From: Bodo saltans
Taxonomy: Eukaryota; Euglenozoa; Kinetoplastea; Eubodonida; Bodonidae
Reading direction: 5' to 3'
Length of the DNA stretch: 64,000 nt
Assembly (NCBI GenBank): GCA_001460835.1
Contig: CYKH01000459.1
Span: forward strand, 22,705 to 86,704
Position 1 is the stretch's first letter, and each line of letters opens with the position of its first letter. The notes beneath the pieces were generated by a model. It saw only the letters and a program-made list of their open reading frames with translations. It did not search any database and was not told the DNA's origin. The translations under genes were made by a program, and so were the position numbers. Below are positions 1-64,000 of this stretch, piece after piece.

Positions 1-3000
1 GAAGGAGGCGGCGTCAGCGATGAAGAGAGGCTGCTCATCCTTTGGGGACGGGTAGAGTCGTTTGTAGCGACAACAACCTCCACTGCAAGAGCTGCAGCAA
101 CTGCAGGGGCTTCTCCTGCTGCTGTGGTAGTTGTGTTGTCCCTCCCTGGCCCCACATCTGTCATGTTTGTAAGGCGGGCAGCGGAGGACATCCTTGTGCG
201 TTATCCTGCCCTCACTCTCACCATCGTCATTCCCAAGCCATCCTCCTCGCGTCATCACGACAAGTCTTTCTCTGTTCTCCATGCATGGCATCAAGCTGCC
301 CTTGCACGATTGCAGACGGGGGGAGATGGAATAGTGGGGCCTCGCTTGCTGCTGACGACCTCGAAAACGATCGCAGTGACTGTTGTGCCACTGGACCGAT
401 CTGTTGAGCAGTCTCCTGCCAGAAGTCAACACGACAATACCCCCATCTCATCGCCACTACACGCTGCGGCACTTTCAGATGGACTGGCGTCCAACACCTG
501 CTCTAGCACACCGCTGATGACGAAGGAGTTCCTAGACAACGTTGTGGGAGAAGTCGCGAAATCCCCCAGTCGTGTTGCACTAGTCGCAGGCCCGACAGGA
601 TGCGGCAAGAGTACCAAAGTGCCGATGGCGATCGTTGATGCGTCCCCAACGCACACCGTGTGGGTCGCCCAGCCCCGTCGGGTGGCCGCAGTCAGCCTCT
701 GCCGTCGTATCGAAGAGGAGCGGGGCAATAGTTACGATGCTGCGTACATCATTGGTGGTGCCCGAAGCGATGATTCAGAATCTTCAGCCTCCGCCGCCAG
801 AATTATCTTCATGACATCGGGCGTGATGCTGCAGCGCGTAAAGAGTGCATTCCGGGATGGAACGTACTTAAAAGAAACGAACGTGACGCACATCATTCTT
901 GACGAAGTACATGAACGCACGATTGAATATGATTTGTTGATGTGCATGCTACGTGAGCTCCTCCGCTACCACACGACCCTGCGACTGGTGTTGACGTCGG
1001 CCACCATGTCGAGCAAAGGGCTGCAGCTCTACATGGCGCAGCGTCATGTGCAACCCGAAGATGAGTCGTGGCCCCCTACGATGCCTATGGCTGCCAACCA
1101 TGGTGCTGTGTCAGAGACGCCTCTCTCAGCTCTGAGGCGCCGTTACAACACAGGCACGGAGGAGCACGACGCGTCACGCATGACACTTTCCACGATCGTG
1201 CCAGTGTTGTCATTTCATACAAGTGCTCGTCGCCGTCGGACGGTGTACATCGAGGAAGCGTTTCAAACAATTGTAGACGCAGCGTGCCAAATTACCCAAG
1301 AAGTCCGAGGAGCTTCGTCTTCTGGCGGCAGTGCAGACCCATGCAGCTCTGTGTTTGATAACCCGTCGCCTGCGAACAACATCTCACACAGTGCAGACGC
1401 ACATCAACGCCATGGAGGCCGCGGTGCGATTGCGTATCTTAAAATTCCGTTCAGTTTGACTAGCCTCATCATGCGCCCAGCGCACAAGGACAGCTTGCTG
1501 TGGGAAGCGCGTTTTTCCATGACAGCGTGGCTCATCCGCATCCTTCACTACACGAGGCCAACAGAAGAGGCGATTCTTGTGTTCATGTCTGGCATTCAGC
1601 AACTAGAGGCGTTGGAGGCCGAACTGCTGCAGAACATGGGGTGCACAGGCTTGCATATTCTGTTACTACATAGCAGCAACGATGCGGAGAATAAAGCGCT
1701 CTTTGATGCCCCACCGGATGGGTGCAGAAAGGTCCTGATCGCCACCAATATTGCAGAGAGTAGCTTAACGATCCCTGATGTAGATCACGTGATTGATACC
1801 TGTGTGGTGAAGGACCAGCGATACTTACACGACGAGGACCTCAGTATGTTGGAGGAGACCTATTGTTCCAAGGACAGCTGCGAGCAGCGTGCTGGGCGTA
1901 CAGGTCGTGTTCGGCCAGGTTCCGTCTGGCGAATGATCACACGAGAGGAATACAATGCCTTAGAGGAGGGGCGGATCCCAGGCATCATGCAGACCCCTCT
2001 CACAAGCACGATGCTGCTGGTTGCGGATGCCAACGTCGGCGAGCTTGATCCGTTCCTTGCGGCCCTGCCTGCGCCACCTCCGCTTCGAGGCGTGTTGGCT
2101 GCGTTGACACAGCTCACGGAGCACTACCACGCCCTTGCGCCGTGCCAGCTGCGTGGGAGCCACGTGACGTTCCTTCAACCAACGCTAAAAGGTATTGTGT
2201 TGAGTGCCCTTGGCCTCCCAGTTAGTTTAGGGGAGCTTGTCGTCAACGGCGTGATCAGTGGTATCCCCATCGTGGTTGCCCAAGCCAGCGCCATTTTAGC
2301 GTCTTCGGCACCGCTGATCTCAGATGATGGGTGGCGCATGATTGCGCACATGGACCATGGCACTGGGTGCGACGTGATTGCCCTTTTGGAATTGTACCGT
2401 TGGTGGGTGCGGCGAACTGAGTGGGCTCCGTTCCGAGGTCAGAACGCTGGAGAGGAGGGAAGCAGCGGTGAGGATTGCGCGATCTTTGAACAACTACAGA
2501 AGCACATTCGTCCCCATATTTTTCATGAAGTCCGAGCCAAGTCACGGGATTTGATCAAAACGCTAGCGACATTCGGCCTTGCGCCTCCAGCGTTTCTGCA
2601 CTTGACGCGAGCGAGTCGATGGGAGGCCGCTGAGGATGTTTGCCCCCTCACCCCATCAGCACTCATGATGTGCATCGCATCCATTACGCTGGCCTTCCCC
2701 AACAGAACGGCTGCCGGGAATGATATCCACGCCAAACATGCATCTCGTGGTCGCCGTAATTTATACACGCCCGCTCATCGAGTCCATCTCGTCCTTCGAG
2801 GAGTGGCTACTGCATCCGATGAAGATCGCATCAAAGATCACCTCAAGCCGGCCTCATGTTCCGTGCGCATTGTAGGCGAGAATCGCGTGTCTGTGGATGT
2901 TGGAGTGGAGCGTGTGGTGGACGTGTTTCAGAACGTACCAGACTACACCGCCTTCCTTGTGCGTAACGTGCGGAATATGACATGGGATGCGTACCGATTG

Positions 3001-4899
3001 ATCAAGTGCACTCGAGCGGAGAGGAGGGAGTTGAACATTGCTTACACAGACTCCGGTGACGATGTGCATTTGCTGTCGTCGTGGTTTGTTGGGTCCAAGG
3101 CTCCCATCTTTATCGACCGAGGATCTGTGGTGTACCCCCTTACGTTTGATGCCTCTGTTGCACTGCCACCAACAGTTGTCGCGTGCCACGCAGTTCGACG
3201 AGACAATCGGGTGGCATACACCTCCAACCTTCACCTCCCAGGAAGCCTCTCAGTCCTACCTGTTGTGTTGGCGCCCATTCTGCACTGGAATGGACGGGCG
3301 GTGGATGAGCGGCAGTGCCTCGTGTTGCCCAGCCTCCCTTATTGTCATCCAAGCCCCCGCAGACTGAAGCAGAAGTCCGTCGATTTGTTTCGCCTTGTGG
3401 CAGCACTGCGAGAAACATTCACCACGTGTCTAGATCGTGTCGTGAGTTTCTATGGGTCCCAAGAGTACCTCGAAGCAACTCGAAGTGCAGGGTCGACGGA
3501 CGCCGCGGTGGTAGATAGGTTTCTGTTGCCAGCCTATCAGCGGCTCGAGAAGGTGGTGAGCAGAGTGGAAGAAGACTTGGGCATCTTGTTGTGTGTCTTC
3601 ATGGATGAGCTGCCCAAGTACTACGCACCAAAGCACGTTGCCGCTTTCGTGGCCAGCCACGCCCATCAACTCCCCGGAGACGTCTCTACTCGACCTTTTG
3701 TCGCCGAGGCGTGCGCTGTAGCACGACGAGCACCAAAGCCAAGCCTCCAAGAAACAGACTCATCATCGAGTCCTGCCGATGATGCTGGCGGTGTGGTTAC
3801 CAATACCGTCGTCCCGTTGCCCTCTACGTCTCTCAACAGGAACCCTCAGCTATTGATAGACCGGACGAAAACACGGCAGACTTTGACCATTTCTCAACTT
3901 GATCAGTACCACGCGCATCAGCGCAAGCAGCGCGTGGAGAGCAGTGACGAGAGCTCCTCCTCATACGGAGGCATCACTCATCAAAGTGCGGCTGTCGCAC
4001 ACGAAGGAAACAACTGCAAGGTACGTTGGGAGACGCAATTGGTATTTCCGCGAAGATTCGCGAGAAGTATTCCAGCCGACCACACCGCTGCTGCTGTGGC
4101 GAAACTTATGTTGCTCCACGTCGCGCCTCAATTGGCCGTCGTCACCAGCACCAGTGGCGGTGGTGGTTCTGTGCAGTGGGGGCTGATGGATCTAACAGCA
4201 GAGGCATCGTGTGGTCTGTTTGCATTCTATGCTGCCATGACTGCATGCGACATGCTCGTGCCACTGCGACGATTTGTACTCAAGTGCGAGGCGTCATGGA
4301 CGAAAGACATCATCAACAACAATATTCAATTGCTCACTCGGCATCAGTATCCCAATGCAGGCACCATGTGCCAGTGGCGAACGACGCAGAACAAGGGAGG
4401 CTTATCCCCTCTGCTGCCGCCACCAACCGCGTCGTCGTTGCATGGTGGTGCAGGAGCAACGACGAGAGAAGGAGATGCCGCCGCTGTTGTTGCTGTGGCT
4501 GGTCATCATGATGTTGTACGTCACATGAGATTGTTGTATATCCCACCAGTCGCACTGCAAGCCACGGCCTGTGATCATCACGAGCACGTAGCAGACGATG
4601 AAGCCTCCTCCTCGCCCTCCAGTAGTCATCTCCTCACAGTTGTAGAGCAACGATACATCAATGATCTGTTGGAATCCCTACGACGTGAACCTCCTCTTCC
4701 TCTTCTTCCCCATTCAACTTCAGCCACGCCAGCTCACGTTGTGCTGATAGTGGACGCAGAGAGAGAAGATGTGTTGGTTGCTGAGCTGCTACGTGCGGTG
4801 GAAGGAAGCAAGACTGCCCGTGCTCAGAGCGTTGGTCGACACTTCGATGATGTTCTTGGGGTCCAATTGTGCTTGCAGCACGTGATGGTGTGCATATGA
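1..4899 (+). CDS. DEAH/RHA-type (DExH) RNA helicase, 5'-partial
   Basis: An ATP-dependent RNA helicase of the DEAH/RHA family; the RNA target cannot be told. The frame is open from the first base of the window and has no ATG before 163, so the true start lies to the left; the GTG at 124 is not a credible eukaryotic start. Numbering from base 1, motif I GPTGCGKST is at residues 197-205, motif II DEVH at 301-304, then TSATMS, NIAESSLTIPDV (motif V) and QRAGRTGRV (motif VI). A winged-helix/HA2-type ratchet region follows (LKGIVLSALGLPVSLGELVV). About 700 further residues resemble nothing I recognise and become low-complexity near the end. DHX36/TDRD9-like relatives are possible, but the C-terminus does not settle the subfamily. 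The family call is firm. Confidence 0.93.
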   Translation, partial: EGGGVSDEERLLILWGRVESFVATTTSTARAAATAGASPAAVVVVLSLPGPTSVMFVRRAAEDILVRYPALTLTIVIPKPSSSRHHDKSFSVLHAWHQAALARLQTGGDGIVGPRLLLTTSKTIAVTVVPLDRSVEQSPARSQHDNTPISSPLHAAALSDGLASNTCSSTPLMTKEFLDNVVGEVAKSPSRVALVAGPTGCGKSTKVPMAIVDASPTHTVWVAQPRRVAAVSLCRRIEEERGNSYDAAYIIGGARSDDSESSASAARIIFMTSGVMLQRVKSAFRDGTYLKETNVTHIILDEVHERTIEYDLLMCMLRELLRYHTTLRLVLTSATMSSKGLQLYMAQRHVQPEDESWPPTMPMAANHGAVSETPLSALRRRYNTGTEEHDASRMTLSTIVPVLSFHTSARRRRTVYIEEAFQTIVDAACQITQEVRGASSSGGSADPCSSVFDNPSPANNISHSADAHQRHGGRGAIAYLKIPFSLTSLIMRPAHKDSLLWEARFSMTAWLIRILHYTRPTEEAILVFMSGIQQLEALEAELLQNMGCTGLHILLLHSSNDAENKALFDAPPDGCRKVLIATNIAESSLTIPDVDHVIDTCVVKDQRYLHDEDLSMLEETYCSKDSCEQRAGRTGRVRPGSVWRMITREEYNALEEGRIPGIMQTPLTSTMLLVADANVGELDPFLAALPAPPPLRGVLAALTQLTEHYHALAPCQLRGSHVTFLQPTLKGIVLSALGLPVSLGELVVNGVISGIPIVVAQASAILASSAPLISDDGWRMIAHMDHGTGCDVIALLELYRWWVRRTEWAPFRGQNAGEEGSSGEDCAIFEQLQKHIRPHIFHEVRAKSRDLIKTLATFGLAPPAFLHLTRASRWEAAEDVCPLTPSALMMCIASITLAFPNRTAAGNDIHAKHASRGRRNLYTPAHRVHLVLRGVATASDEDRIKDHLKPASCSVRIVGENRVSVDVGVERVVDVFQNVPDYTAFLVRNVRNMTWDAYRLIKCTRAERRELNIAYTDSGDDVHLLSSWFVGSKAPIFIDRGSVVYPLTFDASVALPPTVVACHAVRRDNRVAYTSNLHLPGSLSVLPVVLAPILHWNGRAVDERQCLVLPSLPYCHPSPRRLKQKSVDLFRLVAALRETFTTCLDRVVSFYGSQEYLEATRSAGSTDAAVVDRFLLPAYQRLEKVVSRVEEDLGILLCVFMDELPKYYAPKHVAAFVASHAHQLPGDVSTRPFVAEACAVARRAPKPSLQETDSSSSPADDAGGVVTNTVVPLPSTSLNRNPQLLIDRTKTRQTLTISQLDQYHAHQRKQRVESSDESSSSYGGITHQSAAVAHEGNNCKVRWETQLVFPRRFARSIPADHTAAAVAKLMLLHVAPQLAVVTSTSGGGGSVQWGLMDLTAEASCGLFAFYAAMTACDMLVPLRRFVLKCEASWTKDIINNNIQLLTRHQYPNAGTMCQWRTTQNKGGLSPLLPPPTASSLHGGAGATTREGDAAAVVAVAGHHDVVRHMRLLYIPPVALQATACDHHEHVADDEASSSPSSSHLLTVVEQRYINDLLESLRREPPLPLLPHSTSATPAHVVLIVDAEREDVLVAELLRAVEGSKTARAQSVGRHFDDVLGVQLCLQHVMVCI

Positions 4900-5017
4900 C
4901 GACCGAATTGAACAAGTGGGCGCCCTGTATTACGTACTATTGCTGTTGTGCAGATTGTGTTCCTCGCGCAAGTGTTTGTTTTTGTTTCTCTGCTTCACTT
5001 GTTGCTTCTGCAGCACT

Positions 5018-5050
5018 CTTCCCTCTCCTTTTTTTTTCGTGTGGAACTAG
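5018..5050 (+). promoter_or_regulatory. predicted trans-splice acceptor (polypyrimidine tract plus AG)
   Basis: A pyrimidine tract at 5018-5039 is followed by the first AG at 5049-5050, about 48 bases before the ATG at 5099. This is the usual kinetoplastid spliced-leader acceptor layout. The same element recurs in the second duplicate copy (AG at 5322-5323), before the ATG at 5372. Assignment is by pattern only. Confidence 0.45.
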
Positions 5051-5098
5051 AAAAAGACTAAACTATTACACATAGCAACAGCTACACACATCTTACAA

Positions 5099-5323
5099 AT
5101 GGAAGACATCACCTTCGTTGAAGATGTTGTGGCGTCGGTCACCACTCTCATCTCAGCAGGAGAAGACGTTCAGCGTGAGCAGCAGTCCTCCAACCGCAAA
5201 GGGTGCATCGCACTGTTGTGCAGATTGTGTTCCTCGCGCAAGTGTTTGTTTTTGTTTCTCTGCTTCGTCACTTGTTGCTTCTGCAGCACTCTTCCCTCTC
5301 CCTTTTTTTTCGTGTGGAACTAG
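5099..5323 (+). pseudogene. truncated 5' copy of the acidic-protein gene
   Basis: The first 38 residues (MEDITFVEDVVASV...) match the next gene almost base for base. The frame then runs into the duplicated leader and stops after 74 codons with a Cys/Phe-rich tail that is plainly translated UTR. It is a by-product of the duplication, either real or an assembly artefact, and not an independent gene. Confidence 0.8.
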
Positions 5324-5371
5324 AAAAGGACTAAACTATTACACATAGCAACAGCTACACACATCTTACAA

Positions 5372-6293
5372 ATGGAAGACATCACCTTCGTTGAAGATGT
5401 TGTGGCATCGGTCACCACTCTCATCTCAGCAGGAGAAGACGTTCAACGTGAGCAGCAGTCCTCCAACCGCAAAGGGTGCATCGCAAGAACAAAGATTGTC
5501 TTTGCTGACAGCAGCGATGACGAAGGTGAGGACGGCGTTAAGAAGCCCGCCACTGCAAGCGGTCCTACGGTCGTTGAAGTGAATCAAGAGTATAACTTCG
5601 AACTCGATGAGGAAGAATTAGTGGATGAAATCCTCACCGTGGATCAACAGACGGTAGATTCATTCTTTGAAGACGTCACTCCAATGACTGCAGGTGCACG
5701 ATCGGAGAGTTCCGCACAGTCCTCCTCCGCACACAGCCGCACCCACCGACCAACCAATAATAATGAGGACGAGGGCAGCACCGATGCGGCTCGTCCCCGT
5801 GCTGCTCGTGTTGTAACAGATGCAGGTGCACGATCGGAGAGTTCCGCACAGTCCTCCTCCGCACACAGCCGCACCCACCGACCAACCAATAATAATGAGG
5901 ACGAGGGCAGCACCGATGCGGCTCGTCCCCGTGCTGCTCGTGTTGTAACAGATGCTACATCTGCTGTGGCAACACGAAAGCGTTTCCGCGACGACGGCGA
6001 GGACTCACTGGAAGGCGACGACAATTCTGAGGTTGTGGTCGAGGCGGAGGGCGTTATTGGCGCAAAGGAAATCATTCGGCGACGACTACCTAGCGTTGCG
6101 TCGTCAGCTCCTCCAGTTGTAGAAGGTGAGGAAGTACTGGCAGGTGAGCTTGAGGACGAGGAGGTGCCATCCGCAGGCACCACCACAACCGTTGCAAGGG
6201 AATTAGATGGCTACCTCTTCACGATGGACGAGTCGGACTTGCAGGATTACTTCGACGAAGAAGGAGATGGGGAGGATGAGGAGGAAGATGAAG
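5372..6293 (+). CDS. acidic low-complexity protein, 3' end lost in assembly gap
   Basis: I do not recognise this protein. At least 307 residues are readable before the run of N. It is strongly acidic (FELDEEELVDEIL, DYFDEEGDGEDEEEDE), rich in Ser/Glu/Asp, and has a single basic patch (RKRF). A perfect 44-residue tandem duplication occupies residues 107-194. No catalytic motif or membrane segment is visible. The composition suggests a nuclear or chromatin/RNA-associated scaffold, which is inference only. The ATG at 5372 follows a good splice-acceptor tract. The reading frame after the gap cannot be joined with confidence. Confidence 0.7.
5691..5954 (+). repeat. perfect in-frame tandem duplication, 2 x 132 bp (44 codons)
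   Basis: Units 5691-5822 and 5823-5954 are identical by eye and encode a Ser/Arg/Asn/Asp-rich 44-residue block twice. The length is a multiple of three, so the acidic protein stays in frame. The identity implies a recent event or an assembly duplication. Confidence 0.92.
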
Positions 6294-6593
6294 NNNNNNN
6301 NNNNNNNNNNNNNNNNNNNNNNNNNNNNNNNNNNNNNNNNNNNNNNNNNNNNNNNNNNNNNNNNNNNNNNNNNNNNNNNNNNNNNNNNNNNNNNNNNNNN
6401 NNNNNNNNNNNNNNNNNNNNNNNNNNNNNNNNNNNNNNNNNNNNNNNNNNNNNNNNNNNNNNNNNNNNNNNNNNNNNNNNNNNNNNNNNNNNNNNNNNNN
6501 NNNNNNNNNNNNNNNNNNNNNNNNNNNNNNNNNNNNNNNNNNNNNNNNNNNNNNNNNNNNNNNNNNNNNNNNNNNNNNNNNNNNNNNNNNNNN
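6294..6593. other. assembly gap, exactly 300 N
   Basis: The run of N is exactly 300 bases long, which suggests a placeholder or estimated size. It removes the 3' end of the acidic-protein gene and probably its spacer. Confidence 0.99.
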
Positions 6594-7383
6594 ATTTTAA
6601 CTCTTTCTTGTTTCAACTGGTTGTATCGTCGCACTCGCCTCCACGTCACTTCTCTACAGCACACTTTCTGTTGAGAGACTCCTCGTTGACGAGCATCGCA
6701 CAGCATACCTAATCGCAAAGACACCAGGCCACGATTCCAATACAGGAAAAAAAAAATTTTTAACTCTTTCTTGTTTCAACTGGTTGTATCGTCGCTCTCG
6801 CCTCCAAGTCACTTCTCTCCAGCACACATTCTGTTGAGAGACTCCTCGTTGACGAGCATCGCACAGCAAAAAAAAAAAGCCTCACTCCTTCGCAAACCTT
6901 TCTTGTTTCAACTGGTTGTATCGTCGCTCTCGCCTCCAAGTCACTTCTCTCCAGCACACATTCTGTTGAGAGACTCCTCGTTGACGAGCATCGCACAGCA
7001 CACCACAAGCAAACAAAGGAAAGATCCGGCGGACGAGAACACCGAAGAGAAAAGAAAAAGTCTATTTTGCTTGTTTCGGCAGCGGTACGTTTTTCGCAAC
7101 TCTTCACGGAAGTTCCTCTTAAGAAGCAACAAAGAAAAGTCGAGGGGACGAAAACAAAAACGCAACCGTGTGCTTAGTTATCATCACACAGTTCACACCC
7201 ATCAGTCTTTCGAGTAACAGGTTTCACAGACACACGCACTGCTGACCCTTCGACAAAAAAAGCTACACAACCTAATCGCAAAGACACCAGGCCACGATTC
7301 CAATACAGGGCCTCACTCCTTCGCAAACCTACAATAACCACCTCAACCACCTTCGCAACAACAAACACACACACACAAACCCA
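6594..7383 (+). repeat. mosaic spacer of shuffled repeat modules upstream of eIF4E
   Basis: There is no gene here. Three modules recur. A is about 105-112 bp, beginning near tttcttgtttcaactgg and ending gcatcgcacagca, at about 6594-6705, 6756-6868 and 6898-7000. B (cctaatcgcaaagacacc...) is at 6709-6746 and 7270-7308. C (gcctcactccttcgcaaac) is at about 6879-6899 and 7310-7330. The order is A-B-A-C-A-spacer-B-C. Runs of 10-12 A lie at the B1/A2 and A2/C1 joints. The last B-C pair plus a CA-rich leader precedes the eIF4E ATG. Proximity to the gap makes misassembly likely, though a true tandem array is possible. Confidence 0.75.
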
Positions 7384-8631
7384 ATGAACCCCGAAGCTCA
7401 GCCTTACGTCGGGAAGAAGAAGACCGTCCACGCCAACCCAACATCGGCACCACCTCCACCCCCTCCTGCTGCCACTGGTGCCCCTGCGGCCCCTCTACCG
7501 TCATATGCCCCGCCCTTCACGGCCCCACCTCCACCAGCCGCCCAGAACAACAATCAGAGCACGAAGCTGCGCGCAGTCGCTGTGCCATTCCAGCCCAAAG
7601 GAGGTTCCGCACCTCCTCCGCCACCACCACCGCCGGAGTACGCCGCGTCTCCTCTCTCCTCGCAGCGATCGACGGACAGTGACGCCTTCAACAGGTCGCT
7701 GAATGTGTCTGCTGCACCGTACACCCCAAAGAAGCGGAGCCCAACGTCAAGAGGGACCCCTACGTTCCCCGATGCTCCCGCACCCCCAATGCCTGTTGCC
7801 TCTGGCCTCCAGCCAGTCCTGCAATACTCCGAGTCACCGCTGGCCTCCACAACCGGCAGCCCGACCACGTCGTCCGTTGCTTCTCCCATGTCAGCCCTTG
7901 TACCACCGCCACAGAAGGTGTCTTCAGATCCGTTTGCCAAGTCAGCCCTCGTCGTCCCGGAGACGGTTCGAGATGCTCCTGGTGACAGCAAGCTGGACTT
8001 CCATAGCGCCTGGACGCTCTGGGCGGACGACCACCCCATCACCCCCGGAGAGCAGAAGTTCATGGAGCCTGTGCTTGTGCGCGACGTCAGCGACCTTGCC
8101 TCTTTCTGGGCTCTGTGGTGGCACTGCCCCTCACCCTCAAGTTGCACTCCGAGCTGGACGTACAACTGGTTCCGAAGACTTATCAAGCCTGTCTGGGAGG
8201 ACCCCCGCAATAAAAACGGAGGTACTATTTCCTTCAACGTCTATGACCCCGATAAGCCTTCCCCTGGACAGACACGTGAGTCGATGGACGACGTCTTTAT
8301 GCTGATCATTATGGGCCTCAGTGGCGAGTCTATTCCGGAGGCAAGCGCCGTCAACGGAGTCACCCTGAAGATCCGCGCCCACCGCCCAGTCGTCCTGCAG
8401 CTGTGGACCAACACCAGCGATAAGGCGCGTATCAGCGCATTCGTGACTGGTCTGCGTGCCGTTGTGCAGCGTGTTCTCCCTGCCAAGCAGGTGGACAAGC
8501 TTGAATATTTCTCACACACCCGCATGCATCAGCACACCCAAACCGCCGCAGCCCCGACACGCTTTACGAAATCCTCGGCCAAGGTGTCAAAGGTGCTGGA
8601 GCCGGACTACACCTTCCGTGAGTCGGACTAA
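7384..8631 (+). CDS. EIF4E: eukaryotic translation initiation factor 4E, long N-terminal extension (EIF4E3/E4 type)
   Basis: The mRNA cap-binding subunit of the eIF4F complex, 415 residues. The C-terminal half is the eIF4E fold: W210 and W213 (WTLW), FWALWWH at 241-247 with W242 at the eIF4G-binding Trp position, the cap-binding pair W271-E272 in KPVWEDPRNKNGG, and a final LQLWTN tryptophan. No obvious counterpart of the first cap-stacking Trp (human W56) is seen between W213 and 240. The first ~205 residues are Pro-rich and hold three PAM2-like decamers: MNPEAQPYVG (1-10), LRAVAVPFQP (62-71) and LNVSAAPYTP (106-115), each followed by Lys. Trypanosomatid EIF4E3 and EIF4E4 carry comparable boxes, and EIF4E4 uses them to bind PABP. 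Codons are C-ending-rich, suggesting high expression. The subtype is inferred from the extension. Confidence 0.92.
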   Translation: MNPEAQPYVGKKKTVHANPTSAPPPPPPAATGAPAAPLPSYAPPFTAPPPPAAQNNNQSTKLRAVAVPFQPKGGSAPPPPPPPPEYAASPLSSQRSTDSDAFNRSLNVSAAPYTPKKRSPTSRGTPTFPDAPAPPMPVASGLQPVLQYSESPLASTTGSPTTSSVASPMSALVPPPQKVSSDPFAKSALVVPETVRDAPGDSKLDFHSAWTLWADDHPITPGEQKFMEPVLVRDVSDLASFWALWWHCPSPSSCTPSWTYNWFRRLIKPVWEDPRNKNGGTISFNVYDPDKPSPGQTRESMDDVFMLIIMGLSGESIPEASAVNGVTLKIRAHRPVVLQLWTNTSDKARISAFVTGLRAVVQRVLPAKQVDKLEYFSHTRMHQHTQTAAAPTRFTKSSAKVSKVLEPDYTFRESD

Positions 8632-9368
8632 ACAAACGACCAAATGAAGGTGAGAAGGTGATAAGACAGACACACTCAGTGAGCACACCGACCAGTGTAC
8701 TACGATTGAGTGGAGGCTGTTGTTGCGAGAGTGAGGAGCGAATGTCTTGCGCTTGCTGGAGAAAATGCAGCACACACAGGCGAATTGAGAAAAGAAAATA
8801 CCTAACAGACTTGAGACGACAAAAATCTATGACGCGGTGAGTGCGCAGCAAGTGGTGAACCGGCTGCGTTGTGTGTTTGAGTTGATGGGGTTTCCTATCA
8901 AAACTGATTGATTGAGGAGAACGTGAGGACTTGGTGAGTGGCGTATCACGACGAGCATCAAAAGAAAAGAATAAACAAACCAAAGCTAACATCTCTCGCA
9001 CCATCGTCAACAGTTATCGCAATGTGGCGAACGGTGAGGGATGCTTTTGCCTCTTGGTGCTCTGTTTTGTCATGTCGATCATCTCATTGTTGCTCCCCCA
9101 ATTTGCGGCGGCAGTTTTGTGTGTCTGTGTGCTTTCATTTTTGTGTTCTTTTTTTATTTATCCCCCTCTCAACACACACACCCTCTTAACCTCAGAAATT
9201 TTCCTATCACAAACCAAACAAATGAAGATGAGGAGCGCCGTCGTCGCTCTCTCACAAAAAAAAAATAAACACACTCACCGTTGCTTTGATTTTTTTCTTT
9301 CCCCACACTTGCCCGAAATACAACACGAGAGAAATCAAAAGAGACCCTTCTCTTGCAAGCTATTTAGG
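8632..9368 (+). other. intergenic spacer with long leader of the acyl-CoA dehydrogenase gene
   Basis: This 737-bp spacer has no supported gene. From 8931 the dehydrogenase frame happens to be open, but the translation is Cys/Phe/Leu-rich and A-run-derived, typical of UTR. A pyrimidine tract around 9283-9310 followed by AG near 9330 is the likeliest splice acceptor for the downstream gene. Confidence 0.6.
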
Positions 9369-11249
9369 ATGATGCGTCGCGTTGGTTTGTCCTCCGTCCA
9401 CCAGGCTGCCCGGTGGACCGGTGCGTCCGTGGTTGCGTCTCGGCTCCTCAGCTTCAATCCCCGTCTTCGTGAGTATCAATTCCTTTTCGACGACGTGTTT
9501 GAGATGTACAAGCACTACGAAAAGCTCGGCGTAGCTGAGACCGCGAACAAAGAGCTCTGCGAGACTCTGTTCGAGGAATGCTCCAAGCTCTGCACTGGTG
9601 TGCTCTTCCCGTTGTACGAGTCCGGCGATGCTGAGGGCTGCAAGCTCCTCCCTGACACGACCGTCACGACCCCTAAAGGCTTCAAGGAGGCCTACCAGGC
9701 AATCGTTGAGGGCGGCTGGACGGGCATTAGCCATCCTGAGAAGTTCGGTGGCCAAGGGCTCCCTCAATCCGTCGGCTTCGTGTCACGTGAGATGATGGCG
9801 ACTGCCAACTGGTCGCTGCTCATGTACCCCGGCCTCTCCGCTGGTGCCGCCAACACGCTGCTTGCGTGGGGCAGCGATTCCCAGAAGGAAACCTACTTGA
9901 CGAAGCTTGTCTCTGGCGTGTGGGCAGGTACGATGTGCCTCACCGAGCCCCAATGCGGCACTGACCTCGGTCAAGTGAAAACCAAGGCGGAGCCCGTGGG
10001 TGACGGCACGTACAAGATCACCGGCACCAAGATCTTTATCTCCAGCGGTGATCATGACCTTACTGAGAACATCGTCCACATTGTGCTTGCTCGCCTCCCT
10101 GACTCACCCCCTGGCACCAAGGGCATCAGCCTTTTCCTTGTTCCCCGCAACTTGATCAAGGAGGACGGCTCCCTCACCAAGGAGAAGAACGCCGTGTGCA
10201 GCGGACTGGAGGTGAAGATGGGTATCAAGGCTAGCGCCACTTGCCAAATGTCCTTCGACAACAGCATCGGCTACATCATCGGAGGACCCAACGAGGGCAT
10301 GAAGGAGATGTTCACCTTCATGAACGCCGCTCGTCTCGGTACCGCCATCCAGGGTGTTGCCCACTCCGAACTTGCCTTCCAGAACGCACTTAAGTATGCC
10401 CGTGAGCGCGGCTCGATGCGTGCCCTCAGCGGCACCAAAGAGGCAGACAAGGTGGCCGATTCCATCATCCACCACCCCAATGTGCGCCACAACATCCTGT
10501 ACGCCAAGGCGATCGCTGAGGGCGGCCGCGCCATGTGCACAGATATTGCACGCCTCTTAGATCTCTACGAGACCGCCACCGACGCCAAGAAGCGCAAGGC
10601 CATCGACGAAGAGATTGGCTTCTACACCCCCATCGCCAAGGCGTGCCTTACGGAGTGGGGACTTGAGGCTGCGTCCTGCGGCGTGCAGGTGTTCGGCGGT
10701 CACGGCTTCATCAAGGGCAACGGCATGGAGCAGATCCTCCGTGATGCTCGCATCTCCACCCTCTACGAGGGCACCACCGGCGTCCAGGCACTTGACCTCA
10801 TTGGCCGTAAGGTGCTCAAGTCAAAGACCGGCGAGCCTGCTCGGTTCGGTGCCCGTTTGAACGGTCTTTGCAAAGAGAATTTCTTCGCCTCAGGGTCCCT
10901 CGGCTCCCACTCCCGCAAGCTGTGGATGATGCAGAAGCAATGGCGTGTCGCCACGGCGCGTATCGGTGTCAACGCTATGTCAGACATGGAAAATGTTGGT
11001 GCGTCCTCCCAGGACTTCCTCATGTACTCTGGCTACTTGGTGCTTGGCTACTACTGGCTGCGCATGGCCTCGGTGGCACAGAAGAAGATCGCAGCCGGCA
11101 AGGATAAGGATGGTTTCTACCAGACCAAGCTCGATACGTGCAACTTCTTCTTCACCCGCGTGATTCCTCGCTCTACCACTCACCTTGAGATCATGACGCA
11201 AACCGCGGAGACGCTTATGAAGCCCAACCCGGCCAACTGGGACATCTAA
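9369..11249 (+). CDS. acyl-CoA dehydrogenase, FadE5/DmdC-like long form, mitochondrial
   Basis: A flavoprotein that oxidises an acyl-CoA thioester to the 2-enoyl-CoA, passing electrons to electron-transfer flavoprotein; the chain length is not evident. It has 626 residues, longer than classical ~400-residue enzymes and matching the subfamily with extra N- and C-terminal domains. FAD/substrate segments include TEPQCGTDLGQVKTKA and KITGTKIFISSGDHD. The catalytic Glu is expected at E467 in LYEGTTGVQ, and the conserved FGGHGFIKGNGMEQILRDAR precedes it. The N-terminus MMRRVGLSSVHQAARW is basic and amphipathic, fitting a mitochondrial presequence. I chose the ATG pair at 9369/9372 because the upstream open frame is UTR-like. 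Codon use is strongly biased, implying high expression. Confidence 0.93.
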   Translation: MMRRVGLSSVHQAARWTGASVVASRLLSFNPRLREYQFLFDDVFEMYKHYEKLGVAETANKELCETLFEECSKLCTGVLFPLYESGDAEGCKLLPDTTVTTPKGFKEAYQAIVEGGWTGISHPEKFGGQGLPQSVGFVSREMMATANWSLLMYPGLSAGAANTLLAWGSDSQKETYLTKLVSGVWAGTMCLTEPQCGTDLGQVKTKAEPVGDGTYKITGTKIFISSGDHDLTENIVHIVLARLPDSPPGTKGISLFLVPRNLIKEDGSLTKEKNAVCSGLEVKMGIKASATCQMSFDNSIGYIIGGPNEGMKEMFTFMNAARLGTAIQGVAHSELAFQNALKYARERGSMRALSGTKEADKVADSIIHHPNVRHNILYAKAIAEGGRAMCTDIARLLDLYETATDAKKRKAIDEEIGFYTPIAKACLTEWGLEAASCGVQVFGGHGFIKGNGMEQILRDARISTLYEGTTGVQALDLIGRKVLKSKTGEPARFGARLNGLCKENFFASGSLGSHSRKLWMMQKQWRVATARIGVNAMSDMENVGASSQDFLMYSGYLVLGYYWLRMASVAQKKIAAGKDKDGFYQTKLDTCNFFFTRVIPRSTTHLEIMTQTAETLMKPNPANWDI

Positions 11250-11611
11250 GTGATGAGCTGGCGGTAGTTAGAAATACTGTGTGTGTTTGTTTGAAGAGAA
11301 TCTCGCATTGTTGTTGCAGTGTCGTTTGCTGTGTCATCACCGACTTTTTACTATGCACAAAAAACGGAGCGTTATGAGTGTTAGGTCCACTCTTGTTGCG
11401 GCATCCAAAGTGCGTGCGTAGGGAACAAAGAACAAAATCAAATGGACAGAAAGAATCAACCGAATCCCTACTACGGATGCAGGTCTTTTTACAATGTTTT
11501 CGTTGACTTGTGTGTCGTTTTCCACTTCATGGACTTTTTAGAAGAACCTTTTCCTTCACGTTTGTTGACACTCAAATTGAGCAAGGAGAAAAGGTGCGTA
11601 CCAATAACAAA
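11250..11611 (+). other. intergenic spacer
   Basis: A 362-bp spacer. The R3H-protein frame is open from 11510, but the ATG at 11612 gives the natural protein start. Pyrimidine-rich sequence near 11483-11560 may hold the splice acceptor. I see nothing else here. Confidence 0.5.
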
Positions 11612-13282
11612 ATGGACGAAATTGAAGACCAGCGCAACGCCGTCCTTGATGTCATCTTTGAAACGCAGCAACGCATCGCACGAAAGCATCAACAAGATTT
11701 AGAAGCGGCGGTGGCGTCGTCAGGATCAAGCGGCCTTATTGGTTCGTCCTCGTCGCTGAGTCACCACGGCCATAGCGGCGGTGGTGCGCCACGTGGCATC
11801 AACCCCCTGGACGCGAGGAATCATAGGAGCGAATTCTTTACTGTGTGGAGCGCAAAGATTGAGTCGTTTGTATCTGACGCCTCCAAAACTGCGCTGGACC
11901 TGCCACCTGAGCTGTCAGCCAACGACCGACGAGAGCTGCATGCGTTGGCGGACAAGTTCAATTTGAGCCACGTCTCGGAGGGAATTGGACGAGAGAGACA
12001 TTTAGTCCTCAGGAAAGACTTACTTCACTACAAAGCACCACAGGTGCGACCCACAAATGCCGCGATTGAGGCCCTGAAGTCCGCTCCCCAGCAAAGGCCT
12101 AACAAACAACAGCAAGATGGCCAGCGAACGGTAGAAAGCCGTTACGAACTCAAGCGTGTTCGTCATCGCGACGAAGAGCCTAAGTACGGCAGTGACGCCG
12201 TGGAGCGTGCGATGCGCAGGCTAGACAAAGCCACGGACCACTTTCGTAATGCAACCGAAGTGGGCATGTCGATGGAGGACTATCAACGAGAGGAGTCTGG
12301 AGAGTCGGTGGATGCGCTGCTCGCTGCAGTACCCTCCGTGGTGGGAGGTGTGTCCGGGGCACCACACGCATCGTCTCGCAGTCAGCCCACACGAGCAGCA
12401 CAGCAGAGTGCGACCTCAACATCGGCCACAGCGTGGAGTGAGGCGCTCGTTCAGCGACCCCCTCCCTCACCTTCAGGAGGCCCCAAGACATACGTGGAGC
12501 AGTGCCTCAGCTGCGGGTCACAAAGCCCGATCGATTACGAAGTTGCAGAGTGGGGATGCTGTGGGTTCTGCGACAAATGCAACAAGGAACGCATCTTTCG
12601 CTTGGTGGAAGTCATTGCCACAGCTCAACCCAAGGAAGAAATTGAGCGCGATGAGGATGACAATGGACCAGTGTTAAAGCAACACCGCACAGAATCCGCC
12701 ACATCAGAGAAGGAGGAGATCGACGTGGATAGCGGTGAGGGAGAGGAAGAAGAAGGACCTGTGGATGGCGCCGTCACCTCCGCGGAGGAGGTGGAGAGTA
12801 TCCTCGTCATGAACGACGTCCCTGCACGTGATGCTAGCTTCCTTGGCGACTTTGCAAAGCTGCACGAAGCTGCAGGAGACATCGGGACATCATTCTTCTT
12901 CGCCATGGACTTGCATGACGCGTGCAAAGTACAGGAGGGAGGAGACTCGGATCCAGTGTTGGCACCCTTCACTCGGCGGCCAACAAGCGACACGTTGTTT
13001 GTGTTCGTGCGTGGTGTCAACTCGGAGCAGGGGTCTGTAGTCGCACACGCCACTTCCATTATCACCGAGGTGGTGAGCGCCCTTCAAGTGCCCTCGCTGC
13101 ACCGAGTTCGCATTGTTGCGCCCAGCACCTCAATGTACGGTACTGCGCTGCAGCTGCTGCTACGCATTGAGGGTGTGCAGGGGGCGTTGGATGCACTTCC
13201 TGGCCTCACCTCTAAGTTTGGGTCTGGCAACTTCAGGTATGGCCGCATCGCTACCCTTGCGCAAATTGTCGGAAGTAGTTAA
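11612..13282 (+). CDS. R3H-domain protein with Cys4-type zinc ribbon
   Basis: A likely single-stranded nucleic acid-binding protein of 556 residues. An R3H domain lies at about 85-135: FVSDASKTALDLPPELS, then the signature R-x3-H in RRELHALADKFNLSH, then GRERHLVLRK. A zinc-ribbon-like cluster follows, with C298-x2-C301 and C316-C317-x2-C320-x2-C323. An acidic stretch lies near 370-395. The C-terminal ~150 residues (SFFFAMDLHDACKV, LFVFVRGVNSE, HRVRIVAPST) look globular but unfamiliar. RNA binding is known for R3H proteins; any specific target here is unknown. The ATG at 11612 begins MDEIEDQRN, whereas the upstream extension is Phe-rich UTR. Confidence 0.75.
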   Translation: MDEIEDQRNAVLDVIFETQQRIARKHQQDLEAAVASSGSSGLIGSSSSLSHHGHSGGGAPRGINPLDARNHRSEFFTVWSAKIESFVSDASKTALDLPPELSANDRRELHALADKFNLSHVSEGIGRERHLVLRKDLLHYKAPQVRPTNAAIEALKSAPQQRPNKQQQDGQRTVESRYELKRVRHRDEEPKYGSDAVERAMRRLDKATDHFRNATEVGMSMEDYQREESGESVDALLAAVPSVVGGVSGAPHASSRSQPTRAAQQSATSTSATAWSEALVQRPPPSPSGGPKTYVEQCLSCGSQSPIDYEVAEWGCCGFCDKCNKERIFRLVEVIATAQPKEEIERDEDDNGPVLKQHRTESATSEKEEIDVDSGEGEEEEGPVDGAVTSAEEVESILVMNDVPARDASFLGDFAKLHEAAGDIGTSFFFAMDLHDACKVQEGGDSDPVLAPFTRRPTSDTLFVFVRGVNSEQGSVVAHATSIITEVVSALQVPSLHRVRIVAPSTSMYGTALQLLLRIEGVQGALDALPGLTSKFGSGNFRYGRIATLAQIVGSS

Positions 13283-13441
13283 GAAGGGGGAAAAGTGGAG
13301 TGTTTCTTCTTTTTTATGCGTCTACTCGCTTCGTTTTGGCTCACAATTTGCTTTTGTTCATGCAGAACACTCCCTTTTCCGTCGTTTGACCAAAGCACAA
13401 TAGTATCACACAGTTTACACCAAATATTCTACTCATATTGT

Positions 13442-15508
13442 ATGGGCAGCGGTACTTCTAAGAACTCAGCGGCAGGCAAGAAACCCACCACGACCACCAT
13501 CCGTGGCCAGGTGGTGAAGCTGTTCGCCGGTGACGCCCATCCTGTGAGTCTCGCTGTTCTTGATCTTGTCAAGGAGGCCGACCGATGCGACGAAGCAGGA
13601 GATTATGCCAGAATGCTGGATCATGTGCGACAAGCCTCGGTGATTCTCAAAGACGTACCCGACGAAGCGGCGGATCACCTTGCAGTGCTCGTGCACCAAC
13701 GAGAGGGGTTTGCCTACCAACGACTTCGCAACGGTGCAAGCGCCAAAGCTGCGTACGGTAAGGCGATTCAAATAGCGGAGCTGATGGTGGCAGATAAGAG
13801 GCCTCAGATTTACATGGTGTTGCAGAGATACTGCGATGCCGTCATGGCGCTCTCATCGCTATGGGAGCAAGAAGCGGTGCTGTCGTACAAACCAAAAGGA
13901 AAAGGAGGAGGGAAGGGAGGAGCGTCCTCCTCTGTGAAGGGGATGGCGGCAACGGACTCTGCCGATAGCAGTGTGAACACTGCCGCTGGTGGTGGTGCTG
14001 GCGGTGGAGCCGATGCAGCTGCGGCCTCATCCAACACGTTAATGAATGTAGTGGAACCGGAGGAAAAAGAGGCCAGGGCACGCGCGATTCACATCTACGG
14101 CCCTTGCGAAATGGCGTTACTGCGATGCGTTGAGCTTGTAGAGCGCGGCGATCACCGACAATCAGAACTTCTGATTCTTCCATTGTTGGACTTGTCACGC
14201 GTGTACGAGGCGTTGAGAATTTTCCCTCGCGCGGTTCTTGTGATTCGCCGCTGCATCGGTATTCTCTGTGTGCGCTACGGACATGACCACATGAGAGTGA
14301 TTGACCTGAATGCACGATGCGACAGACTCATTGCCCTGCGCGATGAGCAGCTACTTCTGGAAGCTGTGATTAAGTTGCAGAGCCTTGCAAGAATGTTTGT
14401 TGCGATGCACCGGCTTGAAGCAACACTCCGTCGTCCTGTGAAGAGGCACAGACTGCCCTCAAGAGTGGCTCGTGAGCAGCAGCAGACACGGAACGTAGAG
14501 TTCCTCAACTCCTACGCCAACCTACTTTGGCAACAGAGCAGCGCAGCGCAGAACTTGATGCGTACCACCAACAGCAGTAGTATGAGTGGGAACAGCGCCA
14601 ATAGTGGTGTTGCGGGAGGGAGCTACGGTGGCGTGAGCAACAGTGTTGTGTTGACAAATGTGCATGGCACAACTTCTCCAGTGTTGATGACTGGCCCTTA
14701 TTCGACAACAGTGCAACACGTCGCGACGTCACCGTCAAAGTCCGCCAGAGGTCTTCCACCTCAATCTCCCAATGCCGCTGCCCTCCAGACGTCCACCACT
14801 GTCGTGAACAACTCTACAACCAGCAACGGAGGATACACCAGCAACACGAGCAGGCCGTCGTCGTCGCTTGCGATGGGCATGCGTCAGACTGCGCTAATTA
14901 ACGCTGGGTTTACGCCCTCATTTGCGCGAAGCTCCTTTGCTGGCAACGCGGCTGGCTCCTCGAGACCAGGGAGTGCAACCGGGGCCAACGGATTGCCTAT
15001 TTCACGTCCAGGAAGTGGTGCAGTGCGGACCTCGACTCTATCGCCACCCTCCTCTGCTGCCGACCACAGATCTCCTACCTCGGCAGAATTCCGTGGAAGG
15101 TCTGAGTCCCATCGCCTTTCCCTTGCTGCCCTATCAGGACCTGCTCCACCACCACACACCACCAACACGACTGTCACGGCAACCCAAGTGGCCATTCGAG
15201 GGAAGAGCGATAGCATCGTCGGACAAGATAAAAAAGCTTACGAAGCTGGGCGGCCCACGATATCTCACAGTAGTAGTAGATGTAGGAGCCATGACATATT
15301 CATTGAAATATTTTCAGAGTGTTGGCGGCGGACGAAGCGTCTTCTCGCACCTGGAAGAGGTGGCAGCAACAACAAAGGTGTACCATTGAACCAAACAACT
15401 ATACACTATTCCTCCTTCATCCTCCCCCTCGCTCTGTGGCATTGTGTGATGCCCCTGATGTGTTGTATTGCTCCATTGTTTTGTCGCTTGGAAATCTTGT
15501 GTGGGTGA
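13442..15508 (+). CDS. predicted N-myristoylated TPR/IQ-motif protein, 3' end probably frameshifted
   Basis: The N-terminus MGSGTSKN fits the N-myristoylation rule (Gly2, Ser6), so membrane or flagellar-membrane attachment is plausible. Residues ~30-130 form TPR-like helices (RCDEAGDYARMLDHVRQAS, AKAAYGKAIQIAELM) and further helical pairs follow at ~210-300. An IQ-like motif (AVIKLQSLARMFVAMHRLE) suggests calmodulin binding. The last third is Ser/Thr/Asn low complexity. From about 15235 the listed frame gives a composition unlike protein, whereas the +1 frame reads KLGGPRYLTVVVDVGAMTYS and stops at 15388-15390. An extra A in the six-A run 15230-15235 would join them. The product is then about 650 residues. 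I do not recognise a named family. Confidence 0.7.
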   Translation: MGSGTSKNSAAGKKPTTTTIRGQVVKLFAGDAHPVSLAVLDLVKEADRCDEAGDYARMLDHVRQASVILKDVPDEAADHLAVLVHQREGFAYQRLRNGASAKAAYGKAIQIAELMVADKRPQIYMVLQRYCDAVMALSSLWEQEAVLSYKPKGKGGGKGGASSSVKGMAATDSADSSVNTAAGGGAGGGADAAAASSNTLMNVVEPEEKEARARAIHIYGPCEMALLRCVELVERGDHRQSELLILPLLDLSRVYEALRIFPRAVLVIRRCIGILCVRYGHDHMRVIDLNARCDRLIALRDEQLLLEAVIKLQSLARMFVAMHRLEATLRRPVKRHRLPSRVAREQQQTRNVEFLNSYANLLWQQSSAAQNLMRTTNSSSMSGNSANSGVAGGSYGGVSNSVVLTNVHGTTSPVLMTGPYSTTVQHVATSPSKSARGLPPQSPNAAALQTSTTVVNNSTTSNGGYTSNTSRPSSSLAMGMRQTALINAGFTPSFARSSFAGNAAGSSRPGSATGANGLPISRPGSGAVRTSTLSPPSSAADHRSPTSAEFRGRSESHRLSLAALSGPAPPPHTTNTTVTATQVAIRGKSDSIVGQDKKAYEAGRPTISHSSSRCRSHDIFIEIFSECWRRTKRLLAPGRGGSNNKGVPLNQTTIHYSSFILPLALWHCVMPLMCCIAPLFCRLEILCG

Positions 15509-15612
15509 TGGGTGTGGTTATGTGATGGTAAGGAATGTGTGTGTTGACGTCCCAGTGTTGGTTTCGTTGAACGAGAACGAGGGAGGCATCACACACTATA
15601 AACAGAAAAGAA

Positions 15613-16692
15613 ATGCTGCCTGTGGAGCGTGGTTGTGAGCACCCCCACCACACACACTTTTGCGTGGAAACAAACAGCACCTTCTGTACCTCATGTGCCG
15701 GCGAAGAGGGGACGAGAGTGGCAGCAGCGCTGCAACGAGTTGGTGGGTGGGCTGCGGTCATGACTCCAGTGACTCATTTACAACGCCTTGTCAACGAAGA
15801 CATGACAAGACTACGGGTCGCATTGAAGTGTGTGGAGGCGGGCGTTGCCTCCTCTGAGCGTGACGGGGCCCACATGCATCCTGAGCTGGCACTGGACCGT
15901 GAGGCGGAGCGATGCCGTCAGGACATCGACGCTGTATTATTACGCATGGTGCAGCACGTGCAAGCCACCCGTGAACGTCTCTACAAAGAAGTAGACGAGG
16001 CCATCGTGCATCGAAGAGAAACCATCGCGCGACTAAAAGATGTTGGTCACAAGCTGACGCATGCGATCAAAGACGTAGAGCGTTGTGCGTCGTCGTCTTC
16101 GCTGCAACTCCCACAACGCACGTCCAGCACTTTGATCGACGAGGAGCCTCATGTGGTGGTCGAACACCATCATGACGACAATATTTCTGGACTCGTCAAC
16201 GCGGCTCAGTTGCTCGCTAGCATGGAGGAGCGTCTCGTGTTGGATGCCGAAACAGCGTTGTCTCATGTGTTTCCACCCGCGAGTGCGGTGTCGGTGACTA
16301 GGCAGCTAGCCAAGCGAGACGTCATTGTGTTGCCGAGCAGCTCCAACGAACTTGCGCTCCTCCCCTTCTCATTGCGCCTCACGAAGCCACTTGCCATGTC
16401 ATCAGATTTGGATAATGTTCATGTGAAGGACTCAAGCGGCTGGCGCGTTTCGGGAATATCAGCAGGAGGGGGATCAAGGTCATCGTCGATGGAGGGCAAG
16501 TCACAATTACGCGACACAACAACACGACGCATCACGACGGAACTGTCATCTGCTGAGCTCGCTGGTGAGAACACCGTCGCTCCGAATTCTGTGCAAAACA
16601 GCAGACGACAATCGTGGAGAGCGTTTCGTGGGCTTGGCTCCGTGCAAGCTCGACGTCGAAATATTCGTACTCCCGATGCGCTGCTCCTCTAA
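15613..16692 (+). CDS. B-box-like zinc finger and coiled-coil protein
   Basis: A protein of 359 residues. The N-terminus has spacing reminiscent of a B-box: a CEHPHH start, then HFCVETNSTFCTSC, i.e. F-C-x2-T-x4-C-x2-C where the usual third ligand Cys is Thr. Residues ~55-160 form a charged coiled coil (RETIARLKDVGHKLTHAIKDVERC). This N-finger/coiled-coil order is known in TRIM-like and kinetoplastid proteins, but no RING is present. The rest is Ser-rich with a basic C-terminus (RRQSWRAFRGLGSVQARRR). Function is unknown. The ATG at 15613 is the first in frame and places the finger immediately at the start. Confidence 0.6.
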   Translation: MLPVERGCEHPHHTHFCVETNSTFCTSCAGEEGTRVAAALQRVGGWAAVMTPVTHLQRLVNEDMTRLRVALKCVEAGVASSERDGAHMHPELALDREAERCRQDIDAVLLRMVQHVQATRERLYKEVDEAIVHRRETIARLKDVGHKLTHAIKDVERCASSSSLQLPQRTSSTLIDEEPHVVVEHHHDDNISGLVNAAQLLASMEERLVLDAETALSHVFPPASAVSVTRQLAKRDVIVLPSSSNELALLPFSLRLTKPLAMSSDLDNVHVKDSSGWRVSGISAGGGSRSSSMEGKSQLRDTTTRRITTELSSAELAGENTVAPNSVQNSRRQSWRAFRGLGSVQARRRNIRTPDALLL

Positions 16693-16830
16693 GAATAAGG
16701 CACGACGTGCGGCGTGTTTTCTTTCTTGTCAAATTCTTGTTCAGTATCGTTGTACACCCCTCTCGCAAAGATTTCTTTAAAAATGATTGTTTGCTCTCGT
16801 GCCCCTCGCTGATTAGCTGATTAGAGTTGT

Positions 16831-16853
16831 CTGCTTATTTTTCCTTGACGCAG
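16831..16853 (+). promoter_or_regulatory. predicted trans-splice acceptor before PIF1 helicase
   Basis: A pyrimidine tract (ctgcttatttttcc) followed by the first AG at 16852-16853, just two bases before the ATG at 16856. A leader this short would make the downstream in-frame ATG at 16910 a credible alternative start if the acceptor used lies further downstream. Confidence 0.4.
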
Positions 16854-16855
16854 AA

Positions 16856-19234
16856 ATGCGGAGAGTTGCAAACACATTTTGTTTCGTCGCCTCGTGTGCT
16901 GCTGACAATATGATGTCAACCACCACCGCCGTCCGATCTCAATCGATGCACTCATCATCATCGAAACCTCCACCGCCAGAACTGATGTCGCTTCTCCGTC
17001 AAGACCGAGTCGTAGAGTCGAATGATGTAGCGAAAGGTGCAGGGGTCCGCCCTTCATTGCATCCGTTCATCCCGTTCAACCCATTTACAGGGAAGCGAGT
17101 GAGTCGAATGAAAACACTGGCGTCACACGGTTTTGTTGTGGACGCAAATGACAAGTTTCGACTTCGTTTAGACCGTGTTCCCAATATCGAAACCCCATTG
17201 TTCAAACGGGCCGCGAACCCTGGTCATAAGCTTGCACCATGGGAAACCACGTTTCTTGAAATCCTTAGTCGATGCGGCGTGACACCCTCCTCCACTTCAG
17301 CGGAAACGGGTACTAACGATGTCCTTGAAAAAATCAACGCTGAAATTACAGCGTTGTACGACCTGCGTCACTCTAGTGCTCAACTTCCTGCGAAGCTCAT
17401 CACCACTGTTGACCTTGACGATTCTGTGAATCATCTCCAAAACCTTACTGCGGATCAAGCACTCGCAGTAAAGACTGCTGCATCAGGGAAGTGTATGTAC
17501 GTTGCCGGCTCTGCTGGAACTGGTAAGACTGTCGTTCTCAAAGCCATCTACGCCGAGCTGGTTCGCAAAGGACTCAAAGTCGCGCTCACCGCCACAACTG
17601 GCGCAGCATCCGTGAACTTAGGAGGTTGTACCATTCATCACGCCCTTAGTATCCCCGTTGCAGCAGGTGCAAGTATGTCTTCGTGGGATCTCGCAACACT
17701 TCGATCCATTGATGTTCTCATAGTGGATGAAGTATCCATGCTCAACATGACCGCACTTGAGGGCATCGATGCAGCCGCACGGCATGCCCGGATGCAGAAT
17801 TACCCCTTCGGTGGCCTCCAAATTATCTTTTCGGGTGACTTTTTGCAGCTGTCCACCCGCGAACTTTGTTGTACGCATGACATCTTTTCGAAGCTGACAA
17901 ATGTGGTTCTCACCACTCCGTTGCGCCACGCCAATCAATTGAAATTCTTGAGCCTCTTGCAACACGTGCGTGAAGGCAAATTAAACAGTGACGATCGGCA
18001 TGAGCTCGCTCGGCTGCATCGGGGTCTCGCGCCTGGTGCACCGCTGCCCCCATCGATTGAAGAAGCGGCGGTGTTCCTCTTCCCAATGCGGAAGTCTGCA
18101 AAGATCATTAACGATCAACGACTTGCATTGATCCCTGCGGAGGAACAAACCATTCGGTCTATCCTTGGGGCCGCCAAATCTGCGCCACACATGTCTCATG
18201 GTGTCTGGCTCATAAGCTCCAAGCCGCTGGACAAAGAAGACATCTTGCAACAATTGAATAAGCACAGCAACGGGAAATGGGACTTGGGCGTGGAGGACCT
18301 CGTCGTCACTCCAATGGATGTGTTCCAAGTGGAGAGTCTGCCTCGTCTCCACCTGACGCCACAACGCCCTTTCGCCCAGATGTGCCGGGTGGTGAACACG
18401 CCATCGATTGTGGCAGCGGCGCCTGACGCAGTCGCTGCTTGCTGGGGGAAGGTGGCGGCGTCGCTTCGCAGCGTACTGCACCCAGTGGATCCGGACAACA
18501 CCATGATGCTATCGGCTACTGTACTGGCAGCACTGGAAAGGAACGGAATGTCTACGAGCGACTCGAATTTGAAGCTGAAAATCGGTTGCCGCGTGGTGGT
18601 CACGCGCAACTTAAGCAGTACCGTCATCAACGGTTCACTAGGTGTCGTGGAAAGCTTTGCTCCTCCCATGTTCTCTCTCTTTCCTCAAGGCGTCAAAAGC
18701 TGCAACGGCATGACAGTGAAGATCACACCGAAACAGTTTCCTCTCCTTCCTGTGGTGCGCATGACGGCGACCAACGAGCGATACCAGATACCGCCCATCA
18801 CCTTCGCATACGGTGGTGGACCGACAACGCACTACTTCACACAGGAAGTTCACGAAATTCCCTTGCAGCTTGGTTATGCCTTCACGGTGCACAAGGTGCA
18901 GGGGCTGACCATTAATGCTCCAGTCGTTGTGGACTTCGCGGAGTGCTTCACGTGCCCGCATCTGCTGTACGTGGCGTTGAGCAGAGTACGCGATCCCACC
19001 AACTTGTACTTGCGGAATGTAGACGAGAGTCATGTAGAAGTGAGTCGAACCTGTGCTGAGTTCGAACAGCGTGTGCAAGCATCTGCCGCTGCTTCTGCTG
19101 CTGCTGCTTCTGCTGCTGCTTCAAGCACCACCAACGAGCATTCTACCCCCCAACCACTGGATGATACTCTTGCTGGCTCGTGGGTGAAAAGGCAACAGAC
19201 CAAATCAAACGAGGAGTTGTTGATGTTGCCCTAG
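16856..19234 (+). CDS. PIF1-like: PIF1-family 5'-3' DNA helicase
   Basis: An ATP-dependent DNA helicase of superfamily 1B, 792 residues. Walker A is GSAGTGKT with K224; Walker B is IVDEVSML with D291-E292. Then come GGLQIIFSGDFLQLS, the DNA-contact block IGCRVVVTRNLSS / INGSLGVV, and the C-terminal pair LGYAFTVHKVQGLT and LYVALSRVRDPTNLYL. These are diagnostic of PIF1/RRM3. Kinetoplastids carry many PIF1 paralogues, several mitochondrial; the basic N-terminus MRRVANTFCFVAS would fit import, but this is inference. A short Ala/Ser tract precedes the end (QQTKSNEELLMLP). The last ~118 codons are repeated directly downstream in a 395-bp duplication, so which 3' end is the true one is unclear. Confidence 0.93.
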   Translation: MRRVANTFCFVASCAADNMMSTTTAVRSQSMHSSSSKPPPPELMSLLRQDRVVESNDVAKGAGVRPSLHPFIPFNPFTGKRVSRMKTLASHGFVVDANDKFRLRLDRVPNIETPLFKRAANPGHKLAPWETTFLEILSRCGVTPSSTSAETGTNDVLEKINAEITALYDLRHSSAQLPAKLITTVDLDDSVNHLQNLTADQALAVKTAASGKCMYVAGSAGTGKTVVLKAIYAELVRKGLKVALTATTGAASVNLGGCTIHHALSIPVAAGASMSSWDLATLRSIDVLIVDEVSMLNMTALEGIDAAARHARMQNYPFGGLQIIFSGDFLQLSTRELCCTHDIFSKLTNVVLTTPLRHANQLKFLSLLQHVREGKLNSDDRHELARLHRGLAPGAPLPPSIEEAAVFLFPMRKSAKIINDQRLALIPAEEQTIRSILGAAKSAPHMSHGVWLISSKPLDKEDILQQLNKHSNGKWDLGVEDLVVTPMDVFQVESLPRLHLTPQRPFAQMCRVVNTPSIVAAAPDAVAACWGKVAASLRSVLHPVDPDNTMMLSATVLAALERNGMSTSDSNLKLKIGCRVVVTRNLSSTVINGSLGVVESFAPPMFSLFPQGVKSCNGMTVKITPKQFPLLPVVRMTATNERYQIPPITFAYGGGPTTHYFTQEVHEIPLQLGYAFTVHKVQGLTINAPVVVDFAECFTCPHLLYVALSRVRDPTNLYLRNVDESHVEVSRTCAEFEQRVQASAAASAAAASAAASSTTNEHSTPQPLDDTLAGSWVKRQQTKSNEELLMLP

Positions 19235-19675
19235 ATTAAGATGCACTCGCTACTCAATGTGGCGTAATTATTGCCTTCACGGTGCACAAGGTGCAGGGGC
19301 TGACCATTAATGCTCCAGTCGTTGTGGACTTCGCGGAGTGCTTCACGTGCCCGCATCTGCTGTACGTGGCGTTGAGCAGAGTACGCGATCCCACCAACTT
19401 GTACTTGCGGAATGTAGACGAGAGTCATGTAGAAGTGAGTCGAACCTGTGCTGAGTTCGAACAGCGTGTGCAAGCATCTGCCGCTGCTTCTGCTGCTGCT
19501 GCTTCTGCTGCTGCTTCAAGCACCACCAACGAGCATTCTACCCCCCAACCACTGGATGATACTCTTGCTGGCTCGTGGGTGAAAAGGCAACAGGACCAAA
19601 TCAAACGAGAGGAGTTGTTGATGTTGCCCTAGATTAAGATGCACTCGCTGCACTATGTGCAGCGTAATTATTGTG
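18878..19675 (+). repeat. 395-bp head-to-tail duplication of the PIF1 3' end
   Basis: Unit 1 is about 18878-19272; unit 2 starts at 19273. Both hold the last ~118 codons, the stop and early 3' UTR. The coding parts look identical until the last 15 codons, where unit 2 has an extra G and then an extra AG. Together these keep the frame and give a different short stretch before the shared MLP-stop. The 3' UTRs differ at several positions. Confidence 0.9.
19282..19632 (+). pseudogene. duplicated PIF1 C-terminal fragment
   Basis: A 116-codon open frame equal to the PIF1 C-terminus from the HKVQGLT motif onward. It has no ATPase motifs and no plausible start of its own, because it begins inside the duplicated unit. 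It ends DQIKREELLMLP rather than TKSNEELLMLP. Confidence 0.85.
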
Positions 19676-19840
19676 ATGATGAGTGATGAGTTAATTATTA
19701 ATTCCGTTGGGTCGTACTCACACTACGAGACACACACAGAAACAAATGCAGCACATGTTTGCGATGAAAAACGTTTTATTTATGTGCGAATTTTTTGGTT
19801 TGTTTGTTTGATAATGCACAACATTATTTGTTTAGTTCTC

Positions 19841-22800
19841 ATGGACGTTGCAAGACCGGAGGCTATCAGTCGAGCCTACGACCTTCTCAGCAAGGTCGCT
19901 GCATACAAAGCTGACATTATTAATTCAGCAGATGACGAACCCAACACGCATGCATCGCCAACCAACGATGAAGATGAATTTGCTCCTCCCACGCACTCTC
20001 CCTCTACACATTCGCCAATGAGCACTGATGGACGACGCAGCACAAGCAGCACTGCTGTCCCTGCCGCCGCTGCCCATCGAGTCGCTACACCTACTCTAGA
20101 CATTATCCCCGCCTATGACGATCTTGTTAGCACGGCGGTGCAGACGTCCACCCCCCTATGGGGTGCCGGTGGTGGTGCTCGTGGCGTCCCACTGCCGCCC
20201 CCTCCGCCACGCGTGGCGGTGAAGACCTCAACTTCACCAAAGAGGAGTCAAACACTGCCAGCACAGCAAGATAGCGTGCAACCCTCCCGTAAAGCAGCGA
20301 TGGTTGACGCACAACCCCTCCCCACCGTCGTTGCAAATGTGTCCTTAACGCAAAGCACTGTTCCTGCTGCTTCTGGAGATACAACATTGGATACTTCAGG
20401 CACCGCTGACGATTCGAGGCGCGTTGTGATCCACAGCCTGACCCCGCCACGCGTCACGACCGTCCTGCGGCAACAGCGCACCGCCATGACGCCCCCTCAA
20501 GGGTTCTTCTCGCAGGAAATCGTTGCCCTGGACGCTGCCGCTGAACAAATACATGCGCTGGAGCACAACAACACGCCTGTGCATCATCATCATCATCCTC
20601 ATCATCACCGCAGCAGCAACATCAGCAAGATGCGGGCCACCACAACCACAACTGTCACCAGCGGTAGTGGGAACAACGTAGGAGGAGAACGTGAGAAAGA
20701 CGAGGAAGAGAAGGAGATCGATGCTCGCCACGCACGAGCTGTCAAGTCACTTTCCGATCGCTTTGCACACATAGGTGGCGGCCTCACCGACGACGACCGC
20801 AACTCGACGTTCGATGATTGGTTTTCTCATCAGCAGCTCGAAGGCATGACGGCAGCGGAGCGGCTCTCAAGGCGCACGGCTGCTGATGTTGTGTTCCTTC
20901 GCCGAGATGCAACAGAAATTGCGGATGCGTCGTCGAGACGTTTCCGCAGCGACAATGAGACCGATGAGGATGTGCATGGTACACACGCATCAGGCGACCG
21001 TCGTCGGATTGGGCTTGATTTGGCCAACGTCGATCTTGATTGGTTGCTGCGATCGCACAAACGGACAACTCCAGCACAGCTGCCTACGAACAAAGCGCTG
21101 AAAGGACAACGAGCGAGTGCCGTCACGCCACCACCACAGAAGGTTCGTGGCAGCAAAGCAACCACGCCTGTCACAGCAGTCTCCCTGGTGCGTGATGCGC
21201 CGGAGCCAAGCAACAATCCTCCCACACCCACACCCAGGCACGGCACGACACGAACGTCGACGCCAACTGCGTCGTCACGGTACCTCTCCGCTGGGAGGCC
21301 GTTGCGGGAGGACGCATCCCCACCACGTGCGCACCAGGAAACGTTTTCGTCCTCAAATCGAAAACGACTGTCATCATCATCGGGGCTAGTGACCACGCCG
21401 CAGCGGACGTTGTCTGCGCCGCATGCTGCTCCCATTATGCGTAACGTTGTTCACCATCCCCATCCTGAACGCTTGCAAAAAGCAAGCGCACCAACAATAA
21501 GCCGAGAAGTGCCGACAACTCGCATCTCAGCTCTTAAAACAGCTCAAGAGGCAGCAAACCTGTCAACAAGAGCCACCACACCGCAGCAGCGGGTCAGTGA
21601 CTACACCAAGAAGCTCCTCAAGGAACATCAAGATCGCATTGCGTCTCAACGATCACATTTACCCAAACGTGTTGGTGGTCCCGATATTTCTACCACCTCA
21701 CTGAATATTTCAACAACAACGGTCACCACAACGTCGAAGCGTCATGCGAGGACAACGGCGGAGTTAGAAGACTGGGAACCGATGCCCAATCGCCATGCTC
21801 TCGGTGCGTCGCTGAAAATCCCGCATCGAAATGTGAGTACCAAGTCTGCCGCCGCCGCCCCTCCTTCTCAAGCTCAGTCTGGCGTGATGGCCGATGCCGC
21901 TGGTGTGACACCGTCATCATCCGCATTTCACTACGATTCGACCCCTGCGGTAGATCTCTCTCACATCTCAGCGGCGAGTCGTCACCACCAGTCTGCTGTA
22001 CTCACGCCGCACCACCAGCAGCAACGTACCAGCAGCCATGTGCTTCCACGGTCAAGCGCATCTGTCCCCCTGATGGAGTATTTGTTCACAGTGGTCGCTG
22101 GTGGCCCTGCATCGTTTATCAACAGTGAGCTCGCGTCAATGCCGGTGATCGGGAAGGACAATGGCAGAAGTGTGTCGTTTACGGTGTGCCGAGCCTGGGC
22201 GGCCCTCACCATGATGATCAACCAACCTGTGTGCCTCGAGGAAGTCGTTGTTCCCCTACTGATCTCTGAGCTCCAAAACAGAATGAACGAATATATTGCA
22301 CTTGGTGGGAGAGTGGCGGGAGGGATGAAGGATCCTTCGATCGATATTGCTCACCTACTATGTGCGTTTATCGGCATCGGCGGCGCAGCGAAAGCGGCCC
22401 TTGAGATACTGTTGGAGATGCTCGAAAACGGTGTAGGCGACGCGAATTTAGTTGGTCTCGCGGTGAGAGTCTGTGGCGGCGAGGCGGCGGTGCGGAAATT
22501 GTGCACGATGGCATCGGACGCTGGTGCTGAGTACGGCCCCCAAACGCAACTCGCTGCGGTGAATGCACTAGCGTTGCTGCCTAGCACCATTGCTGCTGCG
22601 GGGCACACCGCTATTTTGTGTGTCGGTCTCCCACAACTGCAAGGGAGTAAGATGTTCTACCAACCACGCGGTGGTGCGAATGAAGGGAACGGGTCTAGCG
22701 GTGGCGATGGCCTTCACGATGACGTCACGGTGGCAACTCGGCCCGTCCTCACGCCTCATCAGATCGGTTACCGCACAACGTTTATTATCTTCGACGCCGA

Positions 22801-24313
22801 AATGGTGCGGCGCCATTTGGCCAGCGTCACAACCACCGCACTCTACCAGAAGCGTTGGAGGGAGCAGCCGAGTGTGAGCTATGCGGTGATCCTGAGGGAT
22901 TTCTTTTCCACGGCAGCGTTCGTGTGCAACCGCATGCAGTGCGACCCCAACGTCAACCACCAACTAGCTGCCGTGGAGGCGGATGCTACGCCGTGGTTGG
23001 ACGGGGAGGATCAAGTTCACGCGCCAGTCCTCGCTAACAGCCTCGAGTACCTATGGCAGAAGGAGCCGCTTCTAGGCCGGCACATCACGATGACTCTTAT
23101 CAGGCTGCTGCACAGCCGCTCGTCCATGCCGGCTCTACTGGAGGCTGCCCTCCGCACCATCGCGGTCCTACCTCCGTTGGCATCGGAAGTGCTTGCGGAG
23201 CCTCTGGTAGAATACACAACAATGCTCGTCGACCTTCTCCACGCTGCCCCTGTTGTTGCATCCGCACAACAAGTCCAACTCATCAAAGAGGCCATCCTCT
23301 CCACATGCAGAGTGGTCAACCCAGAAGTTCATCCTCAAAAGTTAGTCGACTCCGCCACCGCTATCGCTGTCCACCTCCTGCGCAACGATGATGCCAGTCT
23401 CAGTAGAGCTGGTTGCATTGCTCTTGGCACAATGGGCCCTATCAGCAGCAACCCCCACGCCATCATCAAATTGATCGTCGAGACTCTCATGGAGGGGCGA
23501 CTTTCCCCCAAAACGTGCTGCTGGGCACTTGCCCGAAGCGGCCGCCATGGTGCTGCGTGCCTTGTAGACATCGCAAGCCAAGTCCATCTCGGTCCCTCTC
23601 AGCGTGTAGAGGCAGCCAGGGCGTTGGGCTTCCTTACGATAACAAGTGGGGCGGGAGGCGAAGGAAGCGAGCTTATCACAGGTGCAGTCAGCGGCCTCAT
23701 GCGCCTCGTCGTAGACCACATGACCCGCCCAAGCGGTGATGCCCTCGCCGTGGCAGCCCTCCACTCCCTCGTAGAGCTGCATCAGCGTGCACATAAACGC
23801 GGTGAGCACCGCCTCGAGTACGCGACCACGTCCACGCTGTGCAACATGCTGCAAGATGTATTGAGGCATCATACCATCGGTTCTGCACGCCCAACGCTGC
23901 TACAGGAACTCTTTTTATCGTTATGTCGCTTCGGCGGGCCACGAGGTCTCCTCATCGTAGGCGATATTGTGCACGGAGATGGGGAACATACAGCCTCACT
24001 ACCAGCACACGCAAAGGTCGAGGCTGCGTTTGGGTTACGTGCGGCGGGGGCGGACTGCGCGTCTATTCTTGCGTCAGCCCTCTCCCATGAAAACGTTGAC
24101 GTGCGTACTCAAGCTGCTGATACGTTGGTATCACTTGGAAACCCAGCGCTCCTTGCTGCTTCAGTGAAGAATGCGGGCACCACGGAGGCTGCCCAGCGAC
24201 ACCTGAGCAACGCGCTGCACCTCCATCCCTCTGGGAAGGTGGCTGCGCTCATTGAATCGTGGCTGCATCGTCTAGAGCAAGAGAACCTTCTGTCAGTGGA
24301 TGGCGTGTTTTAA
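19841..24313 (+). CDS. large HEAT/armadillo-repeat protein with disordered N-terminal half
   Basis: About 1490 residues. The N-terminal ~730 residues are disordered, Ser/Thr/Pro-rich, with a His tract near residue 247 and many short basic patches. The C-terminal ~750 residues are helical HEAT/ARM-like repeats, for example LSRAGCIALGTMGP, AKVEAAFGLRAAGADC and VDVRTQAADTLVSLGNPAL. This predicts a scaffold for protein-protein contacts; no enzymatic motif is seen. The start is uncertain: ATGs lie in frame at 19655, 19814 and 19841. I prefer 19841 (MDVARPEAISRAYDLLSKV) because a T-rich tract ends in AG about ten bases upstream. I do not recognise an orthologue name. Confidence 0.75.
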   Translation: MDVARPEAISRAYDLLSKVAAYKADIINSADDEPNTHASPTNDEDEFAPPTHSPSTHSPMSTDGRRSTSSTAVPAAAAHRVATPTLDIIPAYDDLVSTAVQTSTPLWGAGGGARGVPLPPPPPRVAVKTSTSPKRSQTLPAQQDSVQPSRKAAMVDAQPLPTVVANVSLTQSTVPAASGDTTLDTSGTADDSRRVVIHSLTPPRVTTVLRQQRTAMTPPQGFFSQEIVALDAAAEQIHALEHNNTPVHHHHHPHHHRSSNISKMRATTTTTVTSGSGNNVGGEREKDEEEKEIDARHARAVKSLSDRFAHIGGGLTDDDRNSTFDDWFSHQQLEGMTAAERLSRRTAADVVFLRRDATEIADASSRRFRSDNETDEDVHGTHASGDRRRIGLDLANVDLDWLLRSHKRTTPAQLPTNKALKGQRASAVTPPPQKVRGSKATTPVTAVSLVRDAPEPSNNPPTPTPRHGTTRTSTPTASSRYLSAGRPLREDASPPRAHQETFSSSNRKRLSSSSGLVTTPQRTLSAPHAAPIMRNVVHHPHPERLQKASAPTISREVPTTRISALKTAQEAANLSTRATTPQQRVSDYTKKLLKEHQDRIASQRSHLPKRVGGPDISTTSLNISTTTVTTTSKRHARTTAELEDWEPMPNRHALGASLKIPHRNVSTKSAAAAPPSQAQSGVMADAAGVTPSSSAFHYDSTPAVDLSHISAASRHHQSAVLTPHHQQQRTSSHVLPRSSASVPLMEYLFTVVAGGPASFINSELASMPVIGKDNGRSVSFTVCRAWAALTMMINQPVCLEEVVVPLLISELQNRMNEYIALGGRVAGGMKDPSIDIAHLLCAFIGIGGAAKAALEILLEMLENGVGDANLVGLAVRVCGGEAAVRKLCTMASDAGAEYGPQTQLAAVNALALLPSTIAAAGHTAILCVGLPQLQGSKMFYQPRGGANEGNGSSGGDGLHDDVTVATRPVLTPHQIGYRTTFIIFDAEMVRRHLASVTTTALYQKRWREQPSVSYAVILRDFFSTAAFVCNRMQCDPNVNHQLAAVEADATPWLDGEDQVHAPVLANSLEYLWQKEPLLGRHITMTLIRLLHSRSSMPALLEAALRTIAVLPPLASEVLAEPLVEYTTMLVDLLHAAPVVASAQQVQLIKEAILSTCRVVNPEVHPQKLVDSATAIAVHLLRNDDASLSRAGCIALGTMGPISSNPHAIIKLIVETLMEGRLSPKTCCWALARSGRHGAACLVDIASQVHLGPSQRVEAARALGFLTITSGAGGEGSELITGAVSGLMRLVVDHMTRPSGDALAVAALHSLVELHQRAHKRGEHRLEYATTSTLCNMLQDVLRHHTIGSARPTLLQELFLSLCRFGGPRGLLIVGDIVHGDGEHTASLPAHAKVEAAFGLRAAGADCASILASALSHENVDVRTQAADTLVSLGNPALLAASVKNAGTTEAAQRHLSNALHLHPSGKVAALIESWLHRLEQENLLSVDGVF

Positions 24314-24566
24314 AAGAGGGAACACATACCACAGGGGGAAAGTCTTCCTGTGTGGCCCGCTACTAGAATTTGTATTGTTTCTTTGTTTCTGTACGACTGC
24401 TGCAAAGGTTTCTTCTTAGCAATTTGATCAGTTGTATTCCAATCAAACAACGTGAACTCTTACGAGCCTCCAAGAAATGCTTTGTTTGTTTCCTGTGTGT
24501 ACTTTGGTGTTGCATCAATAATCAAGAATTCAAAAGGATATCTTCCCTTTTCTTGGAGAGGAAGAC

Positions 24567-26459
24567 ATGACTGTCCCTATTACCTCTGTTGCTCAGTCTC
24601 TGTTGATTGCGATCGGCCTTGTGGGATGTATCGTTGGGCTTCCCCTCCCTCCCTACATCACTGCAGTCGATAATCAAAGTCAAGTCATATCACCGGTATC
24701 GTCACCGCATCAGAGTGCATGCATGGTAGGCTTCGACGATTCTACCGTCGCCTTTCCGTTAGAATCTCAACATGTTCTTATTGTTGCTACTGCGGGCTCA
24801 GATGCCTTCTCCGTCACCACTGCATATCAGTACTACTCAGCTCGAGGTGCAAGCATCACGCTGTACTGCGGTGATCCCTCCGTTGCAGCTGTGGGTGAGC
24901 CGATCCCCCTCCTCGACACCTACACGCCATCCCTCACCGTAGAGCGCAACGCATGCTGGAATGGAGTCACCCTTCTGGACGGTCGCGACTTTGATGTGGT
25001 CGTGGTCCCTTCAGGGTTTGAGGCGGTGCTGAACCTTCGCTCCACGGATGAAGTGTTCCAACTATTCTTCTCGTCCTTTTCTCTCGCAGCAGTTGCGCAA
25101 AACGGCCGCCAACGCGCACTTGTCGTGTTTGACGAGGCCATTGAGATCCTCGTCGAGCCAAAGCTACTCTCGGCAGCTCCCATGAATACCGAACTCCCCG
25201 CCACAACCCCGACAATTCCGCTCGCCATTGCTGCCCTCAATGCGTCGCAGCGTGTTGTCGTGCTCAGCAACATTTCACAGTCGCTCGTAGCGTTGCAGCC
25301 CACCATCAACATTTCCTCTGCAGGGCTCGTGGTGGCCATCACCGCCAACGCGACCAGCGGCGGTATCATCCCGTTACTCGTGCAAGTCTCCAGGACGGTG
25401 CTGGGCTACGAAGGCGATGATTGGACTGTGGATCAACAAACGGTCAATTGTAGCGACGATGACCGCACGACTCCATTCACATACCCCGAGGCAATCTTCC
25501 AAAAGATTGCTGCGGATGCTCCGTTGGCGACAACTTGGAGCACATTTGTCAACCGCAACTTATTCGGGTCTCACGTCGTCGATGTCGACGTCAACACTAG
25601 CTCTGTCATGGTTGACCTCAGTGCGGCGTGTTTGAATGCCCAAGGAGTCAACACGTGTGAGGGCAAGAAGTACGGTGTCGTGGTGGCTCACGGTACGCAC
25701 GACCTTCAACTTCTTGCCCTACTCCGGGGCTTTGCGGCCGTTGGTGCTCAACCGGAGATCTACTGCCCGGATCGTGACGAGCTTCATAGCACTGTCTACG
25801 CGATGCCCATCCCGCCGCTGTTCCCCTCGTTTGCCATCACGTGCACACATTTCTACAACGAGTCCTACATTGTATTCGATGACTCCATCATTGTTGTAAG
25901 CGGCGTAATTGCCACGCACAGGCGGCTGCGCCTCGATAAGCCACTGCTGCAAGCACTAGACCAAGCCCCTTCCTTTGCCTTATACGGCTCAGCATTGATC
26001 CTTCTGCAGACCATTCACGAAGTTAGCGTGAGCGGGCAGACTGTGATTGAAATTCCAGTAGTCCCCCGTTGCCCCTACACCAACGAGGACCTCATTGCGT
26101 CTGGTTTCGCTCTTGCCAACCACACATCATTCGATGCTGTCAACGAAAGCACAGGCGTCCTGCAGTACCGCGACCACGTGACCAAACAGCGTCAACGTGA
26201 ACTTGGGGGATATGAGTACATCAACAGCACATACGTTAGCTTTCCGTTGTTTGTGCAACAAGTGTTAGGGGCCCAAGCTTGGAACCAACAGCAAGGAAGT
26301 TCGATCGATAAAATCGTCGGGGCGTTGTTTATCAGTCTGGCAGTGCTTACAGTTGTGGGTGTATTAGGATTCAAACTTGTGCAGCGTCGACTTAAGAAAT
26401 CACGAGGAAATCAGTACGTTGCAGTGAGGCGGGATGATGATGAGACGAGCCTCTACTAA
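24567..26459 (+). CDS. type I membrane protein with two degenerate DJ-1/PfpI-like lobes
   Basis: A 630-residue protein. Residues 1-~25 are a hydrophobic signal peptide (SLLIAIGLVGCIVGL). One transmembrane helix lies at about 582-604 (VGALFISLAVLTVVGVLGF), followed by RRLKK and a ~20-residue cytosolic tail ending DDDETSLY. The ectodomain has many N-x-S/T sequons. Two halves each open like DJ-1/PfpI domains: HVLIVATAGSDAFSVTTAYQ near 69 and KYGVVVAHGTHDLQLLALLR near 370. The nucleophile elbow, usually A-x-C-H-G, appears as FALYGSALILL in lobe 2 and is unrecognisable in lobe 1, so catalysis is unlikely. The domain call rests on pattern recognition and needs a profile search. A surface receptor or adhesion role is conceivable. 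Confidence 0.65.
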   Translation: MTVPITSVAQSLLIAIGLVGCIVGLPLPPYITAVDNQSQVISPVSSPHQSACMVGFDDSTVAFPLESQHVLIVATAGSDAFSVTTAYQYYSARGASITLYCGDPSVAAVGEPIPLLDTYTPSLTVERNACWNGVTLLDGRDFDVVVVPSGFEAVLNLRSTDEVFQLFFSSFSLAAVAQNGRQRALVVFDEAIEILVEPKLLSAAPMNTELPATTPTIPLAIAALNASQRVVVLSNISQSLVALQPTINISSAGLVVAITANATSGGIIPLLVQVSRTVLGYEGDDWTVDQQTVNCSDDDRTTPFTYPEAIFQKIAADAPLATTWSTFVNRNLFGSHVVDVDVNTSSVMVDLSAACLNAQGVNTCEGKKYGVVVAHGTHDLQLLALLRGFAAVGAQPEIYCPDRDELHSTVYAMPIPPLFPSFAITCTHFYNESYIVFDDSIIVVSGVIATHRRLRLDKPLLQALDQAPSFALYGSALILLQTIHEVSVSGQTVIEIPVVPRCPYTNEDLIASGFALANHTSFDAVNESTGVLQYRDHVTKQRQRELGGYEYINSTYVSFPLFVQQVLGAQAWNQQQGSSIDKIVGALFISLAVLTVVGVLGFKLVQRRLKKSRGNQYVAVRRDDDETSLY

Positions 26460-26748
26460 GGAAACATTGTGTTGCGTCGCTTTTCTTTACATAGGACCAA
26501 TGCGTAAGACGTTGAATGCGGCATTCCGTCGTTTTCCTATTTCGTTGCTCTCCCTCTCAGTCCAAACAACACTGATCGGAGGGGGGAATCCCCCAGTTGC
26601 GTGCGTGTTCATTAGCTTATGTCTGTTAAGTAACACGATGTGGTCATCACATTGAGAAGTGAGCATTTCTTACGTTTTTCGCTTTCTCTCCTTTAGTTCA
26701 CACACAAACAATTGATTGACCAGTTCAAAGAGACGCACACAAAACGAA

Positions 26749-27483
26749 ATGGGCTGTCGAAATTCAAAAGCAGCAGATACAAAAGAGAATCATGAGTCGC
26801 AAGACCACCAGCAGTCTCGAAGTGCAGCTACACCATCGCTGACCACCAAAGCGTTTACTTCCGTCCCGCCAGCCACATCACAACCATACATTCTTTGCGC
26901 TGTGTACGATGGAGATACCATTCGAGTCCGGCGGCCGCAAGAGCCCAAAGGGCGAGAGCATGAACTTCGACTTCGCTTTCTTGGTATCGACACTCCAGAG
27001 CTGAAAGAGCAAGAGCCCTTTGCACTGGAAGCTAAGAATCATCTTTTGGAACTGCTGACTGGCTCGATTCACCCTCCCAAAGGTGAAATCGGCGCGACTG
27101 TCTTTATTACGCCTCCGGCAACTGGTAGCGCCGTCGATAAGTACGACCGCATGCTCGGCATCGTCTACGTGGCGCATGAGGGGAGCATGGTGTGTGTCAA
27201 CGAATCGTTGCTGCGTAAAGGCTTGGCGAGGTTGTACGAACCAACGCCGAATCAACTGGCGCCTGATGTCCACCGTGCATTCGAAGACGCCCAGAAGGAT
27301 GCGAGAAAGCACAAGCGCGCTATTTGGTCCCTCACGGACGAGAAGGCCACAGTTTATACAACAACGAATGGAAAGGCGTATCATCTCAAAGACTGCGAGC
27401 ATCTTCGAGGAGGGGGACGAGCTGGAACCGTAGGTAGTGCGCTGGATCGTGGCCTTGCCGCTTGCCGCACTTGCCACGCATAA
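26749..27483 (+). CDS. staphylococcal-nuclease-like protein with predicted dual acylation
   Basis: A 244-residue SNase-fold nuclease. The ATG at 26749 gives MGCRNSKAAD, a classic myristoylation (Gly2) plus palmitoylation (Cys3) signal; the longer frame from 26716 would bury it. The nuclease core has YDGDT (53-57), R76 and E84 in RFLGIDTPE, and R134 in DKYDRMLG. These match SNase R35, E43 and R87, so the catalytic set is intact. VNESLLRKGLARL and HKRAIWS complete the fold. The C-terminus (GKAYHLKDCEHL ... ACRTCHA) is a small Cys/His module of the kind often fused to bacterial SNases, hinting at a bacterial origin for the architecture. Membrane-tethered nuclease activity is inferred. Confidence 0.88.
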   Translation: MGCRNSKAADTKENHESQDHQQSRSAATPSLTTKAFTSVPPATSQPYILCAVYDGDTIRVRRPQEPKGREHELRLRFLGIDTPELKEQEPFALEAKNHLLELLTGSIHPPKGEIGATVFITPPATGSAVDKYDRMLGIVYVAHEGSMVCVNESLLRKGLARLYEPTPNQLAPDVHRAFEDAQKDARKHKRAIWSLTDEKATVYTTTNGKAYHLKDCEHLRGGGRAGTVGSALDRGLAACRTCHA

Positions 27484-27852
27484 CCAGGTGCCACCACAAA
27501 GAATCGGGATGATGAAAACAGTATCGCAAAGCTACTGTGTGTGGCGTCATTCAGTCATCGTCGAAAACCAAAGGCTTTTTTTTTCTTTCGATGCAGCAAT
27601 GCAAATCAAATACTGCTCCTCGTGTGCTTCGCTTGCATTGAATCGTTATCATGGTATTTTTCGTCAAAAGGTTTGTTCACACAGAGCACATAACGTTTGC
27701 TGCCGTAGGAGAGCTTCAACGCAACCACTATCTTCTTCCACATATATCGTAATTGTTTCCAACATTACATCGCACCCACAACCCCCACAACACGCCAAGC
27801 CACGAAAGAGAAACTGGCATCGTCATCATCATCCCTCGCGTATCTACTGTCG
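27484..27852 (+). other. intergenic spacer
   Basis: A 369-bp spacer without a supported gene. T-rich tract and AG signals around 27574-27672 could serve as the splice acceptor for the phosphatase gene. Its last part is C/A-rich leader sequence. Confidence 0.45.
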
Positions 27853-28614
27853 ATGCCCAACACCATTCAGCCGGAGCACACGCTCATGCAGCGTCACCCC
27901 GCGGCATACCCTCTGCCCTCCAAACTGCGACATACGTACGTCGTCATGCGTCATGGATTTTCAAAGCCCAACGAACGTGGCCGCATCTGTTCCACAATGG
28001 TGGAGGGCGTGCAGCCGGAGAATGGTTTGACAGAAATGGGACGAAATCAATCCTACGCAAGTTCCTCTCGACTGGCACAGTACGTGGAGGCGCACCTGTC
28101 CGGCCTGAATAAGGCAAACTCGGAAGATGTCGTGGTCGTGTCATCACCTTTTGCACGTGCTCGAGAGACTGCTGAGATTGTGTGCGAAGTGCTGGCTCAG
28201 AACGACGTGGTGGCACGCTCCCTGCGAACCACGAAGCCTCGCATCGCCGAAGAGCTGCGCGAGCGGCACTTTGGTGAGATGGACGGCAAGAGCGATGACA
28301 AGTACGTCCTCGTCTGGAAGAAAGACATCGAACATGGAGATGCTCAAGAGGAGTATCGTGCCGAGAGCTGCTTGAAGGTATGGCAACGCGTGTACCGCCT
28401 GGTGATGTCGCTGGAGGAGCGCCTGCGGAAACCGTCGCTCGTCATTCTGGTCGCCCATGGTGATACTCTTCAGATTACCCAAACTGGGTTTGATAGCGGA
28501 TGCTCGCTCAGTGGTCACCGTTTGCGATCCTTAGTTCAGGCAGAGTGGCGCGTCCTTACTGCCAATCCTGACTCATACCCAGTTATCGGGCGTCAGCAAC
28601 GGTCAAATCTGTGA
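27853..28614 (+). CDS. histidine phosphatase superfamily (phosphoglycerate mutase-like) protein
   Basis: A 253-residue member of the branch-1 histidine phosphatases. The nucleophile motif is MRHGFSKPNE with R33-H34-G35. The second Arg lies in SSPFARARETA, the acid in ELRERHFGEMDG, and the second catalytic His is H202 in VAHGDTLQI. These four elements in order indicate an active phosphatase or mutase. The substrate cannot be read from the sequence; the FGEMDGK segment is common in broad phosphatases rather than glycolytic mutase. The ATG at 27853 is first in frame; Met12 is an alternative. Confidence 0.88.
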   Translation: MPNTIQPEHTLMQRHPAAYPLPSKLRHTYVVMRHGFSKPNERGRICSTMVEGVQPENGLTEMGRNQSYASSSRLAQYVEAHLSGLNKANSEDVVVVSSPFARARETAEIVCEVLAQNDVVARSLRTTKPRIAEELRERHFGEMDGKSDDKYVLVWKKDIEHGDAQEEYRAESCLKVWQRVYRLVMSLEERLRKPSLVILVAHGDTLQITQTGFDSGCSLSGHRLRSLVQAEWRVLTANPDSYPVIGRQQRSNL

Positions 28615-29885
28615 GTGAGGGATAACGATAGCGAGAGGCGTTACACACTACATCACACAACCAGAGCGGAGTTTTCTTTGCTGTCGCAGAGAAATATGTG
28701 CACGATGTTGTTGTGCGTCAAGAACAATCGCCTCTTGTGGCGCAACCTCTCGCTACTTTCCTCCTTCCCCTCATCTTCCCCCTCTACTATGCACACAAAA
28801 AACACACACCGCCACACACACGCTGCGTCTCTTCCACTTGTGTTCGCTTCATTGATATCCTACCTCTCCCTCACTCCCTCTCTCTTTGATTGGGTTTCAC
28901 TTTAGTGTGTGCTTCGTGTGTTTGCCCCCCTGCGGTGTGCGTGTTCGTTTTATACTTTTCTTATGTTTACAGAGACAAGTGCCCCCAACCCAAAAAGTTT
29001 CCAAAGAGTGACAAAGAAACAAACAATGTTGAAAATGAAAATCCAAAGACATCAAAAAAAAACAATTGACGTTATTTGCAGACTCTACAGAAGAAATTTC
29101 CCGTGGTGATCGCAGCCCAAGTAGCATGCTTTGAATTTGAATGGGGGTCGTGTTCGGTGTGTTCCTCGAGTGTGGAACTGAGAGAACATCATCATCGTCT
29201 CTCATGGCGAATAGCAATTGCATGCCACTTCTGGTGCTGGTCGTTCCGGCCACAGGGTCAACGAGTTCTTCTAGGAGGAACATGCATGAAGTATTGAATC
29301 CGCTCACCTTTCACCTCTCTAATGGTGGCCACTAGGATATGGCCGCACGAACGATGAGAGCGTGAAATGGTTGCGAACGCACAAGAAAACATCAAAAAGA
29401 AAAAAGAAAAAAAATGTTTTCTCATAATTTGAGAGAATATGATAAAGGACATCACGCATAAACAACAACCCTACAACAACCACACCATCATTCCAAGAAT
29501 GACAACATCAAGTTCGGGAAGGGAGCCAACGATGAGAACCAGCTGAGGACAATCAGCACGAAAAGAGTAATAGTGTACACGAAAAGAGTAATAGTGTACA
29601 CGAAAAGAGTAATAGTGTACACGAAGGCGATGCGAGTGGTGTGTGTGGGCAATCCGTCACGGAAAATGGCCAAGATGTGTCCTCATCCATATTCACTCGT
29701 GTGTGTCGTCGTCTCGCTGACTGCTCTCGATCTCACGTTCTTTTTCTCTCTCTGAACAAAATGGCACGGCTCAGATCAAACACAAATACTCAGTTGCACA
29801 TCATTGACACCGATTCCATTTCGTAAATCCCAACTCTTTTTTGCTGTATTTTAATCATTGACAGAATGCGAGAGGATCGAATACG
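28615..29885 (+). other. long gene-free spacer (1.27 kb)
   Basis: The longest gene-free stretch in the window. It holds only short, compositionally poor open frames on either strand. I see pyrimidine-rich stretches (28740-28900), CA-rich simple sequence near 28795-28825, an A-rich block near 29390-29415, and three 21-bp repeats at 29557-29619. No tRNA-like B box or other RNA gene was recognised. Confidence 0.6.
29557..29619 (+). repeat. three perfect 21-bp tandem repeats
   Basis: The unit cacgaaaagagtaatagtgta occurs three times in a row (29557, 29578, 29599), then the first bases of a fourth. It lies in noncoding spacer, 267 bp upstream of the next ATG. Confidence 0.95.
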
Positions 29886-32699
29886 ATGATCGAATTTGGA
29901 GACGAAACTGCCAACGAAGCGGACCGCTATGACATTGCCGGTGACTCCGATGATACTGAAGATGATGATATGTCGTGGGGGCAAAAAGACGATGACGATG
30001 ACGAGAACAGCGTGCATGATCGATCCGGTGCCGACGACCCCTATCCCCTCAGTAGCAGCCCAGGCTTTGACAGGCGTGACGATGTCCACCAAGATCAAGA
30101 ATGGAGGTCCCATCAGGTTGCGTCCCGGCAGCAATTAGCCCAGTTTGACCGCGTTGAGGACATTTCTTCTCCTTTTTATGACCGTGGCGGCAGCGGCGCA
30201 TTGGAGCCCGTCACGCCGCAGCGAGGCGGTTACAATTCAGATGGAATCTCAATCAGCGCTACCACTCCCAGTCGAGCACGCGCAAGCAGCACCACCAGTA
30301 GCATCACGCAAGTCCTTCTACGGTCACATGTGAATTTGACGTTCGGTGTGCGGTCCGACGCATCCATCGCATCAAGTTACGGGATGTCCTCAACAGACGG
30401 CACGCGGGGAGGGCTCAGATCGAAAGTCCTGCGACGCCTCGGCTCGCAAGCCAAACAAGCGGTTGAGAACATCAAAAGTACCTCCATGGCGGAATACATC
30501 GTGGAGTTGAGGGGCCCCTCGTCCATCGATGCCGCCCATCGATCACTTGTGGATGAGGGTGACATCGTTGTGTACAGACTACCGAAGGTGTCCGGGGACT
30601 CAAAAAGTCCAAAGCTTGGTCCTTTGTGTGACGATGGTGATGTGGTGTTTCATCGGCCTTTGTCTGAGATGCTTGACGCTGGGCTTAAAGACCTTGGAAG
30701 GCGCGATACGGTGACATTTCGCTATGTGGCGAAGCAATACGTGCACGAGCTTGCGTATCATAAAACGGGAAGTGTGGCAGGGGAAGCTCGAAAACCCGGC
30801 GGGGATCTGTTGACCAAGTCGGTGTCGATGTTGGATGGCCATCATTCATCGGATGGGGGCAGTGGGTCCTTGGAGGGGTCGTTAAAGGACTTGAGAGCAA
30901 GTGACTCTGCGGTGCTGCCTCCAGCACTTAGAGAAATCGAGAGCCAAGACCCGCTCACAACATTCACTGCAACTACTGTCGCACCGGCGGCCCCAGGGCG
31001 AACATCGTCAACAACAGCTCCCAAGGATAAGAAAGACGGCTCAAACTTACTATACCGCAGGCTGAAGCTGTACCTCCCTCCGCAGCCGTGCTTCGGGTCC
31101 ATCGGCTTGAGCCTTCACTTCGCAACGATCCACCACAGCAAGAAGAAAACGATGAACAAGAAACAACCCACGCACGAGCTGCACCAAGACCCGCTGTCAA
31201 TGAGCGCCGCCGATAAGAAACCTCAAGTTACCGATGGAGATCGCAACAGCGTCAAGTACAATTACTTGGATATTCGATTCGATAACAGCAGCACACGCGA
31301 TAAGTGGTGGGATATTTTACGGCCTATGCTAGGGACGCAACTGCTGCAACATGTTCGCGAAGGGTCAGAGGACGAAGCTGAAATTCGGCGCGTCGAGGCA
31401 CAGGCAGTCATTGACGACATGGTGGGTCACAGGCCGGCCGTGGAGAAGTTCGTGGAGTACTTTCGATCGGACCTTGAAGATCCAGCAGATGTACAGACAG
31501 ATGGCGCCGTCGCTGTTCGCAATACGTCGGATCCACCAGACGGCGGCGTGCTGGAGGTTGTGTTCGGTCCTTTGCACAGGAAGCCGCGAAAGTTATCCAT
31601 TGGGAAAATGCAAACACGCGGTCCTGATGGCGAGCAAATTCTTCGAGATGGCACCGGCACCTCAGAACCACACTTGGTGATAGGGCCGTGTAATCTTCGG
31701 CAGCGTCTGCGTATGGTGCCCTCTCACGCATTTCCTCTACGCACGCTGACGGTATGTGCCCAGGATGACCAGTGGGGCAACACGTTTTACTTAGAGCGAA
31801 GGGACGAGGCATCGGTGAAGCATAGCCTCCTCAACGTGCACTCCCGTAAGATACTTGTGGAGAGGGCTGCCCCTGTCACCACAACGAAGCTATTGAAACT
31901 ACCGTCAGATGCTCTTGGGTCGACAACTGTTGTGTCTTCTCCTCGATGGACTCCATCGCCAGGCTCGTTAGTTCAATCTCCCACCACGAGGTTGCCGTCG
32001 ATGGGTCCTCCTGGACGTGACGATCCACTAACAGACGCAGAGTTCCCCAACAGCCTTGACGAGCATGCAAGTTCCCTAACACCACCCCAAGTACACGAAG
32101 CACCCTCCCAGCACCTCCTCGCGCCCATCACCTCCGCAACGCCTGCAAGGGAGGAGGACCACGGTCCATACCTCCGCATTGAGCTGTCCACGAGATCTTT
32201 TGTGCAGCGGCTTAAGTGGATGCAGTGGTTTACGAGAATATTAGGGAAGCCTGTTGTCTATGTGCACGATAGCACTCGAGATACAAGCGGCCCTCTGCAG
32301 GACACGGACGATGCCGGAGCGGTGGAGGCAGGTGGGGCGGTGACACTCGTGGAGGGAGAGGACGGCACCATCACAAGGATTGTGCATCGTCGCCCTATGT
32401 TCTCGTGGCTGTACGCCAAGCCTGCAGCACCGGCTCCACTCACAACCTCAGTCATACAACGTAGTTCGTCGTTGCTTCAAAACAGATCCTTTCCCCCATT
32501 GCACTCGTCGAAGAGCATGTCGACTTCCCCCTCAACGACCACCGCACGAGTCTCTGGGAGATCATCTCCAACAACCTCACCGACAGACGATCGTGATGCA
32601 AAGAACAACCACCACGAGGCTCTTGTTGAAGGAGGAGAGTCGATTGCTGCCGCTGCGTCGATTCCGCCAGCTGCAGTGTTAAAAAAAAAAATCCAGTGA
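29886..32699 (+). CDS. large Ser/Asp-rich protein, N-terminal part; continues after poly-A frameshift
   Basis: 937 codons as read. The N-terminus is acidic and disordered (DDTEDDDMSWGQKDDDDDE). Segments with PH-domain-like helix ends occur twice: NYLDIRFDNSSTRDKWWDIL near 459 and YLRIELSTRSFVQRLKWMQW near 760. This suggests two split or degenerate PH-like domains that might contact lipids or proteins, at low certainty. The frame ends at 32697 immediately after an 11-A run (32681-32691). The next open frame overlaps it and has no ATG near its start, so the two are probably one gene of about 1325 residues (29886-33865) with one A missing from the run. Confidence 0.7.
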   Translation: MIEFGDETANEADRYDIAGDSDDTEDDDMSWGQKDDDDDENSVHDRSGADDPYPLSSSPGFDRRDDVHQDQEWRSHQVASRQQLAQFDRVEDISSPFYDRGGSGALEPVTPQRGGYNSDGISISATTPSRARASSTTSSITQVLLRSHVNLTFGVRSDASIASSYGMSSTDGTRGGLRSKVLRRLGSQAKQAVENIKSTSMAEYIVELRGPSSIDAAHRSLVDEGDIVVYRLPKVSGDSKSPKLGPLCDDGDVVFHRPLSEMLDAGLKDLGRRDTVTFRYVAKQYVHELAYHKTGSVAGEARKPGGDLLTKSVSMLDGHHSSDGGSGSLEGSLKDLRASDSAVLPPALREIESQDPLTTFTATTVAPAAPGRTSSTTAPKDKKDGSNLLYRRLKLYLPPQPCFGSIGLSLHFATIHHSKKKTMNKKQPTHELHQDPLSMSAADKKPQVTDGDRNSVKYNYLDIRFDNSSTRDKWWDILRPMLGTQLLQHVREGSEDEAEIRRVEAQAVIDDMVGHRPAVEKFVEYFRSDLEDPADVQTDGAVAVRNTSDPPDGGVLEVVFGPLHRKPRKLSIGKMQTRGPDGEQILRDGTGTSEPHLVIGPCNLRQRLRMVPSHAFPLRTLTVCAQDDQWGNTFYLERRDEASVKHSLLNVHSRKILVERAAPVTTTKLLKLPSDALGSTTVVSSPRWTPSPGSLVQSPTTRLPSMGPPGRDDPLTDAEFPNSLDEHASSLTPPQVHEAPSQHLLAPITSATPAREEDHGPYLRIELSTRSFVQRLKWMQWFTRILGKPVVYVHDSTRDTSGPLQDTDDAGAVEAGGAVTLVEGEDGTITRIVHRRPMFSWLYAKPAAPAPLTTSVIQRSSSLLQNRSFPPLHSSKSMSTSPSTTTARVSGRSSPTTSPTDDRDAKNNHHEALVEGGESIAAAASIPPAAVLKKKIQ

Positions 32700-33865
32700 A
32701 CGTGAACGTTGACGTCAAACCGCAGTCCAGCGTCACGAACAACACACTTTCTACTGCTGCATTGCCGCAAGCCGCCACTACTTCGTCGACTGTTACAAGC
32801 GATGCTGCTTGGCAATCAGTGGAACGTCGTATGCGAGCTGCAACTGTCACAGAGGGCGAAGCGCCACGCATCCGACGGCACAAGGCCGCTCGAGGAGACA
32901 CCGTTGGTTCAAAACGAAAACCCCCATCCCTTGTTGAACCCGAGCAACACACCACAACAGAAGCGCCAAGAATCGATGACTCTATTGAGGGCGCCCAACT
33001 TGTTGTTGGCTGCGATCTTGTGTGGGTGCGGAAGCCTCCTGCCGAAACTGACAGTCTCATTGCTCAATGGTCACCGTGTCGGTTGTGTGTGCTGCAGACG
33101 CCTCATTCCACTCTCTCCCCGCTGGACGCGTACGACAGTGTTGACCTTCGGAGGGAGTTCGACGCCTTTGGGTGCACGGTTGGGTTTGATGCTTGCCTCG
33201 CTGCAGACTGGATCACGAGGACGCGGGTCATCATGAAATCTGTGATGATAGTCGAGGAGCAGCGGCAACAAGGGAAGACATCACCACCACCATCACTCTC
33301 TCCCTCATCCGTTGAGCGCTACCAATCTAGTCACGATTGGTCGTCATTGCTTGACGGCTACCAATCTAGTCACGATTGGTCGTCATTGCTTGACGCAATC
33401 GCTGCAACTGACGACTATGATGATATCACCTCCGATAATATTGGTCTGTCTCCCTCCACCGCCGCCGTTGTGAGAGAGCTCCCCGTGCTGGAGTTGTATT
33501 TCGACGCACATCCCGTGTCGCATGCTCGTGCGTTAGATTGGTACATGAAACACCATGAAAACGAGGCTCACCGTAGTCTTAGTCGTGCTGATGATGGTGA
33601 CGAGGAGGGCGTTGGCTCCATACTATCGGATGGGGGCTCGTGGCTTCGCGTCGCAATGATGGAGGCTTGCGCATTTCATCGCCCTCTCGAGCTGAGTGTC
33701 TTGGCTCCGACATCTGCCAGCAGCAGCAGCAGCAGCTCGTGGGCTCAAGGAGGAGACACAGATGCGTCGCTACAATGGGCTCTTGACGTTGCGAGAGCAG
33801 TCTTGCCCTTCTTGCCTGAAGCAACAGTGCTAGATGATAGTGAGCAATATCAATCAAGTTTTTGA
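32696..33865 (+). CDS. C-terminal part of the preceding large protein (frameshifted)
   Basis: This frame is open across the poly-A run and lacks an ATG until 32831. That argues against an independent gene, since no spacer or splice acceptor separates it from the upstream frame. It is Ser/Thr-rich at first, then includes a more structured stretch (GAQLVVGCDLVWVRKPPA, CRLCVLQTPHSTLSP, GFDACLAADWITRTR). A perfect 13-residue duplication (YQSSHDWSSLLDG) lies at 33320-33397, and a Ser run is near the C-terminus. No family was recognised. Confidence 0.6.
   Translation: MNVNVDVKPQSSVTNNTLSTAALPQAATTSSTVTSDAAWQSVERRMRAATVTEGEAPRIRRHKAARGDTVGSKRKPPSLVEPEQHTTTEAPRIDDSIEGAQLVVGCDLVWVRKPPAETDSLIAQWSPCRLCVLQTPHSTLSPLDAYDSVDLRREFDAFGCTVGFDACLAADWITRTRVIMKSVMIVEEQRQQGKTSPPPSLSPSSVERYQSSHDWSSLLDGYQSSHDWSSLLDAIAATDDYDDITSDNIGLSPSTAAVVRELPVLELYFDAHPVSHARALDWYMKHHENEAHRSLSRADDGDEEGVGSILSDGGSWLRVAMMEACAFHRPLELSVLAPTSASSSSSSSWAQGGDTDASLQWALDVARAVLPFLPEATVLDDSEQYQSSF
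33320..33397 (+). repeat. perfect 39-bp tandem duplication, in frame
   Basis: Units 33320-33358 and 33359-33397 differ at most in the last bases (LLDG versus LLDA). The 13-codon length keeps the frame. Confidence 0.93.
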
Positions 33866-34056
33866 TTTTTGTGTTGACCTCGCCACGTTGCTGTTTGTAC
33901 AACTTGTCTCAGTGAGTTTACTTTGGGGCGTTGCTGATTTGAACAAAATGTGTGACATGTAATCTTGTTTCTCGTTTGCCCCCATCATCACAACACCCCG
34001 AGTGGAGAAAGGACAGGCATCACCACTGGATACACACGTGTGTGTTTTTTAAAAAG

Positions 34057-35523
34057 ATGTCATCAACGCGTGCTGGAACAGACGTCATCACTCACGATGG
34101 CGCCGTGGTATCTTCCGATGTCGTCGTGGAGGACCTTGTGCTACTCCCGCCGGAGTTATGCGCACCTCTGCGTGTGGTGCAGTGCGGGGCGATGAGGAAC
34201 GTCGCCGTGGTGGGCGAGGGTTCTGACCTTACTGGGTTGTTTGTATGGCCAGGCGCTCGGTTTTTCTGCGAGTTCTTAGCGGCGCTGCGTGTGAAGAGTG
34301 GTTCGGCCAGTTCCCTTGAGGACTGGGGCTGCAGCGGCCTTGTGGAGCTTGGAGGAGGGGTTGGCCTTGGTGCGTTTGCTGCCTCGCTACTATGGAGCAG
34401 GCTAGACTGTTGGGTAACGGACATCCTGGAGGCAGCTCTACTCCTCGCAGTGACGCAGCGGGAGCATAACATGGTCGAGTTGCTGAAGCAGCGCAGCACC
34501 ATTCGCTTCGGTGTTTTGAATTGGAGATGGGCTGCGGCTGCTATTCGTGGTGAACTCCTTGAGGAGGTCCCTAAGGAGTCGAGCAGCGAAGATCTCACCA
34601 TTCTCACTCCCGACCGATTTCAGCGTATTGTGGAGGGCTGGTCACCAAGCGAAGGACACCTCGAGGAACAGCAACCCTCCTCAACAACAACAACCAGTGG
34701 ACGACGCCTCCCATGGTTGGTAGGGTTGGACATTGTGTACCCTGACCACTCCGACGACAACATGCACAATCTATGCGGCTGCATCGCATCGTCACTCCTC
34801 ATTCGCCGCCGAAGTAGTGGTACTGCTGCGGCTTCCTCCATTTTGCGAGAGCAGTGTACATTGTTGTTTATCGACAGAGATGTCGGCGTGACCCTTCGTC
34901 GTTTGATTGTATGTGCATCGTTGTATAGCCTCACCGTCACACCACTGTTGAGTCCTTTTCACAACAGTGGGGCGAATTCAAAGGCGGACATGCTTGCGTG
35001 GGCAGCTGGGAATTTGGCTGCACCAGGTGCCACGATTGAAAGTGTTGCTCCAGTGTCATGGGCTGCGGTGCACAGCGGAGTATCCGACTACGTCGTTCGC
35101 AGTGCGCTGAGCACGAAGGTGAGCAGCGGTGGTGAGTGGCTGCTGGGTCTCTCCCTCACGTCGCATCACGGTGCATCGGAGGCATCGCACCTCACCACCA
35201 GCGCAGACCTACTCACAGGCTGCTCTCGAACATCGGACGGAACAAAAATTGTGAGCTCCAGCGTCAACAGTCGATGGGTGAGTAGCCTGCCGTGGCTATG
35301 GGCCCCTGCAGGCAGTGAACAGTTTGCCCTTTGGCAGTCTGCCACGTCAGTAGCTGCAGTGTCCAGAGCAGTCGCGATCGTCGACATCAGCGGCCCTTCT
35401 GCTGAGCATGATGCGCCGTACGATGTTGCGTGGGATCAGTCACTGTTGTTCGACAACATCAGCAGTATGCAAACGGACTTAGACGCGATGATGTTTTGCT
35501 GTGCTGATCTGGATGATGAGTAA
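34057..35523 (+). CDS. METTL21/FAM86-like protein methyltransferase (Methyltransf_16 type)
   Basis: A 488-residue SAM-dependent methyltransferase. The pre-motif GLFVWPGARFFCEFL precedes motif I VELGGGVGLG (V96-E97-L98-G99), then CWVTDILEAALLLAV, where the acidic Asp would bind the ribose of SAM. VGLDIVYPD (D225-x2-Y228) is the D-x-x-Y signature of seven-beta-strand protein lysine methyltransferases. Substrates in this family include elongation factors and chaperones; the one here cannot be assigned. It is longer than the usual 220-330 residues owing to a Ser-rich C-terminal region. The ATG at 34057 (MSSTRAG) is preferred over the non-ATG upstream frame. Confidence 0.82.
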   Translation: MSSTRAGTDVITHDGAVVSSDVVVEDLVLLPPELCAPLRVVQCGAMRNVAVVGEGSDLTGLFVWPGARFFCEFLAALRVKSGSASSLEDWGCSGLVELGGGVGLGAFAASLLWSRLDCWVTDILEAALLLAVTQREHNMVELLKQRSTIRFGVLNWRWAAAAIRGELLEEVPKESSSEDLTILTPDRFQRIVEGWSPSEGHLEEQQPSSTTTTSGRRLPWLVGLDIVYPDHSDDNMHNLCGCIASSLLIRRRSSGTAAASSILREQCTLLFIDRDVGVTLRRLIVCASLYSLTVTPLLSPFHNSGANSKADMLAWAAGNLAAPGATIESVAPVSWAAVHSGVSDYVVRSALSTKVSSGGEWLLGLSLTSHHGASEASHLTTSADLLTGCSRTSDGTKIVSSSVNSRWVSSLPWLWAPAGSEQFALWQSATSVAAVSRAVAIVDISGPSAEHDAPYDVAWDQSLLFDNISSMQTDLDAMMFCCADLDDE

Positions 35524-35784
35524 CGCAAGGTGAAGTTCTCCGCGATCTTTTCCGTGTCTTTTTTGCATTTACGTTGTCTCTCCTCGCATTCTAACTGCTG
35601 CTTGATTTTCCATCGATAAACTTCCCTTGTGTGTTGTGCTGTTCAAACACAAAAAGAATATTACTGGAAGACTTGACGTTATTTCTTCCGGAAGAGAAAA
35701 AAAAGAAACACAAACACCTAACGATCGCAATCGAAACCCAACTCCAGAGTTGGAAAAGAGACAACAGTTTACACGGACTTGTGT

Positions 35785-38700
35785 ATGGAAACTGTTTTGC
35801 CCATTCCTCACGGCGACGAGCACGTCGGTGCTCAGCAGCCGCCTACTTCTATTTTATTGAATCACGAACACGAGTCGCAGCCACGTCGGCACAGCACCCC
35901 CAGTGCCACGCCAAGCAGGCGACAATACACTCCAAGCCCTTCCCGCACACCTGGTGGGGGACGCGAGGGCTCCGTGGGTGCTGGTACGCCCATCACCGCC
36001 GTCGTTCCTACCGCAGTGGCGCGTAGCCCAACATTCTTGCGCCCATCAAGCGTGTCGGAGTTCTCAATCCGTTATGCTCGTTACGGCCCCCTGTCTACCA
36101 CACTAGGAGAGGGACAGAATCCTGATGATAGCAACATGAGCAACCAGTCTATTCAGCCGAACACGGCGTTTATTGGTACTGTGGTGCAGCGTGTGCAGCC
36201 CGCAGCCCGCGGTGGGTGCGATGTGCGATCGTGCCATTACATCGCCGAGAATGTGCTGTTTATTACCTACCGTGATGGTAGCCTCGGCATGGTGGACACC
36301 CGTAGTGGGGAAGTCCTGGCCGTCACTACTCCTAGCGACACCTTGTGCACGACGGTGCTCGTTGCCCCGGCCACCTCCTTGGGCAGTGCTGTCGAGGAGC
36401 GTGTTGCGGCGGCACGACTCGACTCACTAGTGCTGTGGTGTGGGTTTACCGACGGCCAAATCCGTGTGATTGGCCCCCACCCCCATTGCCTTCAAGAAGA
36501 TCCCCTGTGCACACTTGTCCGCCATCACGGCCCTATTTCTTCCTTTGTGCATGAGCGAGGCAGTCATTTTGTATTCAGCGGTGCGCAAGACTTCACCATC
36601 GTGCAGTGGGACCTCACCACGCGTGCATTCATTGGACGATTCCATCATGGCGGCTCGACCGTCCGTGCCCTCGCCACTCGCGTCGATCGCTTGTTTAGCG
36701 GTGGCGACGACGGCACGGTGAAGATGTGGGACGTCGTCCAAAAGTCCAGCAGAGAGTGGACGGGCGGGTCACGCGCATCGATTACGCACATGGTGACTGC
36801 TGGGGATACGCTGTGGGGTGCCAGAGAAGACGGCACCCTCGATGTGTGGCGTGCAACGTCTGGGAAGCTGCTCGCCAGCATTCCGCTGTCCTCGCATGGA
36901 CCCATCACGCTGCTCCTTCGCGTTGGGCCTCGCATCTGGGCGAGTTCAATGGGCATCACTAGTGTCGTCGACATTGAATCCCGCCGAGTGATAGAAGAGC
37001 GACGAGATCATAACAGCAACTACGTGCAGTGCGCCGATGTGGTGGCGTCAGCAATGGTCAGCCGTGTGTGGATCATGCCGGTGGATGGGAGCGTTGTCGT
37101 CATGGACACTGAGACGCCCATCGGCGGCGATGAACTTGCGCTGGCCACGGCACTTGAGCGGCGAGAAGAGGAAGTCGTCTTTTTGCGTGAATCGATGGCT
37201 GCGCTGCAGACGCAAGCACTTGAACTCCAACGTCGATGCGACGATCGAGTTGCGCGTGCTCAACTAGAAGCGCTCAACATCAAGGATGAGCTTGAGCGCA
37301 AGGCGGCCACTGTGTCGGATCTGCATCAGCAACTGAACTCAACGATTGAAGAGCTGCACAAGCGTGAAGAACAACTAGCGGCAAAAGACGCAGGAGTCAC
37401 AATGACGTCCGAAGACTCCAACAAAAGCATTCGCAGAGTCATGACGAACCATCTTCAGGCCACGGAGAAGCGCTTGCTAGATGCTGAAATTAAAATTCAA
37501 GCGCTCAACGCTGAGCTGCTGAAAGAGCGCAACGTGAAAGAGTCCCGCATCAAGGAGACCCACGTGGAGGAGGCCGCAGCGTATGCAAAAGTCAATGCAG
37601 CATTGTCCTCAGCTGAGCTGCGCAGGAAGGAATTAGAAAAGCGCATTGAAGAGCTGCAAGATGCCTACCAACGCTTAGAAGTGGAACACAAGAATGTGAT
37701 TGAAACCAACGCCGACCTCACCGCCAAGCTTGGTATCTCGCGGCAGAAGATTGAAGACGCTCAGCAACTTGTCAATCAGCATGCTGCCCAGGTCAAGCAA
37801 TCTGCACGCGAGAAGGCGCAGCTCGCCGCAGTGGCACGATCCTTGAGGGAGGCGCAATCTTCCCCGTCGGTCAATGCACCAGTGACTTCATCCACCAGTC
37901 AAGCCCCTGCCACCAAGCCGAAGGATGCGCCTACTCCAACAAGTCCCATGTCAACGACCCAAAAGAAACGCAAGTCGATGCCCATTCCTATTCTGCCTGC
38001 GAAACCTCAACTCGAGAGATTGTTTAATTACGTCCGTACGGTGTGCACCGCGGCAGATACTCCATCGGACCTGCCCGCTAACATGCTGATGGCGTTGCGC
38101 TATGAATTATCTCGGCAGCAGGACCCCAGTCTTGACGATGTTGTAGTGGCCGCCGATGCCACACTTCCCGTGTCTGAGTATGATGTCTGCCAAGCGATCC
38201 CCAAGCTGGACCTTGGACTTGAAGTCCTCACCACGCAGCATCAGTACGCTCTCCTTCTCACTACGTTACAGTACTACGAGGAGCAGTGGCCTCAATGGTC
38301 TCGTGCGCAACAGGTAGACTGGGCGCAAAAGAAGGGCCTTTATCCGAGTATCTTATCGTTTGTTCGTGATGTGGAGCGGCTGTGCGCTAACTTCAATACG
38401 CTCGGCGCCCCGCGTAAGGATCGCATGGACAAAGCTGCTCGTCGAGCGGAACTGTTGAAGGCTAACGTGCGCAACGCCACGTCCCTCACACAAACAGAAC
38501 TCACATCATTGGTCGGCACACTGCCGCCTGCAATCGCACAACGTGCAACCCGGGAGTTGCAGGCGGGTTGGAAGAGGCTATCACACATGGCCCGTCGTGC
38601 TCTCGTGTTTGATGCAGCGGCGCCGTACGTGAACGACTGGGCTCTCCTTCGCTCCTCACAGCAGGCTGAATTATTTCAAGCACTCTTCACCGTCCCCGCG

Positions 38701-41700
38701 CCGGAAGAGCTTGCGGACTACATCAAAGACTTGTACACTAAACGTGAGCTCCCTGAAAGCTCCGTTCATTTGCTCCAATCCATCAAGATGATCGAGACCC
38801 AACCCACACTTGGTAACTTGCCACTGATTCGATTGATTGAGCATGGCCGCACGCGTTGTGTGCCCGATGTGGAAACTGCCATCCAGAATCAAGTAGTGAA
38901 TGCCCAAGCGGAACATTTATCAAGAGATCAACTCCATGCGTTGATGCTAGACTTCCACTTGCAGTACACAGATAAATACGACGGCCTCACATTCCACGAG
39001 GCGAGGCTCACAATGGAGTACACCGCACCTCGAATCGTAGTGCCCACTGCTGCGGTAGGGGAGTTGGGCAGTGGGGCCACAGAGAGCTCCGAGGTGGTGT
39101 ACAACGCAACCGCTGCTCGATGCGCGGACTGGGACACTCGCTCTACGGAAGCACAGTTGCAGTGGTTGAAACGCTTCTGTGAGTTCCCTACTCTCCTTTC
39201 CCTCCGACAACGCCTTCGTGCCATGTGGCCTCCTGTCAACCTCGAGCCGTACGCAGCAGCGCTGGTCACGTACAGCAACTCCCGTAAAGGGACGAATGCT
39301 AAAATGACATTGCAGACCGCCACACGCATGCTCGATCACTCCTACCATGTCCTCCCTGTAGACCTCCAACAATTCATCCTTCAGGAGACGTTCTTCCAGC
39401 ACATACCACCCGGCATCCCTCGCAACGCCGACACCATGGACCGCATCGCCACCTTCCCTGCGTTTGATACGTTGAAGGAGGAGATGAAGGAGTGGTGTGG
39501 TGGCGCTGTCGACCGCATCCCCCAGCACATTCGCGGGTACCTGATCATTGCCGTCATGCCGCCGTCTATTATCAACATGACGAGCCGATTAGAACTAGCA
39601 GAAAAGTTTGCCGGACAGTACCTCCCACCCATCGCAGAGGCCCTTCGTTACGGCGGAGGCTTTGACGGTCTTACTGGACAACTGCAAGACGCCGTCTTCT
39701 CCGCGATGCTCAGCTACTTTGTGCCAGGATGGGACGAGCGTACCGCTACCCAACAAGTAGACTACATTCGTCTCCACCGGCTGCATCGTAACGGTCCGTG
39801 GATGACGTTAGAGGACATTGTGGACTCCGCATCGGCTACCCTGGTGGCCTCAGCCCCCGACGTTCCGGTGACCACCTACTTCCCTACCCTTCGGGCAATT
39901 CTACGGGCTCATAAGCTAGATCAAATCGCAGCCACCAGCGCTCTCCCAGCCGCCGATGTGTCACTCTTGCCTCACATGAAGAAAGCATCCATTGCAACAG
40001 AGGGAGAGGGCCATCACGACGGCGATGGTAGCTTAGATTTTGGATCTCCTTCACGATCTGAGCTCTCACCACTGTCTGCTGGTGTCGACAAGGAAGTTCA
40101 AGCAACGCCGTATGACATTGATGCGTTAAGCCGCAGTGGCCTTAGCATGTCGATGCCCCTCTACATTTCACCCACGTCCACAGCGGCAGGTGGTGGTGTC
40201 AGTCACTCGGCGTACTACCGGCCGCAATCCCACCCGTCTTCCCTTGCACACACCGCCTCGGAATGCGGCATCCCTCTTCGAGATTTTATGCTTGCGAACC
40301 CGCATGTCAACGAACCGTATGAGCCCCTTCCCCAAGGCACGCCGATCTACTTCCCTACCATTGTTGGTGCGCACCAACAACCCTCCCCGCTGGATCCTGC
40401 CATGCTGCTGTCTCCTGCTGCCTTCGCCCAACAGCAACAGCCTGTGCAGCAGTACTACCAGGACGCATCGCAACAACAGCAGTACGTCCAACAGCAGCCA
40501 CAAATTCAATACATCCAGCAGCAGCAGCAGCAGCCGGCCACAATTTTCACGCTCGCAGATGTTGCTCGGCAGCACAATCTTGACGTCCATGCACTCCTTA
40601 AAGCGAACCCCACCATCACATCCCCAACGATGCCCATCCCGGCCACCACACAGGTCTACCTTCCACCCCGCACAGCAGTGTCGACCGTCGCTGAACTTGC
40701 ACGCCAATACAGCACTCCTGTCGAGTTGTTGCTCAACGCCAATCCAACTCTGAAGGGTGCCTCGGACCGTGTTTCAACATCACAGCGCATCGTGCTACCG
40801 CAAATACAGCAACAACAAATTCAGTATGACTTACCTGTCTCGCTCCAAGTTCAGCAGCAACAGATGCATTCTGCCCCAGCTCCGCTCACCCTTGCGGACT
40901 TCGCTCGCCAGCACAATGTTGACGTCAACGCACTCCTGAAGGCAAACCCTACGATTGCGTCGACCACTGCGCCACTCCCTCCAGCAACCCAAATTTACCT
41001 TCCTGCGCGCACAGCCCCCGCAGCAGTTGCTGACATCGCGCGCCAGCACGGCGTCCCTGTGGAGGACGTCCTTCGTGCAAACCCGACCCTCAAGGGTGCA
41101 ACGGACCAAGTTGCCCCAACCCAGCGCATCGTGCTACCACCTCAGCCGCAAGTGCAGTACATCCAGCAGCCGCAGTACGCTCAGCAGTCAGCCGTGCCTG
41201 TAACCCTGGCAGATATTGCCCGGCAGAACAACGTCGACATCAACGCGCTGCTCAAGGCAAACCCAACCATCGCATCGCCCACGGTGCCAATCCCCCCGAC
41301 GATGCAGGTGTACCTGCCTGCTCGCCCTGCACCAACCACCGTGGCTGACGTTGCGCGCCAGTACAACGTTCCTGTGCAGGAGCTGCTACGCGTCAACCCG
41401 ACACTGAAAGGTGCCACGGACCAAGTGGCAACGACGCAGCGCATTGTGTGGCCGCCGCCCCAACAACAACAACAGCCACAGATTCAGTACACGCAACAAC
41501 AACCTGGCCAGCAACAGGCTCAACCACAGGTGCAGTACGTTCAACAGCCTCAAGTGCAGTACGTGCAGCAACCCGGGCAACCACAAGTGCAGTACATCCA
41601 ACAACAACAACAACAGCCGCAGGTCCAGTTTGTACAGCAACAGCCCGGGCAGCTCGTCCAGCAGCAACCTGGATCCGCTCAAGTGCAATACGTGCAACAG

Positions 41701-43944
41701 CCACAACAATTACAGCCTGTCGGTCAGCATCAGTATGTCCAACAGCAGCCCATCGCGCTACAGACGCTAGCTGACATTGCCCGGCAGAACAACGTCGACA
41801 TCAACGCGCTGCTTAAGGCAAACCCAACCATCGCATCGCCCACGGTGCCAATCCCTCCGACAACGCAAGTGTGCCTGCCTGCTCGCTCTGCACCAACCAC
41901 CGTGGCTGACGTTGCGCGCCAGTATAACGTTCCTTTGCAGGAGCTGCTGCGCGTCAACCCAACGCTTAAGGGTGCCACGGACCAGGTGGCGACGACACAG
42001 CGCATTGTGCTGCCTCCACCCCAGGGCCAGCAACAGCAACAGCCACAGATTCAGTACGTGCAGCAACCTGGCCAGCAACAGGAACCCCAGGTGCAGTACG
42101 TTCAGCAGCAACAGCAGCCTCAAGTGCAGTACTTACAGCAACAACCTGGACAGCAGCAACCACAAGTGCAATACATCCAACAACAACAGGCCGTTGCTCC
42201 AACAACACTTGCAGACATTGCCCACCAGAACAACGTTGACGTTGCCACGCTGCTTAAAGCGAATCCAAACATCGCCTCCCCGACTACACCCATCCCAGCC
42301 ACAACACAGGTGTATCTTCCTGCTCGCCCCGCCCCCGCCTCCGTTGCTGACGTTGCGCGCCAGTACAACGTTCCTGTGCAGGAGCTGCTGCGTGTCAACC
42401 CAACGCTTAAGGGCGCCACGGATCAAGTTGCAATGACGCAGCGTATTGTTCTGCCTCCGCAACAACAGCAACAACAACAGCCACAGATTCAGTACGTGCA
42501 GCAGCAAAGCGGTCAGCAACAGCAACCACAGCTGCAGTACATCCAACAGCAACAACAACGGCCGCTGCAACCCCAACCTGCTGAGTACGTGCAGCAACCC
42601 CAACTGCAATATCTGCAGCAGCAGCAGCAGCAACCCCAGGTGCAGTACGTGCAGCAGCAACCACAGCGGAACCTGTTGATTCAACCGAACCAAACGCAGT
42701 TCCAACAGCCGCAGTACCAGCAGCAGCAGGTTCACTATGTCCAACAGCCGTATGCAACCCTGCCTCCAGCGGTGCACTACGCATACAATCCATCGCCGCA
42801 GCTGCAACAGGAGGATGTCGTCACGAATCCATATTACCAGGCGACAATGAGTGCCGATGAGTCCGCAGTAGCCGATGCCCTTCGCGTCGGCACTGACAGT
42901 GATGACGACGATGTCATGCCGGTTGTCATTCGTCGAGGAACTATGAACAACAACGGTGGTGGTAAGATCACTCGGCTCTCCAGTGATGGAGGGGACAGCG
43001 ATGACGACGACGCCATCCAAGGCTCCGTTCGTCTTATTCGTGACTCTGCGATGCCCCTTGTCGCGGTCACCCCCAAGGGTCACATTCGAGTGGATGCGCT
43101 CGCTTCCCACTTCTCCTGCGATGAGGCAACCCTTCGCCGCCTCAACCCAAAACTTGCGGATGAGGGCGTCGTCTCGGTTGGCCCTGAAGACACGATTATT
43201 GTCCCCCACGTGGATGCCCTCGCTGTCCCAGTCCCCATTCATCGTACGCCTGTTGTGTACACGGGCGGTCAAGTGGCCAGCCTTGAGGATCTCAGCCGAC
43301 TGATGTTTGGAGGGGAGGGAGACGATTCAGCTGTGCAACGCGGCGTGGGATGGCTCTTAGAGGCCAACCCAGTGCTAGCATCACAGCTCAACGAGCACGC
43401 CAACAAAGGACAGGCCCCACTTCCCGAAGGCACGCCTGTTGTCATTCCTCCACAGCTTGCGGCGGCAAGGCAGCGTAAGAATAGCGGCACGACAACCATA
43501 GTGCATCGCACAAGCGGCAACGCCGAGACGCTCATGTCCATCGGACACCGATACGGCGTTGCCCCAGAACATCTTGCTCGTCAATGCCCCTCTGCGGGAG
43601 GGCTTGTAGAGCCCCTTCGTGAGGGGGTAGAGCTGGTGATCCAGCGACAGAACTCTGAGGACGAGGACGGCTACCTTGCCTCCATCTACAAAGTCAACGT
43701 GGAGCGTGGCGACACGGCATCGTCTCTTGCAAAGAAGTTGGGCATCGATGTGCGTAAGCTCAAGCGCGCCAACGGTTGGGAGCACGACACTGACCCGGTT
43801 GCAGGCTCTGTCATCCACTTACCCGGCCTTGCGTCCTCTGATCGCTCTCACAGCACGGAGAGCAGCAATGCAGCAGGCGAGCCGTGGGCATCGGTGGGCA
43901 CTGTGCACCTCACGCGTCGCACAGATCGCCATACGTGCACATAA
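35785..43944 (+). CDS. giant WD40 / coiled-coil / Q-rich LysM-array protein, main part
   Basis: 2719 codons as read, continuing in another frame to 46903. WD40-like blades span residues ~128-445 (SGAQDFTIVQWDLTTR, SGGDDGTVKMWDV, REDGTLDVWRATSG). A long coiled coil is at ~450-692. A Pro/Thr linker and an unfamiliar helical region follow to ~1410. From ~1486, five pairs of LysM-like modules alternate with Gln-rich linkers (QVQYVQQP), preceded by one single module. Four more modules lie at ~2430-2682, the last canonical (VERGDTASSLAKKLGIDV). No signal peptide or membrane helix is seen, so these modules face the cytosol or cytoskeleton rather than a cell wall. The ATG at 35785 (METVLPIP) is the first in frame. 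Function unknown; a cytoskeletal or flagellar scaffold is a guess. Confidence 0.82.
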   Translation: METVLPIPHGDEHVGAQQPPTSILLNHEHESQPRRHSTPSATPSRRQYTPSPSRTPGGGREGSVGAGTPITAVVPTAVARSPTFLRPSSVSEFSIRYARYGPLSTTLGEGQNPDDSNMSNQSIQPNTAFIGTVVQRVQPAARGGCDVRSCHYIAENVLFITYRDGSLGMVDTRSGEVLAVTTPSDTLCTTVLVAPATSLGSAVEERVAAARLDSLVLWCGFTDGQIRVIGPHPHCLQEDPLCTLVRHHGPISSFVHERGSHFVFSGAQDFTIVQWDLTTRAFIGRFHHGGSTVRALATRVDRLFSGGDDGTVKMWDVVQKSSREWTGGSRASITHMVTAGDTLWGAREDGTLDVWRATSGKLLASIPLSSHGPITLLLRVGPRIWASSMGITSVVDIESRRVIEERRDHNSNYVQCADVVASAMVSRVWIMPVDGSVVVMDTETPIGGDELALATALERREEEVVFLRESMAALQTQALELQRRCDDRVARAQLEALNIKDELERKAATVSDLHQQLNSTIEELHKREEQLAAKDAGVTMTSEDSNKSIRRVMTNHLQATEKRLLDAEIKIQALNAELLKERNVKESRIKETHVEEAAAYAKVNAALSSAELRRKELEKRIEELQDAYQRLEVEHKNVIETNADLTAKLGISRQKIEDAQQLVNQHAAQVKQSAREKAQLAAVARSLREAQSSPSVNAPVTSSTSQAPATKPKDAPTPTSPMSTTQKKRKSMPIPILPAKPQLERLFNYVRTVCTAADTPSDLPANMLMALRYELSRQQDPSLDDVVVAADATLPVSEYDVCQAIPKLDLGLEVLTTQHQYALLLTTLQYYEEQWPQWSRAQQVDWAQKKGLYPSILSFVRDVERLCANFNTLGAPRKDRMDKAARRAELLKANVRNATSLTQTELTSLVGTLPPAIAQRATRELQAGWKRLSHMARRALVFDAAAPYVNDWALLRSSQQAELFQALFTVPAPEELADYIKDLYTKRELPESSVHLLQSIKMIETQPTLGNLPLIRLIEHGRTRCVPDVETAIQNQVVNAQAEHLSRDQLHALMLDFHLQYTDKYDGLTFHEARLTMEYTAPRIVVPTAAVGELGSGATESSEVVYNATAARCADWDTRSTEAQLQWLKRFCEFPTLLSLRQRLRAMWPPVNLEPYAAALVTYSNSRKGTNAKMTLQTATRMLDHSYHVLPVDLQQFILQETFFQHIPPGIPRNADTMDRIATFPAFDTLKEEMKEWCGGAVDRIPQHIRGYLIIAVMPPSIINMTSRLELAEKFAGQYLPPIAEALRYGGGFDGLTGQLQDAVFSAMLSYFVPGWDERTATQQVDYIRLHRLHRNGPWMTLEDIVDSASATLVASAPDVPVTTYFPTLRAILRAHKLDQIAATSALPAADVSLLPHMKKASIATEGEGHHDGDGSLDFGSPSRSELSPLSAGVDKEVQATPYDIDALSRSGLSMSMPLYISPTSTAAGGGVSHSAYYRPQSHPSSLAHTASECGIPLRDFMLANPHVNEPYEPLPQGTPIYFPTIVGAHQQPSPLDPAMLLSPAAFAQQQQPVQQYYQDASQQQQYVQQQPQIQYIQQQQQQPATIFTLADVARQHNLDVHALLKANPTITSPTMPIPATTQVYLPPRTAVSTVAELARQYSTPVELLLNANPTLKGASDRVSTSQRIVLPQIQQQQIQYDLPVSLQVQQQQMHSAPAPLTLADFARQHNVDVNALLKANPTIASTTAPLPPATQIYLPARTAPAAVADIARQHGVPVEDVLRANPTLKGATDQVAPTQRIVLPPQPQVQYIQQPQYAQQSAVPVTLADIARQNNVDINALLKANPTIASPTVPIPPTMQVYLPARPAPTTVADVARQYNVPVQELLRVNPTLKGATDQVATTQRIVWPPPQQQQQPQIQYTQQQPGQQQAQPQVQYVQQPQVQYVQQPGQPQVQYIQQQQQQPQVQFVQQQPGQLVQQQPGSAQVQYVQQPQQLQPVGQHQYVQQQPIALQTLADIARQNNVDINALLKANPTIASPTVPIPPTTQVCLPARSAPTTVADVARQYNVPLQELLRVNPTLKGATDQVATTQRIVLPPPQGQQQQQPQIQYVQQPGQQQEPQVQYVQQQQQPQVQYLQQQPGQQQPQVQYIQQQQAVAPTTLADIAHQNNVDVATLLKANPNIASPTTPIPATTQVYLPARPAPASVADVARQYNVPVQELLRVNPTLKGATDQVAMTQRIVLPPQQQQQQQPQIQYVQQQSGQQQQPQLQYIQQQQQRPLQPQPAEYVQQPQLQYLQQQQQQPQVQYVQQQPQRNLLIQPNQTQFQQPQYQQQQVHYVQQPYATLPPAVHYAYNPSPQLQQEDVVTNPYYQATMSADESAVADALRVGTDSDDDDVMPVVIRRGTMNNNGGGKITRLSSDGGDSDDDDAIQGSVRLIRDSAMPLVAVTPKGHIRVDALASHFSCDEATLRRLNPKLADEGVVSVGPEDTIIVPHVDALAVPVPIHRTPVVYTGGQVASLEDLSRLMFGGEGDDSAVQRGVGWLLEANPVLASQLNEHANKGQAPLPEGTPVVIPPQLAAARQRKNSGTTTIVHRTSGNAETLMSIGHRYGVAPEHLARQCPSAGGLVEPLREGVELVIQRQNSEDEDGYLASIYKVNVERGDTASSLAKKLGIDVRKLKRANGWEHDTDPVAGSVIHLPGLASSDRSHSTESSNAAGEPWASVGTVHLTRRTDRHTCT
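40240..42470 (+). repeat. coding array of paired LysM-like modules with Gln-rich linkers
   Basis: After one single module, five A/B pairs occur. A modules read like LADIARQNNVDINALLKANP and end near a YLP; B modules read like VADVARQYNVPVQELLRVNP and end near IVLP. Between pairs lie CAA/CAG-rich linkers of variable length. The pairs near 41200-41450 and 41760-42015 are almost identical, so the array has expanded or been homogenised by recombination. Confidence 0.85.
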
Positions 43945-46903
43945 CCCCTTCCTGGCTTATCACACAGGCCCGCTGTCGGTCAACCGCCGTGTCATTGTCG
44001 TCCGCGATCGAGAATCGCCGCAAGATGCTCCCCCTGCAAGCACGGAACCGTATCGGTACAAGGCTGCAGCAGGCGAACTCCTGGAAGACATTGCTACGAA
44101 GTTTGCCATCCCCATATCTGCGATTATGAGCGCCAACAAAGATGCCGCTCTGGACTTGGAGCACATGTGCGTCGGACCAGCCCAAGTGCTGCTGCTCCCC
44201 AACCTCTACTCCGGGAACAAAGTCGCCATACGTGCACATAACCCCTTCCTGGCTTATCACACAGGCCCGCTGTCGGTCAACCGCCGTGTCATTGTCGTCC
44301 GCGATCGAGAATCGCCGCAAGATGCTCCCCCTGCAAGCACGGAACCGTATCGGTACAAGGCTGCAGCAGGCGAACTCCTGGAAGACATTGCTACGAAGTT
44401 TGCCATCCCCATATCTGCGATTATGAGCGCCAACAAAGATGCCGCTCTGGACTTGGAGCACATGTGCGTCGGACCAGCCCAAGTGCTGCTGCTCCCCAAC
44501 CTCTACTCCGGGAACAAAGTGTTGAATCCTCTTCTCCGAGGCATGCGAGTGGAGGAGGCCGGGGCGAGCGACACCGCCATGACGATTGCCATTCGCACAC
44601 GAACACACCCAGACGCCATTCGGTACGCGAATCCGACCATCGTCGATGTCAACAAACCAATCCCCAAGGGGACCAAGGTCGTCGTGTTCGCCCCCAACGC
44701 TGACCGCCTTGGCTTCAGCCGAACAATGCTGCGCCAGGGCGATAGTGCAGATAAAATCGCGAGCCGCCACAATGTACCACTCGACGACGTGCGTGATGCG
44801 AACCCAGATGCCAAGTGGACACCGTTCGAATCCGTCCTCGTCCCTCCCTCCGTATCAAACCCTACCTTTAGGAGAATTCCCCCGCAGATTGGCTCCACCG
44901 TGGCCAGCGTTGCGGCGACATACCGCCTGAAGGTCGACGATTTGAAAAAGTGGAACCCGAGGTTGATCGCCTTGGATTCATCAGATGAAATTACATCTCG
45001 AGAGCCGCTGCTCATTCCCCTACGACGTGGCGCCGCCGCACTGCAGCAACACACGGTGAGCCCAATGCCATTGAACAGCTTTATGTCCACGGCAGGAGAT
45101 ACCCTTCAGCAACTCGCCGATCGTAGCGGCATTGACGTCGCCACGCTCTTACAGTGCAACGAGCACCTTCGTCTCCACCCCAACGCACCACTCCCCAGCA
45201 TGCAGCAAGTGTTCCTTCCGTCCAACGCTAGGTATGTGGACCCACGTGCTGCAGCGGCTCGAACGTCCCCGGGACGCGGGGGCCAGAAGAAAGCAGCGAC
45301 GACCACAGATGACGGCACCGCGACCTCAGTCACACTGCAACGGTACAATGTTCGCGAAGGAGATTTGCTGACCTCTGTGGCCCACCGCTTCGGAACCACA
45401 CCAGCACAAATCACGAAGCTCAACCCGTGCATCCGATCCAACGACTTGAAGCGAGATGCAGATGTCATTCTTCTCCCAGTCTCGTCGTCATCTTCGTCGG
45501 CTGCACGTGGACCACTAGCACTCGGAGGGCGAGCACCCAAGTGGAGCATCTCCGGGCCTGGCGACGCTGCCGCGCAAGATACCCATGCAGAGGGTGCAAG
45601 CGACAACAAGGCTTCCTCCGAATATGTCTATCACACACAGTCCCTGCGAGATGCTCTCCCCACTTCGGTTGGCATCTCCGACCTCGACGATGCCATCGCG
45701 GTGCACTTAGAGAACGCTGCCCGTGTGGACGACATCATTCAGCACCCTGAGCACTACACGAACGAAGCACTTGTGCAGGAACTGAAGCACATGCAGTCGC
45801 AGCACGAGGCCATGATCGGTGCCCTTCGCAACGGGGGCCTAGAAAACGCCAGCCTTGAAGCACGTTGTCGTGCACTAGAGGGGTTAGAGGACCGACGGGC
45901 GGAAGTGGAGTCCGATGAGGAGCAACGCCGCCACGTGGAAGCGTTGGAGCGTCAAGTGGCGACATTGTTGACAGATGCACAGGTGATTAAAACTCAGTCC
46001 GTGCAACGCGAATCGATGCTCCTCCTAGACTTCGAACGACGCTCCCAACGCCACGCCCGTGAAGTGGAGCGCAATGCAACGGAAGAGCGTGAACGGTGGC
46101 TGGCATTCCTACGATCTGCCCTCGCCGCAACGTCATCCGACAGAACTGCAGCGGCGACGTCCATCACAGAGGGCGGTACAAAGGCAATCATTGCGCAACT
46201 TGGGCTTGAGAATGGATCCGCGGTGAACAAAACTCTACAGTCGCTCATGATACACGATCGACCAGCTGGTCACACGAAACTCCCCCTTGAACTGATTCAA
46301 TTCCTCAACTTCAAGGACGAAGCGTGCTTTGCCCTTCAGTCGGACTTGGAGAACCAAGTGAATAAGACGTTAGAGCTGGAGGGAAGACTCAGTGCCATGC
46401 AAGCGGAGATGTACCGCCTGGACTACCTCCAAGCAAACCGCCCCGCACTTGTGAAAATGCTGTACGACTTGTACAAGGTTGCCAAGGGGATCGTGTCCAA
46501 AGCAAAGGGCTTCCGTGCCAAAGCGGAAGTTCGAGAACCAACACGCCGGTTGATCCTCGAGTGCATCGGTGACATCGAAACGCTTTGCAAGGAAATGCAC
46601 ATCGGTCACAAGTATATCGTCGGGAACTTCTTTACAGACGCTGAAGTGCGCCACTGTGGTGCAAGCCCAGCAGAGTTTGAGGAGCTGATCGTCACGACCA
46701 CCACCACAACAACGACCACATTCGTTATGAAGCAGCAATCTGGTGACCAAACAGCGAGCAAATCTCAACGAACCACTGGTGATGGGTCGCTGCCCTCCGC
46801 ACCTCCCCGGCCCTCTAGGGCGGGAAGTGTTGGGCCGTCGTCAACACGTCGAGTAGTGCCTACCAAAGTGCAATCTCTGGTCGAAGAGGTTCCCCTTTAC
46901 TAA
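43913..46903 (+). CDS. giant LysM-array protein, C-terminal continuation after frameshift
   Basis: This frame takes up where the previous one ends. It adds about six further LysM-like modules, one of them duplicated (YKAAAGELLEDIATKFAIPI twice). Others are MLRQGDSADKIASRHNVPLD, AGDTLQQLADRSGIDVATLL and the canonical NVREGDLLTSVAHRFGTTPA. A C-terminal coiled coil (EEQRRHVEALERQVATLL) and a helical domain (NRPALVKMLYDLYKVAKGIV) follow, then a Thr run and a Ser/Pro tail ending EEVPLY. There is no spacer, stop-free alternative start or splice acceptor at the join, so it is one gene with the upstream frame. The shift is one extra base somewhere in about 43880-43926. Confidence 0.8.
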   Translation, partial: RVAQIAIRAHNPFLAYHTGPLSVNRRVIVVRDRESPQDAPPASTEPYRYKAAAGELLEDIATKFAIPISAIMSANKDAALDLEHMCVGPAQVLLLPNLYSGNKVAIRAHNPFLAYHTGPLSVNRRVIVVRDRESPQDAPPASTEPYRYKAAAGELLEDIATKFAIPISAIMSANKDAALDLEHMCVGPAQVLLLPNLYSGNKVLNPLLRGMRVEEAGASDTAMTIAIRTRTHPDAIRYANPTIVDVNKPIPKGTKVVVFAPNADRLGFSRTMLRQGDSADKIASRHNVPLDDVRDANPDAKWTPFESVLVPPSVSNPTFRRIPPQIGSTVASVAATYRLKVDDLKKWNPRLIALDSSDEITSREPLLIPLRRGAAALQQHTVSPMPLNSFMSTAGDTLQQLADRSGIDVATLLQCNEHLRLHPNAPLPSMQQVFLPSNARYVDPRAAAARTSPGRGGQKKAATTTDDGTATSVTLQRYNVREGDLLTSVAHRFGTTPAQITKLNPCIRSNDLKRDADVILLPVSSSSSSAARGPLALGGRAPKWSISGPGDAAAQDTHAEGASDNKASSEYVYHTQSLRDALPTSVGISDLDDAIAVHLENAARVDDIIQHPEHYTNEALVQELKHMQSQHEAMIGALRNGGLENASLEARCRALEGLEDRRAEVESDEEQRRHVEALERQVATLLTDAQVIKTQSVQRESMLLLDFERRSQRHAREVERNATEERERWLAFLRSALAATSSDRTAAATSITEGGTKAIIAQLGLENGSAVNKTLQSLMIHDRPAGHTKLPLELIQFLNFKDEACFALQSDLENQVNKTLELEGRLSAMQAEMYRLDYLQANRPALVKMLYDLYKVAKGIVSKAKGFRAKAEVREPTRRLILECIGDIETLCKEMHIGHKYIVGNFFTDAEVRHCGASPAEFEELIVTTTTTTTTTFVMKQQSGDQTASKSQRTTGDGSLPSAPPRPSRAGSVGPSSTRRVVPTKVQSLVEEVPLY
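43927..44520 (+). repeat. perfect 297-bp in-frame tandem duplication (99 codons)
   Basis: Units 43927-44223 and 44224-44520 appear identical and each encodes one LysM-like module with flanks. The frameshift that separates the two parts of the giant gene lies just upstream of unit 1. Confidence 0.93.
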
Positions 46904-47214
46904 CGCGCACAGCCCTTGTGGGACGCAAGAGCTCCACAGAACGATTAGACCCTTACCTTCTTTTTTTTTTATTGGAGGGTAGGAAGGAATTTATTTTGTA
47001 GCAATAAATTAACGAAACACACACTGTACTTCTTTGCGCACAACAGCAGCACACGTGTGTGGACGGCCTGATGAAACACTGAGGGAGGTCACGTGAAGGG
47101 TTTGAGCTGCTTTTCTTATTGTTGAGTTGCATCATACAAAGAACAGAGAGCGCGTCGTTCTTTTCTTTTTTGAATTTTTCAGTAGCATCCCCTCCATTTT
47201 GATTTGTTTTGTTT
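46904..47214 (+). other. intergenic spacer
   Basis: A 311-bp spacer with a T run (46961-46971) in the presumed 3' UTR, then a strong splice-acceptor signal at 47160-47182. I see nothing else here. Confidence 0.5.
47160..47182 (+). promoter_or_regulatory. predicted trans-splice acceptor
   Basis: A nearly pure pyrimidine stretch, apart from one gaa, ends in CAG at 47180-47182, 33 bases before the ATG at 47215. This is among the clearest acceptor signals in the window. Confidence 0.55.
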
Positions 47215-47877
47215 ATGGCGTCATCAACATCGTCCCTCAACGAATACTACACCGCTGCCCTTACCAACTCCGAACGTGCACGGCGCGAGGAGGTGGAGCG
47301 AGCCTGGAAAGAGCACTGGGCAACTATCCTCAGTCTCAAGCAGCAAGAGCTCATGCAAGCCAAGGCCTGCAGTGGTGTGCTCCTCAGTGAACTAGCAGGA
47401 TCGCTGTCGCTGCGAGCTCGACCCGCCTCATCGTCCGGTGTCTCTACAGCAACTCGTGACAGCACTCAGAGTTTAGCCGACAGACTTTCTAGGATTACAT
47501 CTGCGCGCAACCAACAACAAGTGCAACCTCAAGCTGCGGTTTCTGCAACAGCAGAAAGAAGAGCTGTGGCGAATCCATCCGCGGGTAGTGCTCGCATGGA
47601 AACAGCCGCATCGGCGCCAACCGCTCAACGGCGGGATGACGCTGCAAGTTTGCCAGATGCAAGCAATTTGAATAGTCGAAAAGTAGGAAAGGCAGAATCA
47701 CTGCGGCTGCTAGTTCGTGGGACGCCGGATCAACAAATGGCCAAGCGCGTTCATGAAGCTGAAAAATCGCTTCCACGCGTTATGACGACGGGCGCTAGTA
47801 CACGACCAACCGTCGCTGCCGCCGCACCACCACCACCCCATACGTCCCCTTCTTCTCGGAGATTCGCGGGGAAGTGA
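47215..47877 (+). CDS. small Ala/Ser/Arg-rich hypothetical protein
   Basis: 220 residues, not recognised. The N-terminal ~60 residues form a charged helix (ERARREEVERAWKEHWATIL) likely to be a coiled coil; the rest is disordered, Ala/Ser/Arg-rich and basic, ending RRFAGK. It has its own splice-acceptor signal and ends before the next gene's leader, so it looks like an independent gene. The ATG at 47215 is first in frame; the two codons before it are non-ATG. Confidence 0.65.
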   Translation: MASSTSSLNEYYTAALTNSERARREEVERAWKEHWATILSLKQQELMQAKACSGVLLSELAGSLSLRARPASSSGVSTATRDSTQSLADRLSRITSARNQQQVQPQAAVSATAERRAVANPSAGSARMETAASAPTAQRRDDAASLPDASNLNSRKVGKAESLRLLVRGTPDQQMAKRVHEAEKSLPRVMTTGASTRPTVAAAAPPPPHTSPSSRRFAGK

Positions 47878-48168
47878 CCACCCGTATGTGTGACGATGCT
47901 AGCCTAGGAAACCTACCAACAACAACAACGGGTTAGCAATATGTTAGTGACTGTAGATTATTTGTTGATCTCACCTTTTGGGTTTATCGCCGGTTCCCCG
48001 TCAACTCCTTCAAAAAAATCTCAACCAATTCGTATGTCTCCTTTTCTTTCACTTGAGAAAAACAAAACAAACAAAAGAACAACAAAACAACAACAGCAAC
48101 GGAATCAAAACACACCGCAACCAAACGTCCCTCTCCACAATCAACGCACACACAACTCCATCACCATC

Positions 48169-49461
48169 ATGAAGTTCGGAAAGCGTATGCAAGAGGAGAT
48201 GCTCGAGCACTGGGCAGCATACTATGTGTCGTACAAGCGTCTGAAGCAACTTTGTATCCGCTCACCGCTGAGGGGAGAACGCTTCACAACAGAATTATTC
48301 AAAGTGATTCGGGAAGAATTGAAAAAAGCCGAAGATCACTTCCGCACGCTCCTTGAGGAGCTGACTGTCCAGCACGATACGTTAGTGGCTTCAGAACAGC
48401 TGGACCGAGATTCGCCGGTCGCCCCTCGTGGCACCCCGCACAACTTTGCGGGCTCCTTCTTCCCCCAGCGGAAGTCGAAGCGCAGACATCATAAAAGCGG
48501 CGACGAAGCTCTTCAAGGAACCGAAATGACCAACGCCGCCGGCAACACGAGCATCACTGAGATCAACGCCTCATTCCCCGAAGGCAATAACTCTGGCTAC
48601 TCCAGTGTTGACAACGAACAACAACACGCCTCAGCCCCAAAGCCTTGGGAGAGAAATGAGGACGAGGGGTTATGTTCGAAGATCATGTCGCCTATGAAGA
48701 GCGTCTTCATGCGTATCATTTCCCAAAGCACACGTAGTGCGGAGGGAAGCGGGGATATTCGTGTGTTGCGCAGTCAGTTTATTGAGTGGTACGCCAGCGC
48801 CCATCGTCTAGAGCACTTTGCAGAGCTGAATCTTGAAGCATTGCGGAAAACGTTGAAAAAACTCGTCAAGCACCGTGGGGAGGAGGGTGACTTCACCAAT
48901 GCGGTGGAGGCAGAAATTGCCATGTCGCCACTCTCCACGCTTCTTCCTAAACTCCATCAAATGTCGACGATGATTTCCCAAGACTTTCACCGTCGGTTCG
49001 ATGAGCCCCTCGACATGTACAAAGACTTGGTCATGAACACCAAAGAGCAATGGCACGCGAAATGGCGATTTGTGCTGCTCTCCGCTATCGTGTTTGGTGC
49101 TGCCATGTCCTCGCCCATATTCGTGGAACACGCAGCGGCGCACAAGTGCTTTGCGTTGTTTGCGCTCGTGGTGACGATGTGGATCACCGAGGCGATCCCT
49201 TTCTTTTGCACTGCTATGCTCATTCCCATTGTGGCGGTGCCTCTTGGTATTCTGCGAGATCCAACATCCGGCGAGGTGGCGTCGCCTGTGATTTCTTCGC
49301 GTATCATGTTGTCCCACGTGTTTGATCACGTTCAAATTCTCGTGTTGGGCGGCCTCACCATCGCGAAGGCGCTCTCAAAGGTTCGACTAGAGGATGTTGC
49401 CGCATCATGGCTGCATGTATTCTGCGAGATCCAACATCCGGCGAGGTGGCGTCGCCCGTGA
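48169..49461 (+). CDS. PHO91-like: SPX-domain phosphate transporter (PHO91-like), N-terminal part
   Basis: An SPX domain opens at the ATG at 48169 (MKFGKRMQEEMLEHWAAYYV, YKRLKQLC). It closes with NLEALRKTLKKLVKHRG, whose Lys cluster is the inositol-pyrophosphate-binding surface in known SPX proteins. The insert between is Ser/Asn-rich. Transmembrane segments of the divalent anion:sodium symporter family begin at about residue 290 (FVLLSAIVFGAAMSSPIFV, WITEAIPFFCTAMLIPIVAV). PHO91 proteins move phosphate across vacuolar or acidocalcisome membranes; that location is inferred. The frame breaks at about 49417 because of a 170-bp duplication. Removing one unit gives one frame of 814 residues to 50783. 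Confidence 0.85.
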   Translation: MKFGKRMQEEMLEHWAAYYVSYKRLKQLCIRSPLRGERFTTELFKVIREELKKAEDHFRTLLEELTVQHDTLVASEQLDRDSPVAPRGTPHNFAGSFFPQRKSKRRHHKSGDEALQGTEMTNAAGNTSITEINASFPEGNNSGYSSVDNEQQHASAPKPWERNEDEGLCSKIMSPMKSVFMRIISQSTRSAEGSGDIRVLRSQFIEWYASAHRLEHFAELNLEALRKTLKKLVKHRGEEGDFTNAVEAEIAMSPLSTLLPKLHQMSTMISQDFHRRFDEPLDMYKDLVMNTKEQWHAKWRFVLLSAIVFGAAMSSPIFVEHAAAHKCFALFALVVTMWITEAIPFFCTAMLIPIVAVPLGILRDPTSGEVASPVISSRIMLSHVFDHVQILVLGGLTIAKALSKVRLEDVAASWLHVFCEIQHPARWRRP

Positions 49462-49586
49462 TTTCTTCCCGTATTATGTTGTCCCACGTGTTTGATCATG
49501 TTCAAATTCTTGTGTTGGGCGGCCTCACCATCGCGAAGGCGCTCTCAAAGGTTCGACTAGAGGATGTTGCCGCATCATGGCTGCAT
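49247..49586 (+). repeat. 170-bp head-to-tail duplication inside the transporter gene
   Basis: Units 49247-49416 and 49417-49586 differ at five positions, all third codon positions and all synonymous (Pro, Ser, Ile, His, Leu). The length is not a multiple of three, so the duplication shifts the frame. Confidence 0.93.
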
Positions 49587-50783
49587 CACCACACCGCCCA
49601 CCGTCCGTCACTTTACCTATTAGGCGTCATGGTCCTTTCTTGCCTCCTGTGCAGCTTCGTTTCCAACGTTGCAGCGCCGTTGTTGGTGCTTGGCGTCATT
49701 CAAAAAACCTTGTGGGAGTTCCCCTCCGACACCAACGCGCCAAAAGCAATCCTTCTGGGCCTCGCCATTGCATGCAACTTAGGTGGCATGCTCTCTCCCA
49801 TTGCCTCGCCGCAAAACGCAGTTGCGCTGCAAGTTCTCACGTTCCACAATGTGAGCTTCTCTTCATGGGTGGCCATCTCTCTACCTCTTGTCGCGGTAGC
49901 GTTGTTAGGGGCTTGGTGGCTGCTGCTATGGTGGTTCAACCCCTTTGAACATGTCTCGTACATTCCGTTGCAAGTCACATCGACACACAACGCAAACATT
50001 CGTACGCCGCGCTCAGTGGAGACAATATTTGTGGTGACGGTGTCGCTCATCACTGTTGTGTTGTGGTGTCTGCCAGCAAGTCTGTTGTTTGGCGATACCG
50101 GCATCATTGCCCTCATCCCCATCGTGCTGTTCTTTGGTGTCGGTGTTCTCAAAAAAGAAGATTTTAACACGTTATCGTGGCACTTGATGTTCTTGCTCGC
50201 AGGGGGCAACATGCTCGGTGTGTGTGCAAGGGACTCGCACATGGTGGACCTCGTGGCGTCCCTCATGGAGGCATTCGTTGCATCGCAGAGTGCGTACGTG
50301 ACGGTTGCAGTGGTGATTTGTAGCGTTGGGCTGGTCACCACTTTCGTGTCACACACGGTGGCTGCCATGATCTTGCTGCCTATTGTCGCGAAGATCGGTT
50401 TTATGCTGCCGGCGGCTGGCCACAGCGGCGCTGCAGCAGTTGCAGTGGCAAGTGCGACGAAAATAGGTCATCATGTCGCCACCACTACTTTTGCGCCAGC
50501 TGTGGCGGCAACGGTGCAGCATCACTTCAGTTGGCATTCTCTCTTCACAGCTAGCGCCATCTCCCCCGCCACGTTAGTGTTCTTGAGTGTGTTGATGTGC
50601 TCTGGGGCGATGGCGTTTCCCATTAGCTCTTTCCCGAACGTCAACAGTCTTCTCGCAGAAGATGAATTCGGAAAGCCTTACCTTGCCGCACGTGACTTCT
50701 TGGGAATCGGCACAGTGATTACATTGTTCCTCGTTGTGTCGTTGGCAACGTGGATGCTTCCTCTGACCGCACTGTTCATCTGA
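49407..50783 (+). CDS. PHO91-like: SPX-domain phosphate transporter (PHO91-like), C-terminal part
   Basis: The rest of the transporter, from the second duplicate unit on; real homology begins at about 49417. It supplies most transmembrane helices of the SLC13/DASS fold, including FVSNVAAPLLVLGVIQ, the Asn/Pro-rich IACNLGGMLSPIASPQNAVA, GFMLPAAGHSGAAAVAVA-like re-entrant sequence, and SSGAMAFPISSFPNVNSL-type sequence near the end (actual start CSGAMAF). Family members bind substrate and sodium near such S-N-x/T and P-x-N motifs. It has no start codon context or spacer of its own, so it is the 3' portion of the gene at 48169. Confidence 0.85.
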   Translation: MAACILRDPTSGEVASPVISSRIMLSHVFDHVQILVLGGLTIAKALSKVRLEDVAASWLHHHTAHRPSLYLLGVMVLSCLLCSFVSNVAAPLLVLGVIQKTLWEFPSDTNAPKAILLGLAIACNLGGMLSPIASPQNAVALQVLTFHNVSFSSWVAISLPLVAVALLGAWWLLLWWFNPFEHVSYIPLQVTSTHNANIRTPRSVETIFVVTVSLITVVLWCLPASLLFGDTGIIALIPIVLFFGVGVLKKEDFNTLSWHLMFLLAGGNMLGVCARDSHMVDLVASLMEAFVASQSAYVTVAVVICSVGLVTTFVSHTVAAMILLPIVAKIGFMLPAAGHSGAAAVAVASATKIGHHVATTTFAPAVAATVQHHFSWHSLFTASAISPATLVFLSVLMCSGAMAFPISSFPNVNSLLAEDEFGKPYLAARDFLGIGTVITLFLVVSLATWMLPLTALFI

Positions 50784-51239
50784 GTTCTGGGGGATTGCAA
50801 CAAGTCACACAAAAAACACAAACAGCCAGAGAAATCCCCTCACTTCCGAACATCATCAAACACAAAATACATCAACACAGCAAAAGAAAGAAAAGGACAC
50901 GCAACGGAAATTTGAGAACGAATTCACACACTTTCTTCCCCCCAATGTCACAAAGGCCGTCTCATACTCACATCAGTTGAATTTTCTTAAGTTGTTCCCC
51001 TTTTTTGACGATGATATCGCAATAAAGTTAGGATAGTGTGCAAGACAAAATTATCCACGCGACGTTGAGTACTGGAAGGAAAGGGAATTGCTCATCCTTA
51101 AGCTTCCAACCGCCTCGGTATTAGCCGTTGTTCGTCGCGTCCGATTGCAAGGACTTGTTTTGTTTTGGTGAACTGTTTTGCTTTGTCGTGTCGCCGCGCG
51201 CAAACTACATAGTTTTTTTTTGCGTGCGCGCAGCTGTAA
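50784..51239 (+). other. intergenic spacer
   Basis: A 456-bp spacer: an A-rich 3' UTR-like block (50805-50930), T-rich tracts near 50985-51005 and 51155-51185, and a clear acceptor signal at 51213-51233. No gene is seen. Confidence 0.5.
51213..51233 (+). promoter_or_regulatory. predicted trans-splice acceptor
   Basis: A run of nine T followed by GCGTGCGCGCAG, with the first AG after the tract at 51232-51233. This leaves a six-base leader before the ATG at 51240. Confidence 0.5.
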
Positions 51240-52469
51240 ATGACGGAAGAGTACAACACGGCCTCCTCTTATCAAAGTGCCGCCTCGCGAGAGGTGGACG
51301 TCGTTGTCAACACCAGCAACTTGAGTATTGGCGGTGGTGCTTTGGAGGAGCCTTCGTTCTCCACGACGTCGCTTGTCTCTACGGATACTTCTTCACACCC
51401 TTCGCACTCTGTGAGCAACTCCGTGAACTATTTAGGCGATGATGAGAGTGCAGCCGATGAGGTGTTTGAGGAGGACGGGGAAGAGGATGACTATGAAGAA
51501 GACGATGAACTTGTTGACGTGACTGATCGCCGGAGGTCGTCAAAGCGGCACAGCGCCACATCCTGCCGCAAGTGGGACGCCGATGTGGATGAACAGTGCA
51601 GCACCACCGCCGCTGCTCGTGCAGCGTCCTCCTATGAGTACCTCTGCGTATGGAAGCACAGCGAGCCAACGTGGGAGTCACGGCCGTGTATCGAGGAAAT
51701 GGGGTTCGTTCGATGGTGTGAAAGAATGGACGAACTGAAAAAGCCGGACAACCAAGGTAAACCATTGTCAGTAACTCATGTTGTCCGGGGTAATGGCCCT
51801 GCAGCTGCTCTTGCGGTTGCAGGGAGCAGCACCGGCAACAAAATTGACGTCTTCCCTGGGCAGCTAATCGAGCAGCTCGGGTCGCTACGAATTTTCCTCA
51901 ACATGACGCAAGGGGATCTCAAGAACTATAAAGTGCTTCGATATGCCGCTGTTGGAAGTACCAAGTTGGAAAGAGCATTTTTTCAACTGTGGCATCTGAA
52001 GGACAGTCGTGCACGACCAGATTTATGCTACGTTGTCGTTGACGTGGATGCATTACACGACATGTGGGCCAAGGGGATCCGCAGCAACGCGAAAAAGCTG
52101 CAAGAAAACTTTCCGGCTCCGCATGATCAATACCTCTGGTGCTGTGCGTTCCCAGAGGCGCCGCTGACGGCTGCGGCATCGGGCGGTCCGGTTGCGCTTT
52201 GTCTCTGTGCTGCTCAAACAAAAAAGCCCTTCCTCGACAGCAGCTGGGACGTCTATTCCCGCAAAAACGGTTGGTTTCCGATGCCGTTTGACTCAACTAA
52301 AATAGTGCCCCTGGTGGTGTATGACGTCAGACCAGCGTATGTGCTCGAAGGGATGGATGTGCTGCTGTCCAAGGAGCCAAGAGACATGGAAAGTTTTACC
52401 AAGTTAGTGGAAGGGTTGCCGAAAGTTGAAACAAAGAAAGCCGAGCGAGCGTCGCAGCAACGACGATGA
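51240..52469 (+). CDS. acidic protein with chromo-like segment
   Basis: 409 residues. The N-terminal 130 residues are Ser-rich, then very acidic (EEDGEEDDYEEDDELVD). Residues ~132-165 resemble a chromodomain strand pair (YEYLCVWKHSEPTWES; compare the Y-L-V-K-W-K...T-W-E pattern). The C-terminal ~200 residues look globular (FFQLWHLKDSRARPDLCYVV, PVALCLCAAQ, IVPLVVYDVRPAYVLEG). The last element recalls the final strand of PARP catalytic domains, but the H-Y-E triad is not evident. Both domain suggestions are weak. Nuclear function would fit but is not shown. Confidence 0.6.
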   Translation: MTEEYNTASSYQSAASREVDVVVNTSNLSIGGGALEEPSFSTTSLVSTDTSSHPSHSVSNSVNYLGDDESAADEVFEEDGEEDDYEEDDELVDVTDRRRSSKRHSATSCRKWDADVDEQCSTTAAARAASSYEYLCVWKHSEPTWESRPCIEEMGFVRWCERMDELKKPDNQGKPLSVTHVVRGNGPAAALAVAGSSTGNKIDVFPGQLIEQLGSLRIFLNMTQGDLKNYKVLRYAAVGSTKLERAFFQLWHLKDSRARPDLCYVVVDVDALHDMWAKGIRSNAKKLQENFPAPHDQYLWCCAFPEAPLTAAASGGPVALCLCAAQTKKPFLDSSWDVYSRKNGWFPMPFDSTKIVPLVVYDVRPAYVLEGMDVLLSKEPRDMESFTKLVEGLPKVETKKAERASQQRR

Positions 52470-53054
52470 TGCAGATACATTTTAGCACATACTCCGTGTG
52501 AATGTGTTTGGTGGATTGTTGCCAAAACTGGCCAGAGAAATCGTATTATAATGCGGACATCAAAAAACAAAAACACGTCTGATGCGACACATGTCGATAA
52601 CACTCTTTTGGACTTTCTGCAACAGTAAAGATGCACCACGCACAACAAAAACACGTGAGTAGTCAGTAGTAGCGTTACGCTGCGTTGTTTTCCCCACACT
52701 TGTTGTTGTTTTATTACTTCACCACCACACACGTCTGTTACTGTGCGTTCCACTGATCTTTTTTTCCTCCCTTCTCAAAGATCGTTGGATGTTTCACATT
52801 TTTTTTGTTTTTGTTGTTGAAGTCATTCCAAAGTTGCATTTTTTGCCGTCATCTCTGTGAACTTTTGATCTGCACTCGAAGTGCTCGCATTTCACTCCTC
52901 GTCTCTTGCGTAGGTTCATAAAACGAGGTTACCACAACTAGGGGTCTTTTCATTCAACGGGCACAAACCTCTGCGCAGTCGTTTTCGTCTCCACAGCACA
53001 ACAAGTTCGATTCTTTCTTCATTTTTATTGTACTCTGTACTTCGCGTATTTTAG
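52470..53054 (+). other. intergenic spacer
   Basis: A 585-bp spacer. Two strong pyrimidine tracts followed by AG (AG near 52780, and the T-run at 52799-52820 with AG near 52821) are candidate acceptors for the following gene. The 5' half is A/T-rich 3' UTR-like sequence. No gene is seen. Confidence 0.45.
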
Positions 53055-54851
53055 ATGTCACTCGAGTTTAAAGTGTTGATTGACGCTGTAAAGCTACCGC
53101 CAGCGCTTGCCCGTCCATCCCCCCAAACAAGTACCTCCGCCTCCTACAAATATCAAGTGACGTGGACTGCTGGAGGCGGCAAGCATGCGAGCGAGGAGGG
53201 CGCTACTCTTGCTTTGGCAAACAGCGAGGGTGGTGAGGTCCTCTTTCATCATGATGCACTATTCAGAACTCCTAAATCGCCGGACCGTCTCCTTCAGCTA
53301 ACGGTGCTGCAGATTCGTAATCCGTCGTCCCTCTCTCCAACGCCCCGTGGTGGCTCTCAAGCATTGTCTCCTTCCGCTGGTGGAGGAGATGAGCGTACTG
53401 TGCTTGGGGTGTTGGTGATCGACCTCAACGCGCACACACCCAAGACGGCTGCTGTCACCTCGAAACAGCGGGCCACATTAGCATTATCGTTGTGCTCGTA
53501 CGACCCCCCTGCCATGATTCGATTGGAGGTGGAGTCAACAAAGTCGCACCTACCGTACGACCCTGAGGCAGAAGACCGGAAGCTTCTTGACGCTCGTCGT
53601 CGCTCGGCAAGTCGTCAACGATCAGTTCCGCAAGACACCTCCGACTCAAGCGCGTCGGCACCGCCGGTGGCAAGCAGAGGCGGATCGCTGTTATCCCCCC
53701 TTCCACTACCGCCCCAGATCATCCCGAGGACCTTAGACTACCCAAACTACCAGCACAGTGGGCGGCGCTCCCCGCCACGTGGTCACTCGGCTGGGACGAT
53801 CACATCTGGCGAAGACCTGCTTGACGATGACACGCTAGAAATTGCTCGATTGAAAGCGGCGCTGCACACGCTGACAAACGCGAACAAGCACTTACGGGAC
53901 GACAATACGCTGCTGCGCAATGCTGTGCAACGGGCACGCGAGGAACCAAATTACACCTATCAAGTGCAACGACAACCCTCCGTCGCATCTACGTCCTACA
54001 AGGCTGACGTCTCTGCAACTGGCGATGAGAACCTCGCCATCTCGCCGGAGCCGCGTGGACCCGTTGTTATTTCCCAAAACACGACGCATCAGCAGAACGC
54101 CATCGCAGATAATACCGCGATCCTTCAAGCTGAGATCGCAGTGCTGCAGCGCGGGCTAGCCGCTGCAAAGGAGCGCATTCAGCAAAAAGACTTCCTCGAG
54201 CAAGACTTGAAAGCTGAAATCCGATCACTTCAACAGACCAACCAATTCCAAGCAGAGGACATTGCGCGTCTAGAAGCAGAAGTACGGCACATCACCTCTA
54301 AAGAACGCCAGCTAGATCATGACGAAGCAGAGCTGCAGCAACAAAAGCGTACGGTGCTGGAACTTCAAGCCAGATCTCGCCTCCTTGCGGTGGAGCTCCA
54401 AAATGAAGAACACTTGCGCGGAAAACTCGATGAGGAACACAAAGCACTTCGAAAAGAATACGATCACGTTGTCAAGAGGCGTCAGCAATCGGAAGAAGAA
54501 GACGCACTTCGGCGCGGTGCTCACAAGGCCCTCGTGGTGCAGCTTGAGCTCCGCATCAGTCAGGCCCAAGAAGAGCTGGAAAGTTTGCACAAGTATGCTG
54601 CGGATGCAAATGAGCGATGTCGCTCCATTGCGCACATTGTGGAATCCCAATCGAAGATTATTGAAACAAAGAATGGTAAAATCAAAGGTCTCAAATCTCT
54701 CCTCGAGGCGCAAGACATTTACAAGAAGATGATGGAGCGCAGTTCTCAGCAGCTCGGGGCGTCGTCCGCTAAACGTGCAACCTCTCCTAGCGCCTCTGCA
54801 AGACCTTCTACGCCTCGGGCTGGCGGCGGTGCCGGCGCAGTGAAACGCTAA
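53055..54851 (+). CDS. NT-C2-like domain and long coiled-coil protein
   Basis: 598 residues. The first ~160 residues are beta-rich with the pattern of an N-terminal C2 domain (LEFKVLIDAVKLPPAL, YQVTWTAGG, VLGVLVIDLNAH, LALSLCSYDPPAMIRLEVES), as in EEIG1/EHBP1-type proteins. Residues ~160-270 are a Ser/Pro/Arg-rich linker. From ~270 to 560 a long coiled coil runs (LEIARLKAALHTLTNANKHL, KERQLDHDEAELQQQK), followed by a basic Ser/Pro tail. Such proteins often link membranes or basal bodies to the cytoskeleton; no specific role is shown. The ATG at 53055 is first in frame. Confidence 0.7.
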   Translation: MSLEFKVLIDAVKLPPALARPSPQTSTSASYKYQVTWTAGGGKHASEEGATLALANSEGGEVLFHHDALFRTPKSPDRLLQLTVLQIRNPSSLSPTPRGGSQALSPSAGGGDERTVLGVLVIDLNAHTPKTAAVTSKQRATLALSLCSYDPPAMIRLEVESTKSHLPYDPEAEDRKLLDARRRSASRQRSVPQDTSDSSASAPPVASRGGSLLSPLPLPPQIIPRTLDYPNYQHSGRRSPPRGHSAGTITSGEDLLDDDTLEIARLKAALHTLTNANKHLRDDNTLLRNAVQRAREEPNYTYQVQRQPSVASTSYKADVSATGDENLAISPEPRGPVVISQNTTHQQNAIADNTAILQAEIAVLQRGLAAAKERIQQKDFLEQDLKAEIRSLQQTNQFQAEDIARLEAEVRHITSKERQLDHDEAELQQQKRTVLELQARSRLLAVELQNEEHLRGKLDEEHKALRKEYDHVVKRRQQSEEEDALRRGAHKALVVQLELRISQAQEELESLHKYAADANERCRSIAHIVESQSKIIETKNGKIKGLKSLLEAQDIYKKMMERSSQQLGASSAKRATSPSASARPSTPRAGGGAGAVKR

Positions 54852-55080
54852 GAAGAAAACACTCCTAGACTATCGGAACCAGTGACAGTGACGTGGGGAC
54901 AGCCTGCTCTGCAATCAACGCATTCTGGCAACCTCGTTGTACCTCTTTCAAAGATTTTTTCTTTTGTGTTTCGGAAGAAATTAAATTCACTGTCTCTGCG
55001 CATTCTCAAATCTTCCATGTTCTCTCCTCGATTTATTATTCCTGCATATCTTTAGCCAACACATCAATTTTAGTAAGAGA

Positions 55081-55650
55081 ATGCACGGAATCACCACCAT
55101 GGTGTCCCATCGGCTCGTCACAGCACGCGACCTTGCGTCACTCCCCCGCAACGCCCCCCATCGTAACCTCGAGGCGCAGATTGTGGTTCAGCACACCATT
55201 CCTACGAGGCAGTGTGAGTTCGATGAAGACAGCACGGTGTTCACCGTTCGTGGTACCGACGTCGTAAGCAAACAGTCGATTCGTTATTACTTCTACAATG
55301 AGTGGGCAACAGCGGCGTCGTTCTTAGGCATCGGTGATGTGGTCACACTAAAAGGCTTTGTAGTGATTGATGTGCCGTACTTTCGGCACGAGGAAGCCTC
55401 ACCCGATGACTTACCTAGTGGTGCCCCGGACGCTCTGCCCCCTCCGCCGCCACAATATTTCCTGACCCCCTGCAGGGGTAACGCGACGTCGTTGGCAGTT
55501 GCGCAGCCGGCTGAACAAGGCGATACCATTGAAGTGACGGTAGCGCCGCCTTCGTTCGAGCCAACAGCTCGAGTGATCAAACGCCGAACGGAAGGAGTTT
55601 CTTTGGCGGCGGGGAAGACGTTGGACGATGGGATCAGCAGGGCTGTGTAA
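55081..55650 (+). CDS. small protein with OB-fold-like core
   Basis: 189 residues. The core at ~30-110 alternates strands in a manner resembling an OB fold (LEAQIVVQHTIPTRQCEF, STVFTVRGTD, SIRYYFYNEWATAASFLGIG, VVTLKGFVVI). This would suggest single-stranded nucleic acid binding, but no definitive motif is seen. A Pro-rich loop and a basic tail follow. Starts at 55081 or 55099 (MVSHRL) are both possible. The family is not recognised. Confidence 0.6.
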   Translation: MHGITTMVSHRLVTARDLASLPRNAPHRNLEAQIVVQHTIPTRQCEFDEDSTVFTVRGTDVVSKQSIRYYFYNEWATAASFLGIGDVVTLKGFVVIDVPYFRHEEASPDDLPSGAPDALPPPPPQYFLTPCRGNATSLAVAQPAEQGDTIEVTVAPPSFEPTARVIKRRTEGVSLAAGKTLDDGISRAV

Positions 55651-55700
55651 GCGCACCTGGCTTCGAGCTCTGCCTTCGGTTTTTATGATTGCTGGTCGAA

Positions 55701-56400
55701 CACCACGGCAACGTTGTTGTCGATGGTTGCAAGTTAGGATAGGGAGGCGGACTAGTTGGTTCGTAGTTAGGATAGGGAGGGGCGATGGATGCTCCAAAAC
55801 AACAATGTACAATCACATCAACTCGGCGATTTTATTTTCTTTTCTTGTTTTATTTTTGGGGGTCCACACTCGTGTTACCACTCCATTGTGTCTCAAGTGT
55901 GAAAGAAAACGCAGAATTCTCTCACTCTCACAGACCACGATACCCATACAGCATATTTACCCATAGAGAAATCTCTCTCATCCTTCATCTCATTCTCAGT
56001 TCATGCCTTCCGTATCCGCACCGTATATACCCTTAGTACGTGTTCAACCTCACCACGGCAACGTTGTTGTCGATGGTTGCAAGTTAGGATAGGGAGGCGG
56101 ACTAGTTGGTTCGTAGTTAGGATAGGGAGGGGCGATGGATGCTCCAAAACAACAATGTACAATCACATCAACTCGGCGATTTTATTTTCTTTTCTTGTTT
56201 TATTTTTGGGGGTCCACACTCGTGTTACCACTCCATTGTGTCTCAAGTGTGAAAGAAAACGCAGAATTCTCTCACTCTCACAGACCACGATACCCATACA
56301 GCATATTTACCCATAGAGAAATCTCTCTCATCCTTCATCTCATTCTCAGTTCATGCCTTCCGTATCCGCACCGTATATACCCTTAGTACGTGTTCAACCT
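55701..56400 (+). repeat. 350-bp head-to-tail duplication of the LRR gene's leader and first codons
   Basis: Units 55701-56050 and 56051-56400 appear identical. Each contains a leader with a long T-rich tract and the first 16 codons of the LRR gene. Each also has a smaller internal repeat of gttaggatagggagg about 34 bp apart. The spacer between the OB-fold-like gene and the LRR gene is otherwise gene-free. Confidence 0.92.
56003..56092 (+). pseudogene. truncated 5' copy of the LRR gene
   Basis: 29 codons starting MPSVSAPYIPLVRVQP, identical to the start of the LRR gene, then running into the duplicated leader and stopping. A by-product of the 350-bp duplication. Confidence 0.8.
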
Positions 56401-57837
56401 CAAGGCTTGTATCTGTACTTCTGCAAAGAGCTGGACCTCCATCCGAACAGCGGTGTTGTGGAGCGGCTCGCGAAAGTCTGCCTGCTGTGTGGCGTTGGTG
56501 CAGTGGGAGTCGACACACCTTCCTCGGCGGACACAACCACAGCACCGGAAGATCACAGTCACGACGATTCTACCGCCACGGAAGGAATTGTGGTGGTTGG
56601 TTGTGGTGACCGGGCTGTGGACTCCGATGCCCAGCAGCACACCATCACGCCGGATGTCAATTCGTCCCTCCCTGCTATACTCGCAGAAGATCGACACAAA
56701 AGTGATACGACGAACGCCACGGGTGCTCATCGTATGACAGGAGGGACTGGCGACACGGCACAACTCGCCACGATTGGCAACAACAACTCGTTATCCTCGT
56801 CCTCATCGCTTTGCGAGGGCTCAACAGATTCCATTCTCAACCTCTCTTCCAATTTCGTCGGCAGTGAAGGGCTTCGGCCACTGCTCCAAACAATCCGCGT
56901 CGTTCACTTTTTCACCAAGTTGGACCTTTCCGGCCACGGAGTGAACTCTGATGATGTGGCGGAAATAGTGAAATACTTGGACGGTGTGCACTCTCTTCGG
57001 TCCCTTGCACTGAATCAAAACCCCCGTATCACTCAAGCAGGCGGACGATACCTGAAACTGTTTGCTGCATCGAATGTCAATGTGAGCGACATTCAGGTAG
57101 ACGGCACCAGTATCACCCTTGCTCTCAAAAAAGTGATCTACGGGCTCTGCAACGCCAATCAAGCACTCCGCAAGAATCCTGTGTTGTACGAGGACAAAGC
57201 CCTGTGGCAACACCGCCGTCGCCACTCTGTTGGCATGATGGGATCATCCCCCCAGCCAACTCCAATGAAACGTGACAAACAACCTGTCTCGATATCTCCG
57301 CTTGCTTCGTCAAGGGGCGCCGGTGATGCCGCCGCAGCGGTGGGGCATGGTTCCGCTAGCCGCCAAGATAGCGCCAGTAGGGGGAACTCGACGGTATTGA
57401 TGTCTCACCCAGCAGCGGACGCACAACGTCAACCACCTGCTGTCATACTTCCTCCGTTCTATAGTGCCCCTTTCCTCCCTGCGCTACTGCATGCAGATGG
57501 TATCCTTCTGACAGGTGGTGGGGGGAGCAGCAGAGTCTCCCCTCCGGTAACCCCAATGCGCCCCACGAACATGTCCGCCCCAAGCAGCGAAGATGTCCTC
57601 CGGCGCGTGGGTGGGGGTGATGTCGCAGTGTCTGTCAGTCCTGCAGCAGTGGATCCTCTTGAAGGACCGTTGGAGGCCATCGACTACGTGTTCGCCTCTG
57701 CCCTTCCCCATTATATCAATGGGGGACAGCAGCAGCCACGTCACGCGAGCTCCCAACATGCAATCACTCGCGCAAGCCCGCATGACGAGTTTCCCGCTTT
57801 GCAGCTGCTGCGCGATGCAATGTATGATCTACAATAA
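56353..57837 (+). CDS. leucine-rich-repeat (RNI-like) protein
   Basis: 494 residues. LRR-type repeats at ~155-240 include LNLSSNFVGSEGLRPLLQTI, LDLSGHGVNSDDVAEIVKYL and LALNQNPRITQAGGRYL, the ribonuclease-inhibitor-like class. The N-terminal region and the C-terminal ~220 residues are Ser/Pro/Gly low complexity. The protein is a likely interaction scaffold; no catalytic motif. The segment YLYFCKELDLHPNSGVVERL near the start resembles a repeat flank. The true start is the ATG at 56353, since the upstream identical copy is truncated. Confidence 0.75.
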   Translation: MPSVSAPYIPLVRVQPQGLYLYFCKELDLHPNSGVVERLAKVCLLCGVGAVGVDTPSSADTTTAPEDHSHDDSTATEGIVVVGCGDRAVDSDAQQHTITPDVNSSLPAILAEDRHKSDTTNATGAHRMTGGTGDTAQLATIGNNNSLSSSSSLCEGSTDSILNLSSNFVGSEGLRPLLQTIRVVHFFTKLDLSGHGVNSDDVAEIVKYLDGVHSLRSLALNQNPRITQAGGRYLKLFAASNVNVSDIQVDGTSITLALKKVIYGLCNANQALRKNPVLYEDKALWQHRRRHSVGMMGSSPQPTPMKRDKQPVSISPLASSRGAGDAAAAVGHGSASRQDSASRGNSTVLMSHPAADAQRQPPAVILPPFYSAPFLPALLHADGILLTGGGGSSRVSPPVTPMRPTNMSAPSSEDVLRRVGGGDVAVSVSPAAVDPLEGPLEAIDYVFASALPHYINGGQQQPRHASSQHAITRASPHDEFPALQLLRDAMYDLQ

Positions 57838-58041
57838 ACACACAAGAAATACACAATACCTTTGCATGCTCATTGACGCGTGAAAGGTATTGATTGACAA
57901 CACATGTACGTTTTCTTCTCATCCTGGATGTATGAATTAGTTTAACTTCAGTACACACACACCATTTGATTTTATCGTGCCTGATTAGCGCGCACAAATA
58001 TTAATCGCTGAAACACACGATCAACCTCCCATCGCAACCTT

Positions 58042-59532
58042 ATGGTCCATAAGATCTGGGTAAAGAAACCAGGAGACCCAGATGACTGGGCGATTGGCAT
58101 TGTAGTGCAAGAGAGAACATCCACCATCGGAGATATCGTGGAGCATTGTAAAGGCATATTTCGAACCCCTCAAAAGGTGCGGGGGAGTGGTGTCATCCCT
58201 CCACAGGCATTGCGCACGAAAGACGGGCTTGTGCTGCACCCCGCCACGATGGCCGCATCGTGCAGTGGCTCCACTCTTGAGCTTATCTCTCTGCCTGTGA
58301 ACCGCCCGAAACAGAGCACAAGCTCGTTGGGGAACGTGACGCAGTCCACTGCCGCAGTCGGCTCGCATATGATCGTTCCTCCACTTGTATTGCCTGTGCG
58401 CCCGCACCTGGGCATCGGCGCACAGCGAACGATTCCGCTCGTGGATCATCATGGCAGTCACCACATTTCATCATCCTCCCCTAGCGCAGCGGCACAAGTT
58501 CTCCGATCCACAACCGCATCGCGGGTAGCAAGAACGAATATCCTTCCCCAGGCCACTCTCACTCTCCAACACAAGTCGGAGCAGCGCACTCAACAGTTGC
58601 GTGAAACAAGAAAGCAGATTGCACAAGCAGGCCAGCAGCATTCTTCACAAATCTTCCAACAACACCCAAGCATTCCTTCCTCGCCAGCTGCAGTCCCACG
58701 CTCAACGCCGCCGCCGTCTCAAGAAACAACAGTCCACCCCTCTGCATCTCCTGTTGTTGCACGGGCCGCTGCAACACCCCAGCAAAAGTTCCAACGCACA
58801 GAAGTTGATCGCACAAGACCAACAAGAACGCCGATCAGTCCCCAGCACAGCCATTCTGCTTCATCGGCACAAATCAACGACGAACATTACCAAAAACTGA
58901 CGTTCCACTCTCGAACACCCTCCTTCGCTTCCCCATCAGATCATCTCCGCAACGTTTCTCGTCCAGCACCCGTTGGACCACCACAAGGCCATCTGCAGCC
59001 CAACGCCACCACACCCGCTCCACAACCACAAACCCCCTCCACTATAACAACGACCCCACTCGTCCATAGTATCACCATACAACACCTTTGGCAAACAGTC
59101 TTATCAAAACACTCTGCTATCAACGCACCACTGCAACGCATTGCACAACAAAACACACCGCCCATCATAGCAGCACTCTGCAACAACGCGATACCCCACA
59201 ACCGCAGCACCTCCACCAAGCCCGACACACCTAGTATCACCAAAGAACTTGAGGCCAGCAGTGTTGCCGACGAGCTCAAACCAACCCACATCGCAGAGCT
59301 TGACGCTAATCGTATTGCAAACGACGCCGAGGCCAAGCGCGTTGCGGTGGAACTTGGGGCAAAGCGTATCACAGACGAGGCTGAGACCAAGCGTATTGCC
59401 GAGGAACTTGAGGCCAAGCGCATCGCAGCTGAACTCGAGGAAAAGCGTATTGCAGACGAGGCCGAAGCGAAACGCATCGCAGACGAGGCCGAGGCAAATC
59501 GTATCGCTGAGGTTGAGCTCCGTTTCGCATAA
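58042..59532 (+). CDS. ubiquitin-like N-terminus and charged 9-residue-repeat protein, first part
   Basis: The N-terminal ~90 residues (IWVKKPGDPDDWAIGIVV, ALRTKDGLVLHPATM, GSTLELISL) read like a ubiquitin-like beta-grasp, low certainty. Residues ~90-400 are Ser/Thr/Gln/Pro-rich and disordered. From ~405 a 9-residue repeat begins (AKRIADELE / AKRIADEAE), predicted to form a long charged single alpha-helix. The frame stops at 59530-59532, inside a 36-base segment (59513-59548) that is the base-by-base complement of the expected repeat. Without that segment the frame continues. The whole gene probably extends to 61102. Confidence 0.72.
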   Translation: MVHKIWVKKPGDPDDWAIGIVVQERTSTIGDIVEHCKGIFRTPQKVRGSGVIPPQALRTKDGLVLHPATMAASCSGSTLELISLPVNRPKQSTSSLGNVTQSTAAVGSHMIVPPLVLPVRPHLGIGAQRTIPLVDHHGSHHISSSSPSAAAQVLRSTTASRVARTNILPQATLTLQHKSEQRTQQLRETRKQIAQAGQQHSSQIFQQHPSIPSSPAAVPRSTPPPSQETTVHPSASPVVARAAATPQQKFQRTEVDRTRPTRTPISPQHSHSASSAQINDEHYQKLTFHSRTPSFASPSDHLRNVSRPAPVGPPQGHLQPNATTPAPQPQTPSTITTTPLVHSITIQHLWQTVLSKHSAINAPLQRIAQQNTPPIIAALCNNAIPHNRSTSTKPDTPSITKELEASSVADELKPTHIAELDANRIANDAEAKRVAVELGAKRITDEAETKRIAEELEAKRIAAELEEKRIADEAEAKRIADEAEANRIAEVELRFA

Positions 59533-59548
59533 CGTCTGCTCCGCCTTC
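59513..59548 (+). other. 36-base in-place complement of the local repeat
   Basis: Replacing each base by its complement without reversing the order (ttgagctc becomes aactcgag, and so on to the end) restores a perfect repeat unit of exactly the right length and frame. The reverse complement does not fit. Flanks on both sides are normal repeat. The segment creates the TAA at 59530. Confidence 0.9.
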
Positions 59549-60285
59549 CCAGACGCATTGCTGAGGAACTTGAGGCCAAGCGCATCGCTGAGGAACTCGA
59601 GGCAAAGCGTATTGCAGACGAGGCCGAGGCAAATCGTATCGCTGAGGAACTCGAGGCAAAGCGTATTGCAGACGAGGCCGAAGCCAGACGCATTGCTGAG
59701 GAGCTTGAGACAAAGCGTATTGCAGACGAGGCCGAAGCGAAACGCATCGCAGACGAGGCCGAGGCAAATCGTATCGCTGAGGAACTCGAGGCAAAGCGTA
59801 TTGCAGATGAGGCGGAAGCCAGCCGCATCGCAGATGAACGTGAAGCAAAGCGTATTGCAGATGAGGCGGAAGCGAAACGCATCGCAGCCGAGGCCGAGGC
59901 AAAGCGCATCGCTGAGGAACTTGAGGCAAAGCGAATCGCAGACGAGGCTGAGGCCAAGCGTATTGCCGACGAACTTGAGGCCAAGCGCATCGCAGATGAA
60001 CTCGAGGCCAAGCGTATCGCAGACGAGGCCGAGGCAAATCGCATCGCTGAGGAACTTGCGGCCAAGCGCATCGCAGATGAACGTGAAGCAAAGCGTATTG
60101 CAGATGAGGCGGAAGCGAAACGCATCGCAGCCGAGGCCGAGGCAAAGCGCATCGCTGAGGAACTTGAGGCAAAGCGAATCGCAGACGAGGCTGAGGCCAA
60201 GCGCATTGCCGACGAGGCCGAGGCAAATCGCATCGCTGAGGAACTTGCGGCCAAGCGCATCGCAGGCCAAGCGCATCGCAGATGA
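59533..60285 (+). CDS. charged-repeat protein, middle part
   Basis: A continuation in the same frame as the first part, made wholly of the AKRIADELE-type repeat. It ends at a stop at 60283 because of a 16-bp tandem duplication (60249-60264 and 60265-60280) that shifts the frame by one. It has no start of its own and should be read as an internal part of the gene 58042-61102. Confidence 0.65.
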   Translation, partial: RLLRLPRRIAEELEAKRIAEELEAKRIADEAEANRIAEELEAKRIADEAEARRIAEELETKRIADEAEAKRIADEAEANRIAEELEAKRIADEAEASRIADEREAKRIADEAEAKRIAAEAEAKRIAEELEAKRIADEAEAKRIADELEAKRIADELEAKRIADEAEANRIAEELAAKRIADEREAKRIADEAEAKRIAAEAEAKRIAEELEAKRIADEAEAKRIADEAEANRIAEELAAKRIAGQAHRR

Positions 60286-61102
60286 ACGTGAAGCAAAGCG
60301 TATTGCAGACGAGGCGGAAGCGAAACGCATCGCAGCCGAGGCCGAGGCAAAGCGCATCGCTGAGGAACTTGAGGCAAAGCGAATCGCAGACGAGGTTGAG
60401 GCCAAGCGCATTGCCGACAAACTTGAGGCCAAGCGCATCGCAGCTGAACTCGAGGCCAAGCGTATTGCAGATGAGGCCGAAGCCAGCCGCATTGCTGAGG
60501 AACGTGAGGCCAAGCGTATTGCCGAGGAACTTGAGGCCAAGCGCATCGCAGACGAGGCCGAAGCGAAACGCATCGCAGATGAACTCGAGGCCAAGCGTAT
60601 CGCAGACGAGGCTGAGGCCAAGCGTATTGCCGACGAACTTGAGGTCAAGCGCATCGCAGATGAACTCGAGGCAAAGCGCATCGCCGAGGAACTTGAAGCC
60701 AAGCGCATCGCAGATGAACTCGAGGCAAAGCGTATTGCCGACGAACTGGAGGCCAAGCGCATTGCTGATGAACTCGAATCAAAGCGGATTGCTGAGGAAC
60801 GTGAGGCAAAGCGTATTGATGAGGAACTTGGAGCCAAGCGCATTGCAGATGAACTTGAGGCAAAGCGTATCCTAGGGGACGCTGAGGCGAAGCCAACAGA
60901 TGTGGCTGTAGCAAAGCGCGGTGATGACGCCGCTGCAAAGCCTCTGGGAGCTTTCCAAGATCAACATTTGTCAGAAGATATGGAAAGGCGAGAAAGAGAA
61001 AAGGCTGAAGCGCAACGACGTCGTGCAGCGACTGTGGTGCAAAAACCGGCCAGCTTACTTTCCAAAGCACCACCTTCAGCGTCATACTTTCAAGAATTCT
61101 AG
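60266..61102 (+). CDS. charged-repeat protein, C-terminal part
   Basis: The repeat continues here in the shifted frame to about 60890, then a unique tail (DMERREREKAEAQRRRAATV) ends SASYFQEF. The sequence downstream turns directly into the HSP70 leader region. The earlier portion of this frame (from 59249) is an Arg/Ser/Gln-rich shadow of the repeat and is not protein-like. Confidence 0.68.
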   Translation, partial: AKRIADEREAKRIADEAEAKRIAAEAEAKRIAEELEAKRIADEVEAKRIADKLEAKRIAAELEAKRIADEAEASRIAEEREAKRIAEELEAKRIADEAEAKRIADELEAKRIADEAEAKRIADELEVKRIADELEAKRIAEELEAKRIADELEAKRIADELEAKRIADELESKRIAEEREAKRIDEELGAKRIADELEAKRILGDAEAKPTDVAVAKRGDDAAAKPLGAFQDQHLSEDMERREREKAEAQRRRAATVVQKPASLLSKAPPSASYFQEF

Positions 61103-61627
61103 AAGCCTGTGGACTAGCAGGTCTTGTTTTGTTGTTTCCTTTTATGCTTTTCTTTCTTTTCCATTCACTATTTGCCACCACTTCCGAAATCATTCATGCC
61201 CGCTTCTCTATCTTTCCTTGACATGCACAAGGTGGCTAGACTACACACCTTAGCAGGTCTTGTTTTGTTGTTTCCTTCTATACTTTTCTTTATTTTCCAT
61301 TCACTATTTGCCACCACTACCGAACTCATTCATGCCCGCTTCTCTATCTTTCCTTGACATGCACAAGGTGGCTAGACTACACACCCGTTCCACAGGAACA
61401 ACAAAAGCTTCTATTCAACCTATTTCTCCGTAATAACAGACACATGGCCTTCGAAGGCGCTATTGGTATTGACTTGGGCACCACGTACTCGTGCGTCGGT
61501 GTGTGGCAGTCATTCATGCCCGCTTCTCTATCTTTCCTTGACATGCACAAGGTAGCTAGACTACACACCCGTTCCACAGGAACAACAAAAGCTTCTATTC
61601 AACCTATTTCCCCGTAATAACAGACAC
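61103..61627 (+). repeat. duplicated HSP70 leader region
   Basis: Two nested duplications. A 136-bp unit (61115-61250, 61251-61386) differs at about five bases. A 184-bp unit (61326-61509, 61510-61693) includes the leader, the ATG and the first 22 HSP70 codons; the copies differ at three bases, with the one coding change synonymous (gaa/gag). The sequence from ctagactacacacc to the ATG recurs before the next HSP70 copy at 63993. Confidence 0.9.
61444..61617 (+). pseudogene. truncated HSP70 5' copy
   Basis: The first 22 residues match HSP70 ([20 protein letters not shown]); the frame then runs into the duplicated leader and stops. It lies immediately before the intact HSP70 and results from the 184-bp duplication. 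Confidence 0.88.
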
Positions 61628-62125
61628 ATGGCCTTCGAGGGCGCTATTGGTATTGACTTGGGCACCACGTACTCGTGCGTCGGTGTGTGGCAGAACGAGC
61701 GCGTTGAGATCATCGCCAACGACCAGGGCAACCGCACGACCCCGTCGTACGTCGCCTTCACGGACGCTGAGCGCCTGATCGGTGATGCGGCCAAGAACCA
61801 GGTCGCCATGAACCCCACCAACACCGTCTTCGACGCTAAGCGCCTGATCGGCCGCAAGTTCTCTGACTCCGCGGTGCAGGCGGACATGAAGCACTGGCCC
61901 TTCAAGGTCATCCACAAGGGCGACGAGAAGCCCGTCATCGAGATCCAGTTCCGCGGCGAGACCAAGGTCTTCCAGCCGGAGGAGATCAGCTCGATGGTGT
62001 TGATTAAGATGAAGGAGATCGCCGAGGCATACCTCGGCAAGGACGTGACGAAGGCCGTCGTGACCGTGCCCGCGTACTTCAACGACTCCCAGCGCCAGGC
62101 CACCAAGGATGCCGGCGCGATTGCG

Positions 62126-62157
<32 letters not shown>

Positions 62158-63056
62158 CACCGCCGCTGCCATCGCGTACGGTCTCGACAAGATCGAGGAC
62201 GGCCGCGAGCGCAACGTGCTGATCTTCGATCTCGGCGGCGGCACGTTCGATGTCACCCTGCTGACCATCGACGGCGGCATCTTCGAGGTCAAGGCCACCA
62301 ACGGCGACACCCACCTCGGTGGCGAGGACTTCGACAACCGCCTGGTGAACCACTTCATCGACGAGTTCAAGCGCAAGAACAAGGGCAAGGACCTGTCCGG
62401 CAGCCAGCGCGCCCTCCGCCGCCTGCGCACCGCGTGCGAGCGTGCCAAGCGCACCCTCTCGTCCGCCGCGCAGGCCACCATCGAGATCGACGCCCTGTTC
62501 GACAACATCGACTTCCAGGCCACGATCATGCGTGCGCGCTTCGAGGAGCTCTGCGGCGACCTCTTCCGCGGCACCCTGACCCCCGTCGAGCGCGTGCTGC
62601 AGGACGCCAAGATGGACAAGCGCGCCGTCCACGACGTCGTGCTGGTTGGCGGCTCCACCCGCATCCCCAAGGTGCAGCAGCTGGTGTCCGACTTCTTCGG
62701 CGGCAAGGAGCTGAACAAGAGCATCAACCCCGACGAGGCCGTCGCGTACGGCGCCGCCGTCCAGGCCTTCATCCTGACGGGCGGAAAGAGCAAGCAGACG
62801 GAGGGCCTGCTGCTGCTCGACGTGACACCCCTGACGCTCGGCATCGAGACCGCCGGCGGCGTCATGACCGCGCTCATCAAGCGCAACACGACGATCCCCA
62901 CCAAGAAGAGCCAGATCTTCTCGACGTACAGCGACAACCAGCCCGGCGTCCACATTCAGGTCTACGAGGGCGAGCGCGCCATGACCAAGGACTGCCACTC
63001 CCTCGGCACCTTCGACCTGTCCGGCATCCCACCCGCGCCCCGCGGTGTGCCCCAGA

Positions 63057-63093
<37 letters not shown>

Positions 63094-63607
63094 GAACGTG
63101 TCCGCGGAGGAGAAGGGCACCGGCAAGAAGAACCAGATCGTCATCACCAACGACAAGGGCCGCCTCAGCAAGTCGGACATTGAGCGCATGGTGAACGACG
63201 CCGCGAAGTTCGAGGCCCAGGACAAGCTCCAGCGCGACCGCGTCGACGCCAAGAACGGCCTGGAGAACTACTCGTACTCGATGAAGAACACCGTCGCCGA
63301 CCCCAACGTCGGTGGCAAGCTGGACGAGTCGGACAAGTCGGCCATCAACAGCGCCGTCGAGTCTGCCCTGCAGTGGCTGCAGAACAACCAGGAGGCGAGC
63401 AAGGAGGAGTTCGAGCACCGCCAGAAGGAGCTGGAGGGCATCTGCAACCCCATCATGACGAAGATGTACCAGGGTGCCGGCGGCGCTGCTGGCGGTATGC
63501 CCGGCGGCATGCCCGACATGAGCGGCTTCGGTGGTGCGGGCGCGGGTGCCGGTGCTGGCCCCAGCGCCTCGTCCTCCTCCGGCCCGAAGGTCGAGGAGGT
63601 CGACTAA
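61628..63607 (+). CDS. HSP70: cytosolic heat-shock protein 70
   Basis: An ATP-dependent chaperone, 659 residues, complete. The nucleotide-binding domain has [15 protein letters not shown] near the start, [38 protein letters not shown] and [13 protein letters not shown]. The substrate-binding domain follows from ~390, and the tail has GGMPGGMP and the terminal EEVD that recruits TPR co-chaperones, marking it as the cytosolic/nuclear form. GC-ending codons are used far more than in its neighbours, as in highly expressed kinetoplastid genes. It sits in a tandem array, as HSP70 does in many kinetoplastids: a truncated copy lies before it and another start follows at 63993. Expression is likely controlled through UTRs rather than a promoter. 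Confidence 0.98.
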
Positions 63608-63992
63608 GCTCGACGCAAGTCGGACTCAGTTACGCGCGCGTGCCCGTGCTGCTGCGCGGGTGCGCCTTGTGTCTGTGTGACGTAGAGGTGCTTTCTGTCC
63701 TCCCTGCCCACAAGCGTGAGTGCGCGAAGTCTCTGTTTTTGATTGGTTGTTATTTCGCTATTTCCGCCGCGCGTCCGCGACCGCCAGCTCCTGGAGGCGC
63801 GCCGTGCGGTGCACCGTTGTGGACTATGACGATCAAAAAAAGCGTGTGTGCCCCGTTGTTCATTGCTTGTTGTACTTGCTACCGTCAACACATTCTCTTG
63901 TTCTCTCACACGAAAGGTAGCTAGACTACACACCCGTTCCACAGGAACAACAAAAGCTTCTATTCAACCTATTTCCCCGTAATAACAGACAC
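63608..63992 (+). other. HSP70 intercopy spacer
   Basis: A 385-bp spacer between tandem HSP70 copies. It ends with a pyrimidine-rich tract (63885-63910), AG near 63917, and a ~75-bp leader identical to the one before the intact copy. In other kinetoplastids such spacers carry the 3' UTR heat-response elements; none can be pinpointed here. Confidence 0.75.
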
Positions 63993-64000
63993 ATGGCCTA
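63993..64000 (+). CDS. HSP70: start of next HSP70 copy, 3'-partial
   Basis: The ATG follows the same leader as the intact HSP70. Only Met-Ala and two bases (ta) are visible; the intact copy has tt here, so the second base of codon 3 differs, or the contig end is in error. Confidence 0.7.

Follow-up and report, generated by a model that had tools for sequence, protein, structure and literature searches.

What an array of LysM modules does inside a protein that opens with a WD40 propeller, followed by a coiled coil, is the question raised by an 11-kb locus in the 64-kb stretch of Bodo saltans DNA analysed here (hereafter, the window). Two answers had been offered in a preliminary description of this DNA, namely that the protein is an intracellular sensor of wall fragments, or that LysM has been reused as a cytoskeletal spacer. 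The reading frames, the modules and their fold, the remaining domains, and the other LysM and WD40 genes of the genome are considered in turn below, together with described proteins to which the gene product can be likened.

The locus and its frame break

The focal gene is read in two coding pieces (Table 1). Frame 0 stops at 43944 and coding resumes at about 43926 in frame +1 up to the stop at 46903, the break being located at an exact 297-bp tandem duplication. Because this duplication spans LysM sequence, one module is doubled; with the duplicate left out, the two pieces combined amount to approximately 3,600 residues. The protein size given in the preliminary description is therefore retained (duplicate excluded), while the frame break and the duplication had been missed.

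The duplication and the frame break are probably an assembly fault, which is likelier than an intron or decay given that comparable duplications occur elsewhere in the window, one of them splitting another gene. Seven two-copy tandem duplications with a period of at least 100 bp and an identity of at least 96% were found in the 64 kb, with periods of 273, 132, 297, 170, 350, 136, and 184 bp, and all seven probably arose as assembly faults. The 170-bp duplication at 49247 breaks an SPX-domain gene into two frames with a common peptide; in Pfam, these frames gave an SPX match and a weak symporter match below the cut-off. An intron at 43926 is not favoured, introns being very rare in kinetoplastids, and nothing was found in support of a programmed frameshift at the junction. 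Further along the window, a 27- to 81-base unit of the type EAKRIADEL is repeated imperfectly in tandem over about 1.5 kb of a long frame at 59249-61102.

A graver fault would be one in which the 11-kb reading is itself an assembly product, with two neighbouring genes or two alleles misjoined at 43926. The coincidence of the frame break with an exact 297-bp duplication speaks for such a misjoin, and the near-identical duplications of at least 100 bp in the window, one of which breaks another gene, point in the same direction; however, Pfam-supported LysM modules flank the junction on both sides (slices 15 and 17), and piece 2 starts in what seems by eye to be the latter half of a module (slice 16, with no Pfam LysM match and E=1.6 against the module profile described below). 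A misjoin is judged very improbable as an account of the gene. The domain order of WD40, coiled coil, and A/B array, with its ten modules, is in any case independent of the junction, since all of it falls without interruption within the first frame.

Table 1. Coordinates of the focal gene, its parts, the tandem duplications of the window, and the other LysM genes of the genome.
Feature	Position	Strand	Remarks
First coding piece	35785..43944	+	2,719 codons from ATG; stop within first 297-bp copy
WD40 beta-propeller	36214..37095	+	Pfam, PDB WD40 matches; extent by alignment with paralogue C526
N-terminal coiled coil	37117..37884	+	Residues 445-700, directly after propeller; heptad test
Middle region, about 600 residues, family unassigned	38167..39984	+	Probably helical, by eye
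Divergent LysM-like module 1	40186..40374	+	Phage_tail_X only, E=7e-4, under its cut-off
Five LysM A/B pairs, glutamine-rich linkers between	40501..42465	+	Pfam, repeats, dN<dS, model
Modules 12 to 15	43036..43833	+	Only module 15 (43666-43833) with its own Pfam LysM match
Second coding piece	43925..46903	+	Frame +1 relative to first; 992 codons and stop
297-bp tandem duplication, first copy	43926..44222	+	At frame break; contains slice 16 and module 17
297-bp tandem duplication, second copy	44223..44519	+	Identical to first
Modules 18 to 22	44525..45514	+	Single-slice PF01476 match in 4/5
C-terminal charged region	45767..46714	+	Probably helical, by eye; weak match to C15 C-terminus
Seven tandem duplications of the window	4943-5485, 5689-5955, 43926-44520, 49247-49586, 55701-56402, 61115-61385, 61326-61693
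uS10m gene with LysM modules	L009:6420-8921 (contig C813)
VPS41-type HOPS subunit gene	L014:5420-8757 (contig C264)		Two overlapping frames
LysM and cyclase gene	L012:3861-9991 and L013 (contig C208)		One 3,030-codon frame
Multi-LysM gene	L010:4569 to L011:845 (contig C450)		2,092-codon frame

Number and authenticity of the LysM modules

PF01476 (LysM) matched the whole pieces with E=1.6e-50 for piece 1 and E=5e-28 for piece 2. Twenty-two non-duplicate LysM-like slices were cut and each was scanned singly against Pfam, whereupon 16 matched PF01476 (E from 4e-8 to 0.011) and six exceeded the curated cut-off. All ten A/B slices were among the matches, three of them over the cut-off, and no LysM match was obtained in Pfam for slices 12, 13, 14, 16, and 18 when scanned alone. 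Both modules that had been singled out as canonical, at about 43685 and 45340, are genuine by this measure (slice 43666-43833, E=4e-8; slice 45302-45514, E=1.5e-6). The module-by-module profile search suggested at the outset did return LysM; the count of about 21 modules survives as an upper figure, the firm figure being 16, and one copy had been counted twice through the duplication. When compared with PDB sequences, piece 2 gave four matches at E<=0.1, with LytE at E=7e-5 and Ecp6 at E=5e-4. A TLD domain was absent among the Pfam matches listed for either piece (down to E=0.24 for piece 1).

The A/B region contains a 300-nt repeat, the copies of which are 68-86% identical in DNA to a reference copy, and linkers of variable length. 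In all 20 within-A and within-B comparisons dN was lower than dS (dN 0.02-0.27; dS 0.31-2.6, two values being saturated), from which it follows that the A/B modules have been maintained by selection as protein. A module profile was also built from 11 seed modules, including five from the focal gene and five from the multi-LysM gene C450; its matches on the modules of these two genes are circular because the seeds were taken from them, and the counts given here accordingly rely on Pfam. The A/B pair gave 185 pattern matches in a bacterial contig set (genome_contigs) and the WD40 part gave five in viral_contigs, none of which was confirmed; as both searches are sensitive to close relatives only, these null results argue only against a recent transfer from bacteria or viruses.

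Fold and ligand loop

Three modules (an A, a B, and canonical module 15) were predicted to adopt the beta-alpha-alpha-beta LysM fold, and their models had solved LysM domains as their best alignments. The structure prediction of an A/B pair, another check put forward earlier, likewise yielded a model that aligns to LysM structures. In the A/B alignment, the single modules all fell on the A half, which leaves five rows behind the B half of that model. Included among the solved matches listed for the module model was the human LysM protein SB145 (2djp), which we take to be a cytosolic LYSMD protein with one module and no WD40.

The loop G-[DES]-[TSL] lines the sugar groove and is a feature of wall-binding LysM. 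It is retained in six late modules (15, 17, and 19-22) and missing from 10/10 A/B modules, such that two kinds of ligand are possible; judging from the sequence, sugar binding by the A/B modules may still be compatible with the absence of the loop.

These observations bear directly on the proposal of a cytosolic sensor, whose array would bind muropeptides or chitin oligomers derived from ingested wall fragments and whose propeller would pass the signal on. Peptidoglycan- and chitin-binding LysM domains do feature among the best solved neighbours of the module models, the sequence of piece 2 matches wall-binding LysM, LytE and Ecp6 among them, and avidity would be gained from the many copies, six of which have the loop. 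On the other hand, a ligand is not revealed by the fold, the ten A/B modules are devoid of the loop, and no known signalling domain is present among the Pfam families listed for the focal pieces. Furthermore, uS10m and VPS41, both of which have LysM-bearing counterparts in this genome (see below), have known functions that involve no wall ligand. With positive evidence that ends at the fold and A/B modules that lack the loop, the sensor offered as one option in the preliminary description appears distinctly improbable.

Domains outside the array

The propeller is supported by PF00400 (WD40; E=1.6e-6, over the cut-off), with other propeller profiles remaining under theirs, and by PDB sequences, where the best match was Tako8 (E=5e-22), presumably a designed propeller, and the best other reached 9e-10. 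Immediately downstream, the fraction of high-scoring heptad windows in residues 445-700 was equalled by 0/200 shuffles, as compared with 129/200 for the propeller, 12/200 for the middle region, and 19/200 for the LysM stretch, while the C-terminal stretches were not above shuffles (89/200 and 61/200 reach them). The heptad test is self-made and crude, and by its mean measure the LysM stretch (residues 2400-2690) also scored 0/200 and the middle 3/200. Taken from Pfam, PDB sequences, and the heptad test, the order first read from the DNA, in which LysM modules follow a WD40 domain and a coiled coil, is confirmed.

For the middle region, the best PDB sequence match stood at E=1.4, a genome search at E<=1 gave no further copy, and none of the best Pfam stretches listed falls in it. 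The best 19-residue Kyte-Doolittle means were 1.26 for piece 1 and 1.19 for piece 2, and hydropathy revealed neither a signal-like core at the N-terminus nor a stretch hydrophobic enough for a transmembrane helix. The earlier remark that no signal peptide is visible is thus borne out by hydropathy. The Pfam families listed for the focal pieces include no lipid- or Rab-binding domain.

When the propeller and coiled coil were used as a query against the genome, 19 matches were returned at E<=0.001, the query included, and the five best other genes with the same propeller were C526, C15, C173, C682, and C797; in an 11-sequence set, the full-sequence E values of the propeller paralogues ranged from 1.1e-24 to 1.5e-15. 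By eye, C15 (862-codon frame) and C682 (3,382-codon frame) continue from the propeller into long charged helical stretches. The C-termini of the focal protein and C15 matched with E=2e-6 in a single comparison over some 35 residues, the best of 2,500 shuffles having reached 2.6e-4. This match is missing in the other four of the five paralogues compared, and genome-wide searches with the focal or the C15 C-terminus each returned only the query itself. The focal gene may plausibly have arisen from a WD40/coiled-coil protein to which the middle and LysM parts were added.

Other LysM genes of the genome

A LysM profile search of the genome contigs gave at least eight matches at E<=0.001 on at least five contigs, distributed over five genes including the focal one. 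The gene on C813 encodes uS10m, five of the ten PDB sequences listed for it being mitoribosomal uS10m, near full-length at 1,107-1,122 bits. The uS10m proteins of kinetoplastid mitoribosomes (PDB 6hiv_CJ, 6sg9_CJ, 7aor_e, and 7ane_e) comprise 817-822 residues, and since such relatives have been solved in trypanosome mitoribosomes, at least this ribosomal LysM is an intracellular module of the genome. In contrast to the focal protein, uS10m is mitoribosomal, its full-length relative is C813, and no WD40 occurs in the Pfam list of C813; conversely, no uS10m was found among the best 60 of 75 PDB matches of focal piece 1 or all four of piece 2.

The multi-LysM gene on C450 (LysM E=7e-42) holds about 12 modules by the partly circular module profile, shows a PDZ match at its C-terminus that stays under the cut-off (E=7e-4), and gave no PDB sequence match at E<=0.01. 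On the same contig (L010:1-3616), a multi-repeat gene that appears PAS-like by eye is read in two frames with an identical stretch, a break of the duplication type. In Pfam, a further gene (C208) combines LysM at E=6e-16 with a nucleotidyl cyclase domain of class III at E=8e-29, alongside coiled-coil-like stretches by eye.

Finally, the first frame of the VPS41-type gene (C264) comprises a VPS41 propeller (E=3e-53) and a TPR region, and in the second frame LysM (E=9e-7) lies between a TPR end and a RING-like end, both below the cut-off; this LysM resembles that of uS10m (E=8e-5). The gene lends some substance to a second alternative, in which the focal array would, as an endomembrane tether, bridge vesicles or phagosomes with the cytosolic machinery. 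WD40 domains together with helical regions are common in tethers, a combination that the focal protein would share, but hydropathy shows no transmembrane segment, the listed Pfam families include none that would bind lipids or Rab proteins, and a tether is judged unlikely.

Comparison with described proteins

No description of a WD40/coiled-coil/multi-LysM protein was found in the titles, abstract beginnings, and selected passages of the literature searched, and the assertion that no described protein has such a domain order holds within that body of text. Passages of PMC4046975 and PMC9117871 describe no such protein either, and the “LysM” of PMC10899635 and PMC3814429 denotes, in the passages concerned, mouse LysM-Cre lines as opposed to LysM-domain proteins of interest.

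Among T. brucei flagellum attachment zone (FAZ) proteins, FAZ16 (Tb927.5.3460) is a LysM-domain entry in the passages of PMC4827413. It was located in the flagellar groove, and its deletion led to growth and cytokinesis defects, according to passages of PMC9826329. FAZ16 is like the focal protein in bearing LysM, and the FAZ is cytoskeletal (PMC4827413 and PMC9826329, in part); it is unlike it in being a 57-kDa protein with LysM as its sole listed domain, as compared by description only. By reciprocal best BLAST, the same passages of PMC9826329 report FAZ16 in Trypanosoma species only, with Bodo saltans in the set, and given this restriction, kinship with the focal gene beyond the module is not required.

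The L. infantum protein A4HWW7, with tandem LysM and a predicted LIR motif, is discussed in terms of cytoplasmic sensing in passages of PMC10903960, where its ligand is held to be unclear; such a discussion would lend a measure of support to the sensor weighed above. It resembles the focal protein in its tandem LysM and kinetoplastid origin (compared by description only), and our guess is that it is perhaps nearer to gene C450 than to the focal gene.

With regard to the N-terminal half, the T. brucei hook-complex protein Tb927.10.850 was reported to contain five WD40 repeats and seven coiled coils in the passages of PMC4695855. It shares with the focal protein the WD40 and coiled coils and is a flagellum-associated cytoskeletal protein, but differs in its size of 168 kDa and in that LysM is not listed, again as compared by description only. 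Passages of PMC12239596 describe WDR2, which is specific to kinetoplastids and carries its WD40 domain at the C-terminus, as recruiting a kinesin to the centrin arm.

The earlier statement that LysM normally occurs outside cells is hence too strong for kinetoplastids in view of uS10m, the VPS41-type gene, and, from the passages cited, FAZ16. Intracellular LysM is already documented in kinetoplastids, and the focal protein is unusual in its scale and order while being built of known modules.

A proposed giant intracellular scaffold

On balance, we lean towards a giant intracellular scaffold in which the LysM array is multivalent for protein binding or spacing, and not for cell-wall binding. The WD40 propeller and the coiled coil would dock and multimerise the protein in a cytoskeletal or similar assembly, a docking role that is assumed likewise for the related WD40 proteins of the same genome. 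The C-terminal half, with approximately 20 LysM modules of which ten are carried on flexible glutamine-rich linkers, would then present a small binding face repeated many times.

The location, the scaffold role, and the preference for protein over sugar ligands are inferred from several converging lines: the LysM assignment by Pfam and models, dN<dS in 20/20 comparisons, the lack of a signal peptide or transmembrane segment by hydropathy, and the association of WD40 with a coiled coil. The five genes that share the propeller, two of which (C15 and C682) run on into charged helical stretches by eye, are consistent with such a scaffold, as is the C-terminal match to C15, which is the only one among the five paralogues and is better than that of 2,500 shuffles. 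Intracellular precedents for LysM are provided by uS10m in the mitoribosome, the VPS41-type gene, and, in the passages cited above, FAZ16 in the FAZ, with Tb927.10.850 as the WD40/coiled-coil precedent; by precedent, therefore, the idea of LysM reused as a cytoskeletal spacer gains ground.

Several features sit less comfortably with a scaffold. The middle 600 residues are left unexplained by it, the C15 match covers only about 35 residues and is not seen in four paralogues or in genome-wide searches, and the coiled coil was assigned with a crude test in which the LysM stretch also reached 0/200 by the mean measure. Six late modules keep a loop of the wall-binding type, and the solved structures nearest to the models are those of wall-sugar binders. 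FAZ16 is, moreover, confined to Trypanosoma species in the passages of PMC9826329, with Bodo saltans in the set.

Should the array bind sugars instead, Bodo saltans would represent a bacteria-eating protist with a cytosolic wall sensor. The number of its modules would exceed that of any known to us. There is, in our judgement, an even chance that kinetoplastids have converted LysM, a binder of wall sugars, into a general module for protein interactions within the cell. It would serve as such in the mitoribosome, in proteins of the HOPS and cyclase types, and in scaffolds of giant size, and among the uses seen the WD40-anchored focal gene, with its roughly 20 modules, would be the extreme. Provided that the array is intracellular and protein-binding, LysM would join those modules whose ligand changed on moving inside the cell, and if such a change of ligand is true, kinetoplastids would give several cases of it, one of which, in the mitoribosome, is already solved.
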